From the NCBI RefSeq assembly GCF_019973775.1, contig NZ_AP025032.1:1612001-1676000 (forward strand): 64,000 bases of DNA, given 5' to 3'. The position numbers were made by a program, and so were the translations under genes. Below, one piece after another: positions 1-64,000 of this stretch. The DNA comes from Aureimonas sp. SA4125. GTDB lineage: Bacteria > Pseudomonadota > Alphaproteobacteria > Rhizobiales > Rhizobiaceae. Below the pieces are notes generated by a model. The model made no database searches. It saw nothing but the letters and a program-made list of their open reading frames with translations, and was not told the origin of the DNA. How positions within the stretch are numbered: the first letter of the stretch is position 1; each line of letters starts with the position of its first letter.

Positions 1-165
1 CGAATCCGCCAGCCGCCTGATCATGACGCCGACGCGGTTCAAAGGTCACCGCGCCGCTTTGAGATGAGGTGCTTTTCGGAGGTATTGCTGTCTCGGTCTC
101 GCAACCCGTTCGGCGCATACGTGACCCAGGAGAGGTGGGCCGTCTGAGGCGGCTCGGCGGCTTGG

Positions 166-576
166 CTACGAAGCGAGAACCGAAACAATGGCGGCGGCTT
201 TTTGGGCAGGCGGAATTTCTTCCGGATAGTCCCGTCCACCCCAATCGGCGTTAGCTCCCGCTGAGAACCGCCGCAGGAGCAGAGCGGCAAAGGGATCGGT
301 CGGCGATCGTTCAGCGAGCCAGGCTTTCGAAATCCTGATGGTAATGGTCCGCTCCGACGCTTGGAAACGCATGGGCGGCATCGCAAACATGCTCTTCAGC
401 TTCGATAGCATGGACACGGCTCCCAGCATCCTCGCGACTTCGTATTCCGCTCGTTGCGGCCCATCCTCGACAAACGCCACCGGGACTGGTGCCTTCCTCA
501 TGGCGATTGCCGGCGAGCGCATAATGGCTTTACGAATGACGTCCATCGCGTCCATTACTGCGGGCCTCGCCGCCAA
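166..576 (-). CDS. Possible hypothetical protein (low support)
   Basis: A 136-residue open frame with no family I recognise. Its N-terminal half has a plausible protein composition (mixed helices, an FVEDGPQRAEYEVARML stretch), but the C-terminal part looks random. A second frame on the same strand (39-386) overlaps it, which could mean a decayed gene with a frameshift. It lies downstream of the RTX gene on the same strand, beyond a hairpin, so it is not obviously in that transcript. No clear ribosome binding site decides the start. It may be a fragment of something larger beyond the window or a chance frame. Confidence 0.25.
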   Translation of the reverse strand: MAARPAVMDAMDVIRKAIMRSPAIAMRKAPVPVAFVEDGPQRAEYEVARMLGAVSMLSKLKSMFAMPPMRFQASERTITIRISKAWLAERSPTDPFAALLLRRFSAGANADWGGRDYPEEIPPAQKAAAIVSVLAS

Positions 577-670
577 GACAACGCGACCGGGGTCCTCTTG
601 CTGAACTCGGCGATGGTATCAACGAAGACAAGCTCGCGTCGTCAGGCAGTCAGGTTTTCAGTTAGTCGGA

Positions 671-700
671 AGAGCCGCGGCATGTGACTTCCGCGGCTCT
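671..700 (-). terminator. Hairpin downstream of the RTX gene
   Basis: A perfect 10-bp inverted repeat (AGAGCCGCGG with CCGCGGCTCT) and a 10-nt loop lie 34 bases past the stop codon of the RTX gene. The stem is very GC-rich. There is only a weak T stretch after it on the minus strand, so it may act as a factor-independent terminator or simply as a 3' stabilising hairpin. Confidence 0.55.
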
Positions 701-733
701 ATGAGGAAAGGCTGTCGTTGGTTTCTGGTTGTC

Positions 734-2020
734 CTAGAAAAAGTTGAAATCATCCGCGGTGAGGTTTGCCAGCGAGAAGAACTTGAGGACGATCTGGTCG
801 CCCTGACCCGCGTCGATCAGGACATCGCCGCCAATCTGCTGCGCTGCGGCGATGGCGGCATTGGCGTTGGCGAAGATCGTCGTCGAGATCTGCAGCTTGT
901 CGACGCCGTTCTGGAAGTCGAAGATCTGGTCGATGTCGAAGCCACGCTGCGTGTACTGGAAGCTGTCGGCAGCGCCTTCCCCGAAAAGGTAGTCGTTGCC
1001 GGCTTCGCCGCGCAGCGTGTCGCCGCCTTCGCCGCCGCGGAGCGAGTCACCACCCGCGCCGCCCCACAGGGTGTCGTTGCCGCCAAAGCCGAAGATCGAG
1101 TCGGCGCCGTCGCCGCCATCGATGGCATCGCTGTAGTTTACGACGCCGGGATCGTCGCCGTAGATGAGGTCGTCGCCTTCGTTGCCGGAGAGCGAGTCGC
1201 TGTCGGCGCCGCCATTGATGAGGTCGCCGCCAGCCTCGCCCCAGATGATGTCGGAACCGGCATTGCCGGACAGCGTATCGTTTCCGGTCCCACCCGTTAC
1301 GTTGTCGGACTCGGTGCCGGCAACGACCTGATCGTTGCCGCTGCCGCCCGTAATGGCATCCGCGCCGGCACCGCCGTCGATGAGGTCACTGCCGTCCCCG
1401 CCAATCAGGGTGTCGCCACCGCCCTGGCCCGAGATCCGGTCGTTGCCGTCGCCACCGTCGAGATAGTCGGCCGCGTTGTCGTCGGCAGCGCTGCTGCCGA
1501 GGCTCGAGTTGATCGATCCTGCCAAGGGCGCGTCGTTCGTGCCATTATGGGTATAGTTGATGGTGAAGGAGTATTCGTCAGGCACGGGGGATGTCGCGTA
1601 ATTGCCCCAGATCTGGTCATCGTGGTCGCCACCGAATATCGTGTCGGCGCCTGTACCTCCCTGTAAGTAGTCTTTACCGAGACCGCCGAAAATCTGGTCT
1701 CCTCCCGCTTCGCCGTTGACATAATCCGCGCCATTCTGCGCGTAGATCAGGTCGTCTCCCTCTCCGCCCAGGATCGAGTCGGCATCAAGAGTTACATAGG
1801 AGCCTTCAAATCCGTCGGTATAATAATCGCCGAATATGATGTCATTGCCGCCGATAGCCCATATAATGTCTTTATGCCATCCTCCTTCGATGTAATCAGT
1901 GCTGCTCGAAGTCCAGATAAAGTCATTTCCGTTGTATCCGTATACTAAAACTGGACTTCCGACATTGAATATCTCACTGTTGCCGGTTCCGGTATAGACT
2001 GTACGAGTGGACGTTGCCAT
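734..2020 (-). CDS. RTX (hemolysin-type) calcium-binding secreted protein
   Basis: A 428-residue protein built almost wholly of glycine- and aspartate-rich nonapeptides of the GGxGxDxUx type. Roughly twenty can be counted from about residue 20 to 350, with a short break around residues 155-185. In this family the repeats fold into a calcium-bound beta-roll outside the cell. The last 75 residues lack repeats and end in DDFNFF, the acidic plus hydrophobic tail typical of type I secretion signals, so export by an ABC/MFP/OMF channel is expected; no such channel is encoded nearby. There is no N-terminal signal peptide, as usual for the class. The ATG at 2020 has a GGGAG ribosome site about 6 bases upstream. 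No enzymatic domain is visible, so a surface, adhesion or biofilm role is inference. Confidence 0.9.
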   Translation of the reverse strand: MATSTRTVYTGTGNSEIFNVGSPVLVYGYNGNDFIWTSSSTDYIEGGWHKDIIWAIGGNDIIFGDYYTDGFEGSYVTLDADSILGGEGDDLIYAQNGADYVNGEAGGDQIFGGLGKDYLQGGTGADTIFGGDHDDQIWGNYATSPVPDEYSFTINYTHNGTNDAPLAGSINSSLGSSAADDNAADYLDGGDGNDRISGQGGGDTLIGGDGSDLIDGGAGADAITGGSGNDQVVAGTESDNVTGGTGNDTLSGNAGSDIIWGEAGGDLINGGADSDSLSGNEGDDLIYGDDPGVVNYSDAIDGGDGADSIFGFGGNDTLWGGAGGDSLRGGEGGDTLRGEAGNDYLFGEGAADSFQYTQRGFDIDQIFDFQNGVDKLQISTTIFANANAAIAAAQQIGGDVLIDAGQGDQIVLKFFSLANLTADDFNFF

Positions 2021-2813
2021 TATAGTCTCCCATGGTGATGGCTGTAATCAATCTTATGAACAGGTACATCGGCGAGCCGGAGGCATCCGCTTCGCCATAG
2101 ACCGGCGGGGCGATGCGCGTGAGAATTTTGCGGCCAAAAGCCCTCTGTGCTCCATGGTGTCATCTGATGACGCAGAAGCAGGGGGAGCGTATATTGTAAA
2201 GTGACGAAGGGGAAGTAGGAAAAAGGCCGGCTGTCCTGGGCAATTGGAGAGCTTGGAGTCGCGGAAACGCGGTTTCCAGATAATATCGTATCGAAATCAC
2301 AGACTGCGGGCATCTGCGACAGCTGTCACCAGGCGTTGATGAGGTAGGTTCTTGCCTTGTCGAGTATCGAAGCATGTCTCGCGCCGCCATCGACGCGATG
2401 GCGGCCGCCAGGCAGTGCAACCGCGGACAGTGACGACGGCTTGAGACGCTGAGCCCGTTCGCGCTCGGACTTTGAACCAACGACGGAAACCCCCAGCTCG
2501 TGTGACGGCGGGGGATATTCCCGATCGCTGAGCTGAAATCCGGGGCGCGGGCTTGCCGCTCGGTCGCGATATTGACAGGGACGAAGCTTCGACCGTAACT
2601 GCCGCCAATGTGGAAAGCCCCTCCTTGTAAGGTGCTTGCCAGCAGGACGGTGCCACATCGCGTTGATCAGGACATCGCGTTGACCAGGGGCGGGCAAGAG
2701 GTCGCCCCGGGCAGGCCCCGGGACAGGTTTGCACAGGCGGGTCGCGCTGGTGACGTCCGCAGATCCGACGGCAGCAAATCCGTGGATCAGATGAAGCGAC
2801 GGGGGCAGGCACG
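2021..2813. other. Long intergenic region, no gene recognised
   Basis: About 790 bases separate the divergent RTX and HAD genes. Several open frames cross it on the minus strand, but none has recognisable protein character. A TTGACA hexamer at 2572-2577 could be a -35 box for the rightward genes, though no good -10 follows at the right spacing. The A/T-rich part near 2190-2215 may hold the RTX promoter. Its length may mean decayed coding sequence. Confidence 0.4.
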
Positions 2814-3431
2814 ATGCGCATTGGAATCGACTTCGACAATACTGTCGCGTGTTACGATGGCGTCTTCTACGCTGCCGCGCTGGAAAAAGGTCTGATCCCG
2901 CCCGAACTAGGGCGGGGGAAGAACGCCGTGCGCGATTACCTGAATGGTTCGGGCCGCAAGGATGACTTCACGGAACTGCAGGGGTACGTCTACGGCGCCC
3001 GGATGGACCTTGCCGCTCCCTATGACGGCTTTGCCGCCTTCGTCGCAGGCGCTCGCAGGAACGGCCACGAACTCTTCATTGTCAGCCACAAGACGCGCCA
3101 TCCCATTCTCGGGTCGCGGCATGACATGCATGATGCCGCCCGCGGCTTCCTCGTCTCCAACGGTCTCGTCGGCGAGACGGCGGTTCCCGCCGGGAACGTC
3201 TTTTTTGAACTGACGAAGGAAGAGAAGGTCGCCCGCGCCGCGACGATCGGCGTCGAGGCATTCATCGACGATCTTCCCGAAATCCTGGCCATGGACGGGT
3301 TTCCGCACGGCGTGAAGCGCATCCTGTTCGATCCGCATGGCGCCCATTCCGGTGAAGCCTCGCGCGCTGGATGGCAACACGTGACTTCTTGGAACCTCGT
3401 CGACACCGCCCTGACCGGGGCGGCGGCGTGA
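2814..3431 (+). CDS. HAD-superfamily phosphatase
   Basis: A 205-residue HAD-like hydrolase. Motif I is DFDNT at residues 6-10 (nucleophile Asp and acid/base Asp). A motif II-like SHK lies near residue 97, and the motif IV acidic pair is IDDLPE near residue 150. These enzymes transfer phosphoryl groups through an aspartyl phosphate, usually as phosphatases. It is cytoplasmic, with no signal peptide. The stop codon overlaps the GTG start of the following kinase-like gene, so the pair is probably translationally coupled. A phosphatase plus a small-molecule kinase inside a polysaccharide region suggests metabolism of a phosphorylated sugar or alcohol; the substrate cannot be read from the sequence. 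Confidence 0.75.
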   Translation: MRIGIDFDNTVACYDGVFYAAALEKGLIPPELGRGKNAVRDYLNGSGRKDDFTELQGYVYGARMDLAAPYDGFAAFVAGARRNGHELFIVSHKTRHPILGSRHDMHDAARGFLVSNGLVGETAVPAGNVFFELTKEEKVARAATIGVEAFIDDLPEILAMDGFPHGVKRILFDPHGAHSGEASRAGWQHVTSWNLVDTALTGAAA

Positions 3432-4486
3432 GCCAGGGCGGTGCCGCCGGCATGACGGAATCTCTCTCCGGGTCCTTGGAAAGCGGTCCACGGCACATCG
3501 CCGAACGGCTGGTCGAAAAGGCCGGGTTGCCCGCGGTGGCGGAAATTGGCCGACTGACGGGCGGAAAAAACAACCAGGTCTTCCAGGTGACCCTCACCGA
3601 CGGCAGTCTCCGGGTTCTCAAATGTTACCACGTCGATGCGCGAGATGATCGGGATCGGCTGCGTGCCGAATGGAGCTACCTGAACTACGCCTGGGAACGA
3701 AAGGTTCGCAACATACCCGAGCCGATCGCTTGCGACCCGTCGCACGCCGCAGGCCTTTATGGCTTCGTGGCTGGACGCAAGCTTGCCGCCGCCGAGATCG
3801 ACGCGGCCGCCGTCGCCGCCGCCGCTGCTTTCGTTGTCGCCGTCAACGCAGCACCCCATCGACCGGAGGTCCTTGATGCGGGTTCCGAGGCCTGCTTCAC
3901 GATCGCCAACCATTTGGCCACGGTCGATCGACGCGTGGCGCGCTTTGCCGATATCGATGACAGTGCGCCCCAGGCCGAGGAAGCCCGGCGCTTCGTCGCC
4001 GATCGATTGAAGCCGTCATGGCAGAGGGTGAGGGGCGAGATCGTCCGGGATATCGGGCGGGAGGGACTCGACCCCGAGGCAAAGATCGCCCGGCCGATCG
4101 TCTCGCCTTCGGATTTCGGCTTCCACAACATGCTGTGCGACGATCTCGGCCATTTGTCGGTGATCGACTTCGAATATGCCGGTCGCGACGATCCGGCCAA
4201 GCTCGTCTGCGACTTCTTCTGCCAGCCGGAAATTCCGGTGCCGATCCAGTTTTTCGATACTTTTGCCGATCAGATCGTGCGCGAGCTTGGTCTGCCGACC
4301 GAAGACCGGCGTCGATGCGCCATCCTTCTCGACGCCTACAGGATCAAGTGGGTCTGCATCATTCTCAACGAATTCCTGGCGCTCGGATCGAGCCGGCGCG
4401 CCTTTGCCGATCCCGGCGCGCGCGCCGAGCGCTGCCGCCGCCAACTCGAACGCGCCGGCCAGCGTCTGGCGCTCGTTGCCCGTTGA
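3428..4486 (+). CDS. APH/choline-kinase-like phosphotransferase
   Basis: A protein-kinase-fold small-molecule kinase of the aminoglycoside phosphotransferase superfamily, about 350 residues. The N-lobe shows a glycine-containing nucleotide loop (TGGKNNQVFQV) and a lysine (RVLKCYH). The C-lobe carries the Brenner-type catalytic loop SDFGFHNML (catalytic Asp, Asn) followed by IDFEYAG, where DFE replaces DFG as metal ligand. In surface-glycan loci such proteins may phosphorylate sugars, choline or ethanolamine, but resistance-type activity cannot be excluded. The GTG at 3428 overlaps the upstream TGA and is my preferred start. An ATG at 3452 is the alternative, and neither has a strong ribosome site. 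Confidence 0.75.
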   Translation: MSQGGAAGMTESLSGSLESGPRHIAERLVEKAGLPAVAEIGRLTGGKNNQVFQVTLTDGSLRVLKCYHVDARDDRDRLRAEWSYLNYAWERKVRNIPEPIACDPSHAAGLYGFVAGRKLAAAEIDAAAVAAAAAFVVAVNAAPHRPEVLDAGSEACFTIANHLATVDRRVARFADIDDSAPQAEEARRFVADRLKPSWQRVRGEIVRDIGREGLDPEAKIARPIVSPSDFGFHNMLCDDLGHLSVIDFEYAGRDDPAKLVCDFFCQPEIPVPIQFFDTFADQIVRELGLPTEDRRRCAILLDAYRIKWVCIILNEFLALGSSRRAFADPGARAERCRRQLERAGQRLALVAR

Positions 4487-4512
4487 CCTACCCATGACTC
4501 CTGGAGCTTTTG

Positions 4513-5175
4513 ATGCCGTATCGTGATTTCGTCAGCCTGGTCCACAAATCCACGACGCGCGACTATCTCGCGCGCGTGACAGAGCGCGACAAGGCGGAGG
4601 TCGCCGACCTCGCGCTGGAATGGGCCTACGACTATTGGGACGGCTCGCGCCAGACGGGCTACGGCGGCTACAAGTACGACGGCCGCTGGCGCAAGGTCGC
4701 CGACGCCATGGTCGCGGCCTACGGGATCAAGCCCGGAATGCGCATTCTCGACGTTGGCGCCGGCAAGGGCTTTCTCCTGCACGATCTTCTGGAGGCGGTG
4801 CCCGGTGTGGAGGTACACGGCATTGATATCTCCGGCTACGCGATCGAACATTCGATGGAGTCGGTGAAGGCGAGCATCGTGGAAGGAACCGCGGCAAAGC
4901 TTCCTTTCCCGGATGACCACTTCGACCTCGTCATCTCGATCAACACCCTTCACAACCTCTACGTCTACGATCTCTTCGCGGCCTTGTGGGAAATCGAGCG
5001 GGTGTCGCGTGGGGCAAAATACCTCTGCGTGGAGGCGTACCGCAACGAACGCGAGAAGGTGAATTTGATGTATTGGCAGTTGACCTGCCGTGCATTCCAC
5101 ACGCCGCAGGAGTGGGAGTGGATCTTCGCCGAAAGCGGCTATCAGGGCGACCACGAGTTCATCACCTTCGAGTAG
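4513..5175 (+). CDS. Class I SAM-dependent methyltransferase
   Basis: A 220-residue Methyltransf_11/25-type enzyme. SAM-binding motif I is ILDVGAGKGF at about residues 77-86, followed by HGIDIS (acidic motif II) and a post-motif region FDLVISINTLHNL. The N-terminal 65 residues form a tyrosine-rich helical cap. The ATG at 4513 has a TGGAG ribosome site 6 bases upstream and lies 26 bases after the kinase gene, so it probably shares that transcript. Its place after a kinase and a phosphatase suggests O-methylation of a glycan building block or terminal residue; this is inferred from context. The gene ends just before a strong hairpin. Confidence 0.8.
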   Translation: MPYRDFVSLVHKSTTRDYLARVTERDKAEVADLALEWAYDYWDGSRQTGYGGYKYDGRWRKVADAMVAAYGIKPGMRILDVGAGKGFLLHDLLEAVPGVEVHGIDISGYAIEHSMESVKASIVEGTAAKLPFPDDHFDLVISINTLHNLYVYDLFAALWEIERVSRGAKYLCVEAYRNEREKVNLMYWQLTCRAFHTPQEWEWIFAESGYQGDHEFITFE

Positions 5176-5182
5176 CCTGTCC

Positions 5183-5212
5183 AACTGCGCGGCCATCAAG
5201 CGCCGCGCAGTT
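5183..5212 (+). terminator. Hairpin ending the HAD-kinase-methyltransferase operon
   Basis: A perfect 10-bp stem (AACTGCGCGG with CCGCGCAGTT) with a 10-nt loop begins 8 bases after the methyltransferase stop codon. A T-tract is missing, so it is called a terminator by position and stem strength only. Confidence 0.55.
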
Positions 5213-6427
5213 CCCTGGTCGCCCGTGAAGTTTGACTACCTATTCATCTGAGCATCATCGTGGGCGATGCCCGTTTGCAATCGCAATCGGGGTTTTTCTT
5301 TATCCGGCGGGGGTATGGCGGGGCCGACGAAGAGCGTCTGGATGAAGGCACGCCAAATGGCTGCGAACCAGCGCAGGAGAAGGTGGAAGTTGTAGCCGGC
5401 GGCGGCGAGGACGGCGTTGCTCCGGTCGCCTTCGGGGCCTTTGAGGGGGTTGCGGTCCATTCGATGGTCGGCCTTGAGATGGCCGATGACGGGCTCGACG
5501 GCGGCGCGGCGCTTCATCTCGCGCTTGATGGCCCTTGTGGTGTGGCGGACCTGGCCGGTGACGAAGACGCGCAGGCGGTTGGGGTGATTGTGGCCGCGAT
5601 AGCCGCGGTCGACATGGATGCGCTTGACCTCGACGCCGGTGATGCTCTCCATCTCGGCGACGACAGGGCCGAGGGTGTGGCCGTCGAACGGATTGCCGTG
5701 CAGGGCCTTGGCATGGAGGACGAACTGGCCGCCCCTGGGCTTGGTGGCCGGGGTGGCGACGGAGACCTTGCAGCCGAACTCGTAGGGCTTGTGCGCCTTG
5801 CCCTTGCCGATGCATTCGACCTCGGGCGCATGCAGCGAATAGACCTTCGGCCCGCGCTGGCGGTGCTTCTGGTGCAGGAGCCGCATCGACAGCGACAAGA
5901 GCCCGGCGAAGCGCTCTTCCAGGCCGGCGTTTCCGGCGGTTTTGCGGCGGATGTCGCGCATCAGGCGGCCGAGCCGTGTGCGCAGGAATTTGAGCTGCCG
6001 GTTGGCCCGCTTGAACTGCTTGGCATGACGATAGCGCCCGACCATGATCGCCGCCCGCTTGGCAAGCCGGACATAGCTCTGGCGCAGGGCAAGGCCGTTC
6101 TTTCGGGCCAGCGCCCCCAGCTTGACGATCGCCCGGTGCAGCAGCCTGGCATCGGTCGGATGGGCGATCGCCTTTTCCTGCACGGTCGTGTCGACGACGA
6201 CGCGCTCGAGATCCTTGCCCTCGATCGCCCCGCTGCGGTGGGCGACCGACAGGCTCTCCTGCAAGAGTGCCGAAAGCCGCTCCTCGCCGAGCCGCTGACG
6301 CCAGTGCGTCAGCGACGAGCGATCAAAGCTCAGCCTGTGGCGGAAGGTCTCCTCGCCGCAGAAGAACTGGAAGTACGGGTTTTCCACCCAGCGCGCGCAC
6401 AGCGCCTCGTCGGACAAAGAGTGCATG

Positions 6428-7887
6428 GGCGGATTCAAACGGTCGTCGCAACAGGGTTCGTTTCTGTTTTCTTCAGCCATCCGTCAAGAGCTTCAGCGGG
6501 GCTTTTCCAGCCGAGAGTCTTGCGCGGCCTGGCGTTAAGGGTCGCAGCCACGGCGGCGAGCGTTTCGGCGCTGTGGGCGCTGAGGTCCGTACCCTTCGGG
6601 AAGTACTGGCGCAGCAGCCCGTTGGTGTTCTCGTTGGTGCCGCGCTGCCAAGGGCTCCGCGGATCGCAGAAGTAGATCTCGACGCCCGTATCAATCTTGA
6701 GCGTGGCGTGCTGGGCCATTTCAGCGCCCTGGTCCCAGGTCAAAGACCGTCGAAGTTCTTCAGGCAGTGCTACGATGGTGCGGGCGATTGCATCACGAAC
6801 AGCCTCGGCGCCATGCCCGGCGAGCGCGGGACCATTCTTGGCTCGCGGCCCGTCACCGTGGCCCTCAAGCCGGGGGAGATGCAGCAGCATCGTGAAGCGG
6901 GTCGTGCGTTCGACGAGCGTGCCGATCGCCGAGCTCTCCAACCCGAGAATGAGATCGCCTTCCCAGTGTCCCGGAACTGCCCGATCGGATGCTTCGGCCG
7001 GGCGTTCGCTGATCATTATCTCGGGCGACACGAAGCCTTTGCCTCTTTGACCAACTCGCGCCCGCGGCGTCCGCAGCGCCCGCCCCGTGCGGAGGCATGC
7101 CGTCAATTCACGGCGCAGCTCACCACGACCCTGGATGAAGAGCTCCTGATAGATGGCTTCGTGACTGATGCGCATCCCCTTGTCATTGGGAAAGTCGACG
7201 GTGAGACGGTTGGCGATCTGCTCCGGGCTCCAAGCCTTCGCCCATCGTCGATCCTTGCGCTGGCCATGCCGACGGCTCTTCCAGGGAACAGTCGGGCCGG
7301 GAATGGCAACACCCTTCGGCGCCGTGACCATTCCGGCGAGCCGCTCCTCGACATAGGTGCGCAAAGCTGTGTTGAGAGCAAGCTTTGTGGCTTTCGGTCG
7401 CCGACCTGATCGCTCCGCATGCCACTGAGCGGTCGTCGCTCGATACTCCAGGCCGCCGCCGCGTGTCGCAGCGTTGCGCCGTAGCTCTCGAGAGATCGTC
7501 GAAGCGGCTCGACCAAGTCGGCGTCCGATTTCCTGCCTGGAAAGGCCTTTGACACGAAGAAGCGCAATCTCCTCACGCTCGGCAAACGCGAGATACCGCC
7601 CGGACAACGGCTTGGCCGAAGACCTGAACATCGCTGGTGGCATGCCGCCCGCCTTTCGGAACCAGCGAGCGCCGACGGGGGCCGACATGCCCGCCGAGAC
7701 AGCAGCATCATCGCTGCTCATCCCCATGGCAATACCGGACCAGAACCGCTGGAGCTCGGTTCGTGAGGCCAATGGTGGCCGTCCTGGTGACAGCATAGGC
7801 GCTCGTCCCGACCGATGTGATCGCCGTCTCTTCATGTCCATCGCAACCTCCTTGGTTCAGGCGTTGCGACGACCGATTGAATGAAAG
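6428..7887 (-). mobile_element. IS30-family insertion sequence
   Basis: A 1460-bp element inserted in IS5 copy A. The ends carry an imperfect 25-bp inverted repeat, whose inner 20 bases (ATTCAAACGGTCGTCGCAAC against ATTCAATCGGTCGTCGCAAC) differ at one position. A 3-bp target duplication, ATG, is seen at 6425-6427 and 7888-7890. Comparison with the uninterrupted IS5 copy at 24.95 kb fixes the junctions. Confidence 0.9.
6435..7841 (-). CDS. IS30-family transposase
   Basis: A 468-residue DDE transposase that appears intact. An N-terminal helix-turn-helix (EEIALLRVKGLSRQEIGRRL and the following SRELRRN) is typical of IS30. The catalytic core shows GHWEGDLI (first Asp), LTWDQGAEMAQH (second Asp) and NENTNGLLRQYFPKGTD (Glu). 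There is a roughly 30-residue insertion rich in basic residues between the HTH and the core. The gene fills nearly all of the element. It has no role for the host beyond transposition. Confidence 0.95.
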   Translation of the reverse strand: MDMKRRRSHRSGRAPMLSPGRPPLASRTELQRFWSGIAMGMSSDDAAVSAGMSAPVGARWFRKAGGMPPAMFRSSAKPLSGRYLAFAEREEIALLRVKGLSRQEIGRRLGRAASTISRELRRNAATRGGGLEYRATTAQWHAERSGRRPKATKLALNTALRTYVEERLAGMVTAPKGVAIPGPTVPWKSRRHGQRKDRRWAKAWSPEQIANRLTVDFPNDKGMRISHEAIYQELFIQGRGELRRELTACLRTGRALRTPRARVGQRGKGFVSPEIMISERPAEASDRAVPGHWEGDLILGLESSAIGTLVERTTRFTMLLHLPRLEGHGDGPRAKNGPALAGHGAEAVRDAIARTIVALPEELRRSLTWDQGAEMAQHATLKIDTGVEIYFCDPRSPWQRGTNENTNGLLRQYFPKGTDLSAHSAETLAAVAATLNARPRKTLGWKSPAEALDGWLKKTETNPVATTV

Positions 7888-8278
7888 ATGTGCTTGAGGA
7901 TCAAAAGCCCTGCCATCAGCCGGACCGGCAGCGGCGGCTGGCCGACGCCGGCATGATGCACCGCGCCAAAGCGCCTCTCGACAAAGGACCAGTCGATCTC
8001 CTGGCAAGCCGCACCAGCGGGTGCCCCATGTCGATGATCTCGCACAGCGCCGGCAGGAACAGGTCTCGATGACGCTCATCCCGCGGTTTGGACATCGTCC
8101 CTGCCTCCGCTGATCGCCTGGAGAATCGGACCATGAACCGCCGAAAAAGGGAATCCGGAATCGCAAGAAATCCAGGCTCAAACCCCAGCTTTTTTGCAAA
8201 ATCGGATACTTGCCGAATACGAAAAACCGTGGGGGATCAAACAGTCAGAGATCGTTCACGGACGACGAGGAGGCCGAC

Positions 8279-9745
8279 GTGGACAACACGCCCAATTTTT
8301 CCCTTCCCTACATCGCGCCGAGCCAGGCGCAGAAGCATGTGACGCACAATGAAGCGCTTCGCATGCTCGACATGGTCGTGCAGATATGCCTCGCCACGCG
8401 AGGAGGGGCCGAGCCCCCGGCCATCGTCGAGGAGGGTGAGTGCCATCTCGTCGGTTCCGGGGCTTCCGGCGCATGGGCGGGGCGCGAGGGCCAACTCGCC
8501 GCATGGCAGGATGGCGCCTGGATCTTCCTGGCGCCACGCTGCGGTTGGCAGGCCTATGTGGCGGACGAAGACGTTCTCGTCGTCCACGACGGCGATAACT
8601 TTCGTCCTGCGCATACGATGGTCGGTGGCGACGTTGCGACCCTCGGCATCAATCAGAGCGCAGACCTGGCCAATCGCCTGTCGGTCGCCTCTGCGGCATC
8701 GCTGTTCAATCACGCGGGCAGCGACCACCGGCTCAAGATCAACAAGGCCGGAACCGCCGATACGGCCTCGACGCTTTTTCAGTCCGGTTTCCAGGGGCAC
8801 GCCGAGATCGGACTGGCGGGGCGAAACGACTTCGTCGTCAAGGTTAGCGCCGACGGAATAGACTGGGTTGAAGCGCTGAGCGTCGACGCGCAGACGGGCA
8901 GCGTCGCGATGCCAGCGACCGCGCTCGGGGAGGACATGCTGGTGAACAGTGGGTTTTCCGTCAACCAGCGCGGCTTTTCCGGGGGTTTGTTGGCAGCAGG
9001 AAAGTTCGGCTTCGATCGCTGGAAGAGCGGCAGCGCAGGCGCATCTCTGACCGCTGCGGCGGGTGTCGTCACTTTGAGTTCCGGGTCAATCGTCCAGACA
9101 GTGGAGCGCGGGATCTGGCCGGAAGGCGATACTGCGACCATGACGGTCTTCGTCGCCGATCTGGCCGGCGGTTCGCTGGAAGTCACCTGCGGAACGGCCT
9201 CCGCCACGATCACGCCGGGTGCGGGACTGTCGGCGGTCACGGTCGCGCCGGGGATGGCACCAAATCTCGCAGTGTCGCTTCGCCCGATCGGTCCGCCGGT
9301 AACGTTCACACGGGTCGGCCTGTTGGCGGGCGCCAGGCGATTTTCCCCCCGGCAGCGAACCCTCGCCAGCGAGGTCGAGCTTTGCCGACGATACTATACC
9401 AAGGGCTACGACAGTGGCGTCGCTCCCGCCGACGGCGCCGGGGGCCCCGGATACAATCTCGGCATCTGCTACACGGCCGGAACGATCGCGTCCCAAAGAG
9501 TGGTGCTGGCACCGTTGATGCGCGCTGTTCCCAGCATCTCCTTCTTCGCGCCAAACACGGGCAATTCTGTCATCAGCGCCAGATGGCAGGCCTATGGCCC
9601 CGGCATTGCCTATGGCAATGCCGCCTCGATGTCGCTGGCCGAGGTCAGTTCCGGTGGCTTCACCACCAACATCGCGTTCACTGGCGCCTTGGCGGGTAGC
9701 GCCTACCTGCTGTGCGGCGGCTGGAGTGCGCAGGCAGAACTCTAG
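8279..9745 (+). CDS. DUF2793-like protein (phage/GTA tail-associated type)
   Basis: A 488-residue protein whose first 40 residues (NFSLPYIAPSQAQKHVTHNEALRML) match the DUF2793 signature as I recall it. That family is often found with alphaproteobacterial prophage or gene-transfer-agent tail genes. The middle part (WQDGAWIFLAPRCGWQAYV) is also typical, and the C-terminal half is a serine/glycine/alanine-rich beta-type segment. The GTG at 8279 follows a strong GAGGAGG ribosome site that lies just outside the IS5 end, so the gene seems intact even though its promoter side was cut off by the IS. No other phage gene is nearby. It may be an orphan fibre-like or surface protein; the function is unknown. 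Confidence 0.65.
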   Translation: MDNTPNFSLPYIAPSQAQKHVTHNEALRMLDMVVQICLATRGGAEPPAIVEEGECHLVGSGASGAWAGREGQLAAWQDGAWIFLAPRCGWQAYVADEDVLVVHDGDNFRPAHTMVGGDVATLGINQSADLANRLSVASAASLFNHAGSDHRLKINKAGTADTASTLFQSGFQGHAEIGLAGRNDFVVKVSADGIDWVEALSVDAQTGSVAMPATALGEDMLVNSGFSVNQRGFSGGLLAAGKFGFDRWKSGSAGASLTAAAGVVTLSSGSIVQTVERGIWPEGDTATMTVFVADLAGGSLEVTCGTASATITPGAGLSAVTVAPGMAPNLAVSLRPIGPPVTFTRVGLLAGARRFSPRQRTLASEVELCRRYYTKGYDSGVAPADGAGGPGYNLGICYTAGTIASQRVVLAPLMRAVPSISFFAPNTGNSVISARWQAYGPGIAYGNAASMSLAEVSSGGFTTNIAFTGALAGSAYLLCGGWSAQAEL

Positions 9746-9993
9746 CCGCCGGGCGGCCCGGCGAGCCCGTGCTTGGGCGCGGGACGCGAACGGTGTGGCG
9801 ACGGGGTATCGGGCGCGACCGGACCCCAGAGCTACAAGGCGATCGACCAGATTTGCCTGAAACGCCATATCCGCTCGCCGCGCCGGAGAGTGTGAGGACC
9901 GGATCTCACCTTCGCCAGCACTTTCGCGCCCTGCACTCTCACGCTGGAGCGAGTTGCTGTCTGCGGTGGTACGTATCGATGCCCGTCTGCCGC

Positions 9994-12240
9994 TCAAGGC
10001 GTGTGCGCAGCCGCCATTTTCTGCGCGGCGTTATAGAGTTCGATGTCTCCGGCATTGAGTTGTTCGATTCGCTTGATCACGTCCGGCTCGATCACCGAAC
10101 GGTCGAGCCTATCCATGGTGCGGTTGCGGTGCATTTCCTGACCCTCGAAAGTGAAGTCGAGAACCCGTCCAAGCCGGGCGATGTCGCGATCGAATGTTTC
10201 GACGAAGCCGATGAAATCGAACGTGGCGAGGTGGCGCAAGGCTGCGTCGACGATCACTCGCCGGTCGGGGTCACGAGGCGCGCGATAATCCGATCCTAGT
10301 GCGTGACACTGGTGATCGATGGTGAACATCGAGACGGAGGGCATATCGCACTGCAAAAAATCCGAGAGCGACAGGCTTTTCGCCATCATGGTTGCGCTGT
10401 TCGGATCGTCGACAGCGGCGGCCTCACGCAGATAGTAATACGAGGAAAGTACGCGATCGATTGGATCACGCAGGAATGTCATCAGGAAAAGGGGTTTCCG
10501 CAGTTTTTCTAGATGAACTGCGCAGAAGTGCCCGAGTATGAGCCCATAATCCTCGAATGCCTCGCGCGGCGTGGCGTCGAAATCGTGCGGCATACCGTTG
10601 AAAAACGGCACCTCCGGCATGGCGGATTTCAGGAGGTGGTGCACGCTCGTGCCAGCGCTCTTGCCGATGTGCAGGAATGCTATCTGGCGCGAGCGCTGAG
10701 AGGCCGGCACGCCCGACAATGACCGATATCGGTTGGCCAGTGTCTGCACCGGCATTCCGCCGACATGGATCTGGCGCTCGCGCAATTGCCGTAGCTCGGC
10801 ATTCAGCGCAGCGTTTTCGCCCCGCAGCGCCGTTGCCATCTCTTCCGCCTGCTCCGCCCGCTGGTCGATAACGGGTTCCGACGACGGCGGCGGGCCGTCC
10901 GATGCCATGCCAACGGCGATCTGGGCCTGAAGCCGACCGAGCTCGGCACGGAGAGCATGGTTCTCCGTGCGGATGCTCTCGACGACGGCTTCGGCATCGG
11001 TGGCGCGCTGGTGCAGCTCTGCCTTGGTTCCGGAGATCGATCCGGCACTTTCCAGTTCCGCTTGGATTTGCCGCTGCAGCCGGCCGAGTTCCGCTTTCAC
11101 CAAGTTATTTTCGGACACTACCGCGGCGACGACACGCTCGTATTCCGTCACTCTCCGCTGCAAGTCTGCACGCACTTCGGCGACTTCGGCATGCCGAGCT
11201 AGGTTTTCGGCTGCGATTACCGCGTCGGGCAGGGGGCTCGGGCTGCGGACGGCGGGGGGAAGCGTAGTAGACGGCATCGTCCCGCGGCCGCCACCAAACT
11301 GCCTCAGTGCTTCCTGGTAGACGATCATGTCGGCCTGATTGTAGCGCTCGATCAGCTCGCGCGTTTTTGCATCCAGCTCCGCGACGCCGGGACGTGACGC
11401 GGCCTTCTTTTCATGGGCAAGGACGGGCGCAGCCGCACCGAATATGGCTGCCAGACGCGCGGTATCGGCCTGGATTGTATCGAGGAAGCCGACGAAGTCG
11501 AAGCCGTCGAGATGTGACAGGGCGAGATCGGCGAGTTCGCGGACTGGCATGACCCGCGGCGCACGCCAGTCGCTGGCAAGGGAGTAGGCCTGCGTATCCC
11601 GCGAGAAGCGAATGCAGTCGGGCTCTTCACTGGCGACCCAGTCTGCCAGAGATAGCCGATGCGCCAGTTCCACCGGCGCCGAATTGCCCGGGAGGTCCGG
11701 CAGGGCGCGCAGGAACTCGTACATGGATACGACACGGTCCATCGGTTCGCGCAGAAAGGTCAGCAGAAACGGCCGGCGAAATTTTCGAACGTGGTCGTAG
11801 GAGAAATGCCCCATCAAGAGGCCATAGTTCGCCAAATTCTCCGACGTCATCGCGTCGTATTTCGTCTCGTCGAGATTGCGAAGCGGAACGCCCGGCATCA
11901 TCGACGTCAGCGCCCGCTGAATACTTGTCCCGCCGCACTTCATGATGTGAAGGAACGCCACCTGCCGCGACTGCAGGGGAGGCGGAACGCGCATCTCGCT
12001 GTTCACACGCATGCGCCAGAGAGCGGCCTCGGCCTCATAGCGGTCGCGCTCGGCCTTCAGTTCGGCCACCGTTTGCGCCTCGCTTGCGACAGCACCCGGG
12101 GCCTCGTCCCTAGCCACGCCAAGCGCAGAAGCATGTCGCGGTGTGTCTGGCGATCCAGTGTAAGTCATGTCGGGCTTACTCTCCGGCCCTTCTGCACCGT
12201 CCAGTGGGTCGTGGGGTGCGAGCGCCTCCGGTTTTCTCAT
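9994..12240 (-). CDS. Protein with two sulfotransferase domains and a coiled-coil linker
   Basis: About 748 residues. Two Sulfotransfer_2-type domains are seen. The first starts at QVAFLHIMKCGGTSIQ and the second at QIAFLHIGKSAGTSVHH; both have the 5'-PSB-loop form HxxKxxGTS, later followed by FLREPMDRVVS and FLRDPIDRVLS (3'-phosphate binding of PAPS). Between them lie about 170 residues of heptad-like, Glu/Arg-rich sequence (LQRRVTEYERVV, LGRLQRQIQAEL) predicted to form a coiled coil, and another short coil precedes domain one. PAPS-dependent sulfation of a glycan or surface molecule is the family role. The ATG at 12240 is chosen; a TTG at 12327 and an ATG at 12168 with a better ribosome site are alternatives. 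The gene is convergent with the DUF2793-like gene. Confidence 0.8.
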   Translation of the reverse strand: MRKPEALAPHDPLDGAEGPESKPDMTYTGSPDTPRHASALGVARDEAPGAVASEAQTVAELKAERDRYEAEAALWRMRVNSEMRVPPPLQSRQVAFLHIMKCGGTSIQRALTSMMPGVPLRNLDETKYDAMTSENLANYGLLMGHFSYDHVRKFRRPFLLTFLREPMDRVVSMYEFLRALPDLPGNSAPVELAHRLSLADWVASEEPDCIRFSRDTQAYSLASDWRAPRVMPVRELADLALSHLDGFDFVGFLDTIQADTARLAAIFGAAAPVLAHEKKAASRPGVAELDAKTRELIERYNQADMIVYQEALRQFGGGRGTMPSTTLPPAVRSPSPLPDAVIAAENLARHAEVAEVRADLQRRVTEYERVVAAVVSENNLVKAELGRLQRQIQAELESAGSISGTKAELHQRATDAEAVVESIRTENHALRAELGRLQAQIAVGMASDGPPPSSEPVIDQRAEQAEEMATALRGENAALNAELRQLRERQIHVGGMPVQTLANRYRSLSGVPASQRSRQIAFLHIGKSAGTSVHHLLKSAMPEVPFFNGMPHDFDATPREAFEDYGLILGHFCAVHLEKLRKPLFLMTFLRDPIDRVLSSYYYLREAAAVDDPNSATMMAKSLSLSDFLQCDMPSVSMFTIDHQCHALGSDYRAPRDPDRRVIVDAALRHLATFDFIGFVETFDRDIARLGRVLDFTFEGQEMHRNRTMDRLDRSVIEPDVIKRIEQLNAGDIELYNAAQKMAAAHTP

Positions 12241-12388
12241 GCGACCCTGCCCAATCGCGCTTTTATCTGCCCATTTCCAGAATTGAATCTGTCCGGCACG
12301 AGAGATGGAATTGAAAAGCTGTCGCAATTATATTTTCCGAACCACGATGATGTAAATGACAGGAAGGAGGCATCGCCGGGATCCTGAG

Positions 12389-12420
12389 CCGCATCCGGAT
12401 GCTGCCCTTGAGGGATGCGG
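12389..12420 (-). terminator. Inverted repeat downstream of the RmlD-like gene
   Basis: An 8-bp inverted repeat (CCGCATCC with GGATGCGG) with a 16-nt loop lies 23 bases after the stop codon of the reductase gene. It has no T-tract, so the terminator call rests on position only. Confidence 0.35.
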
Positions 12421-12442
12421 ATTGGATCGACGCCGATAGCGT

Positions 12443-13336
12443 CTAGATGCTCCCGCGCCGGCTCTCGGCCAAGGCTATCTCGCCACAGACCTGAGCCATG
12501 CTCCGAAGGGGAGAGACAGGCGCGGCCTGCAGTTTGCGGGTCGACAGCGATGTGTCCAGGGGGCGCGCCTCGAGGAAGGGGAAGTCGCCGAGGTGAGCGC
12601 GCTCCAGCTTCGCAGCTATCGGTCCGTCCGCTCGTGCGAGCGCGTCGACGAGAAGGGCCGCCAGATCGTAGCGGCTCAACGAGGTCGGCCCAGCCACATG
12701 GTAGATACCGGTGCTGCCGAGATCGGCCAGCGCGACCATGACTGCGGCTATGTCGTCGACATGTCCCGGCGTGATGATCTGATCGACGGCGCAGCGCATG
12801 GTGCGCCCGGCCTCCATGTCCTCGAGCCACTGGCCGAGCACGCTATGGATATTCCGATCGCCGCTGACGATTTTGGATGACCGGCAGATTAGCCATGGCT
12901 CGCTGCGGGTTTCGAGCCAGGCTTCCACCTCGCTCTTTTGGCGTCCATATTCCGTCGTGGGAGAGCGGACTTCATCTTCCGTCCGGTCCCCCTTCGTGCC
13001 GTCGTAGACGTAGTCCGTCGACATGAAGACTGGCACAAGGCCGCGGGCAAAGCATTCCGACATAAGCGCCACATTGCTGTCGACGTTGATCTTGCGTGTC
13101 GCGGCCGGCTCGCGGGCGCACAATTCCGGGTTGATTGCCCCATAGAGAAAGAAGACATGCCTGAGGTCTGTCGGAAGGACATCCTCGATGTCGGCGAGGC
13201 GGCTGCTTTCGGCGCGAAAGCCGATGCCGCCGGAGAAGGCGGAGCCGGCATAGGTGCCGACGCCGCGTCCGCCGAGAGTGTGCAGGAGCCGGCGGCCAAG
13301 ATAGCCCGACCCGCCGACGACCAAAGCTGATTTCAT
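12443..13336 (-). CDS. RmlD-like NAD(P)-dependent sugar reductase/epimerase
   Basis: A 297-residue extended SDR. The nucleotide-binding loop is VGGSGYLGRRLL at residues 7-18. A substrate-binding STDYVYDG lies near residue 105, and the catalytic Tyr-Lys pair is YGRQK near residue 125. The layout resembles dTDP-4-dehydrorhamnose reductase (RmlD) and other sugar nucleotide reductases. The ATG at 13336 is preferred because it starts the Rossmann fold correctly and has an AGGACAC ribosome site upstream; the open frame runs 27 codons further. It fits the synthesis of a deoxy or modified sugar for the nearby glycan. Other rml genes are absent, so rhamnose as the product is uncertain. Confidence 0.8.
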   Translation of the reverse strand: MKSALVVGGSGYLGRRLLHTLGGRGVGTYAGSAFSGGIGFRAESSRLADIEDVLPTDLRHVFFLYGAINPELCAREPAATRKINVDSNVALMSECFARGLVPVFMSTDYVYDGTKGDRTEDEVRSPTTEYGRQKSEVEAWLETRSEPWLICRSSKIVSGDRNIHSVLGQWLEDMEAGRTMRCAVDQIITPGHVDDIAAVMVALADLGSTGIYHVAGPTSLSRYDLAALLVDALARADGPIAAKLERAHLGDFPFLEARPLDTSLSTRKLQAAPVSPLRSMAQVCGEIALAESRRGSI

Positions 13337-13453
13337 ATTCAGTGTCCTGCGATTACGGGCAAATGCGGGCGAGATGGTATGGGAAGCGTCGAAATCACAC
13401 GGCCGATGACGCCGCAATCCGGCCCCCGAAGGTTTGGCGGGCGAAATGTCCGC

Positions 13454-14449
13454 CTAGCCGTGGGTCTTGATGGCAATGCGACCAGTATAGTCGACACGCA
13501 TCAACATAATCGGCACGTTGTGCGCCTGAAGATATTCGTCGATTGCCTGCTTGGCGCCCTTGAAATGTCCATAATCGTCGATGATCAGGATCCCGTTGGG
13601 GACCAGTCGCGGAAAGAGATGCTCCATCTCGTGGACCGTCGACGCGTACCAATCGGTGTCTAGCCTCAGGATCGAAATCTGCTCGGGTGCATGCTGAGGG
13701 ATGGTCGTCTCCACCATTCCCTTCACATAGCGCAGGCGTTCCTCCGGATAGCCGGTCCGCCGCATGTTTTCCTTGACCTCGTCAAGATGCGCGCGGGCCC
13801 AGTCGCTGGCCTCCTCGGAAACCTTCTTTGTCTCCCACCACTTCTTGGCGTCGTGTCCCCAAATATCGACGTCCTCTGCCGACGGCTCGGGGAGACCCTC
13901 ATAAGTATCGAACAGGTGGATCGTCCGCTCGCCGCCAAACAGCTGTAAAGCTTCTGCCGCAACCATCATGCTGCCGCCCCGCCAGACGCCGCATTCGACG
14001 ATGTCTCCCGGAATACCGGCCTTTTCGATGTACTCGACGGCCTTGAAAAGGCTGTACATGCGATCGGGCGAGGTCATCGAATAGGAACGGCACCGCGTAT
14101 AGATCGGCGGAAAGGCCTCATCCATGTCGGCGAGGCCAAGTTCCTTCTGATAATGCGCGCTGGCTGCCTGATGGTCATATTCCGGCTCTGGTTCAGGCGC
14201 TGCCGGTTCCGCCGCTACCGGAGAGATGGGCGGAGGCGCCACGACAGGAGCCACCTCCTCGACAACGGGCTCGCTGGGCACTGCGGCGTGCGCTGGCTGA
14301 GCCACTGGCTCGGCAACGGCCGGGGGAACAGAGAGGAGCGCCGTATATGCCGTCTCCTTGTCGAGGAGGTCGCGCACTCGCCGCTGCGGCACGATATCGA
14401 AGCCTCGGCTTTCGACCGAGCGGCGCACCAGACGTTTCAGGAGGTTCAT
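13454..14449 (-). CDS. TylF/macrocin-O-methyltransferase family protein
   Basis: A 331-residue SAM-dependent methyltransferase of the TylF family. The N-terminal 50 residues are basic (MNLLKRLVRRSVESRGFDIVP) and are followed by a Pro/Ala/Glu-rich linker of about 55 residues. The catalytic domain then starts near residue 125 with GDIVECGVWRGGSMMVAA (motif I), HLFDTYEGLPEP, ISILRLDTDWYAST and ILIIDDYGHFKGAK, all hallmarks of the family and its metal site. The ATG at 14449 overlaps the stop of the upstream methyltransferase (ATGA), indicating coupling. In glycan clusters this family O-methylates sugar hydroxyls, while TylF itself acts on a macrolide sugar. The flexible linker is unusual and may tether the enzyme. 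Confidence 0.85.
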   Translation of the reverse strand: MNLLKRLVRRSVESRGFDIVPQRRVRDLLDKETAYTALLSVPPAVAEPVAQPAHAAVPSEPVVEEVAPVVAPPPISPVAAEPAAPEPEPEYDHQAASAHYQKELGLADMDEAFPPIYTRCRSYSMTSPDRMYSLFKAVEYIEKAGIPGDIVECGVWRGGSMMVAAEALQLFGGERTIHLFDTYEGLPEPSAEDVDIWGHDAKKWWETKKVSEEASDWARAHLDEVKENMRRTGYPEERLRYVKGMVETTIPQHAPEQISILRLDTDWYASTVHEMEHLFPRLVPNGILIIDDYGHFKGAKQAIDEYLQAHNVPIMLMRVDYTGRIAIKTHG

Positions 14450-15294
14450 TCGGGGCTCCCGCGATAATTGTGGACGACAAAGCGTCGGGCGAAAATGCCA
14501 TAGGTCCCGTCGTCGGAATACTCGATCCCATACCGTTCGACACAATCGCGCCAGGCGCGTCGCTCACCGAACTGCGGGTCCGCGCGGTTGCAATTCCAGT
14601 CGTCGAAATAGATGAGCGCGCCCTTCTGAACCATTCCGCGAGAGAACAACCCGTCGAGGACGTCCATCGCGGAACTGTAGAGATCGCTGTCGACGTGAAG
14701 CAGCGCAAAGCGCAGGTCACCCGGCAACGCCGGAACCGTATCTGAAAACCACCCGGAAACGATCTCGAACCGATCGGCCGCAAGATGTGCTCCGACCATG
14801 CGCCTCAGTTCGTCCGGGGAAACGCCGTGGCAGGAACCGGGCGACCAGACATTGTCTTTGACATGCGGCGACTGCGCGTCGACGCTGTCCTTTTCGGACG
14901 CGGGAAGGCCAATGAAACTATCGAAGAGATAGAGCTTTCGCGGCGCGTGCTTATACGCCGACACCGCGTAGGCGAGCGTCGAGTCGCATGATGCGATAGC
15001 GCGCGCGATCCCCGTCGCGGTGCGTCCGGTCATGGTGCCGAACTCGGCGATGGCGCCATCCACGTCGTAGCCATAAATGGCGGCAATGCCCTCGGACATC
15101 GCGTTGATCGCTGCCTGTGTATGAAACGCGAAAGGATCGCCGGTCCCGTTCCAACCGCTCATGGCCGTAAGCGGGGCGTAACTTGCGAGCCGGCGCGCGA
15201 GCGCAGCTTCCTGCTGAACCACGAACGCTCCCTGCGCACTCGCGATCCTGGCATCTACCGAGGCGTGAAGGCGTTTACGCAAATATTTCAGCAT
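14446..15294 (-). CDS. TylF-like class I methyltransferase
   Basis: A 282-residue protein related to the next gene downstream. It shows AIAEFGTMTGRTATGIA (SAM motif I), KLYLFDSFIGLPASE (motif II region), FALLHVDSDLYSSAMDVLD and ALIYFDDWNCNRADP, the conserved acidic metal-binding segment of macrocin O-methyltransferase-like enzymes. The ATG at 15294 (MLKYLRKRLHA) is preferred over upstream codons because the extra N-terminal residues look non-coding. It is the first of a two-gene operon with the TylF gene, which starts inside its stop codon. It probably methylates a sugar of the same product; the substrate is unknown. Confidence 0.8.
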   Translation of the reverse strand: MLKYLRKRLHASVDARIASAQGAFVVQQEAALARRLASYAPLTAMSGWNGTGDPFAFHTQAAINAMSEGIAAIYGYDVDGAIAEFGTMTGRTATGIARAIASCDSTLAYAVSAYKHAPRKLYLFDSFIGLPASEKDSVDAQSPHVKDNVWSPGSCHGVSPDELRRMVGAHLAADRFEIVSGWFSDTVPALPGDLRFALLHVDSDLYSSAMDVLDGLFSRGMVQKGALIYFDDWNCNRADPQFGERRAWRDCVERYGIEYSDDGTYGIFARRFVVHNYRGSPE

Positions 15295-15571
15295 TTTAAT
15301 TTCGATCTGCAGGGCTTTAGAGTTGTCAGCGCGCGTCGCTGGGAAATACATGCACCATCGACTCTGGATGAGCAAGATTGCCACGGCAATTCCATTGACG
15401 CCGCGTCACGGCCCTTTGGCCCGCGCGCAACACGGCACAGGTATTGCTCCGAATGGCCTCGATACACCACCTTTCTCTGCCCAGCGGGCAACGCTGCCTT
15501 CGGTAGGAGCGATCTCCACAATTGCGCCCGTCGCAAGGCTGACTGTCGCGCGGTCGGTAACGTGTTTCGAA

Positions 15572-16947
15572 GGTCGTGTCCGTCAACGTGGTGGAAATTG
15601 GGGTGTAACTGAAGCGGCTCGGTTTCAGGCGGCTGCGGTGGAAATACGTACGGTTTCGGGCTTGGTGCTGTTGGACATGAGTTCGGCCATGGGTTCGGTC
15701 TGCATGTAGCGGTTTTGCGTCTGCCATTCGTCGTTGGCCTCGAGGAGGACGGCGCCGATGAGGCGGATGATGGAGCCCTCGTTCGGGAAGATGCCGACGA
15801 CATCGGCGCGCCGCTTCACCTCCTTGTTCAGGCGCTCCAGGGAATTGGTCGAATGGATCCGGGTCCGATGCTGACCGGGAAAGTCCAGATGCGCCAGCAC
15901 GTCGGTCTCGCTGTCGTCGATGAAGCTGCCGAGCTTGGGACACTTTCCCCGGAGCTGGTCGGCGACGTGGCGCAGCGCCTGGGCCGCGCCGGCGCGATCG
16001 GGTTGGATGAAGGCCTGGCGCAGGGCCGCAGCCGCCATGCTTTGCTGCGCCTTCGGGACATAGGACAGGGCGTTGCGCATCCAGTGGACGCGGCAGCGCT
16101 GCCAGGAGGCGCTGAACACCCGGCGGATGGCGGCCTTCAGCCCTTCATGGGCATCCGATATCACGAGCTTCACGCCGGAAAGGCCGCGGCGCACGAGGCT
16201 CTTGAGGAAGGTCGACCAGAAGGTCTCCGCTTCCGAGGGCCCGATGTGAAGGCCGACGATCTCGCGCTTGCCGTCGGTGTTGACGGCGACAGCGATTATT
16301 GCCGCCACCGAGACGATACGGCCGCCTTCGCGCTGCTTCAGGTAGGTCGCGTCGAGCCAGAGATAGGGCCAGTCGCCGGTGAGCGGGCGATCGAGAAAGC
16401 CGCCGACGCGGTCGTCGATATCTTTGCACAGCTTCGACACCGTGCTCTTGCCGATCCCCGACAGTCCCATGGCCTGCACCAGATCGTCGACGCGACGCGT
16501 GGACACGCCGCTGATCCAGGCCTCCTGGATGACCGCGACAAGCGCCTTCTCCGAGAGCTTTCTCGGTTCCAGGAACGGCGGAAAGTAGCTGCCTTGTCGA
16601 AGCTTGGGGATGCGAAGCTGCAAGGAGCCAAGCCGGGTATCGAACGAGCGGTCCCGGTAGCCGTTGCGATAGGTCGCCCGTTCCAGGGTGCGTTCATGGC
16701 GCCCGGCGCCGATCATGCCCTCCACGTCGGCCTCCATGAGAAGCTGCATCACGCTCTCGGCTATCGTCCTCAGGAAATCGCCGTCTCCGGCTTTTGCCAG
16801 AAGCTCGGCAAGCGGTAATCTGTCCTCGGTCATCGGGTGCTCCGGTCAGGTTGAAGTCTCGCAACTCCACCTTAGCCGGCCAATCCGGTGGCCACCTCCG
16901 TCGCACCATCTGAGATCCGAGTTTCCACCACCAGCGCGGACACTACC
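15572..16947 (-). mobile_element. IS256-family element, copy A
   Basis: A 1376-bp element with ends GGTCGTGTCCG (left) and GGTAGTGTCCG (right, reversed). A 9-bp target duplication TGTTTCGAA is seen at 15563-15571 and 16948-16956. It is a diverged relative of the identical copies at 31661-33035 and 37459-38833. Confidence 0.92.
15625..16833 (-). CDS. IS256-family transposase (copy A)
   Basis: A 402-residue transposase, apparently intact. The IS256 core shows WPYLWLDATYLK (first Asp), KLVISDAHEGLKAAI (second Asp) followed by WQRCRVHWMRNAL, and HSTNSLERLNKEVKRR (Glu). Compared with copies B and C it has scattered substitutions and ends in ISTAAA rather than ISTEVA, so it arrived independently or has been resident longer. 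Confidence 0.95.
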   Translation of the reverse strand: MTEDRLPLAELLAKAGDGDFLRTIAESVMQLLMEADVEGMIGAGRHERTLERATYRNGYRDRSFDTRLGSLQLRIPKLRQGSYFPPFLEPRKLSEKALVAVIQEAWISGVSTRRVDDLVQAMGLSGIGKSTVSKLCKDIDDRVGGFLDRPLTGDWPYLWLDATYLKQREGGRIVSVAAIIAVAVNTDGKREIVGLHIGPSEAETFWSTFLKSLVRRGLSGVKLVISDAHEGLKAAIRRVFSASWQRCRVHWMRNALSYVPKAQQSMAAAALRQAFIQPDRAGAAQALRHVADQLRGKCPKLGSFIDDSETDVLAHLDFPGQHRTRIHSTNSLERLNKEVKRRADVVGIFPNEGSIIRLIGAVLLEANDEWQTQNRYMQTEPMAELMSNSTKPETVRISTAAA

Positions 16948-17031
16948 TGTTTCGAAGGCGGCACCGTTGGCGAGGAGGAAGCTTTGTCGTAGCGCGCACC
17001 CGCACGAGACTCTGCCAGATGGAATGGCTGC

Positions 17032-17058
17032 TTGCGTGCCTTAGGCAACGCTTATAAT
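17032..17058 (+). promoter_or_regulatory. Putative sigma70-type promoter
   Basis: A perfect TATAAT at 17053-17058 follows TTGCGT at 17032-17037 with a 15-bp spacer. It lies 34 bases before the ATG of the methyltransferase gene at 17093 and just beyond the IS256 insertion. The spacer is short and the -35 match is partial. Confidence 0.4.
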
Positions 17059-17092
17059 CCTGCCTCAGGATTGGGAAACGCAAAGGTCGTCA

Positions 17093-17953
17093 ATGATCGG
17101 ATTTGGGCATGTCCGCTACCTGTCGGAGCGGGGGTATTTGGGGCCTCACAGTCGGCTCCTCGACATCGGGTCACAAAATCTCCTGAACCTTTCACGCGAA
17201 GACGTGCAGTGGTTCGTCTACAAGCATGGTGGAGCAATTATGCCCGAGGCGGCGGAACAATTGGCGTCGGCGGCCTCCATCCAGCCGGGGAAGGCGACGC
17301 TCTACCTCTCCGAACTCATGGTCCATACCGACATCACGTACGGCTCGTACGATGTGTGTCCGGGGATCGAAACGACGATTTTCGACCTGAACACGGACGC
17401 CGTTCCCGAAAAGGAAAAGGGTACCTTCGACGTCGTTCTGAATATCGGAACGACGGAGCATGTTCTGCACCAGTTCAACGCGTTCAAAGTGATTCACGAA
17501 GCGGCGAAAGTCGGTGGCATCATCATGCACCAGGTGCCGGAGGCCGGTTACACCGGTCACGGTTATTTCGCCTACCGCCCCCAGTTCTTTCGCGATCTGG
17601 CCGAGGCGAACGGATACGAGATCCTCGACATCTGGCACAACAACTCAGGATACGATGTCCTCTCCGAGGAGGTCGATTTCCGCGATCCTTACCGGCCAGG
17701 GGTGCCGGCCAGCGGTGCGGAGACCCACCCGCTGACGGTCGTCAACTACAACCTGAACGTTGTCATGAGAAAGACTGCGGACAAAACGTTTCGATGTGGG
17801 CTGGAACTGGCGACGTCGCATGCTGCCGTCGATCCCGCCGTTGCAGGCCGCTATGCACAGGCCGGCGTCGGCAGGGAAGGCAGGGCCCCACATGCGGCGG
17901 AGAAGGGATTCATGTCGCGCTTGGCCAATGCCTTCCGTCGCTGGCGTAGGTAA
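17093..17953 (+). CDS. SAM methyltransferase-like protein (GTTEH group)
   Basis: A 286-residue protein with a class I methyltransferase fold signature: RLLDIGSQNLLNLS (motif I-like, residues 20-33), ETTIFDLNTD (acidic motif II), and FDVVLNIGTTEHVLHQFNAF in the place of motif IV. It then has IIMHQVPEAGYTGHGYFAYRPQFF. The same GTTEH, GY..HG.F.Y and N.YE pattern occurs in the N-terminal domain of the protein at 19997-21964, so the two are paralogous. An AAAGG ribosome site lies before the ATG. The C-terminal 50 residues are basic and poorly ordered. Methylation of a glycan or lipid is inferred from the neighbourhood; a non-catalytic role cannot be excluded. Confidence 0.7.
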   Translation: MIGFGHVRYLSERGYLGPHSRLLDIGSQNLLNLSREDVQWFVYKHGGAIMPEAAEQLASAASIQPGKATLYLSELMVHTDITYGSYDVCPGIETTIFDLNTDAVPEKEKGTFDVVLNIGTTEHVLHQFNAFKVIHEAAKVGGIIMHQVPEAGYTGHGYFAYRPQFFRDLAEANGYEILDIWHNNSGYDVLSEEVDFRDPYRPGVPASGAETHPLTVVNYNLNVVMRKTADKTFRCGLELATSHAAVDPAVAGRYAQAGVGREGRAPHAAEKGFMSRLANAFRRWRR

Positions 17954-18123
17954 GAGTTCAGTCATCGCGCCGTCGCCCCGGCACCTTATATCGAAACGTC
18001 AGCCGGGATCTGCACGAGAGGAATAGTCGACTTGCCCGAGATTTGGGATGGCGCCACGGCGAGGCTCGCAGGCGGGCTTTCGGAGGAGAGGGCCGGAATG
18101 TGCAATCCCGCCCGCCGCAGGTC

Positions 18124-19149
18124 ATGGCGCATCTGCCGACCATGAGGCCGGATGGACGGCTCTTGGCAGCAGCGGCGATGGCCATCGTTGCGACGGCCGG
18201 CATCGCCTCGGCCCAAGCCGTTCCTCGTGACTTCGGCCTGCCGGTGTCCTGCGACTTCGGCGTTGACTGTTTCGTTCAGCAACTCCCCGACATGGACCCG
18301 GGTCCGTCGATCATCGATCCCTTCTGCGGTCCGTCATCGTACGATGGGCATGATGGCATCGACATCCGCGTCCGAAGCCTTGAGGACGTGCAGCGCGGGG
18401 TCGCCGTCTTGGCGGCCCGTGACGGCAGGGTCCATGCGCGGCGGGATGGCGAAGAGGATGTGCTGATTAGAAATGACGGCGATCGAGGCCGTATTGCAGG
18501 CCGGGAGTGCGGAAACGGGATCGTCCTGTCCCACGCCGATGGCGCCGAGAGCCAGTACTGCCATTTGAAGCGTGGCAGTGTGCTGGTCGGCACCGGTGAT
18601 GCTGTTGCCGCAGGACAAAAGATCGGGGAAATTGGCTATTCCGGCCTCGCCGAATTTCCCCACGTACATTTTTCCGTTCGGTTTCGGGGGCGCAAGTACG
18701 ATCCCGTAAGTGGTCGCCCCCTGGATGCAGGGTGTACAGGCAAGGGAGCGCTGTCCTCGGGGCTGTTCAAGCCTGAAGCCGCCGGGATGCTTCCGGTCGA
18801 CTTGACGGCCGTGCTCGGAATGGGGCTGACAGGACAGCCCCTCGATCACGATTCCTTGGCCGTCAATGGACCGCTTCCCGGACTCAGTCTGGACGCGGAC
18901 GCGACGCTCGCATGGGGATGGTTTATCAATCTTCGCAAGGGAGACGTTATCCGCGGCCACCTGCTGGCGCCGGACGGTGCGGTCTTTTTCGAAGGCGAAA
19001 ACGCGCCGCTCGACCGCAACAAGGCGACGTATTCCTGGTACGCTGGCCGCCGGCAGCCGCCGTCCCCCGGGCTTTGGAAAATAAAAATGAGCATCTTGAG
19101 GGACGGCGCCGAGGTCCTTAGCGAATCAAGGATAGTTGATGTTCAATAG
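18124..19149 (+). CDS. Secreted M23-family metallopeptidase
   Basis: A 341-residue LytM/M23 endopeptidase. A signal peptide is likely within the first 35 residues (MRPDGRLLAAAAMAIVATAGIASAQA), giving periplasmic localisation. Zinc-site motifs are SYDGHDGIDIR (HxxxD) near residue 80 and FPHVHFSVR (HxH) near residue 178; a conserved SHADG lies between them. The C-terminal 140 residues form a beta-rich domain of unknown role. These enzymes cut peptidoglycan cross-links. The ATG at 18124 has a GCAGGTC ribosome site, and 18142 is an alternative start. It sits within a run of same-strand methyltransferase genes and may remodel the wall for export of the surface polymer; that link is inference. Confidence 0.85.
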   Translation: MAHLPTMRPDGRLLAAAAMAIVATAGIASAQAVPRDFGLPVSCDFGVDCFVQQLPDMDPGPSIIDPFCGPSSYDGHDGIDIRVRSLEDVQRGVAVLAARDGRVHARRDGEEDVLIRNDGDRGRIAGRECGNGIVLSHADGAESQYCHLKRGSVLVGTGDAVAAGQKIGEIGYSGLAEFPHVHFSVRFRGRKYDPVSGRPLDAGCTGKGALSSGLFKPEAAGMLPVDLTAVLGMGLTGQPLDHDSLAVNGPLPGLSLDADATLAWGWFINLRKGDVIRGHLLAPDGAVFFEGENAPLDRNKATYSWYAGRRQPPSPGLWKIKMSILRDGAEVLSESRIVDVQ

Positions 19150-19295
19150 GCACTTATGCTTACTGCCTACTTCTGAGGCATCATCGCCGCCGCTCGGGCT
19201 GGGTGCGCATTTGCCTTCACGCACTTCTTCGATCGTTGCCGCCATTCGGCAAGGCTGCTATCAGGGGCCGACATTAGAAACCGTTGAGGATCAGC

Positions 19296-19988
19296 ATGCA
19301 GAATGACGCAACGACCAAGGAACCGCAGTATGAACTGTTGTTCCGTGTCAAGGAGAAGCATGGGATCACGCGACTTGGCCTGATGGTCAACGAGTCCTGG
19401 AACCAGGATCCGAAGAGAACTCTGTTCACGCTCTCGCGGTATAAGTTTGTCTCGCGGATGCTTCAGGGGCGAAAGAATGTCCTCGAAGTTGGGTGCGCCG
19501 ATGCCTTCGGCACGCGTATCGTTCAGCAAGCGACGGAAAAGGTTACCGCTGTCGACTTCGACCCGCTGTTTATTGCCGACGTAAATGAAAGAATGGATCC
19601 GCACTGGCAGTTTGAAGCCCGCATCCATGACATGCTGGAAGGCGGTCCCGTTCCCGGAGACTTCGACGCGGTCTATGCGCTTGATGTCCTTGAGCACATG
19701 CAGCCAAGCCAGGAAGATCTTTTCTTAAAGAACCTCGTCGGCTCCATCACCGCCGAAGGCGTCGCCGTGGTCGGCATGCCGTCGCTCGAGTCACAGACCT
19801 ACGCCTCGCCACAGAGCAAGGCCGGCCATGTCAACTGCAAGACGGGCCTTGACCTCAAGTCGACTATGGAACGCTACTTCCACTCGGTGTTCATTTTTTC
19901 GATGAATGACGAGGTAGTCCATACCGGGTTCTATCCGATGGCCCATTACATACTGGCGCTTTGTGCGCACCCGAAGACCGGAGCCTAG
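19296..19988 (+). CDS. Class I SAM-dependent methyltransferase
   Basis: A 230-residue methyltransferase. SAM motif I is VLEVGCADAFGTRIV (about residues 61-75), motif II is VTAVDFDPLF, and motif IV is FDAVYALDVLEHMQPSQED, a Methyltransf_23-like arrangement. The ATG at 19296 (MQNDATTKEP) is chosen; the open frame begins four codons earlier with TTG. The stop lies 8 bases before the next gene, whose ribosome site is AGGAG, so the two form an operon. The substrate is unknown; context points to sugar or lipid-carrier methylation. Confidence 0.8.
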   Translation: MQNDATTKEPQYELLFRVKEKHGITRLGLMVNESWNQDPKRTLFTLSRYKFVSRMLQGRKNVLEVGCADAFGTRIVQQATEKVTAVDFDPLFIADVNERMDPHWQFEARIHDMLEGGPVPGDFDAVYALDVLEHMQPSQEDLFLKNLVGSITAEGVAVVGMPSLESQTYASPQSKAGHVNCKTGLDLKSTMERYFHSVFIFSMNDEVVHTGFYPMAHYILALCAHPKTGA

Positions 19989-19996
19989 GAGTAGAG

Positions 19997-21964
19997 ATGG
20001 GTATCGGTCCGCATGCAATCAAGCTAACCCGCATCATCCGCGAGTCCGGCCTTCTCAAAGATGGCTTTTCTGTCATCGAGCTGGGGAGCCAGGATTTTGC
20101 GCCAACGATGCCGGCCGCACGGAAGATGATCAAGGCCGAATTCGGCTATGATAATGTCGACGACATCAGCGCACCTGTGGAACTCTACAGGAAAATGGGC
20201 GCGGCCCGATATGATTGCATCGACCTGGATGGCCATCGCGGCGCCCATGTGTTCGATCTGAACCTTCCGCTGGATGAGGCCTACGGGTTCACGGACACGT
20301 TCGATTTCGTCACCAATCACGGGACGACCGAGCATCTGTTCAACCAGATGGTCGCCTTCGAAAACGTCCACAAGCTTGCCGCCACCGATGGCCTGATCCT
20401 GCACGCGTTGCCGTTCCAGGGTTACCAGAACCATGGCATGTTCAACTACAATGCCTCTCTCTTTCTCGATCTGTCGATCTCGAACGATTACGAAGTCTTC
20501 GGCCTCTTCCTGAGCGTCGACGACAAGCTTTTTGCCTATGACGAGGACTTCCTCAGCCGCAACAATATCTCGACGACATCTGACGTCCTGATCATGGCGG
20601 TCATGCGCAAGACCGTCGATCGGCCGTTCGAGGCCCCCTACGACGGCCGTTACTTCCGGATGCATGGCAAAGGCGACGTTGCGCCGCTGGAGAGTGTCGG
20701 ATCGACGCGCCGGTTTGGCGGGCGCGAGTTCACCTTCACCGGTCTCGACGACGAGAAAAGCCTGAGCGAGGACGGAGGGACTGAAGAAGAGGCGGCTGAC
20801 CAGCCGGTCACTCAGTTCCTGACCCCGATCTGGGGCATGGCCTATGTCGAGCGCTATCTGAGCGTCACGCTCCCGTCGCAGCTGTCCAAGGGAAACCTTC
20901 AGGCGTATGCGGATGAGCCGGCCGTCTACACCATCGTGACCCAGGCGCCTGAAATGGAGGCGATCAAGGCCTCGCCGCATTTCAAGACCCTCAAGGCGCT
21001 GATGCCGGTCGAGTTCGTGATGCACGAGCCGCTTGACTCCGAGCACGCCTACGTCCGCATGACGCGCTGCTACAACATCGGTTTGAGCCACCACCGGGGA
21101 AGAAGCGCGTGTTTCTTCCTCACCGCCGACGACTACTATTCCGCGTCGCTGTTCAGCATGGCCAAAAAAGCGGTCGCCAGCGGCAAGCGCGTCGTGATGG
21201 TGCCAACCATTCGCGTCGTGGCCGAGAGCTTCGAGGCCGAACTCCTGAGCAATGACGAGATCCATCTCGAGGCGCCCGACGTCGTCGGCATGATGCTGCG
21301 CCACGAGCATCCGATGATCACGGCCTGCGTCGTCAACAATCTGAACCGCGACTATCACGAACTGCCGTCGCAGACGATCTACCGTCTACCGAACGGCTAT
21401 ATCGGCCGGTGGAACGTCATGCATCCGCTTGTCGTCGTTCTGCCGACCAATCCCAAGCCGATCCGCTCCACGGTCGACTGGAACTATCCCGCGCTCTACG
21501 TCAGCAAGGCGGCGGATATCCACATCGTACGCGACTCCGATCACGGGGCGATCGCCAGCCTGACGGAATGGCACTACGACCAGGACCGGCCCGTTCGCCG
21601 CAACGCGGCGCGCTGGCGGCGGGTTCGGAATCTGAAGGACTGGATAGACACGGGGTGGCCGATCAACTTCCATCTGCTCCAGATGGACGAACCGGTCCAC
21701 ATCCATGCGGGGCCGCGGGATCCCGGTGCGGATGCCGGCATGCGGGCGGTCGATGCGGTTTGGAAGCCGTTCCGGCGCTATGTGGTCAAGCATGAGACCT
21801 TCCTGCCGCCGGCGACGAAGGGCTTCACCCTCTATCTGCTGACGCCGGCAGTCCAGGCCTCAAAGGTCGGGCTCTTCTTCCGGCGCATTCGGATTGTCCG
21901 TCACCGCAAGATGAGCACGCTGAAGCAACGTGTCTACCAGTCGCTGATGAACCGGTTTCGCTGA
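19997..21964 (+). CDS. Methyltransferase-like / glycosyltransferase-like fusion protein
   Basis: A 655-residue two-part protein. Residues 1-225 resemble the methyltransferase-like protein at 17093-17953 (VIELGSQDF, FDFVTNHGTTEHLFNQ, GYQNHGMFNYNASLF). After an acidic linker (residues 255-275), residues 280-530 look like a bacterial glycosyltransferase: FLTPIWGMAYVERYLSVTLPSQL, a conserved ...YNIGLSHHRGRSACFFLTADDYYSAS segment with an acidic TADD that could be the metal/nucleotide-sugar motif, then VVMVPTIRVVAE and a late MHPLVVVLP. A basic tail (residues 635-655) may touch the membrane. The ATG at 19997 has a GGAGTAGAG ribosome site. A joint sugar-transfer and methylation role is inferred from the fusion. 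Confidence 0.65.
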   Translation: MGIGPHAIKLTRIIRESGLLKDGFSVIELGSQDFAPTMPAARKMIKAEFGYDNVDDISAPVELYRKMGAARYDCIDLDGHRGAHVFDLNLPLDEAYGFTDTFDFVTNHGTTEHLFNQMVAFENVHKLAATDGLILHALPFQGYQNHGMFNYNASLFLDLSISNDYEVFGLFLSVDDKLFAYDEDFLSRNNISTTSDVLIMAVMRKTVDRPFEAPYDGRYFRMHGKGDVAPLESVGSTRRFGGREFTFTGLDDEKSLSEDGGTEEEAADQPVTQFLTPIWGMAYVERYLSVTLPSQLSKGNLQAYADEPAVYTIVTQAPEMEAIKASPHFKTLKALMPVEFVMHEPLDSEHAYVRMTRCYNIGLSHHRGRSACFFLTADDYYSASLFSMAKKAVASGKRVVMVPTIRVVAESFEAELLSNDEIHLEAPDVVGMMLRHEHPMITACVVNNLNRDYHELPSQTIYRLPNGYIGRWNVMHPLVVVLPTNPKPIRSTVDWNYPALYVSKAADIHIVRDSDHGAIASLTEWHYDQDRPVRRNAARWRRVRNLKDWIDTGWPINFHLLQMDEPVHIHAGPRDPGADAGMRAVDAVWKPFRRYVVKHETFLPPATKGFTLYLLTPAVQASKVGLFFRRIRIVRHRKMSTLKQRVYQSLMNRFR

Positions 21965-22148
21965 ATAACGAGGACAACAGCAGTGATCGGCGCCAGGCGC
22001 CGACACCCGCGTGATAACGGATCGCATCGGCCTACCTTGCGATGCTCCGGGTATGCTGGCTCCCAGAGGATCGAGACGCCGACCGGGCGACCGTGGTCAG
22101 GCGCTCCCGGCGACTGGTCGCGCGCCGTGACGGGCGCGAGGGCCCCGA

Positions 22149-23729
22149 TCATGGCGCGCCGAGCAGTCGGGCTTCGAGGAGGTCGATCTTGGCTCGCCCG
22201 TACATTTGGCGTTTGACGAGCTTAAGCCTGTTGACGTGCCCTTCGGTCTGGCCGCTCGACCAGGGCTCGGTGATAGCGGCGCGTACGGCGGCAAGATCTT
22301 TCCTGATGCCGCGGACGAAGGACGTGATGAGGCGCGGTTCTGCGTCACGAAGCCAAGGGTCGAGATCGGCCTCCGCCTTGCGCCGGACGATCGACTGGAA
22401 GCGGTCGATTAGAGCCCGGGCCTCGGCCAATGCCGGTGCCCCTTTCTCGATCACCGCGATAGTCAGCGTCTCGGCCTTTGTGAGATGATCGCGCTTCAGC
22501 GTCATCAGGCGGGCGATGGTTCGGGCCGAAGGCGGCTTGCGAAGCTCGGCGGTCGTCATGCGGTCCGAACGCCGACGGCGTGTCGTCCATTCGCAGACCA
22601 CACGGGTCGAGCCGCCGAAGCCGAGGGCACGAAGGCGACGCCAGAGCTCAGCTCCGTTGCGGCAGCCCGCTTCCCATTGCGCGTCGAGGAACGGCAGATG
22701 CGGGTCGAGCGAACCCTGGCGAGCGCGGAAGACGTCCGTGCGCTCGCCCCGCACGATCAGGCGCACGAGTTTGCGACTTCGACCCGTTCTGCGGACAATC
22801 TCCTTGATGGAGGTGCCGGTGGAGGCAAGCTCCGCAACGGTCGCGTTCGTCTCCTCGCGGCGGAGATAGCCCTCGTACTGAAGCCGTTCGGCTGACGTCA
22901 GGAGCTTGGGATCAACGACGCTCGCCCGTAGAACGGCACGGATCGGCTTCATCGACTTCGCTACGGCGTCGAGGAAGTTAGCGCTGGCGTTCTCCATCAA
23001 GTGCCATCGGTCGGCGACCTGGGTGGCATTGGGCAACGCCCGTGCCGCCGCTTCCCTGTAGCCGCCGCCTCGATCGCGGGAGACGACCGGAATGGTCGGA
23101 TGGTTTGTCAGCCAAGCGGTAACGGTTGCGATCTCGCGATCGGGCAGCAGCTTGACGATCCGGCGACGCTCCAGATCGCAGACGATCGTGCCGTAGCGGT
23201 GGTTGCGCCGAAAAGCCCAGTCATCGACGCCGACGGCGGCCAGAGGATCGAGACGTTTACGGGTCCGGCGCCGAACGACGCGAATCAGCGTATCGTTGCT
23301 GACAGGGATCATCAGGCGTTTGGCAAAGGCGGCGCCCGGTCTCCCTCCGAGGGCGAGGCCGAGATGATGGACGATGGCCTCCATGCGTCCGGTGCGACGC
23401 GACCGTTCCGGAGCCGTCACCCCGAAACGCTCGGCGAAGATCTTCCTGCGGCAACCAAGGCCGTCGCATCGGAAGCGTCGCGTCACCAGTCGGAGCTGGA
23501 CGGCTCGACCGGCCAGAGGCAGGTCAGCCAAATGGCGGTGATATCGGCTATGGACGCGGCGGGAGGGACGGTCGCAAGAGGGGCACATCGCGACCTGCAC
23601 ACGCGCCGATGCCGTTACGATCAAGATGCCGTCCGCCGACTCCTGATGATCTACGGCAAGCCCGGGCGGGATGAGGGATGAAAGCGGCAGGCGACATGAC
23701 ATGGCAGCGATCTCCATTGAAATCGCCAT
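22149..23729 (-). CDS. ISL3-family transposase
   Basis: About 526 residues with the ISL3 layout: an N-terminal zinc-finger-like segment (CPSCDRPSRRVHSRYHRHLADLP, then RRFRCDGLGCRRKIFAERF), the DDE core with AVGVDDWAFRRNHRYGTIVCDL (first Asp), VSRDRGGGYREAAARALP (second Asp) and RWHLMENASANF. The C-terminal WSSGQTEGHVNRLKLVKRQMYGRA carries the catalytic Glu. The start is set at 23729 because a GGAG lies just upstream; the open frame continues into IS5 copy B. The reading frame is intact although the element has lost one end. Confidence 0.88.
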   Translation of the reverse strand: MAISMEIAAMSCRLPLSSLIPPGLAVDHQESADGILIVTASARVQVAMCPSCDRPSRRVHSRYHRHLADLPLAGRAVQLRLVTRRFRCDGLGCRRKIFAERFGVTAPERSRRTGRMEAIVHHLGLALGGRPGAAFAKRLMIPVSNDTLIRVVRRRTRKRLDPLAAVGVDDWAFRRNHRYGTIVCDLERRRIVKLLPDREIATVTAWLTNHPTIPVVSRDRGGGYREAAARALPNATQVADRWHLMENASANFLDAVAKSMKPIRAVLRASVVDPKLLTSAERLQYEGYLRREETNATVAELASTGTSIKEIVRRTGRSRKLVRLIVRGERTDVFRARQGSLDPHLPFLDAQWEAGCRNGAELWRRLRALGFGGSTRVVCEWTTRRRRSDRMTTAELRKPPSARTIARLMTLKRDHLTKAETLTIAVIEKGAPALAEARALIDRFQSIVRRKAEADLDPWLRDAEPRLITSFVRGIRKDLAAVRAAITEPWSSGQTEGHVNRLKLVKRQMYGRAKIDLLEARLLGAP

Positions 23730-23787
23730 TCCCATCTCCAAACTGCACCGAAGATGAGTCAGACCCAAAATTGCACGCCGAATGACA
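22149..23787 (-). mobile_element. ISL3-family element, left end missing
   Basis: The right end carries TGTCATTCGGCGTGCAATTT followed by TGGGTCTGAC (read inward), the terminal repeat also seen at 43797 and in variant form at 37268 and 39220. The left end stops right at the transposase stop codon, without the terminal repeat present in the other copies, so about 45 bases have been lost there. The element abuts IS5 copy B at 23788. No target duplication can be seen. Confidence 0.8.
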
Positions 23788-25157
23788 GGCGATGCCCGTT
23801 TGCAATCGCAATCGGGGTTTTTCTTTATCCGGCGGGGGTATGGCGGGGCCGACGAAGAGCGTCTGGATGAAGGCACGCCAAATGGCTGCGAACCAGCGCA
23901 GGAGAAGGTGGAAGTTGTAGCCGGCGGCGGCGAGGACGGCGTTGCTCCGGTCGCCTTCGGGGCCTTTGAGGGGGTTGCGGTCCATTCGATGGTCGGCCTT
24001 GAGATGGCCGATGACGGGCTCGACGGCGGCGCGGCGCTTCATCTCGCGCTTGATGGCCCTTGTGGTGTGGCGGACCTGGCCGGTGACGAAGACGCGCAGG
24101 CGGTTGGGGTGATTGTGGCCGCGATAGCCGCGGTCGACATGGATGCGCTTGACCTCGACGCCGGTGATGCTCTCCATCTCGGCGACGACAGGGCCGAGGG
24201 TGTGGCCGTCGAACGGATTGCCGTGCAGGGCCTTGGCATGGAGGACGAACTGGCCGCCCCTGGGCTTGGTGGCCGGGGTGGCGACGGAGACCTTGCAGCC
24301 GAACTCGTAGGGCTTGTGCGCCTTGCCCTTGCCGATGCATTCGACCTCGGGCGCATGCAGCGAATAGACCTTCGGCCCGCGCTGGCGGTGCTTCTGGTGC
24401 AGGAGCCGCATCGACAGCGACAAGAGCCCGGCGAAGCGCTCTTCCAGGCCGGCGTTTCCGGCGGTTTTGCGGCGGATGTCGCGCATCAGGCGGCCGAGCC
24501 GTGTGCGCAGGAATTTGAGCTGCCGGTTGGCCCGCTTGAACTGCTTGGCATGACGATAGCGCCCGACCATGATCGCCGCCCGCTTGGCAAGCCGGACATA
24601 GCTCTGGCGCAGGGCAAGGCCGTTCTTTCGGGCCAGCGCCCCCAGCTTGACGATCGCCCGGTGCAGCAGCCTGGCATCGGTCGGATGGGCGATCGCCTTT
24701 TCCTGCACGGTCGTGTCGACGACGACGCGCTCGAGATCCTTGCCCTCGATCGCCCCGCTGCGGTGGGCGACCGACAGGCTCTCCTGCAAGAGTGCCGAAA
24801 GCCGCTCCTCGCCGAGCCGCTGACGCCAGTGCGTCAGCGACGAGCGATCAAAGCTCAGCCTGTGGCGGAAGGTCTCCTCGCCGCAGAAGAACTGGAAGTA
24901 CGGGTTTTCCACCCAGCGCGCGCACAGCGCCTCGTCGGACAAAGAGTGCATGTGCTTGAGGATCAAAAGCCCTGCCATCAGCCGGACCGGCAGCGGCGGC
25001 TGGCCGACGCCGGCATGATGCACCGCGCCAAAGCGCCTCTCGACAAAGGACCAGTCGATCTCCTGGCAAGCCGCACCAGCGGGTGCCCCATGTCGATGAT
25101 CTCGCACAGCGCCGGCAGGAACAGGTCTCGATGACGCTCATCCCGCGGTTTGGACAT
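23788..25157 (-). pseudogene. IS5-family transposase, copy B, with a frame break
   Basis: Nearly complete IS5-group transposase: MSKPRDERHRD at the N-terminus (start 25157), the DDE motifs VVDTTVQEK, HVDRGYRGH and EPVIGHLKADHR, and no stop codon before the element edge. Near 25065 the frame changes by one base (RLA then QEIDWSF), exactly as in copy A. Either both copies descend from a defective parent mobilised in trans, or a -1 frameshift at GCC-CAG-like sequence is used. There is no long slippery run here, so a defect is more likely. Confidence 0.75.
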
Positions 25158-25328
25158 CGTCCCTGCCTCCGCTGATCGCCTGGAGAATCGGACCATGAAC
25201 CGCCGAAAAAGGGAATCCGGAATCGCAAGAAATCCAGGCTCAAACCCCAGCTTTTTTGCAAAATCGGATACTTGCCGAATACGAAAAACCGTGGGGGATC
25301 AAACAGTCAGAGATCGTTCACGGACGAC
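23788..25328 (-). mobile_element. IS5-family element, copy B
   Basis: A 1541-bp block essentially identical to the two halves of copy A at 5261-8266, in the same orientation. The left edge touches the ISL3 end and the right edge lies 16 bases after the stop codon of the ABC exporter ATPase gene. The true ends and target duplication are not resolved. Confidence 0.85.
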
Positions 25329-25344
25329 TGCAGCCTCTCCCGCC

Positions 25345-26097
25345 TCAGGCCGCAGCGGGCTTTGTCGCCAAAACGTCGGCGATCGGGCCGAACTCGACCA
25401 TCCTGCCGGACTCTATCCGCATGCCGAGATTGCAGATGCTGCGCAGCAGGTTCTCGTCGTGCGAAGCGATCACGAGGATGCCGGCGCGGTCCGTGATCTC
25501 TTTCAGGCGCGCATTGGCTTTCAAGCGGAATTCCGCGTCGCCCACGGCCAGCCACTCGTCCATCAGAACGATATTTCCTTGGACGCTTGTCGCGATGGAG
25601 AACATCAGCCGGAGAAGCATGCCGGCGGAGTAGGTCCTGATTGGAAGGTCGATATAATCGCCGAGCCCCGAAAAATCCGCGATCGCCTGGGCCGTGGCCG
25701 TGATCTGGCGCTGGGTCAGACCCGACATCAGTCCGCGCAGGATGATGTTCTCATATCCCGTGGACTCGTCGTCGAAGCCGATGTTGATATCGAACATCGG
25801 CACCAGCGTACCTTCCCGCCGGATGGATCCGGCAGTCGGGGAATAGATGTCGGCCAGGGCGCGGATCAACGTGGTCTTGCCGGCTCCATTGGGTCCGACG
25901 AGGCCGAGACGGTCGCCTGCCTTGAGCGAGAAAGTGATGTTGTCGAGCGCGCGCACGACGCTGACGTCGGTTCCGCTCGAGACCATCTTGCCGCCGACGT
26001 TGCGGGCCTTGGCAATAGCGACGGTGCGCAGCGAGCGGGCCCGGCGAGACAGGATGGGAATGTCGACGCAGACATTCGTGGCCACGAGCGAGGTCAT
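25345..26097 (-). CDS. ABC transporter ATPase for polysaccharide export (Wzt/KpsT type)
   Basis: A 250-residue nucleotide-binding subunit. Walker A is GPNGAGKTT near residue 74, the signature region is RTYSAGMLLRL (degenerate LSGGQ, typical of this subfamily), Walker B is IVLMDEWLAVGD, and the H-loop is IASHDE. The family partners with an ABC-2 permease to export capsular polysaccharide or O-antigen in an ATP-dependent way. There is no C-terminal carbohydrate-binding domain, so KpsT-like rather than long Wzt. The ATG at 26097 lies 5 bases after the permease stop, so the two are cotranscribed. IS5 copy B sits directly downstream. Confidence 0.92.
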   Translation of the reverse strand: MTSLVATNVCVDIPILSRRARSLRTVAIAKARNVGGKMVSSGTDVSVVRALDNITFSLKAGDRLGLVGPNGAGKTTLIRALADIYSPTAGSIRREGTLVPMFDINIGFDDESTGYENIILRGLMSGLTQRQITATAQAIADFSGLGDYIDLPIRTYSAGMLLRLMFSIATSVQGNIVLMDEWLAVGDAEFRLKANARLKEITDRAGILVIASHDENLLRSICNLGMRIESGRMVEFGPIADVLATKPAAA

Positions 26098-26102
26098 CTC
26101 GG

Positions 26103-26900
26103 TTACACCCAGTACGCGATACGGTTGCGATAGCGAAGATAGAGCACGGCTGCCAATCCCGCCGACACGGTTGCCCAACCGAAGGCGCCGACCCAGACGA
26201 GGGGATCGACGGCTCGATCGAGCAGCGGATCGCGCGTCACCCTAATGAAGAAGGAGACCGGGTTGAGCCAGAGAACGACATGGCCGTATTTCAGCGTCTC
26301 AGGATACCACATGATCGGCGTCACGAAGAAGAGGAATTGCGTGATCGCCTGTACAAGCGGCGGTATATCGCGGAACCGCACGCAGAGAATGGAGACGACG
26401 ACGGCGACGCCGGAGGAGAATACGTAGGTCAGGAGCAGCCCGACCAGCGCCACGAGCATGGACCATTGCAGATCCCAACGCAGCCAGAGCCAGATCCCCA
26501 CGAGCACGACGATATTGTGCAGGAAGATGATCAGGTGCCGCTGCATCATTCGCATGATGTGAAAGACGATCGGAAGCTGCGAGCCCTTGATGAAGTTGCC
26601 GTTGCCGATCAGCGTATGGGCGGACTCGGTCAGCGTGGCGGAGATGAAGCCCCAGACCAGAAATCCGGTCGCGAAATAGGGCAGGTACTTGTGCATGTCC
26701 TGGCCAAAGAACTGGCCGTAGATCAAGCCGATCGAGATGACGAAGATCGCCGTGGTCGCCGTGATCCAGAACGTCCCGAGAGTCGAGAGGCGGTATTTCG
26801 AGCGGATGTCGACCCAGGCAAGGGTGCGCCAGATCCGGTTGTCGGTGACGATCCGGATGATGTCACGCCTGCCGCGCTCGTCGTGTCTGATCAAAGCCAT
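26103..26900 (-). CDS. ABC-2 type permease for polysaccharide export (Wzm/KpsM type)
   Basis: A 265-residue integral membrane protein with about six hydrophobic segments (from FWITATTAIFVISIGLIYG near residue 46 to WATVSAGLAAVLYLRY near the end) and the ABC-2 signature region VRFRDIPPLVQAITQFLFFVTPIMWYPE. It should form the channel moving a lipid-linked glycan through the inner membrane with the ATPase encoded next. The ATG at 26900 starts the conserved MALIRHDERGRRDI; the open frame extends 41 codons upstream without protein character. Confidence 0.92.
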   Translation of the reverse strand: MALIRHDERGRRDIIRIVTDNRIWRTLAWVDIRSKYRLSTLGTFWITATTAIFVISIGLIYGQFFGQDMHKYLPYFATGFLVWGFISATLTESAHTLIGNGNFIKGSQLPIVFHIMRMMQRHLIIFLHNIVVLVGIWLWLRWDLQWSMLVALVGLLLTYVFSSGVAVVVSILCVRFRDIPPLVQAITQFLFFVTPIMWYPETLKYGHVVLWLNPVSFFIRVTRDPLLDRAVDPLVWVGAFGWATVSAGLAAVLYLRYRNRIAYWV

Positions 26901-27230
26901 GGAATACCTTGCGATGGGACCCGGATACCGACAGCGCGGCGAGCGCCGGACACCGTGAACTCCACCCGGCATACCCAGTCGGTTCTTTCGACGCGCTCCT
27001 ATAGCGCCATTCCGAAGGCGCACGCAAGTTGGCTGAGATGCCGTTGGGCCTGAACGTGCAACGGGACCCCCGGCGCTAGAAACCGCGGAAGCAGGGCAGG
27101 GTCGATCGCGGACCGGGCTGTAAGACGATACCGCAGGGGCACGCTGTCATCCACTCTTTGACCTCGGCTTCGAGCCGTCATAGAGACGGTCGCGACGCTG
27201 AGACGGGAAGCACTGGCTGCGAGGCTTACA
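26901..27230. other. Divergent intergenic region
   Basis: About 330 bases between the exporter operon (leftward) and the acyltransferase gene (rightward). Promoters for both must lie here, but I see no convincing -35/-10 pair, operator repeat or small gene. Confidence 0.4.
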
Positions 27231-28382
27231 TTGACGCACAGAGTTGAGGCGCTCACGGGGCTGCGTTTCGTCGCCGCAATTTTCGTCCTTCTTGCCCACG
27301 CTTATCCCGCGGTGCAGTTCCAGGCCAACCATGCCATCGTCTACGCTCTTCATGGTCTCGCTGGAACCGGAATGGTGCTCTTCTTTACGCTCAGCGGCTA
27401 TGTCATCTCAGCCAACTACTCTGCGCAGTTTCGAACGAGGCCGTGGCGCAAGGCCACCTGGAATTTTGCCGTTGCGCGCGTGGCGAGGCTCTATCCGGCA
27501 TACGCCGCCGTGTTCGTTCTGGCTTTGCTGCTGGCGGCCGAGAAAGCGGAGATCGACTGGCCGAACCTGCCGTTCTTCATACCCATGTCCCAGGCATGGT
27601 TGCCGACGGCCAACGGCAGATTTCCGATTTATGCGTTGCCCGGCTACGCCCACAGCTGGTCCCTGAGCGTCGAACTCGCACTCTACGCCGTCTTTCCGCT
27701 GGCGGTTCTCGCCACGCGCTTCGTGCGCACGCGCGGTGCCTTCCTGCTCGTATGCCTGGCCGTTGTCACGTTGGGGGCGGCCGCCAATCTGCAGCTATCT
27801 TCAGTCTGCGGCGGATGGCAGGTGGCGCTCGGCGCGGACGCGTGCGACTGGCTGATCTATCGATCGCCCATCACGCATTTCTTCGAATTCTTTGCCGGAA
27901 TGTGCACGGCAAGCGCCATCGGCTATCTCGCGCCGCAGAAGCCAAGCGTGTTCGAGCGACGCGTCGGCATGCTCGTCGGGCTTGCGGCGATCGCGATCGG
28001 CGGATTTGCCACTTACCTCATGGCCTTGTCCGCCGTCGAGCGTAACGTCCTGCTGCAAGGCTGGTCGCAGTCGCTCCTTCTTCTGGCGGTGCCGCTGCTG
28101 CTGTTCGTCGTGGCACGCTATGACGGCCGGATGCGGACGTTCATGGAGACGCGGTTCATGATCTGGGGGGGCGAGATCAGCTACTCGCTGTACCTCCTCC
28201 ACCCGATCATCATCGAGGCTTTCGTCAAGCCGCCGCGTCTGGGGATCTCCGTGCTCGACTTTCTCTACTGGCTCACGATCATGGCGGCCATTTTCGCCAC
28301 CTGTCTCCTGGCCGCCTCCGCCTCCTACCAGATCGTGGAAATGCCCGGCCGCAGGCTGTTGCGTCGCCTGATGCGCGAGTAG
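27231..28382 (+). CDS. Acyltransferase 3 family membrane protein
   Basis: A 383-residue protein with about ten hydrophobic segments. The N-terminus shows the family hallmark RVEALTGLRFVAAIFVLLAHAYP, in which the conserved His follows a TM helix, then GTGMVLFFTLSGYVIS and RFARLYPAY-like VARVARLYPAYA. These inner-membrane enzymes transfer acetyl or other acyl groups to exported glycans (OafA, ExoZ, NolL are members). A TTG start at 27231 with a weak GAGG site is used because it places the conserved RVEALTGLRF at residue 4. It is divergent from the exporter and probably decorates the same polymer. Confidence 0.88.
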   Translation: MTHRVEALTGLRFVAAIFVLLAHAYPAVQFQANHAIVYALHGLAGTGMVLFFTLSGYVISANYSAQFRTRPWRKATWNFAVARVARLYPAYAAVFVLALLLAAEKAEIDWPNLPFFIPMSQAWLPTANGRFPIYALPGYAHSWSLSVELALYAVFPLAVLATRFVRTRGAFLLVCLAVVTLGAAANLQLSSVCGGWQVALGADACDWLIYRSPITHFFEFFAGMCTASAIGYLAPQKPSVFERRVGMLVGLAAIAIGGFATYLMALSAVERNVLLQGWSQSLLLLAVPLLLFVVARYDGRMRTFMETRFMIWGGEISYSLYLLHPIIIEAFVKPPRLGISVLDFLYWLTIMAAIFATCLLAASASYQIVEMPGRRLLRRLMRE

Positions 28383-28600
28383 GACGTAGGCGTATCAGGG
28401 ATATAACGCTGACGAGCAGCGCCGGCCGGCCGCAGCGACGGCCGCATTGCACTGCAACATGCCGCATGCGCTGCATTCAGACATTCATGTCCCTCAGCTT
28501 GTTTTCTGCGCCTTCGGCCTTTGTGCAGCGCACCCCGCAGTGACGCTGGATATCGCTTAACGTTCTGCCTAAGGGTAGAAAGCCGCCAGCACCTCGTGAC

Positions 28601-29509
28601 TTGGAGTTTCCGCATGGGTTTTTCCCGATCGCCGTTGAAGCAATGCTTCAGGAACATCTATATCGGCCCCTGACCGGACGCGTTCTGATGATCGGCCGGC
28701 AGAACACGGGTCTTACCGAAGAGGCCGTGAAGGCGCTGCTCAAACGGTACGGTATCGCCCAACGCGACATCGAATTCGAAGTCGATGCCTCGACCGTCCA
28801 CAAGGTCGCGGCGGGTCCCGGCCCTTTCGTCATGGATCGCAGTTTCATTAATGCGTTCGCGGACTGCACGGTCGAAGCGATCGACGTCTCGCCCTATGAG
28901 AGGGCCGAGATCGTACACGATCTGTCGCAGCCCATTCCCGATACGCTGACGCGCCAATTCGACTTCATCTATGACGGGTCAAGTCTTGACAATATCTTCG
29001 ATACGACGGCGGCGATCAAGAATTACGACCGGCTTCTCAAGCCGGGCGGTCGAATGATCCTGATGAATTGGAGCAATTCTCTGGCGAACGCCTATAGCAT
29101 GCTGACGCCTGACTGGTTCATGGACTTCTTTTCATTCAATGAATACCGAGACGCGAAGGTCTATGTTGTCCAGATGGAGCCGCCGCATCTTTCGTTCTGG
29201 CATTACGACCCTTATGTCGTCCAGCACGGCCAGACCGGCTATCAGATCTCGTCGATCACCAGCAAGGAAATGCGCGCGACGATCTGCGTCGCCGAAAAGG
29301 GCGAGAACGACGCCAAGAATGCCAGTCCGGTCCAGCAGCATTACCGCGGGGACGACCGGGATATGTATCTGGCAAGCGCCAAGCGCTTCCATGAGTCACC
29401 CCGGCCGATAATGCAGTTGCAGCATTGGGGCAAGACGACAGCCAAACCCAATATCAGCAACCGAAATGCCGTGTATCTTATTGCCGATAGCAATACTGGG
29501 AAGTACTAG
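28601..29509 (+). CDS. Class I methyltransferase-like protein
   Basis: About 302 residues, distantly similar to the GTTEH group: RVLMIGRQNTGLTEEAV in the motif I place, VEAIDVSPYERAEIVHDLSQPIP (motif II and after), FDFIYDGSSLDNIFDT (motif IV region) and LLKPGGRMILMNWSN (typical post-motif beta strand). The start is uncertain: the frame opens with TTG 28601, while an ATG at 28614 is one base out of frame behind a T5 run, suggesting a lost base or sequencing error, and ATG 28643 is in frame. The TAG stop lies in the CTAG duplicated by the IS701 inserted immediately after it, so the protein is unaffected. A glycan-modifying role is inferred. Confidence 0.65.
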   Translation: MEFPHGFFPIAVEAMLQEHLYRPLTGRVLMIGRQNTGLTEEAVKALLKRYGIAQRDIEFEVDASTVHKVAAGPGPFVMDRSFINAFADCTVEAIDVSPYERAEIVHDLSQPIPDTLTRQFDFIYDGSSLDNIFDTTAAIKNYDRLLKPGGRMILMNWSNSLANAYSMLTPDWFMDFFSFNEYRDAKVYVVQMEPPHLSFWHYDPYVVQHGQTGYQISSITSKEMRATICVAEKGENDAKNASPVQQHYRGDDRDMYLASAKRFHESPRPIMQLQHWGKTTAKPNISNRNAVYLIADSNTGKY

Positions 29510-30940
29510 CACTACTTTGGCAGGTTGGAGGAACCGAGTGGCATCATCGTTGATTCGGATGTCATGATGGGCTGACCGGAATGACGCGCGATGACGGTGG
29601 ACGATGGCTGGCGAAGCGATTTGGAGCGGTGGCTCGAACCGTTTTTGGCGGGGCTGTCGCATCCCTCTCGGCGCAGGATGTGTCCGCAATACATCGCTGG
29701 CTTGATCGGCCCCGGTGACCGCAAGAGCGTGCAGCCGATGGCTGCTCGTGCGGGTGAAGCCGGCTATGACCAGCTTCACCATTTCGTTGCGGCAGGGATA
29801 TGGGACAGCGCACCGCTCGAGTCGGCGCTGCTGAACGAGGCCGACCGGCTGGTGGGTGGTGCCTGTGCCTTCCTCGTCATTGACGACACGGCGATGCCGA
29901 AGAAGGGCTATCATTCGGTCGGCGTCGCGCCCCAATATGCCTCGTCACTGGGTAAGAATGCGAACTGTCAGACGTTGGTGTCGGTGACGCTGGCGTCGCG
30001 TGAAGTGCCGGTGATGGTTGGCCTGCGCCTATTCCTGCCTGAGAGCTGGACCGGCGATCCGGAGCGCATGACGCGGGCGAAGGTGCCCGTCGAGAGGCAG
30101 GTCGTCCTGACCAAGCCGGAGATCGCTATCGAGGAAATCGACAGGGTAAGGGCCGCCGGTGTGCGCTTCGGCTGCGTGTTGGCTGATGCCGGCTACGGCA
30201 TGAGCGCGCCGTTCCGCCAGGCGCTGAGCGAGCGCGGCCTATCCTGGGCGGTCGGCATACCCGGCCGTCAGAAGGTGTATCCAGCTGACGTCGCGATGAT
30301 CTTCCCAATCTCGGGACATGGCCGGCCTCGGCAGCACCACATCCCCGATGCGAAGTCCGTCGCCGCCGAGAAGCTGCTGGCCGGGCAGCAATGGAAAAGG
30401 GTCAGTTGGCGGCGCGGCACGAAAGGGCGGCTGGCGGCGCGTTTCGCAGCTTTGCGAGTGCGCGTGGCCGACGGTCCGACCCAGCGGATCCGCGACATGG
30501 GCAACCAGCATCTGCCGGGCGAAGAAGTTTGGCTGGTCGGTGAGCATCGCTCGACCGGCGAACGCAAATACTACCTCTCGAACTTGCCAGCCGACGCGAC
30601 GATCAAAACGCTTGCGGGAGCTATCAAGGCGCGGTGGATCTGTGAGCAGGCACATCAGCAGCTCAAAGAGGAGCTCGGCCTCGACCACTTCGAAGGGCGA
30701 TCATGGACCGGACTGCACCGACACGCGCTGATGACGATGATCGCCTACGCCTTCCTCCAGTCCCGCCGCCTCACCGCAGCGGGACGGAAAAAAAAGAGTC
30801 TCGGGTCCGCCGCCGCAACCGAGCATGCCCGCTGTCCGACAGGCGATCCTCAACGTCTTCGCAAGACCGCCGCCGGCACGTTGCCCTCATTGCAATGAAC
30901 CGCTCGCTTCGCCTTCGACAATCAACCTGCCAAAGTAGTG
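29510..30940 (+). mobile_element. IS701-family element, copy A
   Basis: A 1431-bp element with terminal repeats CACTACTTTGGCAGGTTG at both ends. A CTAG target duplication lies at 29506-29509 and 30941-30944, which suits the family preference. The right-hand CTAG includes the first base of the adjoining IS5/IS427 element, so IS701 came later than that element. An inverted second copy (B) lies at 33184-36845. Confidence 0.92.
29591..30898 (+). CDS. IS701-family transposase (copy A)
   Basis: A 435-residue DDE transposase of the IS701 (IS4-like) type, apparently intact. Recognisable parts are FLVIDDTAMPKKGYHSVGVAPQYA (first Asp), FGCVLADAGYGMSAPFRQAL (second Asp) and WICEQAHQQLKEELGLDHFEGRSWTGLHRH (YREK-like Glu region). 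The ATG at 29591 gives MTVDDGWRSDLERWLEPF. Copy B is practically the same protein but split by IS3. Confidence 0.93.
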   Translation: MTVDDGWRSDLERWLEPFLAGLSHPSRRRMCPQYIAGLIGPGDRKSVQPMAARAGEAGYDQLHHFVAAGIWDSAPLESALLNEADRLVGGACAFLVIDDTAMPKKGYHSVGVAPQYASSLGKNANCQTLVSVTLASREVPVMVGLRLFLPESWTGDPERMTRAKVPVERQVVLTKPEIAIEEIDRVRAAGVRFGCVLADAGYGMSAPFRQALSERGLSWAVGIPGRQKVYPADVAMIFPISGHGRPRQHHIPDAKSVAAEKLLAGQQWKRVSWRRGTKGRLAARFAALRVRVADGPTQRIRDMGNQHLPGEEVWLVGEHRSTGERKYYLSNLPADATIKTLAGAIKARWICEQAHQQLKEELGLDHFEGRSWTGLHRHALMTMIAYAFLQSRRLTAAGRKKKSLGSAAATEHARCPTGDPQRLRKTAAGTLPSLQ

Positions 30941-31660
30941 CTAGGCAGTGTGGACAAAGTGTCTGATCCACAATCGGATGGATGCCACGAGAACGAAGCC
31001 GAGAAAGCTGTCTGCGGTCTTGTCGTATCGCGTGGCCAGCCGCCGACTGTGTTTCAGCTTTGAGAAGCAGCGCTCGACGAGGTTTCTCAGGCCGTAAATG
31101 TATCCGTCAATGACGGGTTGGACCTTGCGGTTTCGCTTTGCGGGGATGACCGCGGCAACGCCTCTGGCCTTGAGGTCGGCAAGGATGAAGTCGGCGTCGT
31201 ATCCCTTGTCGGCGAGCAGGACACAGGGCTTGGGACCGGGCTGGTCCATGACCGGCGCATAGCCTTTCATATCGGAGACCTGACCGCCGCTCAGCGTGAT
31301 AGCGACAGGGAGGCCTCGAGCATTGCTGCGGAGATGGATCTTGGTCGAGAAGCCACCACGAGAGCGGCCAAGACTTTGGTCCTGATCCCTTTTTTTAGCG
31401 CGCCGGCGGCGTGCTGATGGGCGCGGATAATGGTAGAATCGATCATTTGAACGCTGTCATGACCCGTGCCGATCTCATTCAGCGCCTCCAGTATCACGTC
31501 CCAGAGCCCCGCCTGCGTCCAGCGCCGGAACTGGCGATAGACGGAGTTCCAGGCTCCGAAATCGCTGTGTAGATCACGCCACGCCGTCCCCGTTCGGGCG
31601 ATCCAGAAGACCCCGTCGAGCACCAACCGATGATCGCGAGGCCGTCTACCTCGCCTCGGA

Positions 31661-33035
31661 GGTCGTGTCCGTCAACGTGGTGGAAATTGAGTGTAGCTGA
31701 AGCGGCTCCGTTTCAGGCGACTTCGGTGGAAATCTGTTCGGGTTTTGCAGTGTTGCCCATGGCCATGAGGTCGGCCATGGGTTCGGTCTGCATGTAGCGG
31801 TTCTGGATCTGCCATTCGTCGTTGGCCTCGAGAAGGACGGCGCCGATGAGCCGGATGATGGATCCCTCGTTCGGGAAGATTCCGACGACGTCGGCACGCC
31901 GCTTCACCTCCTTGTTCAGGCGCTCCAGGGAATTCGTCGAATGGATCCGGGTCCGGTGCTGACTGGGAAAATCCATGTGCGCCAGCACGTCGGTCTCGCT
32001 GTTGTCGATGAAGGCCCCGAGCTTTGGACACTTTCCCCGAAGCTGGTCGGCGACGTGGCGCAGCGCCTGGCTGGCGCTAGCACGATCGGGCTGGGCGAAG
32101 GCTTGGCGCAGCGCGGCCGCCGCCATGCTCTGCTGCGCCTTCGGGACATACGACAGGGCGTTGCGCATCCAATGCACCCGGCAGCGCTGCCAGGAGGCGC
32201 TGAACACCCGGCGAATGGCGGCTTTCAGCCCTTCGTGAGCATCCGAGATCACGAGCTTCACGCCGGACAGGCCGCGGCGCACGAGGCTCTTGAGGAAGCT
32301 CGACCAAAACGTCTCCGCTTCCGAGGGGCCGATGTGAAGGCCGACGATCTCGCGCTTGCCGTCCGTGTTCACGGCCACGGCGATTATGGCGGCGACCGAA
32401 ACGATGCGTCCACCCTCGCGCTGCTTCAGGTAGGTCGCATCCAGCCAGAGGTAGGGCCAGTCGCCAGTGAGAGGACGGTCGAGGAAGCCGCCGACGCGTT
32501 CGTCGATGTCTTTGCACAGCTTCGATACGGTGCTCTTGCCGATCCCCGACAGCCCCATGGCCTGTACCAGATCGTCGACCCGCCGGGTGGAAACGCCGCT
32601 GATCCAAGCTTCCTGAATGACGGCAACCAAGGCCTTCTCCGAGAGCTTTCTCGGCTCCAGGAACGGCGGGAAGTAGCTGCCCTGCCGAAGCTTGGGTATC
32701 CGAAGCTGCAACGAGCCGAGCCGCGTGTCGAGCGAGCGGTCGCGGTAGCCATTGCGATAAGTCGCCCGTTCCTGCGTCCGTTCGTGGCGCCCGGCGCCGA
32801 TCATGCCTTCAACGTCGACCTCCATAAGGAGCTGCATCACGCTCTCGGCTATCGTTCTCAGGAAATCGCCGTCCCCGGCTTTCGCAAAAAGCTCGGCAAG
32901 CGGTAGTCTGTCCTCGGTCATCGGGTTCTCCGGTCAGGTTGAAGTCTCGCAACTCCACCTTAGCCGCCCTATCCGGTGACCGCCTCAGCCACACCTTTCA
33001 ATGTCGGAATTTCCACCACGAGCGCGGACACTACC
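31661..33035 (-). mobile_element. IS256-family element, copy B
   Basis: A 1375-bp element with ends GGTCGTGTCCG and (reversed) GGTAGTGTCCG. An exact 8-bp target duplication GCCTCGGA lies at 31653-31660 and 33036-33043. It is practically identical to copy C at 37459-38833. Confidence 0.95.
31713..32921 (-). CDS. IS256-family transposase (copy B)
   Basis: A 402-residue intact transposase with WPYLWLDATYLKQ, LVISDAHEGLKAAI, WQRCRVHWMRNALSYVP and HSTNSLERLNKEVKRRADVVGIFP. The predicted protein is identical to copy C, so one is a recent copy of the other. Confidence 0.95.
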   Translation of the reverse strand: MTEDRLPLAELFAKAGDGDFLRTIAESVMQLLMEVDVEGMIGAGRHERTQERATYRNGYRDRSLDTRLGSLQLRIPKLRQGSYFPPFLEPRKLSEKALVAVIQEAWISGVSTRRVDDLVQAMGLSGIGKSTVSKLCKDIDERVGGFLDRPLTGDWPYLWLDATYLKQREGGRIVSVAAIIAVAVNTDGKREIVGLHIGPSEAETFWSSFLKSLVRRGLSGVKLVISDAHEGLKAAIRRVFSASWQRCRVHWMRNALSYVPKAQQSMAAAALRQAFAQPDRASASQALRHVADQLRGKCPKLGAFIDNSETDVLAHMDFPSQHRTRIHSTNSLERLNKEVKRRADVVGIFPNEGSIIRLIGAVLLEANDEWQIQNRYMQTEPMADLMAMGNTAKPEQISTEVA

Positions 33036-34434
33036 GCCTCGGACCCTTCTCGACCACGAACGGCTCGAAGAAGGCCCATTCCGCATCCGACATCAAACCT
33101 CGAACCAACACCGCCCTCCGCAAAGAGCAGCCTTGAATCAGTCAGCAGGTGATTTGGGAATCCCCTTTGTCCACACCGCCTAGCACTACTTTGGCAGGTT
33201 GATTGTCGAAGGCGAAGCGAGCGGTTCATTGCAATGAGGGCAACGTGCCGGCGGCGGTCTTGCGAAGACGTTGAGGATCGCCTGTCGGACAGCGGGCATG
33301 CTCGGTTGCGGCGGCGGACCCGAGACTCTTTTTTTTCCGTCCCGCTGCGGTGAGGCGGCGGGACTGGAGGAAGGCGTAGGCGATCATCGTCATCAGCGCG
33401 TGTCGGTGCAGTCCGGTCCATGATCGCCCTTCGAAGTGGTCGAGGCCGAGCTCCTCTTTGAGCTGCTGATGTGCCTGCTCACAGATCCACCGCGCCTTGA
33501 TAGCTCCCGCAAGCGTTTTGATCGTCGCGTCGGCTGGCAAGTTCGAGAGGTAGTATTTGCGTTCGCCGGTCGAGCGATGCTCACCGACCAGCCAAACTTC
33601 TTCGCCCGGCAGATGCTGGTTGCCCATGTCGCGGATCCGCTGGGTCGGACCGTCGGCCACGCGCACTCGCAAAGCTGCGAAACGCGCCGCCAGCCGCCCT
33701 TTCGTGCCGCGCCGCCAACTGACCCTTTTCCATTGCTGCCCGGCCAGCAGCTTCTCGGCGGCGACGGACTTCGCATCGGGGATGTGGTGCTGCCGAGGCC
33801 GGCCATGTCCCGAGATTGGGAAGATCATCGCGACGTCAGCTGGATACACCTTCTGACGGCCGGGTATGCCGACCGCCCAGGATAGGCCGCGCTCGCTCAG
33901 CGCCTGGCGGAACGGCGCGCTCATGCCGTAGCCGGCATCAGCCAACACGCAGCCGAAGCGCACACCGGCGGCCCTTACCCTGTCGATTTCCTCGATAGCG
34001 ATCTCCGGCTTGGTCAGGACGACCTGCCTCTCGACGGGCACCTTCGCCCGCGTCATGCGCTCCGGATCGCCGGTCCAGCTCTCAGGCAGGAATAGGCGCA
34101 GGCCAACCATCACCGGCACTTCACGCGACGCCAGCGTCACCGACACCAACGTCTGACAGTTCGCATTCTTACCCAGTGACGAGGCATATTGGGGCGCGAC
34201 GCCGACCGAATGATAGCCCTTCTTCGGCATCGCCGTGTCGTCAATGACGAGGAAGGCACCGGCACCACCCACCAGCCGGTCGGCCTCGTTCAGCAGCGCC
34301 GACTCGAGCGGTGCGCTGTCCCATATCCCTGCCGCGACGAAATGGTGAAGCTGGTCATAGCCGGCTTCACCCGCACGAGCAGCCATCGGCTGCACGCTCT
34401 TGCGGTCACCGGGGCCGATCAAGCCAGCGATGTA

Positions 34435-35399
34435 AGAGGTGGTCCCGGAAAACCGGACCAGCATTTAGGGTGGATCGCCTGATGAGAAGGACGATCCGAG
34501 CATGTCGAAGAGGGCGCGGTATTCCGCGGAATTCAAAGCCAAGGTCGCGCTGGATGCGATCCGAGGCGAGCTGACGCTGGCCGAATTGGCGAAGAAGCAC
34601 GGGGTGCATCCGAATGTAGTCGGCCAGTGGAAGCGCCTGGCCATCGAGAACATGGCGACAGCGTTCGGGGGCGGCGTTGCCGAGACGGCCCAAGATCGCG
34701 ATGCGGAATTCGAGAAGCTCCACGCCAAGATCGGGCAACTCGTTGTGGAACGGGATTTTTTGCAGAAGGCCTTCGGTCGATGAGCCGGGATCGAAGGCAG
34801 GCAGGCATCGAGAAGGACCATCCTCGTCTCAGCGTCCGGCGCCAATGCCGTCTTTTGTCGTTGACGCGCTCGACGCTGTACGCCACGCCCGCGGGCGAGA
34901 GCGCCGAGAACCTCGCTTTGATGCGACGGATCGACGAGCAGTTCCTGGAGACGCCATGGTATGGCTCTCGGCAGATGGCGCGCTGGCTGCGTCGGCAGGG
35001 TTATCTCGTCGGGCGTCATCGCGTTCGGCGGCTGATGCGCAAGATGGGCCTGTCGCCGATCTACCAGGCGCCGCGAACCAGCCAGCCGCACCCGCAGCAC
35101 CGGATCTATCCCTATCTCCTGCGGGAACTGACGATCGAGCGGCCGAACCACGTCTGGTGCACAGACATCACCTACATCCCGATGCGGCGAGGCTTTCTGT
35201 ATCTCGTGGCGATTATGGACTGGGCGACAAGGAAGGTGCTGGCCTGGCGGCTGTCGAATACGATGGACGTCGGCTTCTGCATCGAGGCGCTGGAGGAGGC
35301 CATGGCCCGCTTCGGCAGACCGGAGATCTTCAACTCCGACCAAGGCTCGCAGTTTACCAGCGCCGACTTCACCGACAAGCTGAAGGCGGCCGGGATCAG
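34435..35399 (+). repeat. Tandem direct repeat unit (965 bp)
   Basis: First of two head-to-tail copies; the second occupies 35400-36364. The unit covers the left IS end, all of orfA and the first two thirds of orfB. The junction at 35399/35400 falls in GGGATCAG followed by the IS left end AGAGGTGGTCC. Confidence 0.95.
34502..34783 (+). CDS. IS3 orfA (first, duplicated copy)
   Basis: A 93-residue OrfA: an HTH segment (YSAEFKAKVALDAIRGELTL, ELAKKHGVHPNVVGQWK) followed by a leucine-zipper-like tail (FEKLHAKIGQLVVERDFLQKAF). It binds IS ends and forms the fusion transposase OrfAB by frameshifting in the IS3 family. Identical to the second copy at 35467-35748. Confidence 0.9.
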   Translation: MSKRARYSAEFKAKVALDAIRGELTLAELAKKHGVHPNVVGQWKRLAIENMATAFGGGVAETAQDRDAEFEKLHAKIGQLVVERDFLQKAFGR

Positions 35400-35433
35400 A
35401 GAGGTGGTCCCGGAAAACCGGACCAGCATTTAG
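34780..35433 (+). pseudogene. IS3 orfB, truncated copy
   Basis: OrfB starting with the ATGA overlap at 34780 and reading normally through VWCTDITYIP and FNSDQGSQFTS, but cut after KAAGIR at the tandem junction. It then reads REVVPENRTSI from the next IS left end. The catalytic Glu region is missing, so it cannot transpose on its own. Confidence 0.9.
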
Positions 35434-35466
35434 GGTGGATCGCCTGATGAGAAGGACGATCCGAGC

Positions 35467-35748
35467 ATGTCGAAGAGGGCGCGGTATTCCGCGGAATTCA
35501 AAGCCAAGGTCGCGCTGGATGCGATCCGAGGCGAGCTGACGCTGGCCGAATTGGCGAAGAAGCACGGGGTGCATCCGAATGTAGTCGGCCAGTGGAAGCG
35601 CCTGGCCATCGAGAACATGGCGACAGCGTTCGGGGGCGGCGTTGCCGAGACGGCCCAAGATCGCGATGCGGAATTCGAGAAGCTCCACGCCAAGATCGGG
35701 CAACTCGTTGTGGAACGGGATTTTTTGCAGAAGGCCTTCGGTCGATGA
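35467..35748 (+). CDS. IS3 orfA (complete element)
   Basis: Same 93-residue OrfA as the first copy, belonging to the full-length element. Its TGA stop overlaps the ATG of orfB (ATGA at 35745), typical for this family. Confidence 0.9.
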   Translation: MSKRARYSAEFKAKVALDAIRGELTLAELAKKHGVHPNVVGQWKRLAIENMATAFGGGVAETAQDRDAEFEKLHAKIGQLVVERDFLQKAFGR

Positions 35749-36602
35749 GCCGGGATCGAAGGCAGGCAGGCATCGAGAAGGACCATCCTCGTCTCAGCGT
35801 CCGGCGCCAATGCCGTCTTTTGTCGTTGACGCGCTCGACGCTGTACGCCACGCCCGCGGGCGAGAGCGCCGAGAACCTCGCTTTGATGCGACGGATCGAC
35901 GAGCAGTTCCTGGAGACGCCATGGTATGGCTCTCGGCAGATGGCGCGCTGGCTGCGTCGGCAGGGTTATCTCGTCGGGCGTCATCGCGTTCGGCGGCTGA
36001 TGCGCAAGATGGGCCTGTCGCCGATCTACCAGGCGCCGCGAACCAGCCAGCCGCACCCGCAGCACCGGATCTATCCCTATCTCCTGCGGGAACTGACGAT
36101 CGAGCGGCCGAACCACGTCTGGTGCACAGACATCACCTACATCCCGATGCGGCGAGGCTTTCTGTATCTCGTGGCGATTATGGACTGGGCGACAAGGAAG
36201 GTGCTGGCCTGGCGGCTGTCGAATACGATGGACGTCGGCTTCTGCATCGAGGCGCTGGAGGAGGCCATGGCCCGCTTCGGCAGACCGGAGATCTTCAACT
36301 CCGACCAAGGCTCGCAGTTTACCAGCGCCGACTTCACCGACAAGCTGAAGGCGGCCGGGATCAGGATCTCGATGGATGGCAGAGGTCGCTGGATCGACAA
36401 TCGGTTCATCGAGAGGCTCTGGCGGTCGTTGAAATACGAATGCGTCTACCTGAATGCGTTCGAGACGGGCTCCGAAGCCCGGCATGGGATCGGCTCGTGG
36501 ATCAGCTACTATAATGCCGAGAGGCCGCATTCGAGCCTACATGACGCGACACCGAACGAAGCCTATGCGATGAGCTGGGCCGATGAGAAACTGGCGGCAT
36601 AA
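35745..36602 (+). CDS. IS3 orfB integrase-like transposase
   Basis: A 285-residue OrfB with a complete rve integrase core: NHVWCTDITYIP (first Asp), IFNSDQGSQFTSADF (second Asp) and NRFIERLWRSLKYECVYL (Glu). The N-terminal HTH_21-like part contains RRIDEQFLETPWYGSRQMARWL and VGRHRVRRLMRKMGL. Intact. Confidence 0.93.
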   Translation: MSRDRRQAGIEKDHPRLSVRRQCRLLSLTRSTLYATPAGESAENLALMRRIDEQFLETPWYGSRQMARWLRRQGYLVGRHRVRRLMRKMGLSPIYQAPRTSQPHPQHRIYPYLLRELTIERPNHVWCTDITYIPMRRGFLYLVAIMDWATRKVLAWRLSNTMDVGFCIEALEEAMARFGRPEIFNSDQGSQFTSADFTDKLKAAGIRISMDGRGRWIDNRFIERLWRSLKYECVYLNAFETGSEARHGIGSWISYYNAERPHSSLHDATPNEAYAMSWADEKLAA

Positions 36603-36847
36603 CCACAACCGCGTTCCACTCTAAATCCGCCGCTGGATGGTCTGAAAACCGGGACCACCTCTGTATTGCGGACACATCCTGCGCCGAGAGGGATGCGACA
36701 GCCCCGCCAAAAACGGTTCGAGCCATCGCTCCAAATCGCTTCGCCAGCCATCGTCCACCATCATCGCGAGTCATTCCGGTCAGCCCATCATGACATCCGA
36801 ATCAACGATGATTCCACTCGGTTCCTCCAACCTGCCAAAGTAGTGCT

Positions 36848-37267
36848 AGGCATCGTGGACGAAGGTTGACGTGAGACTCGCGCATTGATTCAAGGCTTCT
36901 TTTTGGAGGCATCCTTGGGCGAACGCATCGGTCTGACGGACGAGGAATGGGCGCTGATCGGGCCGCTGCTGCCGGCCGAGCGCGGGCGCGGGTGTCGACC
37001 GGCGCAAGACAACCGGCTCTATTTCGAAGGCATGTTGTGGATGGCGCGGACGGGTTCGCAATGGCGGCACCTGCCCGACGGATATGGCAAGTGGAACAGC
37101 GTGTTCCGTCGCAACCGACGATGGGTCGAAACTGGCGTGTTCGATGCCATGCTCGAAACGCTGGCCGAGATGGTCGAGCGAGACGCGACCGCCGACATGA
37201 TCGACTCCACCATCGTCCGGGCACATCACTGCGCAGTCGGCATAAAAAGGGGACTCAGCAGACAGAG
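36848..37267 (+). mobile_element. IS5-family (IS427 group) remnant, 5' part
   Basis: Left end GGCATCGTGGACGAAGG directly after a CTAG, then a transposase N-terminal part from about 36885: LTDEEWALIGPLLPAERGRG, GMLWMARTGSQWRHLPDGYGKWNSVFRR and ADMIDSTIVRAHHCAVGIKRG. It is cut at 37267 by the ISL3 copy. Just before the cut a base seems missing (GIKRGLS instead of the usual GIKRGTQ). The other half of this element is not in the window. Confidence 0.8.
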
Positions 37268-37458
37268 TGTCATTCGGCGGGCAATTTTGGGTCTGACGCA
37301 ATCTCGATGACGATCAGGGCGCTCCAATGAGGCGGGCTTCGAGGAGATCGAGCTTGGCGCGGCCGTACATTTGGCGCTTGACAAGCTTCAGTCGGTTGAC
37401 GTGCCCTTCGGTCTGGCCGTTCGACCAGGGCTCGGTGACGGCAGCACGCACCGCTGCG

Positions 37459-38833
37459 GGTAGTGTCCGCGCTCGTGGTGGAAATTCCGACATTGAAAGG
37501 TGTGGCTGAGGCGGTCACCGGATAGGGCGGCTAAGGTGGAGTTGCGAGACTTCAACCTGACCGGAGAACCCGATGACCGAGGACAGACTACCGCTTGCCG
37601 AGCTTTTTGCGAAAGCCGGGGACGGCGATTTCCTGAGAACGATAGCCGAGAGCGTGATGCAGCTCCTTATGGAGGTCGACGTTGAAGGCATGATCGGCGC
37701 CGGGCGCCACGAACGGACGCAGGAACGGGCGACTTATCGCAATGGCTACCGCGACCGCTCGCTCGACACGCGGCTCGGCTCGTTGCAGCTTCGGATACCC
37801 AAGCTTCGGCAGGGCAGCTACTTCCCGCCGTTCCTGGAGCCGAGAAAGCTCTCGGAGAAGGCCTTGGTTGCCGTCATTCAGGAAGCTTGGATCAGCGGCG
37901 TTTCCACCCGGCGGGTCGACGATCTGGTACAGGCCATGGGGCTGTCGGGGATCGGCAAGAGCACCGTATCGAAGCTGTGCAAAGACATCGACGAACGCGT
38001 CGGCGGCTTCCTCGACCGTCCTCTCACTGGCGACTGGCCCTACCTCTGGCTGGATGCGACCTACCTGAAGCAGCGCGAGGGTGGACGCATCGTTTCGGTC
38101 GCCGCCATAATCGCCGTGGCCGTGAACACGGACGGCAAGCGCGAGATCGTCGGCCTTCACATCGGCCCCTCGGAAGCGGAGACGTTTTGGTCGAGCTTCC
38201 TCAAGAGCCTCGTGCGCCGCGGCCTGTCCGGCGTGAAGCTCGTGATCTCGGATGCTCACGAAGGGCTGAAAGCCGCCATTCGCCGGGTGTTCAGCGCCTC
38301 CTGGCAGCGCTGCCGGGTGCATTGGATGCGCAACGCCCTGTCGTATGTCCCGAAGGCGCAGCAGAGCATGGCGGCGGCCGCGCTGCGCCAAGCCTTCGCC
38401 CAGCCCGATCGTGCTAGCGCCAGCCAGGCGCTGCGCCACGTCGCCGACCAGCTTCGGGGAAAGTGTCCAAAGCTCGGGGCCTTCATCGACAACAGCGAGA
38501 CCGACGTGCTGGCGCACATGGATTTTCCCAGTCAGCACCGGACCCGGATCCATTCGACGAATTCCCTGGAGCGCCTGAACAAGGAGGTGAAGCGGCGTGC
38601 CGACGTCGTCGGAATCTTCCCGAACGAGGGATCCATCATCCGGCTCATCGGCGCCGTCCTTCTCGAGGCCAACGACGAATGGCAGATCCAGAACCGCTAC
38701 ATGCAGACCGAACCCATGGCCGACCTCATGGCCATGGGCAACACTGCAAAACCCGAACAGATTTCCACCGAAGTCGCCTGAAACGGAGCCGCTTCAGCTA
38801 CACTCAATTTCCACCACGTTGACGGACACGACC
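37459..38833 (+). mobile_element. IS256-family element, copy C
   Basis: A 1375-bp element, inverted relative to copy B and practically identical to it. Exact 8-bp target duplication CCGCTGCG at 37451-37458 and 38834-38841, inside an ISL3 transposase gene. Confidence 0.95.
37573..38781 (+). CDS. IS256-family transposase (copy C)
   Basis: A 402-residue intact transposase with the same predicted sequence as copy B: DATYLKQREGGRIVSV, ISDAHEGLKAAIRRVF and HSTNSLERLNKEVKRR supply the D, D and E. As both copies appear functional, IS256 is probably still active in this genome. Confidence 0.95.
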   Translation: MTEDRLPLAELFAKAGDGDFLRTIAESVMQLLMEVDVEGMIGAGRHERTQERATYRNGYRDRSLDTRLGSLQLRIPKLRQGSYFPPFLEPRKLSEKALVAVIQEAWISGVSTRRVDDLVQAMGLSGIGKSTVSKLCKDIDERVGGFLDRPLTGDWPYLWLDATYLKQREGGRIVSVAAIIAVAVNTDGKREIVGLHIGPSEAETFWSSFLKSLVRRGLSGVKLVISDAHEGLKAAIRRVFSASWQRCRVHWMRNALSYVPKAQQSMAAAALRQAFAQPDRASASQALRHVADQLRGKCPKLGAFIDNSETDVLAHMDFPSQHRTRIHSTNSLERLNKEVKRRADVVGIFPNEGSIIRLIGAVLLEANDEWQIQNRYMQTEPMADLMAMGNTAKPEQISTEVA

Positions 38834-39219
38834 CCGCTGCGCAATCCCTGATGATGCCGCGGGCGAACGAGGCGATCAGGCCGGGTTCAGCGTCAAGAAG
38901 CCAAAGGTCCAGATCTACCGAGGCCTTCCGCCGGATGATCGACTGGAAGCGGTCGATCAAGGTTCGCGCTTCGGCTAGAGCCGGAGCAACTCCCTCGATC
39001 GCGGCGACGGTGAGGGTCTCGGCCTTCGTCAGGTGATCGCGCTTCGACGTCATCAGACGGGCGATGGTACGAGCCGACGGTGGTCTGTGAAGCTGGGCGG
39101 CCGTCATGCGTTCGGAACGGCGCCGGCGTGTCGCCCACTCCGAAACGGCCCGGGTCGATCCGTCAAAGCCTAGCACCCGCAGGCGGCGCCAGAGTTCGGC
39201 TTCGTTGCGACAGCCTGCC

Positions 39220-39365
39220 TGTCAAACGGCATTCAAATCTGGGTCTGACGCAATCTCGATGACGATCATGGCGCGCCGAGCAGTCGGGCTTCGAGGAGGT
39301 CGATCTTGGCTCGCCCGTACATTTGGCGTTTGACGAGCTTAAGCCTGTTGACGTGCCCTTCGGTC
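39220..39365 (-). mobile_element. ISL3 left-end fragment
   Basis: The end TGTCAAACGGCATTCAAATC followed by TGGGTCTGACGCAATCTCGA, then the last 33 codons of the ISL3 transposase, matching 22149-22249 exactly. It breaks off at 39365 in the middle of TEGHVNRL and joins IS256 sequence. With 43221-43797 it is most simply the two ends of one ISL3 element opened by IS256 (copy D) and internally deleted. Confidence 0.8.
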
Positions 39366-40858
39366 TTGGGCACCTTCGGCCGGATCTGGTCGGCGACGGA
39401 GCGCCATTGCAGGCTGGCGGCCTCGGGCGTCTCCTGGGCGAAGGCGGTGGCGATGAAGGCCGACACCACCCGGCGTCCGCTCTTGCCGGCATGGGCCAGC
39501 ACATTGCGCATGAAGTGCACGCGGGGGCTGTTGAACAAGTCCGCGTTTGAAGCATCGCAGGGAACGAAGATCCGGCCTGTCCGGCTGAAGCTCGGCGGCG
39601 CCTTTGTACAAGTCCGGCGGAATGGGGAAGCCAGATTGCGTTCGCTAAGAGGCGGAAGCCCCTTGTAAGAACCAGAGCACGAGGACGGTCTCGGTCAGAT
39701 CGGTGCGAGCCGCTTCAGATTGATGGCCGCGGCCGTCAGGTAGGCTTGGATTCTCATGTTCGCGAGCCCGCGCCGAACTGCCCGTGCCAGCCCGTGCCAG
39801 GTCTTTGCCTCGCCGTGGAATCCTTCCGAACGCCAGCGATGGCGCTGGTACAGACGCTTGTCTTCCTCACCCCATTGCTCGCGGCGGCGCCGGGCGCGTA
39901 GCAGAGCTGGATAATCGTGCACGATGACGACGGCCTTGGTAACACGGGACGGAGAAAGACAGATCGTGGCGAGATCGCACCCGGCGCAGTCAACAGCCTT
40001 GGACGCGAAGAACCGTCCATGCGGGATCTTTGTCCGATTGGGTTGGAGGATCTGGCCGCGTGGGCACTTCACGTGATCATGCCGGGCATCATAGCGAAAC
40101 TGGCGAAGCGGCACCTTGCTCCGGACCGGTTCTGCTTTGGTCGGGATCACGGCTGTGATGCCGCGCCGTTCGAGGCCGCCGAACACTTTGGCATAGGCAT
40201 ACCCGGCATCGGCCGTTGCCACCTTGATCGTCGCACCGGTCGTTTCTGTCACGGCGTCGAGACGGTTCAGGATCTCCTGCCCCTCGTTGACCTCGCCGGT
40301 CGTGATCTCGACGTCGAGGATAACGCCGAAGACATCATCGACGACCCCATGCTGCTTGTAGGCCGGCTCCAGTCGCCGATTGCGTCCATGGTTGCCATGC
40401 TGGCATCTGCATCGGTCACACAGACCTTCTTGTATCGACCAGACTTGCGGGATGTCTTGGCGGTGTCCTCGGCAACCTGGGAGGCTTCGCTCGCGTCGCC
40501 GTTCTCGGCTCGAATGGCATCGACGTGGCGGACCGCCAGGCTCTCCCAACTGACGTCCGCCCGGATCAGGGAGGCATCGACGTGAACGACCTCGCCCTTG
40601 GCGATCCCGGCCGAGACGCAGGCGGTGACCGTGCGCTTGAAGATCTGGCGGAACCGCTCGGCACTCCAGCGCTGGCGGATGCGGGTCAGCGAGGAATGAT
40701 CGGGCAACGCCTCGTGCAGGCCGAAGCCGATGAACCAGCGGATCGCCAGATTGACCTGAGCTTCGTGCAGCAGACGTCGATCATGGACGATTCCCAGAAG
40801 GAAGCCTGCCAGCATCAGGCGCACTGGACTTGCCCCCTTTTAGTGGAGAGCGTTTTGA

Positions 40859-41719
40859 TTACGCGGCGGCCAGTCGTTCGAACTGGACGGGGCTGATGAA
40901 GTCGAGCGCGGAATGGCGCCGGACGGGGTTGTAGAAGCTGTCGATGTAGCGGCCGATGGCCGCCTTCGCCTCGGTCCTGGTCTGGAAGACGGTGCGCCAG
41001 ACCAGCTCGGATTTCAACGTCTTGAAGAAGGTCTCGACCATCGCATTATCATAGCAGTTGCCCTTGCCGGACATCGAGATCAGCACGTCGTACCTGCGTA
41101 GCTCGGCCTGATAGTCGATCGAGCAATATTGGCTGCCGCGGTCAGAATGATGGATCAGGCCGGTTTTCGGGCGGCGCAGGACGAGGGCCTTGCGGAGCGC
41201 CTCGAGAGCCAACTCCTTGTGTAGACGATCGCTGACGGCCCAGCCGACGACGCGCCGGGCGAACAGGTCGATGACGACGGCGAGATACAGCCAGCCCTCT
41301 CGCGTCCAAACATAGGAGATGTCGGCTCCCCACTTCTCGTCCCGGCGTTCGGTCGCGAAGTCCTGATCAAGGAGGTTCGGCGCGATCGGGAAGGCGTGCA
41401 GGCTGTCCGTCGTTCGCTTGAACCGCCGCTTCTGCCGGGCCTTGAGGCCGTTCTCGCGCATCAGGCGCGCTGTCCGACGGCGCCCGATAGCGATCCCCTC
41501 GGCCTGGAGTTCATGCCGCATGCGAGGACTCCCATAGGTGCCGTTCGACAACCGAAACGCCGAGCGGACATGCGCCAGAAGCACCATGTCGCGCTGCTGC
41601 CGGCGGCAGGCCGGTCGATCCTTCCATGCAAAATAGCCGCTCGAGCTGACGCCGAGGACCTTGCAGAGACGCTGGACGGGGAATTCTTCTTTCGCCGCAT
41701 CGATGAGTTCGAACCTCAC
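40859..41719 (-). CDS. IS3-family orfB transposase
   Basis: A 286-residue rve-type transposase, intact: EKWGADISYVWTREGWLYLA (first Asp), GLIHHSDRGSQYCSIDYQAE (second Asp) and NCYDNAMVETFFKTLKSEL (Glu). Its start overlaps the end of orfA by a few bases, as usual for IS3, so a frameshifted OrfAB is expected. Confidence 0.95.
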   Translation of the reverse strand: MRFELIDAAKEEFPVQRLCKVLGVSSSGYFAWKDRPACRRQQRDMVLLAHVRSAFRLSNGTYGSPRMRHELQAEGIAIGRRRTARLMRENGLKARQKRRFKRTTDSLHAFPIAPNLLDQDFATERRDEKWGADISYVWTREGWLYLAVVIDLFARRVVGWAVSDRLHKELALEALRKALVLRRPKTGLIHHSDRGSQYCSIDYQAELRRYDVLISMSGKGNCYDNAMVETFFKTLKSELVWRTVFQTRTEAKAAIGRYIDSFYNPVRRHSALDFISPVQFERLAAA

Positions 41720-42012
41720 CGACTTCCCTCCCGGGCGAAAAAAGCCATCGCCTTCTTCAGGATGCCACGCTCCTGACGAAGGATCTCATTCTCCCGCCGC
41801 AGCCGCTTCATCTCCGCAGCCATGTCCTCGACGCGGTCGGGAGGCGGGCTTTCTATCAAGGCGTCGCGCCGCTTGTCGATCCAGCGCCGCAGTGTCGATA
41901 GCCCAACGCCAAGGTCCTCCGCGATCTCGCGCTGCGTCCGGCCGCTCGTCTCAACCAGACGGACGGCTTCCTCCTCGAATTCCTTCGTAAATCGTCGCTG
42001 TGTCTTCGCCAT
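41716..42012 (-). CDS. IS3-family orfA
   Basis: A 98-residue OrfA with an HTH (RRFTKEFEEEAVRLVETSGR, REIAEDLGVGLSTLRRW) and a coiled tail (MAAEMKRLRRENEILRQERG ILKKAMAFF). The ATG at 42012 (MAKTQRRF) is preferred; an ATG four codons upstream is possible. Confidence 0.93.
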   Translation of the reverse strand: MAKTQRRFTKEFEEEAVRLVETSGRTQREIAEDLGVGLSTLRRWIDKRRDALIESPPPDRVEDMAAEMKRLRRENEILRQERGILKKAMAFFAREGSR

Positions 42013-43220
42013 GGAGTTCCTCATGCCTCATTGAGAACTCTCCACTTTTCCGGGGCAAGTCCACACAGCGACTTCAGGGTCGATCCCCGGCCGTCCGGAA
42101 CCGGGCGAGTAGCAGTCCGAGACGGCTTCGCGCAGCCAGGAAAGATCCAGGCCGCGATCGACGCGGACGAGGATGTGGTCGTCTGGAAGGAGGTCACGTA
42201 GCGACCCGCACATGTAGAGTTCGAGTTGATCACGCTCCTTCCGACCCAGCATCGCTGCCTCCGGCAAACCATCGACAGGGCCAGTGAATCAGGGGACACT
42301 GACTTCTTCAACAGCCCCACGCGGCAGCGCTGCCATGTCGCGTCAGAACCTTGGTGACGGCCGCCTTGATGCCCTCGTGTGCATCGGACACGACGAGCTT
42401 CACGCCGCGCAGGCCGCGCCGGGTCAGCTTGCGCAGGAACTCGGTCCAGATCGGTTCGGCTTCCGAGGTGCCGACCTCCATGCCGAGCACCTCGCGCCGG
42501 CCATCAGCGTTGACGCCGACGGCGATGATCACGGCGACGCTGACGATGCGCCCGCCGCGGCGGACCTTCAGGTAGGTCGCGTCGATCCAGAGATAGGGCC
42601 AGTCGCCCTCGATCGGTCGTTCGAGGAAGACCTTCACCTTGCCGTCGATCTCTTCGCAAAGCCTCGACACCTGGCTCTTGGAGATGCCGTCCATGCCCAT
42701 CGCCTTGACCAGGTCGTCGACCGAACGGGTCGAGATGCCCTGGACATAGGCTTCCTGGATCACGGCCGTCAGGGCCTTCTCGGCCATGCGCCGCGGCTCG
42801 AGGAAGCCGGGAAAGTAGCTGCCCTTGCGCAGCCTGGGAATGCGCAGCTCGACGGTGCCGGCACGGGTATGCCAGTCCCTGTCGCGATAGCCGTTGCGCT
42901 GGGCGAGGCGCTCGGCGCTCTTCTCGCCATAGCCGGCGCCGGTCGCATTGCCGACCTCCAGTTCCATCAGCCGCTCGGCGGCAAAGCCGATCATCTCGCG
43001 CAACAGATCGGCGTCCGGGGTCTTCTCCAGAAGGCTGCGCAGGCTCATCATGTCGTCGGTCATCAGGGGATCTCCGGTTGCGGTTAGGTCTCGCAACCCA
43101 AGCCTAACCGGAAACCGCTGGTGACCACCGCGTCGCCGATCCCGTCCTACAGCGCAATCAAAGGCGCGGGCGAGATCGGCGACGCTACCGTCGAGCTACA
43201 CCACGGGCGGGGACACGACC

Positions 43221-43797
43221 AAAAGCCCAGTCATCGACGCCGACGGCGGCCAGAGGATCGAGAGGTTTACGGGCCCGGCGCCGAACGACGCGAATCAGCG
43301 TATCGTTGCTGACAGGGATCATCAGGCGTTTGGCAAAGGCGGCGCCCGGTCTCCCTCCGAGGGCGAGGCCGAGATGATGGACGATGGCCTCCATGCGTCC
43401 GGTGCGACGCGACCGTTCCGGAGCCGTCACCCCGAAACGCTCGGCGAAGATCTTCCTGCGGCAACCAAGGCCGTCGCATCGGAAGCGTCGCGTCACCAGT
43501 CGGAGCTGGACGGCTCGACCGGCCAGAGGCAGGTCAGCCAAATGGCGGTGATATCGGCTATGGACGCGGCGGGAGGGACGGTCGCAAGAGGGGCACATCG
43601 CGACCTGCACACGCGCCGATGCCGTTACGATCAAGATGCCGTCCGCCGACTCCTGATGATCTACGGCAAGCCCGGGCGGGATGAGGGATGAAAGCGGCAG
43701 GCGACATGACATGGCAGCGATCTCCATTGAAATCGCCATTCCCATCTCCAAACTGCACCGAAGATGAGTCAGACCCAAAATTGCACGCCGAATGACA
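43221..43797 (-). mobile_element. ISL3 right-end fragment
   Basis: Right end TGTCATTCGGCGTGCAATTT at 43797 and the first 170 or so codons of the transposase (zinc-finger part and up to VGVDDWAFG), nearly identical to the copy at 22.1-23.8 kb with RRRARKPL for RRRTRKRL. It is cut at 43220 by IS256 copy D. It is inserted in an IS5 element (next feature). Confidence 0.85.
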
Positions 43798-44288
43798 GGC
43801 GATGCCCGCGTCATACCCGCAAACCCCTCCGCTTTCGGTGGTTTTGACGCTTTGGCTGTCGATCACGCCGGCTGTCGGACTGGCCTCGCGCCCTTCCAAC
43901 TCGCGAGCGCCGATGACCAGAAGGCCGTTGATCGTCGACAGCAGAGCGCTGTCACGCCAGCCGTAGAAATAGCCGCGAACCGTGGATACCGGCGGAAAAT
44001 CGGCAGGCAGCATTCGCCACTGGCAACCACTCGAGGCAACGTAAAGGATGGCGTTCATCACCTCCCGTAGGCAGGTCGTCCGCGGCCTGCCGCCACGCTT
44101 GGCCGATGGCAGCATCGGCGCAATCAGCGCCCATTCCCTTTCCGTCAGGTCGCTTGGATAGCGAACGCATCTGCGGCTATGCTCAAGCCGAGCGGTATCA
44201 TCCCAGGCCATTTCGATTCCCCATCGTCTCGACAACGTACGGGAATCACAACCTGCTGATATCGCTCAACTCCTTTTCGCTCGGGCTC
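43798..44288 (-). mobile_element. IS5-family remnant, transposase N-terminal half
   Basis: From the right end near GAGCCCGAGCGAAAAGGAGT (reversed, about 44288) the transposase reads MAWDDTARLEHSRRCVRYPS, LTEREWALIAPMLPSAKRGG, SGCQWRMLPADFPPVSTVRG and VIDSQSVKTTESGGVCGYDAG, which is the first DDE Asp region. It is then cut by the ISL3 end at 43797. The C-terminal half is not found in the window. Confidence 0.85.
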
Positions 44289-44547
44289 TAAGGGCGAAGA
44301 TTCATATATTAGTCAATGGTTTGATCTTTCGGAGAGGAGCTTTCCAAGTCAGACCTTGAAAGCCCGGGCAGCGGTTCTGACGAACCCTCTCTTCAGACGC
44401 GTGTGTACCAAGGCTGTATCGACGTTCATGGCGCACGATCGTGTCGTGGGACCGGCAATTCGACAGCCTCGCTCGCAAAAGAGGCCATGTCCGCCGGATC
44501 GAAGTCTCGAACCGCAGATAGCTGCCTTCCGCTGGTCGTGGCCGCTT

Positions 44548-45558
44548 TCATTGAGCGAGCCGTTCGGGCGCAACTCGCAATGTCACCACGAGGCCGCTTT
44601 CAGACCAGTTGTAGTTGATGGCACCTTGCAGGTGTCCCGTGACGCTGCGCTCAACAAGCTTGCTGCCGTATCCTCGCTTTCCGACCGGCTCCCGAACCTG
44701 CGGACCGCCGCTTTCCGTCCAGACAATTGTGACGGCCTCGTCATGTGCGGAGCAGGAGACATCGAGGGTTCCTGTGTCGACCGACAGCGCGCCGTATTTG
44801 AGGGAGTTCGTCGCCAGCTCATGGACGACGAGTGCCATGACGTTCGTTGCCGCATCCCCGACGCGCATCCGGGGCACCGAGACCCTGATCCGTCCGCTGA
44901 AGGCCCCGAGGTCGTCGTAGGGCGCCAGCAGCACAGTCAGCAGATCGCCCAGGAGCGACGACGCCGCCTCCGTCTGCCCGGCGACGGGACGAACGAGATC
45001 ATGTGCCCGACCCAGGGCCATCAGCCTGAGGGTGAGTTCGTGGGCCATGTCGGATGTGGTCTTGGTCGATCGCGAGGTTATGGCCGTCAGTCCGGAGGCG
45101 ATGGCGAGGAGGTTCTTCACCCGGTGGCTCATTTCACCGGCCAGGAGTTCGCGTCCTTCCTCGGCTTGCTTTCGACCCGTCACATCCAGAAAGATCCCAA
45201 ACATCACCCGCTTCACGATGCCGGCATCATCCCCTTGCCCGCGCGCGGATATCCATTTGAGCTCTTCGCCGATCATGATCCGGAAGTCGATCTCGTAGGG
45301 GCCAATGATCGCACGCGTCGCGTTGAAAGCGGCCCGGACCCGGTCGCGGTCCGCGGGATGGATATGCGCCGACAGGTCCTCGAAGTTGACGTCGATGCCG
45401 CGCGGAATGCCCCAGAGGTCATATGCCGGGTCGTCCATCGCCAGCGCGTCGGTGTCGACATTCCAGGACCACAGCGTGACGCCGGCAGCTTCGATGGCCC
45501 GGACGAGGTTCTCCGGTTCCCACAGAAGGGGTTTCAGCTTGTCCGCGGTGTCGACCAT
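44548..45558 (-). CDS. PAS-domain sensor histidine kinase, HWE family
   Basis: About 336 residues. Residues 20-130 form a PAS domain with C-terminal PAC (GVTLWSWNVDTDALAMDDPA, WISARGQGDDAG, RVMFGIFLDVTGRKQAEE). The phosphoacceptor region is EMSHRVKNLLAIASGL near residue 140, and the ATPase part has VVHELATNSLKYGALS (N box) and VTIVWTESGGPQV, the W-x-E-GGP form defining HWE kinases. These cytoplasmic kinases often serve the general stress response or light/oxygen sensing in Alphaproteobacteria. No membrane segment and no response regulator next to it. The ATG at 45558 has AAGGAG 5 bases upstream. Confidence 0.88.
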   Translation of the reverse strand: MVDTADKLKPLLWEPENLVRAIEAAGVTLWSWNVDTDALAMDDPAYDLWGIPRGIDVNFEDLSAHIHPADRDRVRAAFNATRAIIGPYEIDFRIMIGEELKWISARGQGDDAGIVKRVMFGIFLDVTGRKQAEEGRELLAGEMSHRVKNLLAIASGLTAITSRSTKTTSDMAHELTLRLMALGRAHDLVRPVAGQTEAASSLLGDLLTVLLAPYDDLGAFSGRIRVSVPRMRVGDAATNVMALVVHELATNSLKYGALSVDTGTLDVSCSAHDEAVTIVWTESGGPQVREPVGKRGYGSKLVERSVTGHLQGAINYNWSESGLVVTLRVAPERLAQ

Positions 45559-45915
45559 ATCCACTCCTTATCGCTTCCATGCCGTCGCTTGATGCCTCAG
45601 CTCTTCGGGATCGCTAAGAAAAGACCATTGGCAAATTGGTCATGCCGACGCAATCGCCCGGATGCTGCAAAAAGAGCGCCGTGCTTCCGGTTTCGATCAA
45701 GCGGCTTTTTAGGCTTTCGCCCGCGGCCCCTTCGTCGAAAGCGCCCGATGTCGCCCGTCCCACACCCTGAGGACATCGCCGCTCTCGAGGAGCGCAGTCC
45801 AATTGGCGAGATCGATAGGTCGCCGGGTCCCTCCGCCCCGCGCCGGCGAAGGGCTCCGGTTGCGGGTCGAATACGCCCTGTCTACTGTTACGCGAATGGG
45901 CGGGGCGGAATCGGC
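45559..45915. other. Intergenic region, no gene recognised
   Basis: About 350 bases between the divergent kinase and the decayed restriction-modification gene. A/T-richer bases near 45610-45650 may carry promoters. Open frames crossing the region look non-coding. Confidence 0.35.
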
Positions 45916-48645
<2,730 letters not shown>

Positions 48646-48649
<4 letters not shown>

Positions 48650-49476
48650 CATGGCGGCATGAAGACGGGGCAATGACGGCGGATATTCCGAGAACCGATT
48701 CCTTCTATCGGTTCGTGATCGTCGCGCTCGATGCCATGGGCGGTTCCGGATCGGTCAGCGAGATCGACGACCGGGTGGCGGCCGACCTGAAACTCGGCCA
48801 GGATATGCTGGACCAGACCTATAAGAAAACGGGCGTCGCCATCGTCGCCGACCACATCGCCTGGGCGCCCTCCTATCTCAAGATCGCCGGCCTTGCCGAC
48901 AATCCCTCGCGCGGCATCTGGATCCTGATCGACGACGGCCGCAAGGCGCTCGGCGTCGACGACCGCGTGCTGCGCAGGGTCGTCTCCGAAGCCGCCAAGG
49001 CGCGCGCCAAAAAGGAGGGCGGTAAGGCGATTGCCGAGGACCGTCACGAAATCCTCGAGGCGAACGGGCCGGTCCCCCGAGACGAGGCTTCGCCGCTCTG
49101 GTCCGACCGGCCGCTCGCCATTCTCCTCGCGATCAAGCCCGATGCCTTCGAGCGTCTCTGCCAGCGCGTGCTGCGGGAATCGGGTTTCACCAAGGTCGAC
49201 GTGACCGGCCGTTCCGGTGACGGCGGCATCGACGGCAGCGGCGTGCTGCGCATGAACCTCGTCTCCTTCACCGTTCAGTGCAAGCGCTGGCAGGGCTCGG
49301 TCGGCTCGGGCGTCGTGCGCGACTTCCGCGGCGCCATGGTCGGCCGTTCCGACAAGGGCCTCATCATCACCACCTCGACCTTCACCGCCGATGCGAGGCG
49401 GGAGGCGACGCGCGCCGGCGCGCCGGCGATCAACCTCGTCGACGGAGAGACGCTCTGCGATCTCCTGCGCTGTTGA
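48646..49476 (+). CDS. mrr: Mrr-type restriction endonuclease, C-terminus altered by IS21
   Basis: A 276-residue Mrr homologue. Residues 15-100 form the winged-helix Mrr_N domain (MGGSGSVSEIDDRVAADLKL, SRGIWILIDDGRKALG). Residues 160-270 form the nuclease core: AFERLCQRVLRESGFTKVDV, then SGDGGIDGSG and FTVQCKRWQ, i.e. the D...QxK variant of PD-(D/E)xK, and VRDFRGAMVG. Mrr enzymes cut methylated foreign DNA. The ATG at 48646 overlaps the pseudogene stop (ATGA); 48673 is an alternative. The final Cys codon and the TGA come from the left end of IS21, so the native last residues are lost. Activity is possible since the catalytic core is complete. Confidence 0.88.
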
Positions 49477-49581
49477 TTTCCACCCGGAACTGACCCGGGA
49501 CAGCGCCTGATTTCCACTGAGATTTGACCCATGTGACCTTTCCCCGAGCGCGGCGAGCGAGGGGACAATGGAGTGATCTAC

Positions 49582-51114
49582 ATGGGACTTTTGAACGTCA
49601 TCCGCCGCTTGGCTTTGCGAGAGAAGCTACCGATCCGAGAGATAGCCAGGCGGACCGGGCTCTCGCGGAACACCATCAAGAAGTATCTGAAGGCCGGCAC
49701 GATCGAGCCGAAGTTCTCGGTGCCGGAGCGGCCGAGCAAGCTCGACCCGTTCTCCGACAAGCTTGCAGCCTGGCTGAAGGCCGAAGCATCAAAGTCACGT
49801 AAGCAGCGCCGGCCTTTGACGCACTTGCATGCAGATCTCGTCGCTCTCGGGTTCACCGGTTCCTACAACCGTGTGGCCGCGTTCGCCCGCGAATGGCTTG
49901 CGGAGCGGCAGCGCGAGCAGCAAACGACAGGGCGCGGCATCTTCGTTCCCCTGTCTTTCCGCCCCGGCGAAGCCTTCCAGTTCGACTGGAGCGAGGACCA
50001 TGCGGTGATCGGCGGCGACCGCACCAGGCTTCAGGTCGCGCATATCAAGCTGGCGCACAGCCGAGTGTTCCTCGTCCGTGCCTATCTGCTCCAGACCCAC
50101 GAGATGCTGTTTGACGCTCATTGGCACGCCTTCCGCGTCTTCGGCGGCGTGCCTGAGCGCGGCATCTACGACAACATGAGAACGGCGGTAGACCGCGTCG
50201 GACGCGGCAAGGAACGCCAGATCAACCTGCGTTTCCTCGCCATGACAAACCACTATGTCTTCAAGCCGGAGTTCTGCAATCCGGCCTCTGGTTGGGAGAA
50301 AGGGCAAGTCGAGAAGAACGTGCAGGATGCGCGGCCGCGTCTGTGGCAGCCGATGCCGAACTTTCCCGATCTCGCCACGCTGAATGCCTGGCTCGAGCAG
50401 CGTTGTCTGGAGCTCTGGCGGGAGATCCCACATGGCCGTCTTGCCGGGACCGTCGCCGATGTCTGGGCCGAAGAGCAGCCCACCTTGATGTCGCTACCGC
50501 CTGCCTTCGACGGGTTCGTCGAGCAGAGCAAGCGCGTCTCGCCTACTTGCCTGATCAGCTTCGAACGCAACCGCTACAGCGTGCCGGCTTCTTTTGCGAA
50601 CAGGCCCGTCAGCCTCCGTGTCTACCCGGATCGTCTGGTCATTGCGGCCGAGGGGCAAATCTTGTGCGAGCATGAACGGCGGATCGAGCGATCGCATCAT
50701 CTGCCGCCGCGAACGATCTACGACTGGCATCATTATCTGGCGGTGATCCAGCGCAAGCCCGGCGCGCTGCGCAACGGTGCTCCTTTCGCTGAACTGCCGT
50801 CAGGCTTCCGGCGATTGCAGGATCAGATGTTGCGACGGCCCGGTGGCGATCGCGAGATGGTCGATATCCTTGCCCTGGTCCTGCACCATGATGAGCAGGC
50901 GGTGCTGGCCGCAGTGGAGCTGGCACTGTCAGAGGGGGTCGCCACCAAGACCCACGTGCTCAACATCCTGCACCGTCTGATCGACGGAAAGACGATCGAC
51001 GGCCCGGCCATCGACACGCCGCAAACGCTGCTGCTGCGCCGAGAGCCCAAGGCCAATGTCGAGCGCTACGACGATTTGCGCGCCCGCAGGAGTGGAGGCC
51101 GCCATGCGTCATGA
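49582..51114 (+). CDS. istA: IS21 transposase IstA
   Basis: About 510 residues, intact. N-terminal HTH ([20 protein letters not shown]), rve core with [14 protein letters not shown] (first Asp), [14 protein letters not shown] (second Asp) and [20 protein letters not shown] (Glu), then the Mu-B-like C-terminal part with SYNRYSVP-type [11 protein letters not shown]. The ATG at 49582 with GGAG is preferred over a GTG three codons upstream. Overlaps istB by 11 bases. Confidence 0.95.
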
Positions 51115-51898
51115 TCCCGCCAGCGGCGCCGTCGTCATCATGCTGCGCAGCCTCAAGATGTATGGCATGGCCCAGGCCGTCACCGACCTGATTGAGCAAG
51201 GCGCGCCTGCCTTCGAAGCCGCCGTGCCGATCCTGACGCAGCTCCTCAAGGCCGAGATGGCGGAACGCGAGGTGCGCTCGATCGCCTATCACATGAAGGC
51301 AGCACGCTTCCCGGCCTACAAGGATCTGGCGGGCTTCGACTTCTCAGCCAGCGAGATCAACGAGGCCACGGTGCGCCAGCTCCATCGCTGCGAGTTCATC
51401 GAAGGAATGGAGAATGTCGTGCTGATCGGCGGGCCGGGCACGGGCAAAACCCATGTCGCGACCGCCCTTGGCGTTCAGGCCGTCGAGCATTATCGCCGGA
51501 AAGTTCGGTTCTTCTCGACCATCGAACTCGTCAACATGCTCGAACAGGAGAAAGCCAAGGGCAAAGCCGGCCAACTGGCCGAGACCCTCGTCCGTCTCGA
51601 TCTCGTGATCCTGGACGAGCTTGGATACCTGCCATTCAGTGCCTCAGGCGGTGCGCTGCTCTTCCACCTGCTGAGCAAGCTCTACGAGCGCACCAGCGTC
51701 GTCATCACGACCAATCTGAGCTTCAGCGAATGGGCCACCGTCTTCGGCGATGCCAAGATGACCACCGCGCTGCTCGATCGCCTCACACATCGTTGCCACA
51801 TCCTGGAGACTGGAAATGACAGCTTCCGCTTCAGAGCCAGCACCGACGCCGCCACCCGCAAGAGGAAGGAAAGCGCACATGCCTTGACCCACACATGA
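51104..51898 (+). CDS. istB: IS21 helper ATPase IstB
   Basis: A 264-residue AAA+ helper of IS21, intact: Walker [16 protein letters not shown], Walker [14 protein letters not shown], sensor-1 [13 protein letters not shown] and [20 protein letters not shown]. It regulates and directs IstA. The ATG at 51104 lies inside the end of istA, giving coupled translation. Confidence 0.95.
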
Positions 51899-51971
51899 CC
51901 CACTCAGCATAACTCAGAGCCGGGTCAATTCTCGATGGAAAACCCGGGTCAGTTCCGGGTGGAAATCAACA

Positions 51972-52088
51972 CGTTGCCGTCAGTCGGCCGAGCGAAACCC
52001 GAAGGGGCGAAAGCCCAAAGGATTCGCGATGGACGACAGGGATTCGCAGTTGGAAACGATAGCCGGAGGGTCGCCGGGAAAGGTGCAT
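51972..52088 (-). pseudogene. Tyrosine integrase stump of a second island
   Basis: First 39 codons (MHLSRRPSGYRFQLRIPVVH and on to RLTAT), identical to the intact integrase at 62101-63819. IS21 copy 1 and a linked deletion removed the rest. It shows that the DNA to the left once formed an island with the same type of integrase. Confidence 0.9.
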
Positions 52089-52168
52089 TGGGGTTCCGCC
52101 CTGGGTACACGGCTGGGTACATCAGCCGTTTGGGCGGGGATTTCATAAACGATATCAACCAGTTGCAC

Positions 52169-52188
52169 TGGCGGAGAAGAAGGGATTC
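52169..52188 (-). other. Distal attachment site (att) with tRNA-Ser 3' end
   Basis: TGGCGGAGAAGAAGGGATTC equals the complement of the tRNA-Ser(GCU) 3' end plus CCA at 63900-63919. As an island border it marks the far end of the 52.2-63.9 kb island and at the same time the former tRNA-side junction of the island to its left. Confidence 0.88.
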
Positions 52189-52377
52189 TCCCGAGCGCGT
52201 CCAAAAGGCCCAGAAAACAAGGGTTCTGAAACCGCTTTTCGGCGGAGTGTTTACCATTGCTGTGTATCGGCGTCCACCAGATCTCCGGTCGCTTGAAGGG
52301 CTGAGCTGAACCCGTCACGAGGATGCGTCCGCAGCTTTCTGCTGCGGCGTCTCAGGACGTGTTGCGCTCGGACGCTG

Positions 52378-52405
52378 GTTACCTTATCGGCATTGTTGGG
52401 GTAAC
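52378..52405. promoter_or_regulatory. Possible operator upstream of the LuxR gene
   Basis: GTTACC at 52378-52383 and GGTAAC at 52400-52405 form a spaced 6-bp palindrome, 40 bases before the ATG of the LuxR-type gene. It could be an autoregulatory site; half-sites this short may be accidental. A small hairpin (CCGCAG...CTGCGG) at 52329-52347 precedes it. Confidence 0.25.
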
Positions 52406-52445
52406 AGACGGTTGCGGTTGCTCTAAGCAGCACCGTTGGTGATAC

Positions 52446-53084
52446 ATGCAGGACGACATCATCCCCTTCGTACTTGCGGCGCATCAGAATGGGCAATGCG
52501 AGACCCTCGACCAGGCTAAGGCTTTGTTGCGCTCTTTGTCTGTCCGCCCCATGCGGAACGTGAACCTGTTCGTTATGGACATGCGCTCCAACGATCCACT
52601 TGGCTTCGGCATGCTGGAGACGAAGCAGAATGTTGACCTGCGAGGCGGGGTCGCCCGGCTAGGCGACTACCCCGATAGGAGATGGGTCGAGCAAGATGTC
52701 ATTCCCCACTACCTCAGGGTCAAAGAAGAAAACCAAGCCAGCGTCAGGCAGATGCGTTCGAGGATCCAAGACGTCGTTGCCGTTTTCGATCGAGTCGTCG
52801 TTCCCGTTTTACGCACTGGCGCTGGAACACCTGATTGGGCTTTCTCCCTTACGCGGACTCGTTTCGTGCTTCCCGTAGACGGGACGGCGCTGAGCACTCG
52901 GGAAGACGATGTCCTCGACCTTTTGATTTCCGGTCATTCGGCGAAAGAGATTGCCATGCTCTTGGACCTCTCCTTCAGGACGGTTGAGCACCACATTTCA
53001 GCGATCAAAACCAAACTGGCGGCGAAGAACGTCGCGCATGCAACAGCCATCGGCACCGCCCGCAAGCTCGGGCTTTCAGAATAG
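52446..53084 (+). CDS. LuxR-type transcriptional regulator
   Basis: A 212-residue protein whose last 65 residues are a classical LuxR/GerE HTH: LSTREDDVLDLLISGHSAKE, IAMLLDLSFRTVEHHISAIK and LAAKNVAHATAIGTARKLGL. The N-terminal 130 residues do not resemble a receiver or a typical autoinducer domain by eye, although length and layout (about 240 residues with C-terminal HTH) fit LuxR solos of Alphaproteobacteria. It is the first gene inside the island and may control the following genes. Start ATG 52446 follows TGGTGATAC, with no strong ribosome site. Confidence 0.85.
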   Translation: MQDDIIPFVLAAHQNGQCETLDQAKALLRSLSVRPMRNVNLFVMDMRSNDPLGFGMLETKQNVDLRGGVARLGDYPDRRWVEQDVIPHYLRVKEENQASVRQMRSRIQDVVAVFDRVVVPVLRTGAGTPDWAFSLTRTRFVLPVDGTALSTREDDVLDLLISGHSAKEIAMLLDLSFRTVEHHISAIKTKLAAKNVAHATAIGTARKLGLSE

Positions 53085-53194
53085 GTAGAAATACATTCAG
53101 TCAAATTTCGGCGGCAAATTAAGAGTTTTTTATAAGCCCGCGACTAATGCTCTCCCCCGTAAGCACTTCTAAATTTCACAACCCGGGGCCAGAC

Positions 53195-53584
53195 ATGTCG
53201 AATATTAGCACTACAGAAAGCATAATTTCCCCTGAATCCCGTTCGCTCGGCTATGTTGCTGGGGCCGCTCTTCTCGTTTTTCCAATCGCTACGCCGATCA
53301 TCGCAATGATCGATCGAAAAGAGGCATCACCACTTCTGCAATCTCACTACCTCTATCAGGCCGGCACCTTCTGGAAGAGCCTCATCTTGGCCATCGTCTT
53401 GACGCTGGCGTGGTTGGTGACGATGGCGGCGATGTTCGTCATTCCCCCACTCGCCCTCCTTTCGCCGGTCTTGGCCATCGGCGCCGTGGCACTCTCGGTC
53501 TGGTACGTGGCAAGGGCCATCAAGAGCCTCGTCTATCTCAGCCGCGGTAAGATCTTGTCTAAGCCGGGGACGTGGGCAGTCTGA
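53195..53584 (+). CDS. Small membrane protein, DUF4870-like
   Basis: About 129 residues with three hydrophobic segments: SLGYVAGAALLVFPIATPIIAMI, LILAIVLTLAWLVTMAAMFVIPPL and SPVLAIGAVALSVWYVARAI. Between the first and second is LQSHYLYQAGTFWKSL, reminiscent of the SHxxxQxxTFW part of DUF4870-type proteins. An inner-membrane location is expected. The ATG at 53195 is preferred; an ATG at 53147 would add 16 poorly conserved-looking residues. No function is known. It precedes the secreted-protein operon by 190 bases. Confidence 0.6.
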   Translation: MSNISTTESIISPESRSLGYVAGAALLVFPIATPIIAMIDRKEASPLLQSHYLYQAGTFWKSLILAIVLTLAWLVTMAAMFVIPPLALLSPVLAIGAVALSVWYVARAIKSLVYLSRGKILSKPGTWAV

Positions 53585-54438
53585 AATCTGTGGGTCGCCG
53601 CGGCAGTTGGCACGCGATCGCCGCGGCAGGCATATGGCGCTGAGGCTTCACGTCGAAGCCTATCACTTGGGCGTCGCCTAGCCACTTCGTTCTGCGCCCA
53701 TTCTCAATTGACGGTGCGCTGCTAATAGCGCGCCGCAGAGTGGGTGCTCCTTTCCATCATCTCCGGAAACACCCCATGCGTATCTCTATCGCCATTCTGG
53801 CAGCGCTGCTCTGCGCCGCTCCGGCTCAAGCCCGGACGCTCGACATGTCGGACGAAGCTACGGCATCACTTTTGCGAGCTTACCTTTCGAACTTGCCTCC
53901 GGATTTTGAAGAAATGGCATTGCGGACGGATGCCGTTCGGCAGGCCTCGGAGTTCGACCGCGCCGCCGTTCTAGTATCCGAGATCGATCGGCTCCGTCGC
54001 GACTACACGGGGATGGCCGACGTCGACGGGATCGTGCTCCGCCTATCCGACAGTCTCGGCGAGTACGATGCGGCGGCCGCCGGCTTTCCCCTGCGGACCT
54101 TCGGCCCCGACATCTATGTGCCCCTCGGGGGCACGAAGATCGTTTTCGACAACTACCGAGACTTCGCTGCCTGGAAACTGCCGGTAGCCGAAGCGAAGAG
54201 TGTGTTATCGCAGACCGAAAGGTTGGGTAGGACAGTTGACCTGGAACTGACGGTCAGGCCGTTTGCTGTCTCACGGGATCGCGACGGCGCGCTTCGGACT
54301 CAGGTGCGCTCGGTTCGCATCACGTCTGGCGGGAAGGTGATCGGCACTATGACGACGGAAGCGCCCGACGCGCCCATGCAACGGGCGGGCGATGTTGCCG
54401 CCTCTGCTATTACCGACGAGCGGCTAGACATGCTTGGC

Positions 54439-55238
54439 CTAGGCAGTGTGGACAAAGTGTCTGATCCACAATCGGATGGATGCCACGAGAACGAAGCCGA
54501 GAAAGCTGTCTGCGGTCTTGTCGTATCGCGTGGCCAGCCGCCGACTGTGTTTCAGCTTTGAGAAGCAGCGCTCGACGAGGTTTCTCAGGCCGTAAATGTA
54601 TCCGTCAATGACGGGTTGGACCTTGCGGTTTCGCTTTGCGGGGATGACCGCGGCAACGCCTCTGGCCTTGAGGTCGGCAAGGATGAAGTCGGCGTCGTAT
54701 CCCTTGTCGGCGAGCAGGACACAGGGCTTGGGACCGGGCTGGTCCATGACCGGCGCATAGCCTTTCATATCGGAGACCTGACCGCCGCTCAGCGTGATAG
54801 CGACAGGGAGGCCTCGAGCATTGCTGCGGAGATGGATCTTGGTCGAGAAGCCACCACGAGAGCGGCCAAGACTTTGGTCCTGATCCCTTTTTTTAGCGCG
54901 CCGGCGGCGTGCTGATGGGCGCGGATAATGGTAGAATCGATCATTTGAACGCTGTCATGACCCGTGCCGATCTCATTCAGCGCCTCCAGTATCACGTCCC
55001 AGAGCCCCGCCTGCGTCCAGCGCCGGAACTGGCGATAGACGGAGTTCCAGGCTCCGAAATCGCTGTGTAGATCACGCCACGCCGTCCCCGTTCGGGCGAT
55101 CCAGAAGACCCCGTCGAGCACCAACCGATGATCGCGAGGCCGTCTACCTCGCCTCGGACCCTTCTCGACCACGAACGGCTCGAAGAAGGCCCATTCCGCA
55201 TCCGACATCAAACCTCGAACCAACACCGCCCTCCGCAA
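54439..55238 (-). CDS. IS427-group transposase made by frameshifting
   Basis: OrfA from 55238 (MRRAVLVRGLMSDAEWAFFE, FWIARTGTAWRDLHSDFGAWN, SVQMIDSTIIRAHQHAAGAL with the first Asp) reaches a run of seven A (plus-strand T 54888-54894). A shift there continues in the orfB frame (SLGRSRGGFSTKIHLRSN, LLADKGYDADFIL with the second Asp, RNLVERCFSKLKHSRRLATR with the Glu). The TAG stop is made by the TA target plus one host base. A7G is the usual slippery site for this group, so a fused active transposase is expected. Confidence 0.88.
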
Positions 55239-55295
55239 AGAGCAGCCTTGAATCAGTCAGCAGGTGATTTGGGAATCCCCTTTGTCCACACCGCC
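54442..55295 (-). mobile_element. IS5-family (IS427 group) element, copy 2, intact
   Basis: An 854-bp element with ends GGCAGTGTGGACAAAGTG and (reversed) GGCGGTGTGGACAAAG. Target duplication TA at 54440-54441 and 55296-55297. Identical in the compared parts to the split copy at 30944-33180. Confidence 0.95.
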
Positions 55296-55919
55296 TAAAG
55301 GTCGGATCTTCCTATTCCGACTACATCACCTGGGCAGCGAGGAGCGGTCTCGTCGCGGAACTCATGGACAAACCATACACTATGGTCGCGTCCTACAACT
55401 TCAGCGCCCGCGCCGACGGACTGCCCGGTCCCTGGTCGCCGGTTCGCCCGCCCGCTGCTTTCCCACAGTTGTCGATCGCAGGGGGAGAATTCGACTGCAA
55501 GAGCCAACTCGATAAAGAGAAGCTTTGCGGTACCGTGCACTTCTCCGCCGAGCCTTTGATGGAGAGTAAGCGCGTCCTATCGATGCAGATGGTCCAAAAC
55601 GTCGTTGGCATGACGCCTGAGCAGATCGTCGCCAAACTCGGCGAGAAGTACGGTCCACACACCGACTCCTTCGACGTCGTCGTGTCGGGCGAGAGCAGCC
55701 ATCGCGCCCGTCAGTACGTCTGGGGCGCGCCGTTCCCACTGGACGACAAGAACAGTGGCTCCGTGACGTTTGCGCGGCAGGAGAACAACTGGCAGATCGA
55801 GGCCGTTGTGTTCGAACCCGAAATGAACCGCGCGGTACTGCTGCTTCAACTTATCGGCGCGAGACGGGGCAGCGATGCCGTCGCCGGCGCATCAGACGTC
55901 CGACTCTAGGGAGACCGCG

Positions 55920-56384
55920 ATGGCACAGCTCATTCCGATCACCGGCAGGGTTACTGAACTCAGCAACTCCCACTTCGCTCAGAATTGGACCAACTACGGT
56001 TCTGTCCACATCAGGGAGGACGACGGACGAGTAACCCAAGTGCGGCTCGCCATCGTGACCTCGGAGATGCCGAACGCTCTGGCTGTCGGGACCCGCGGCA
56101 CCTTCTACTTCCGCAAGATGCACTTGTTGGGCAGCACGAGGCAGCTCTTGGCGGCTTGCGAAATCGACGGGCAGTTGAGGACGGCATCCGTCACCAAGGG
56201 CGCCATCACCTTCGGGATCATCACACTCGTGAGCATTCTCTTCATCCCGCTGTTGGTTGGCCTGATCGCGTTTCCCTTGTGTCTCGCGACCGCGATCTCC
56301 TATGCCCGGACGCAAAGTCAGATCTCGGCGCTGCGCCTCAACCCGTCATCCGGTGTGGAGGTGCTCCGTGTCCGTACGATATGA
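55920..56384 (+). CDS. Membrane protein of unknown function
   Basis: A 154-residue protein. Residues 1-85 look beta-rich and soluble (ITGRVTELSNSHFAQNW, VTQVRLAIVTSEMPN, GTRGTFYFRKMHLLG); a pair of hydrophobic segments follows (GAITFGIITLVSILFIPLLVGLIAF and PLCLATAISYAR), then a short tail ending in a segment that overlaps the next gene. The ATG at 55920 has an AGGGAGA site and lies 10 bases after the preceding stop. An inner-membrane anchor with a soluble beta domain is likely. I do not recognise a family. Confidence 0.7.
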   Translation: MAQLIPITGRVTELSNSHFAQNWTNYGSVHIREDDGRVTQVRLAIVTSEMPNALAVGTRGTFYFRKMHLLGSTRQLLAACEIDGQLRTASVTKGAITFGIITLVSILFIPLLVGLIAFPLCLATAISYARTQSQISALRLNPSSGVEVLRVRTI

Positions 56385-57345
56385 GACCGCGCCGCTGCTC
56401 ACCCTTATCTTCGTCGCCCTTTCACTCGTTGGCGGCACCGCCAAGGCCGAGAGCGTCTACACGGACGTCGCCTCGTGCCGTGCGCAAGACCTCGGCCCGG
56501 ACGAGTTCGTGCGGCACTGCAAAGGACCGAAGGGCTATGCTGCGTCCCTCCATTATTTCGATGGTCGGGCGGTCCCTGCTTTTGGCAAGTCCAGACCGGG
56601 GACGAAGGACGAGCCCTATCTCGAATCGGCCGACCTGGAACCCATTGAAATCGGCGTCGGCGTGCCCTTCGGCAAAAAAATCGAATGGGTGATGAGGGGG
56701 GGCGAACCCTGCGCAGCGATACTGCGGGTCGATACCCGGCAGGGAGAAAGGCTCGTCGTCTCCGCTCTGGATGGTGCTTCGTCACGGGTCGGAATGGCCC
56801 GGAAGAACGTGGAGGCACGTCAAATGGCGAGCACAGCCTGCAAGCGGAGGGTGGCGGCACAGCCAGGTGGCAGGGAGCCAGTCGTTCCAACCGAATCAGC
56901 GATCAAACCGACGGGGCTTCCCAGAGTGGGGGACGTCTTGCCCATCTGTTCGAAATGCCCCGGGCCTTTGATCACAGAGGTCTCCGCAGGCAGGACCATT
57001 ACGGTCGTTGCACGGATCGCCCGTCCTCAGGCGAAGGAGCATTGCAGCGCCTGGTACGTCGACAATCCGGAAGGCGAAGCCGATTGCGTCGAAGGCGTCC
57101 TGCGCGATTACGGTGAAAGCCGCTTCACGGCCGCCGCCATGTGCAGCGAACAGTCGATCGTCACGGAGGGTGTCAAGTATCGCTACGACGGTCCAGGGCT
57201 GGACGAATTCGGCGACAGGACGCCTCAGTGGCTGGATCTTAATACAGGAACCCGCGCGGAGTTGTCCTCCGCCGGTGCCCGCCGGACCGTTTCGGCACAG
57301 TTTGAGACCCTCTGCCCCGGCATGCTCGCGGGCATGGGTTTCTAA
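56368..57345 (+). CDS. Secreted cysteine-containing protein of unknown function
   Basis: A 325-residue protein with a signal peptide after a GTG start (RYETAPLLTLIFVALSLVGGTAKA). The mature start SVYTDVASCRAQDLGPDEF, then RHCKGPKGYAASLHYFDG, resembles a common secreted proteobacterial hypothetical family with the SVYTD..C....C.GP.GY pattern. A second part from residue 190 holds four more Cys (ICSKCPGPLITEV, HCSAW, DCVEG). The GTG at 56368 has GGAGG upstream and overlaps the preceding gene by 17 bases, showing coupling. The periplasm is the likely location. Together with the two genes before it, it forms an operon of unknown role on the island. Confidence 0.7.
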   Translation: MSVRYETAPLLTLIFVALSLVGGTAKAESVYTDVASCRAQDLGPDEFVRHCKGPKGYAASLHYFDGRAVPAFGKSRPGTKDEPYLESADLEPIEIGVGVPFGKKIEWVMRGGEPCAAILRVDTRQGERLVVSALDGASSRVGMARKNVEARQMASTACKRRVAAQPGGREPVVPTESAIKPTGLPRVGDVLPICSKCPGPLITEVSAGRTITVVARIARPQAKEHCSAWYVDNPEGEADCVEGVLRDYGESRFTAAAMCSEQSIVTEGVKYRYDGPGLDEFGDRTPQWLDLNTGTRAELSSAGARRTVSAQFETLCPGMLAGMGF

Positions 57346-57742
57346 GCGGTTAGGACGGCATCCTTGCAGTCTGCCGGTGCAAATCCGGCCAACGAGGGTT
57401 CGGATTTCCAAAATGCAAAGTGCTACAGGGGGTGCAGTTCGAGATTTCCGAAAGCCAAGTTAGAATGGGCCGCAGCGCCCGGCGTATCGCTTTGGTCGGG
57501 ACAGCGACCCTGCAACCCGCTCTCCCGCATCCACCTCAACGGGTCGAAGTCATCGAACTAACCCTTCGAAAAAATCGAAGAGACCGCTGCGTCGCGGGAA
57601 GGTTCCCGAGTTTAGAGCATTCGGATTTTTCGAAATGCCGACTCTTAGGGAGAGCGTAACGTTCGAGGGTTTCGAAGGGAGGGCGTGACGGTGCGCTGAT
57701 ACGAACTTGCATATGCGTCGTGCCGACTGACTGGAGAATACG
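57346..57742. other. Intergenic region, no gene recognised
   Basis: About 400 bases before the small HTH gene. It is richer in A/T than the neighbours from 57555 to 57640 and repeats short TTCGA/TCGAA words, some as inverted pairs (57545-57570, 57628-57640, 57670-57685). It may be regulatory; no RNA gene is identifiable. Confidence 0.35.
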
Positions 57743-58081
57743 ATGACCATCGAGAATCTGTCCCGCCCCACGACCGCACTACGACTGAAGGATTTGCAGT
57801 TGGGAATCGAGCTTGTGATCGAGGCGCTCGAACAGGAGCGAGGCGCTCGCGATCGAATTGCCACGCGATACGGGATCCAAAAATCGGTGATCACCGACTG
57901 CGTCCACCGGATCGAAAGCTATTTCGGCGTTAACCTGTTCGCCGGGACCGCGCGGATCGCGGTTACAGCCGCGGGCCGGGAACTGGCTAAGCGCGGCCCC
58001 TCGGTGTTCGATGCTCTCGAAGAGTTGGAGCAGGGGCTACGCGATGCCGAGACGAACGCGCATGTCTCTTCGTCAAGCTAA
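57743..58081 (+). CDS. Small LysR-like winged-helix protein
   Basis: A 112-residue protein resembling only the DNA-binding domain of LysR-type regulators: LQLGIELVIEALEQERGARD, RIATRYGIQKSVITDCVHRI, ESYFGVNLFAGTARIAVTAA and GRELAKRG. The usual 200-residue effector domain is absent and the protein ends at a proper stop with an acidic helix (LEELEQGLRDAETN). It could be a stand-alone regulator such as those controlling transfer or excision of integrative elements. The ATG follows TGGAGAATACG (ribosome site GGAG). Confidence 0.7.
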   Translation: MTIENLSRPTTALRLKDLQLGIELVIEALEQERGARDRIATRYGIQKSVITDCVHRIESYFGVNLFAGTARIAVTAAGRELAKRGPSVFDALEELEQGLRDAETNAHVSSSS

Positions 58082-58096
58082 CGGCCGCGCATACCT

Positions 58097-58270
58097 CTAA
58101 GCCTGCACCTCCCGCAAGAAAACCTCGGCCTGCGTGAGTACCGTCTGAACCGCCTCGTCAGCAAGGTCCGGCGGATAGCCGAACCGCTTCAGAATGCGCT
58201 ACACGAGGATCCGCATCTTCGCCCGGGCGCTCTCGCGGTGGTGCCAGTCGACAGTCGCATTGTTCTGGAG
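58097..58270 (-). pseudogene. hsdR: Type I restriction HsdR, C-terminal stump
   Basis: On the minus strand the segment reads LQNNATVDWHHRESARAKMR, ILV, stop, RILKRFGYPPDLADEAVQTV and LTQAEVFLREVQA to a TAG. This is the well-known C-terminal end of type I restriction subunit R (WHxRESARAxMR..V.RIL...GYPPD). An in-frame TAG and the IS21 end at 58271 show it is a dead remnant. It was too short and interrupted for a normal gene call. Confidence 0.85.
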
Positions 58271-58411
58271 TGTCAAATCGCGTCCAACCGTGACCCCTTT
58301 TCGCGTCCAATATTGACCCCTGCGCTGACGTTGTCGCCGACATGCAAAAGGGGCCCGATCGGGCCCCTTTTGCATGTCGGCGTTCGGGATGATGGATTCC
58401 GTGTTTGAGGA

Positions 58412-59140
58412 TTAGCTTCGGTTTTTGAAGCGCCAGCTCGTGTTGCCGGTTTCGATGATGTCGCAGTGGTGAGTGAGGCGGTCGAGCATCGCCGTGGTCA
58501 TCTTGGCATCGCCGAAGATCTGCGGCCAATCGGCGAAGGCGAGATTCGTCGTGATCAGCAGTGAGGTATGCTCGTACAGCTTGCTGATGAGATGGAAGAG
58601 CAGTTGCCCGCCGGCCTGGCTGAACGGCAGGTAGCCAAGTTCGTCGATCACGACGAGATCGTATCGCAACAGGTTCTCAGCCAGGCGGCCTCCCTTGCCG
58701 GCAGCCTTTTCCTGCTCGAGTTGGTTGACCAGGTCCACGAGATTGTAGAACCGCCCTCGGGCATGAGAGCGGACCACTGCGGCCGAAGTGGCGATGACCA
58801 GATGAGTCTTTCCGGTGCCGGTCCCGCCGATGAATATGGCGTTGCGCTTGGCCTCGAGGAACGCGCCGGTGGCGATCTCGCGCACCTTGGCCTCGTCGAT
58901 CGTCGTGTCGGCAAAGCGGAAGGCGTCCAGATCCTTCAGCACCGGGAACTTGGCACTGGCGACACGGTAGACGATGGAGCGGGCCTGACGATGGTTGTGC
59001 TCGGCCCGCAAGAGACTGGCGAGCAATGGGTAGAGTTCGTCGCGGCGTTGCAGGCCCTTGCCGGTGATCTCGTCGAAGCTGGCGCGCATGCCCTGGAGCT
59101 TCAGATCTTCCATCATGGCCAGAAGGTCGTGGCGCTCCAT
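58412..59140 (-). CDS. istB: IS21 helper ATPase IstB (copy 2)
   Basis: A 242-residue intact Ist[20 protein letters not shown] (Walker A), [20 protein letters not shown] (Walker B), [20 protein letters not shown] (sensor) and [20 protein letters not shown]. The ATG at 59140 is formed in TGATG with the istA stop codon, giving strict coupling. Confidence 0.95.
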
Positions 59141-60639
59141 CACGCCACCTTCCGGATGCTGTCGTAGCGGGCGCAGTCGGCCAACGGCGGGGCCTTCAAG
59201 GCCAGCATCGCGGGAATCTCGATGCTGGACACCGGCGGCGGCTGAAGCTGCCGGGCGAGGATCGTCAAGATCACGTCGCCATGGCAGATCCCGGCCTCTA
59301 CAGCCTCGGTGCAGGCGGCCTCGACGGCATCAAGCCCATGATCGAGGACGGCGCCGAGCACTTTGACGAACTGGCGGTCGCCGTCGTCGTGCCGCTTCAG
59401 ATCGGCACGGACCTGCGCCAGAGCGGGCGGCAGGTCCCAGTCCTTGAACGGCGCTCCGTTGCGCAGCGCCCCCGGCTTCTTCAAAAGCACCGGCAGATAA
59501 TGCCAGGGATCGTAGATGACCTGGTCGCGACGGAATTGCCGCGGATGATCGGCGACGATCTCGCTCTCGAACAGAACGACGACCCGCTCGGCATAGGTTC
59601 GCACCAGGACCGTCTGGCCGGCGGCCCGGGCGTCGACGCTGTAGCGGTTGTAGTCGGCCATGACGAGGCAGGTCGTGCTGGCCCGGACCGCCTTCTCGAC
59701 GAACCCTTCGAACGGCGAGCGAAGCTCCATCAGCGCCAGCTTCTCCTCCTGGAAGACCTCCCAGACGGTCCGATCCTTGAACTCGGGATGACGGGTGCGC
59801 TTGGCATAGGCGATGCACTGGTCTTCAAGCCAAGCGTTCAGCTCCTCGAGGCTTGCTACCTTGGGCTTGGGCCGGAATATCTGGTCGCGCAGGTTGCCGA
59901 CCTGGTTCTCCACCTGGCCTTTCTCCCACCCTGCCGCGGGCGTGCAGGCCACCGGCTCGATCAGGTGGTGCGAGCACATCTGCAAGAAACGGCGGTTGTA
60001 CTGACGGGCCTTGCCCACGAAGATCGTCTCTACGGCCGTCTTCATGTTGTCGTAGATTCCGCGACGACAAACTCCGCCGTAGAAGGCGAACGCCTTGTCA
60101 TGGGCGTCGAAGACCAGTTCCTGCGTCTCCCGGAAATAGGCGCGGACGAACGGCATCCGGCTGTGCGACAGGCGCATGTGAGCGGCCTTCACCATCAGCG
60201 GCAGTCCCTGGAGCGTGATCGTCTCGTGGCTCCAGTCGAACTGGTAGGCCTCGCCAGGTGCGAAGCTCATCGGCACGTACGCCTTTGCTGGAAGACGAGA
60301 GCGCTCCTGACGCCATGTCCGGGCAAACCGATGAACGCTGTCGTGGGCCCCGTCATAGCCGCGACCGCGCAGCTCCTCGAAAAGACGCTGCGTCGAGCGG
60401 CGCTCCCGACAGGGCAGCGCGGCTTCCGCTTCCAGGATGGCCGTCAGGTCCTCGACATAAGCCCCAAGCTTCGGCGCCGGCTGAACCTCGCGCTCGTATC
60501 GGAACTCAGTGTCGTCGCCGCGAACAACTTTGCGGACCGTCGTCCGCGACACTGAAAACTCCCGGGCGATCGTCTTGATCCCCCGCCCTTGGTCGTGAAA
60601 CGCACGCCGTATCTGTCCAATCAAATCCACGCCAATCAT
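59140..60639 (-). CDS. istA: IS21 transposase IstA (copy 2)
   Basis: A 499-residue intact Ist[24 protein letters not shown], core [16 protein letters not shown] (first Asp), [18 protein letters not shown] (second Asp), [20 protein letters not shown] (Glu), then [20 protein letters not shown]. Different from copy 1 in length and sequence. Confidence 0.95.
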
Positions 60640-60764
60640 TCCCCAGCATCGCCCTCCACGGCCCGAAAGGCCGGAAAAGCGGAAACCTAAAACATCGCAG
60701 CAGGGGGTCAGTTTTGGACGCGAAATACCCCGCTCAGGGGGTCAGATTTGCATGCGATTTTACA

Positions 60765-61998
60765 CAGCAGGTTCGACTTGGCGAACCTGCTGGAGATGGC
60801 GCCGACGATCGCGCAACTCCAGCCCGACATCATCGTCGGGGGGCCTCCTTGTCAAGATTTCTCCTCAGCGGGAAAGCGAACGGAAGGTCGAAACGCCAGC
60901 CTGACGCTCGGCTTCGCGATTGCGATCGTAACGGCGAGGCCGGCGTGGTTCGTAATGGAGAACGTCATCGCTGCCCGGAAGACGCAGACCTATGCCCGCG
61001 CCCGCGCCCTCTTCGTGAAGGCCGGCTATGGCCTGACGGAAGTCTCTCTCGACGGCAGCCGCTACGGCACCCCTCAAATGCGCCGGAGATTTTTTGCGAT
61101 CGGGCGCCTTGGCGAGGCGGACGGTTTCCTTGCGTCGGCCATAGCTGAGGCCGCGTCGCCTCACAGGATGTCGGTCCGGGATGAGCTTGGCGACGACGTG
61201 GGTGTACATCCCGGCGGGAACCACCCGCCGGAGGCCCGCGCGTTCTTCATGCGTCCATACACCGGACATTCGGGTGTCCGGTCGATCGACGGCCCGTGCC
61301 CGACCCTCCTGCGGAGCGCACATGAGGGGCCGCAGAACTGGTACGTCGATCATGAGCGGGACATGGGACCGTCAGCGGACATTCCCCCGCTGCCGATGGA
61401 TGTACTGTCACGCATCCAGGGGTTTCCTGCGGACTGGAACTGGCTCGACATCCCCCAGAACCGCAGACGGATGTTGATGATCGCGAACGCGGTTCCGCCG
61501 CCGCTAGCCGAAGCGGTCGGGCGCGCGATCCTCGCTCGGGCACACGGGGAGACGATCCCGACAACTGAGAAGGCGTTCGACAAGTGGCTCCAGAAAGGCC
61601 GTAAGGGTCTCAAGGACCAAGCGCTCCGGAACCGCCGCTTGAATCTCAAAAAGGCGCGCCGTCTTTTGGGCGGACGAATCCTCGCAAATATCGACGCCGA
61701 ACTGGCGTTGCTGGAAAAGGCGGAGGGGTTCGCGGAGCTTTCCGTCCGGTCGAGGTCCGAACTACGCGGGGCTTTGCGGTCTCATGCGAAGTGGCGAGCC
61801 GAGGTGGCTGCGGCGAAGGCGCTGAAAGCCGAACTCAAGCTTTACGACGGAATGACCGAGGCTGACTTCAATGCGCGCGCTCGCGAAGAAGAAGCCATCG
61901 AAGCGGACCATCTCCCCTTCAACCCGCGGGTGGCCGCGTCTCTCCAAGCTTCACGCGGAAACATGGGGGAGCTGTCCAATACGGTTGAGGTATCCTGA
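60765..61998 (+). pseudogene. C5-cytosine DNA methyltransferase, N-terminus lost to IS21
   Basis: About 410 residues of a Dcm/HsdM.C5-type enzyme. Motif IV with the catalytic Cys is GGPPCQDFSSAGKR, motif VI is WFVMENV, motif VIII QMRRRFFAIG, motif IX VLSRIQGFPADW and motif X IANAVPPPLAEAVGRAI, in the right order. Motif I (FxGxGG) and the first 60 or so residues are absent, replaced by the IS21 end, so SAM binding should be lost. A 150-residue helical C-terminal extension follows motif X (KARRLLGGRILANIDAEL). An in-frame ATG exists in the IS end at 60748, but the product would lack motif I. Probably once part of the restriction cargo. Confidence 0.85.
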
Positions 61999-62026
61999 TC
62001 CCCCACCCGAACTAGCGTTCGCCTCC

Positions 62027-62048
62027 GACCCTCCCCCCGGGGAGGGTC
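62027..62048. terminator. Strong hairpin between convergent genes
   Basis: GACCCTCCCC and GGGGAGGGTC form a 10-bp stem with a 2-base loop, halfway between the methyltransferase stop (61998) and the integrase stop (62101), which face each other. A short TT follows on the plus strand. Probably a shared terminator. Confidence 0.55.
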
Positions 62049-62100
62049 TTACGCCCTCGCGGCGGCGATGTGATCCGCCCGGCTCGTGCCGGCTAAGCCG

Positions 62101-63819
62101 TCACTCCCCGGCCGCGGTTGAGGCTGCTCGAACCTTCTTCCGCCTAAGCTGCCGCGCTGGGCCACGGGTGGTCCGGTAGGGCGACAGGTCCAGCCCCTCG
62201 GGCAAGGGCATCGCCGCCAGCACCTCGACTTCGTCGGCGCGCAGCGTCTTCGAGCCGTAGCTCTCCTCGACCGTCTTGAACGCGTGCCCCGTCTGCATGC
62301 TGGATGTCCGGGGATCGACCTTTGCGATACGGAGGAGGTCCTTGGCGCTGTGACGCGATGAGTGGAACACGGTCGCGAGCCGCGTGTGCAGCCCGTACGC
62401 TCGAAGTCGCGCTCCCTGACGCTTCGAGGCGGTGTCGGCCGGATCGGCGATGTCGCGATGTAGATGCGGGAACACCCATTCGCTATCCCGACGCGCCTTC
62501 GCGTAGGCGACGAATCCGACCTCGACCAGTTCTTGGTGCAAGGCGAACAGGCGACGGCTGCCGTCGTTCTTGATCTGGCGGATTTCCGCTTTGCCATTGA
62601 TCGTCAGATACCTCATGAGGTTCGCGACCCAAAGGCCCGGCCGGACTTCTTGGATGTCACCGCCCTGGAGGTAGGCCAACTCGCCGATGCGGGCGCCGGT
62701 GAGGGTGCCGAGCAGCGGCAGCCAGTAGTCGTCTGGACGGACCTCTTTCGTAGCGCGCGCGAACCATGTGTTCAGCGCCTCGACGCTGAACGGCTCGCGC
62801 GTGACGGCCTTCGGGGCGTGCGCTGGCGGGGTGACGGTCATTCCGGTGAAGGGCGAGTCGAATTCGCGATCGACAGCCAGCCACTCGAACGCGCCGACGA
62901 CGGCGCCGACATAGGTGACGATCGTTGTTTCCGACCGACAGGGCGGAATGGGTTTTCCCGCTTTCCGGCGTTCCGCGATTCTGCCCGCGATTTCCAACGG
63001 CGTGGAGCCTTGGAACTCCTTGAGCTTGGTCCAGTGGTTCGGCATGTCGGCGATGATCTTGCCGAAGGTCCGTAAGTCCTTCTTGACGTATGCCGACAAC
63101 GGCTTGTCGCCGACGATGGCGATGAACTCGCCGAGCTTGCCGGCGATGCCGATCGCGTAAGCCTCCGACCTGCCAGCGTCCCGGACCGATTGCGTGTAGG
63201 CGCCGACACACGAACTGAGCAACGGCAGACCGGGAACCTCGGGGACGACGGGAGGCAACGGCGAAGCGACGGGGGCCACAGCCGCGTTGGCAGGCTGAGG
63301 GTCGATCCGCCGTCCGATGGTGAGGGCGAGGTCGACGAACCGCTCGTGGCTCGCCCGTTCCGACGACCACGCGGCTTCATCCTGCGCCAGCGCCGCGCCG
63401 ACGACGTCGAGCCTTGTCCGGATCGACGCCAGCGCCTTCCTGCGGGCATCCTGCGCGGCGGCGGCGGAGCGGTGATGCGCGGCGAGTTCCCGCGAGTCGG
63501 GATCGTCGTGCCCGCCGTGCTGATCGGCCTCCGAGCGGGCCGACGCAGCTTTCAGCCCAGCCCAGCGGATTCCGCGGTCAAGCGTTTCCAGCTCGGCGGC
63601 CAGAACGGCCAGGCTGCGGATCAGGGTTTCGCGGTCGGCCATGCCAGCATCCCAAAGCTCGTGACAGTGAGCCGCAAGCCTAGTCGCTCTGCGTTGAGCT
63701 TCCGTTGCCGTCAGTCGGCCGAGCGAAACCCGAAGGGGCGAAAGCCCAAAGGATTCGCGATGGACGACAGGGATTCGCAGTTGGAAACGATAGCCGGAGG
63801 GTCGCCGGGAAAGGTGCAT
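62101..63819 (-). CDS. Tyrosine-recombinase integrase of the island
   Basis: A 572-residue phage-type integrase. The N-terminus (RRPSGYRFQLRIP) resembles the DUF6538-like arm domain; a long helical region (residues 40-190) follows, then a SAM-like core-binding part (SEAYAIGIAGKLGEFIAIVG). The catalytic domain has TGARIGELAYLQ (Arg I), then RHSAKDLLR preceded by HSS (HxxR), and TGHAFKTVEESYG (His/Tyr). It lies next to the tRNA-Ser 3' end, the normal place for an island integrase. The ATG at 63819 is inside the duplicated att region. It appears intact, so the island may still be mobile. Confidence 0.92.
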   Translation of the reverse strand: MHLSRRPSGYRFQLRIPVVHRESFGLSPLRVSLGRLTATEAQRRATRLAAHCHELWDAGMADRETLIRSLAVLAAELETLDRGIRWAGLKAASARSEADQHGGHDDPDSRELAAHHRSAAAAQDARRKALASIRTRLDVVGAALAQDEAAWSSERASHERFVDLALTIGRRIDPQPANAAVAPVASPLPPVVPEVPGLPLLSSCVGAYTQSVRDAGRSEAYAIGIAGKLGEFIAIVGDKPLSAYVKKDLRTFGKIIADMPNHWTKLKEFQGSTPLEIAGRIAERRKAGKPIPPCRSETTIVTYVGAVVGAFEWLAVDREFDSPFTGMTVTPPAHAPKAVTREPFSVEALNTWFARATKEVRPDDYWLPLLGTLTGARIGELAYLQGGDIQEVRPGLWVANLMRYLTINGKAEIRQIKNDGSRRLFALHQELVEVGFVAYAKARRDSEWVFPHLHRDIADPADTASKRQGARLRAYGLHTRLATVFHSSRHSAKDLLRIAKVDPRTSSMQTGHAFKTVEESYGSKTLRADEVEVLAAMPLPEGLDLSPYRTTRGPARQLRRKKVRAASTAAGE

Positions 63820-63919
63820 TGGGGTTCCGCCCTGGGTACACGGCTGGGTACATCAGCCGTTTGGGCGGGGATTTCATAAACGATATCAACCAGTTGCACT
63901 GGCGGAGAAGAAGGGATTC
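63703..63919. repeat. 217-bp direct repeat, right copy (attachment region)
   Basis: Exact copy of 51972-52188. It spans the integrase start and the tRNA 3' end. The tRNA part continues beyond the repeat on this side, so this is the copy that holds the intact tRNA gene. Confidence 0.95.
63832..63852. promoter_or_regulatory. Paired CTGGGTACA repeats, possible integrase arm sites
   Basis: CTGGGTACA occurs at 63832-63840 and 63844-63852 with a 12-base period, 48 bases from the tRNA end, upstream of the integrase gene. Short direct repeats at such a place usually bind the integrase N-terminal arm domain or autoregulate its gene. The same pair is seen at 52101-52121. Confidence 0.45.
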
Positions 63920-63989
63920 GAACCCTCGAAACGGTTCCCCGTTTACGCCCTTAGCAGGGGCGCGCCTTCGACCACTCGGCCACCTCTCC
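63900..63989 (-). tRNA. tRNA-Ser (anticodon GCU)
   Basis: Long-variable-arm tRNA read on the minus strand from GGAGAGGTGGCCGAGTGG, anticodon loop CTGCTAA (GCU), variable arm GTAAACGGGGAACCGTTTC and T-arm GGGTTCGAATCCC, to the acceptor end CTTCTCCG followed by encoded CCA. The 7-bp acceptor stem (GGAGAGG with CTTCTCC, one G-U) is complete, so the gene is functional after island insertion. Confidence 0.97.
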
Positions 63990-64000
63990 GAGGCGAGGTA

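Follow-up and report, generated by a model that had tools for sequence, protein, structure and literature searches.

Tandem accretion and composite islands arise when a newcomer integrates at the attachment (att) site of an element already in place; a chimeric core then separates the partners, which are generally decayed (PMC5704250, PMC8978831). Where tandems of functional elements are discussed, their integrases are generally distantly related (PMC5704250). The same source describes arrays of Salmonella genomic island 1, in which head-to-tail copies of one element occupy one site, the 3' end of thdF. A two-element case is outlined for Sinorhizobium meliloti KH46, where sequential elements lie at tRNA-Lys(CUU) with a copy of the core in the middle (PMC11476347).

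The locus described here, at tRNA-Ser(GCU) of Aureimonas sp. SA4125, resembles these systems in that elements are stacked at one att site, a core lies between them and one partner is decayed. It differs from the tandems of functional elements in that the two integrase starts agree fully in the 39 codons that are left. Such perfect identity fits the Salmonella genomic island 1 arrays, although the integrase and the target are others; sameness of cargo, as in arrays of that type, cannot be checked because the second copy here is a stub only. The KH46 pair is distinguished by its 49/46-bp core, its tRNA-Lys target and its far larger elements (137.5 kb together). The event is of an ordinary, well-documented kind and the locus is a clear new example of island pile-up. 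It offers a compact, well-bounded case of islands accumulating at one tRNA gene and then being frozen by insertion sequences (IS), and, with its identical integrase ends and an inner integrase that is intact, it might serve to test whether such an element tolerates its own second copy.

Our preferred explanation, to which we give a probability of about 0.86, is tandem accretion at tRNA-Ser(GCU) with later reduction of the outer copy to a stub via an IS21-family element. Two integrative elements with practically identical integrase ends and attachment regions would have inserted successively, head to tail, by tyrosine-integrase recombination between the element cores and the 20-bp tRNA 3' end, the tRNA being restored each time. 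Reading away from the tRNA, the layout would then have been integrase, inner island and core, followed by a further integrase and the outer island. At a later stage an IS21-family element, with a deletion or rearrangement accompanying it, would have removed the outer element beyond integrase codon 39 and linked the stub, by way of the IS, with the end of an mrr gene.

The 217-bp repeat and the attachment cores

The window, the whole stretch of 64,000 nucleotides that was analysed, contains the features listed in Table 1. Between positions 40000 and 64000 a repeat finder returned a sole direct repeat of 217 nt, 100% identical (51972–52188 and 63703–63919), the copies lying 11,731 bp apart from start to start. 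Each comprises 117 bp of integrase 5' end, the 80-bp spacer and 20 bp of tRNA-Ser(GCU) 3' end, and none of the 197 positions outside the core differs between them. The exact repeat of an integrase start and a 20-nt tRNA end that the initial annotation had described is thus confirmed by the repeat finder, ARAGORN and the open reading frames.

Table 1. Features of the tRNA-Ser(GCU) locus, in window coordinates.
Feature	Position	Strand	Basis or detail
MmeI-like type IIG pseudogene	45916–48646	+	frame changes; residues ~95–313 of the G005 homologue missing
Mrr-like restriction gene	48646–49476	+	~24 C-terminal residues of the G042 homologue lost where the IS begins
IS21-family element, 2501 bp	49471–51971	+	29-bp perfect terminal inverted repeats; istA 49573–51114, istB 51056–51898
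Integrase stub of outer island, codons 1–39	51972–52088	-	residues 1–39, 100% identical
80-bp spacer of outer island	52089–52168	.	identical to 63820–63899
Attachment core, second copy (far end of inner island, start of outer one)	52169–52188	.	repeat
Inner-island cargo	52189–58270	+	LuxR-type regulator 52446–53084, unknown genes, IS 54437–55297, LysR-like fragment 57743–58081
Possible restriction-subunit gene tail	58097–58270	-	internal stop; cut by second IS21-family element; tentative, recognised by eye
Second, different IS21-family element, inside inner island	58271–60764	-	istA 59140–60639, istB 58412–59143
C5-cytosine DNA methyltransferase	60765–61998	+	N-terminal ~54 residues lost to second IS21-family element
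Intact tyrosine integrase of inner island, 572 residues	62101–63819	-	open reading frame; DUF6538 N-terminus
80-bp spacer, integrase start to tRNA	63820–63899	.	same length and 65/80 identical in Aureimonas pseudogalii
Attachment core, tRNA-side copy (tRNA 3' end)	63900–63919	.	repeat and tRNA position
Intact tRNA-Ser(GCU), integration target	63900–63989	-	ARAGORN

ARAGORN finds no other tRNA in the window and, since it places tRNA-Ser(GCU) on the minus strand at the position tabulated, 63900–63919 is the 3' end of that gene. The inner integrase starts 80 bp from this end, and the statement that the right-hand repeat copy adjoins an intact tRNA and an intact integrase holds, by ARAGORN and the reading frame. 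The protein scores 21.1 bits against Pfam Phage_integrase, under the curated cut-off of 27.1 bits; R377, H486, R489, H512 and Y521 are, by motif, what we take to be the catalytic set.

The length of 217 bp is no natural unit, because the end of an IS bounds one side and the end of the attachment core the other. Position 51972 is the first base past the terminal inverted repeat of the left IS21-family element; the inner edge, 52188, is the exact end of the tRNA-derived core, with cargo DNA beyond. Repeat length need not reflect biology, and here it merely marks the IS cut.

Two exact copies of the 20-bp core are present in the window, where shuffling, with as many as 3 mismatches allowed, gives an expectation of 0.01. 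Throughout the 5.1-Mb genome, with up to 2 mismatches allowed, the two exact copies are joined by one 1-mismatch and one 2-mismatch match. Neither was accepted as a third copy: the former, at 794303, lies within a reading frame for a BrkB-family membrane protein, the 8 kb examined containing no tRNA, and was judged to be chance, and the latter is tRNA-Ser(CGA), which adjoins a 30%-identical integrase. No 12-bp start or end of a third core was seen in the window or in the 20 kb to its left. A genome-wide search allowing two mismatches thus did not reveal the third tRNA 3' copy that the initial annotation had proposed to look for left of the window, and in the absence of a third core no far end of the outer island is visible.

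Assemblies classically go wrong at tandem integrase copies, and a collapsed or misjoined tandem repeat might leave such a trace. Nevertheless, the chromosome is a single 4.97-Mb contig, the repeat is only 217 bp long and its left copy has an IS junction of its own, which is unique. We regard an assembly artefact as extremely improbable.

The outer stub and the IS21-family element beside it

Of the marks of tandem accretion, namely cores at both outer ends, a hybrid core between the elements and an integrase remnant of a second element beyond it, the tRNA-side and middle cores are present, a third core was not found, and the integrase remnant lies beyond the middle core. This stub and its 80-bp spacer have the same orientation as the inner integrase. 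A search of the genome with the whole integrase gave no matches beyond the intact gene, the 39-codon stub and the 30%-identical paralogue, and no trace of the outer integrase past codon 39. The initial annotation took the stump to be 39 integrase codons of another island, displaced by a second insertion. The 39 codons are confirmed; the cut was made by the IS rather than by a second insertion, since the stub ends at the IS21-family element, which truncates stub and mrr end alike.

Both elements assigned to the IS21 family carry istA and istB in tandem, with NF033546 transpos_IS21 above cut-off for istA and PF01695 IstB_IS21 for istB. The ends of the left element occur at seven places in the genome. 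A short target-site duplication is a usual but not a defining mark of the family; none is present at this copy and none is convincing at the other six, the best being 3 bp at one. The missing duplication might have been taken to prove that the IS mediated a deletion, but this argument was dropped: the absence is uninformative because the six other copies have no convincing duplication and because one can be lost in later rearrangements.

With an element of this abundance abutting the stub, an IS-driven rearrangement is plausible, and the stub could have arisen by local or IS-mediated duplication of the integrase–tRNA junction of one island, without any second integration. We consider this unlikely. 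A random duplication would not be expected to end exactly at the core end (52188), with cargo DNA beyond, and the far-end core, which a single island needs anyway, here runs on into an integrase start that points the way a second integration would place it. Alternatively, a circular form of the island may have been captured by the IS21-family element through cointegration and not by the integrase. The junction at 52089–52300 does have the layout of a circle attachment site (far end, core, integrase start) and the IS lies at the stub edge, but the right-hand end would still require a core exchange at the tRNA, and the IS would be expected in a further copy on the other side of the captured circle, whereas none of this IS is present at 63.7–63.9 kb. 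Such a capture is very improbable.

Our preferred reading, tandem accretion, retains from the initial annotation two integrations of one integrase lineage in tandem. The further claim of two different, related islands is not retained, as two copies of one element fit equally; the two cases are indistinguishable because only 217 bp of the outer element remains, and these are identical. Nor need the stub be the earlier island, as had been argued, because an incoming element would yield the same layout at either att site, the one beside the tRNA or the distal one. The outer element was also weighed as a CIME (attL and attR kept, integrase lost), but a single att site was found and it was not so filed. 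The arrangement predicts that excision of the inner island should give a circle of 11,731 bp and leave the stub beside the tRNA, and that the outer element should be unable to excise by its own integrase.

Extent and cargo of the inner island

The inner island spans 52189–63919 (11,731 bp), with an intact integrase and a core at both ends; these 20-bp copies support its earlier delimitation at 52.2–63.9 kb. It fits a tRNA-targeting tyrosine-integrase element: the integrase lies at the tRNA 3' end, the repeat at the far end, and the locus of the same-genus genome G003 is without an integrase. No relaxase or conjugation family was detected among those of its reading frames that were scanned. The ends of its IS21-family element were read by eye.

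When five candidate stretches were scored per genome, the cargo at 52189–54436 had matches in none of 59 relatives and that at 55298–58270, without the IS, had short matches only, in three of the 59. The absence of cargo is limited evidence, since the searches score few candidates per genome (two in the first, five in the repeat without the IS). The region of the possible restriction-subunit tail has short DNA matches in G106 and G148. The methyltransferase is 84% identical to an Aureimonas pseudogalii gene that adjoins a related integrase.

The locus and its neighbours in relatives

The mrr gene and the MmeI-like pseudogene, which had been held to be probable cargo of the first island, are at most candidates for such cargo. 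In the same-genus genome G005 an MmeI-like homologue is situated on the opposite, 5' side of the same tRNA, at a distance of 125 bp, and adjacent Mme and Mrr homologues in G042 and G051 have neither a tRNA-Ser nor a relative of this integrase within 19 kb of sequence from each.

An empty tRNA-Ser(GCU) locus, for which the initial annotation had suggested a search, is found in part. Beside this tRNA in G003 no integrase is present among the reading frames read, and the right-hand flank is common to both genomes (a DegT-type aminotransferase and the next genes, ~80% DNA identity). The left side corresponds weakly, through a DUF2793 protein (51% identical, opposite orientation) and an ABC ATPase (37%), so that a clean empty-site junction is not demonstrated there; the left-flank DNA of G003 has one short match in the window and that of G005 none. 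In no relative was exactly this element found alone at tRNA-Ser(GCU), the nearest integrase being 74% identical, in A. pseudogalii.

In A. pseudogalii DSM 102238 (L079, L096, L097) that integrase is full-length, is separated by an 80-bp spacer from a tRNA-Ser and has next to it an orthologous, convergent C5 methyltransferase. The element differs in its target, tRNA-Ser(GGA), in its core and in its size, a core copy of 16 bp with matching orientation lying 39.4 kb away; it carries an MmeI-like gene, a helicase-like protein, a T5orf172-domain protein and a MobA/MobL relaxase. Homology of its far end to the far end here was discarded, blastn giving 15–16-bp matches only. Just past its far core is a decayed integrase-like start in the same orientation, with a score of 51 over 20 residues that was reached by none of 2000 random draws of 200-bp segments from the same 40 kb. 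It is conceivable, if rather doubtful, that repeated stacking at serine tRNA genes is characteristic of this integrase lineage, that its elements do not exclude a second copy, and that the outer integrase then decays, locking the outer copy in place.

No integrase relatives were found in viral contigs, and those in plasmids (20 records) share less than 60% identity. In G001 a different integrase (Phage_integrase, E 2.6e-14) lies directly at the same tRNA, and a tRNA-Ser gene is present in 7 of the 29 loci fetched for distant relatives of the integrase.

The duplicated integrase end

The initial annotation described an exact repeat of 217 bp with a tRNA end, and this is borne out: positions 51972-52188 and 63703-63919 form a direct repeat of 217 nt, 100% identical, the copies being 11,731 bp apart. 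Each copy combines an integrase 5' end of 117 bp with an 80-bp spacer and the 20-bp 3' end of tRNA-Ser(GCU), the attachment core. The 20-mer core was found twice in the window (0.01 expected from shuffling, with up to three mismatches), and the whole genome holds two exact occurrences.

Features at the tRNA-Ser(GCU) stack (window coordinates)
Feature	Position	Strand	Remarks
IS21-family element with istA and istB	49471-51971		2501 bp; perfect 29-bp inverted terminal repeats, 49471-49499 and 51943-51971
Integrase stub, 39 codons	within 51972-52188		left repeat copy
Second, different IS21-family element	58271-60764		ends assigned by eye
Integrase of inner island, 572 codons	62101-63819	minus	adjoins right repeat copy
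tRNA-Ser(GCU), intact	63900-63989		adjoins right repeat copy

Excluding the core, the two copies differ at none of 197 positions. One scan of genome_contigs found one close integrase; it belongs to Aureimonas pseudogalii, is 74% identical across 563 residues and starts 80 bp from tRNA-Ser(GGA). The A. pseudogalii copy shares with the repeat 97 of the 117 positions in the integrase part and 65 of the 80 in the spacer, in all 162 of the 197 non-core positions (82%), which shows what divergence within this integrase lineage looks like. With 82% identity there and no differences here, the two integrase ends in SA4125 are thus those of the same element present twice or of very recent sisters.

The stack is a fresh example of accretion at att sites, which has already been described. 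Tandem accretion is defined in a passage of PMC8978831, and passages of PMC5704250 present accretion at att sites with partners that have generally decayed and cite Salmonella genomic island 1, arrayed in tandem in as many as six copies. PMC11476347 deals with Sinorhizobium meliloti KH46, with two sequential integrations at tRNA-Lys. We liken the SA4125 stack to these arrays and to KH46 as the same kind of event.

The outer remnant and the inner island

The last base of the 2501-bp IS21-family element immediately precedes 51972, the left edge of the repeat, and the stub of the outer integrase is therefore cut at this IS. The mrr gene on its other side is likewise cut; the homologue in the relative G042 runs about 24 residues past the point of IS entry. 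When the genome was searched with the full-length integrase at E up to 0.001, three hits came back: the intact gene, the stub and a paralogue of 30% identity. Nothing recognizable is thus left of codons 40-572 of the outer integrase. The paralogue lies beside tRNA-Ser(CGA) (G000:C1:4376789-4377742), and this second serine tRNA gene in SA4125 seems to be occupied too.

The genome has ends of the same IS at seven sites, the window one included; in the other six copies they enclose 2501 bp in three and a longer stretch in three. The IS21 family is expected to leave a target-site duplication, and the absence of a convincing one at the six other copies is unexpected. We considered a missing duplication as a sign of deletion, which proved uninformative since five of these six copies have none and the best that the sixth offers is 3 bp.

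The stub had been read as the older insertion. Either insertion may have come first, since a newcomer entering at either att site of a resident yields an identical structure. Mrr and the MmeI-like pseudogene, proposed as cargo of the outer island, may or may not belong to it. The MmeI-like homologue in the same-genus genome G005 (74% DNA identity; a single open frame of 1139 aa) is 125 bp from the same tRNA-Ser(GCU) on its other, 5' side. In G042 and the relative G051 the Mme and Mrr homologues are found together, and the 19 kb covered of each contains neither a tRNA-Ser nor a relative of the inner integrase. The MmeI-like type IIG gene of the window (45916-48646) is a pseudogene: its reading frame changes, and the part corresponding to residues ~95-313 of the G005 protein is missing.

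The DNA from the core at 52169 to that ending at 63919 reads as an accessory element. In a comparison with its own genome and 149 relatives, with two candidate stretches scored per genome, the sole substantial match of 52189-58270 was in its IS (54437-55297); the remainder gave four short ones, in G106, G148, G042 and G149. The search was repeated without the IS, in two parts, against 59 relatives with five candidates each: 55298-58270 had short matches in three, of 131 bp in G106 and roughly 30-50 bp in G003 and in G035, and 52189-54436 in none. At the integrase end, the match of a C5 methyltransferase to its Aureimonas orthologue (84% identical) starts at residue 55 because the second IS21-family element replaced the start of the gene. 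The inner island is thus itself damaged, yet the integrase frame is intact. We take its catalytic residues to be R377, H486, R489, H512 and Y521, assigned via a motif; the Phage_integrase Pfam match is below cut-off (21.1 versus 27.1 bits). Near the istB end of the second element is a perfect 48-bp palindrome without spacer (58335-58382).

The tRNA locus in the genus

Five genomes in the samples are of the same genus (G001-G005). In G003 a DegT-type aminotransferase gene lies about 0.5 kb upstream of tRNA-Ser(GCU); in SA4125 its counterpart is separated from the tRNA by about 10.6 kb, which include an RTX-type gene and IS elements. The intervening 10 kb or so (L016:190-10800, right of the window) carries the RTX-type gene, recognized by eye, and several transposase ORFs. 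No integrase was seen among the ORFs read beside the tRNA 3' end in G003, whose only match to the inner integrase is on another contig. Two genes in the 20-kb left flank of G003 are related to window genes: one encodes a DUF2793 protein (window 8.3-8.9 kb; 51% identical, in the opposite orientation), the other an ABC ATPase (25.4-26.0 kb; 37%). They hint that the left part of the window could be the old left flank.

In G001, tRNA-Ser(GCU) is directly adjoined by a different integrase. No integrase was recognized by eye among the nearest ORFs of at least 200 aa at the tRNA in G004 and G005, and just two weak matches to the flank query came from G002, whose genome is 65% complete. On its left the stack may meet the chromosome in the IS-rich stretch 29.5-44.3 kb, where no core copy marks the boundary. 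This stretch (29500-44300) is full of nested IS copies that are nearly identical, among them two direct 965-bp copies (34435-35399 and 35400-36364) and an inverted 1270-bp pair (29690-30959 and 33165-34434).

Integrase relatives and the A. pseudogalii element

Among 149 relatives, each scored for as many as nine candidates, 57 had integrase matches; identity was at most 37% in those listed rows that span more than 60 residues. From these relatives 29 loci (L020-L048) were fetched: seven contain a tRNA-Ser, seven other tRNAs and 15 none.

The A. pseudogalii contig (NZ_JACIEK010000005.1) has a second core copy, of 16 bp and in the same orientation, at 409-424. The two cores are 39.4 kb apart, and between them lie a MobA/MobL relaxase and an MmeI-like gene. 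Just past the far core, at about 212-271 on the minus strand, a segment with an internal stop looks like the integrase N-terminus, sharing 10 of 20 residues with it (tblastn E 1.4); a Pfam scan of the segment gave no match. Its ungapped score of 51 (99 for the real integrase start) was reached by none of 2000 random 200-bp draws, a total that counts skipped segments within 400 bp of the site. If real, the stretch would be a second case of stacking in this integrase lineage, with the outer integrase decayed. It is oriented as is the stub in the window, and the contig ends there (L096:1-430).
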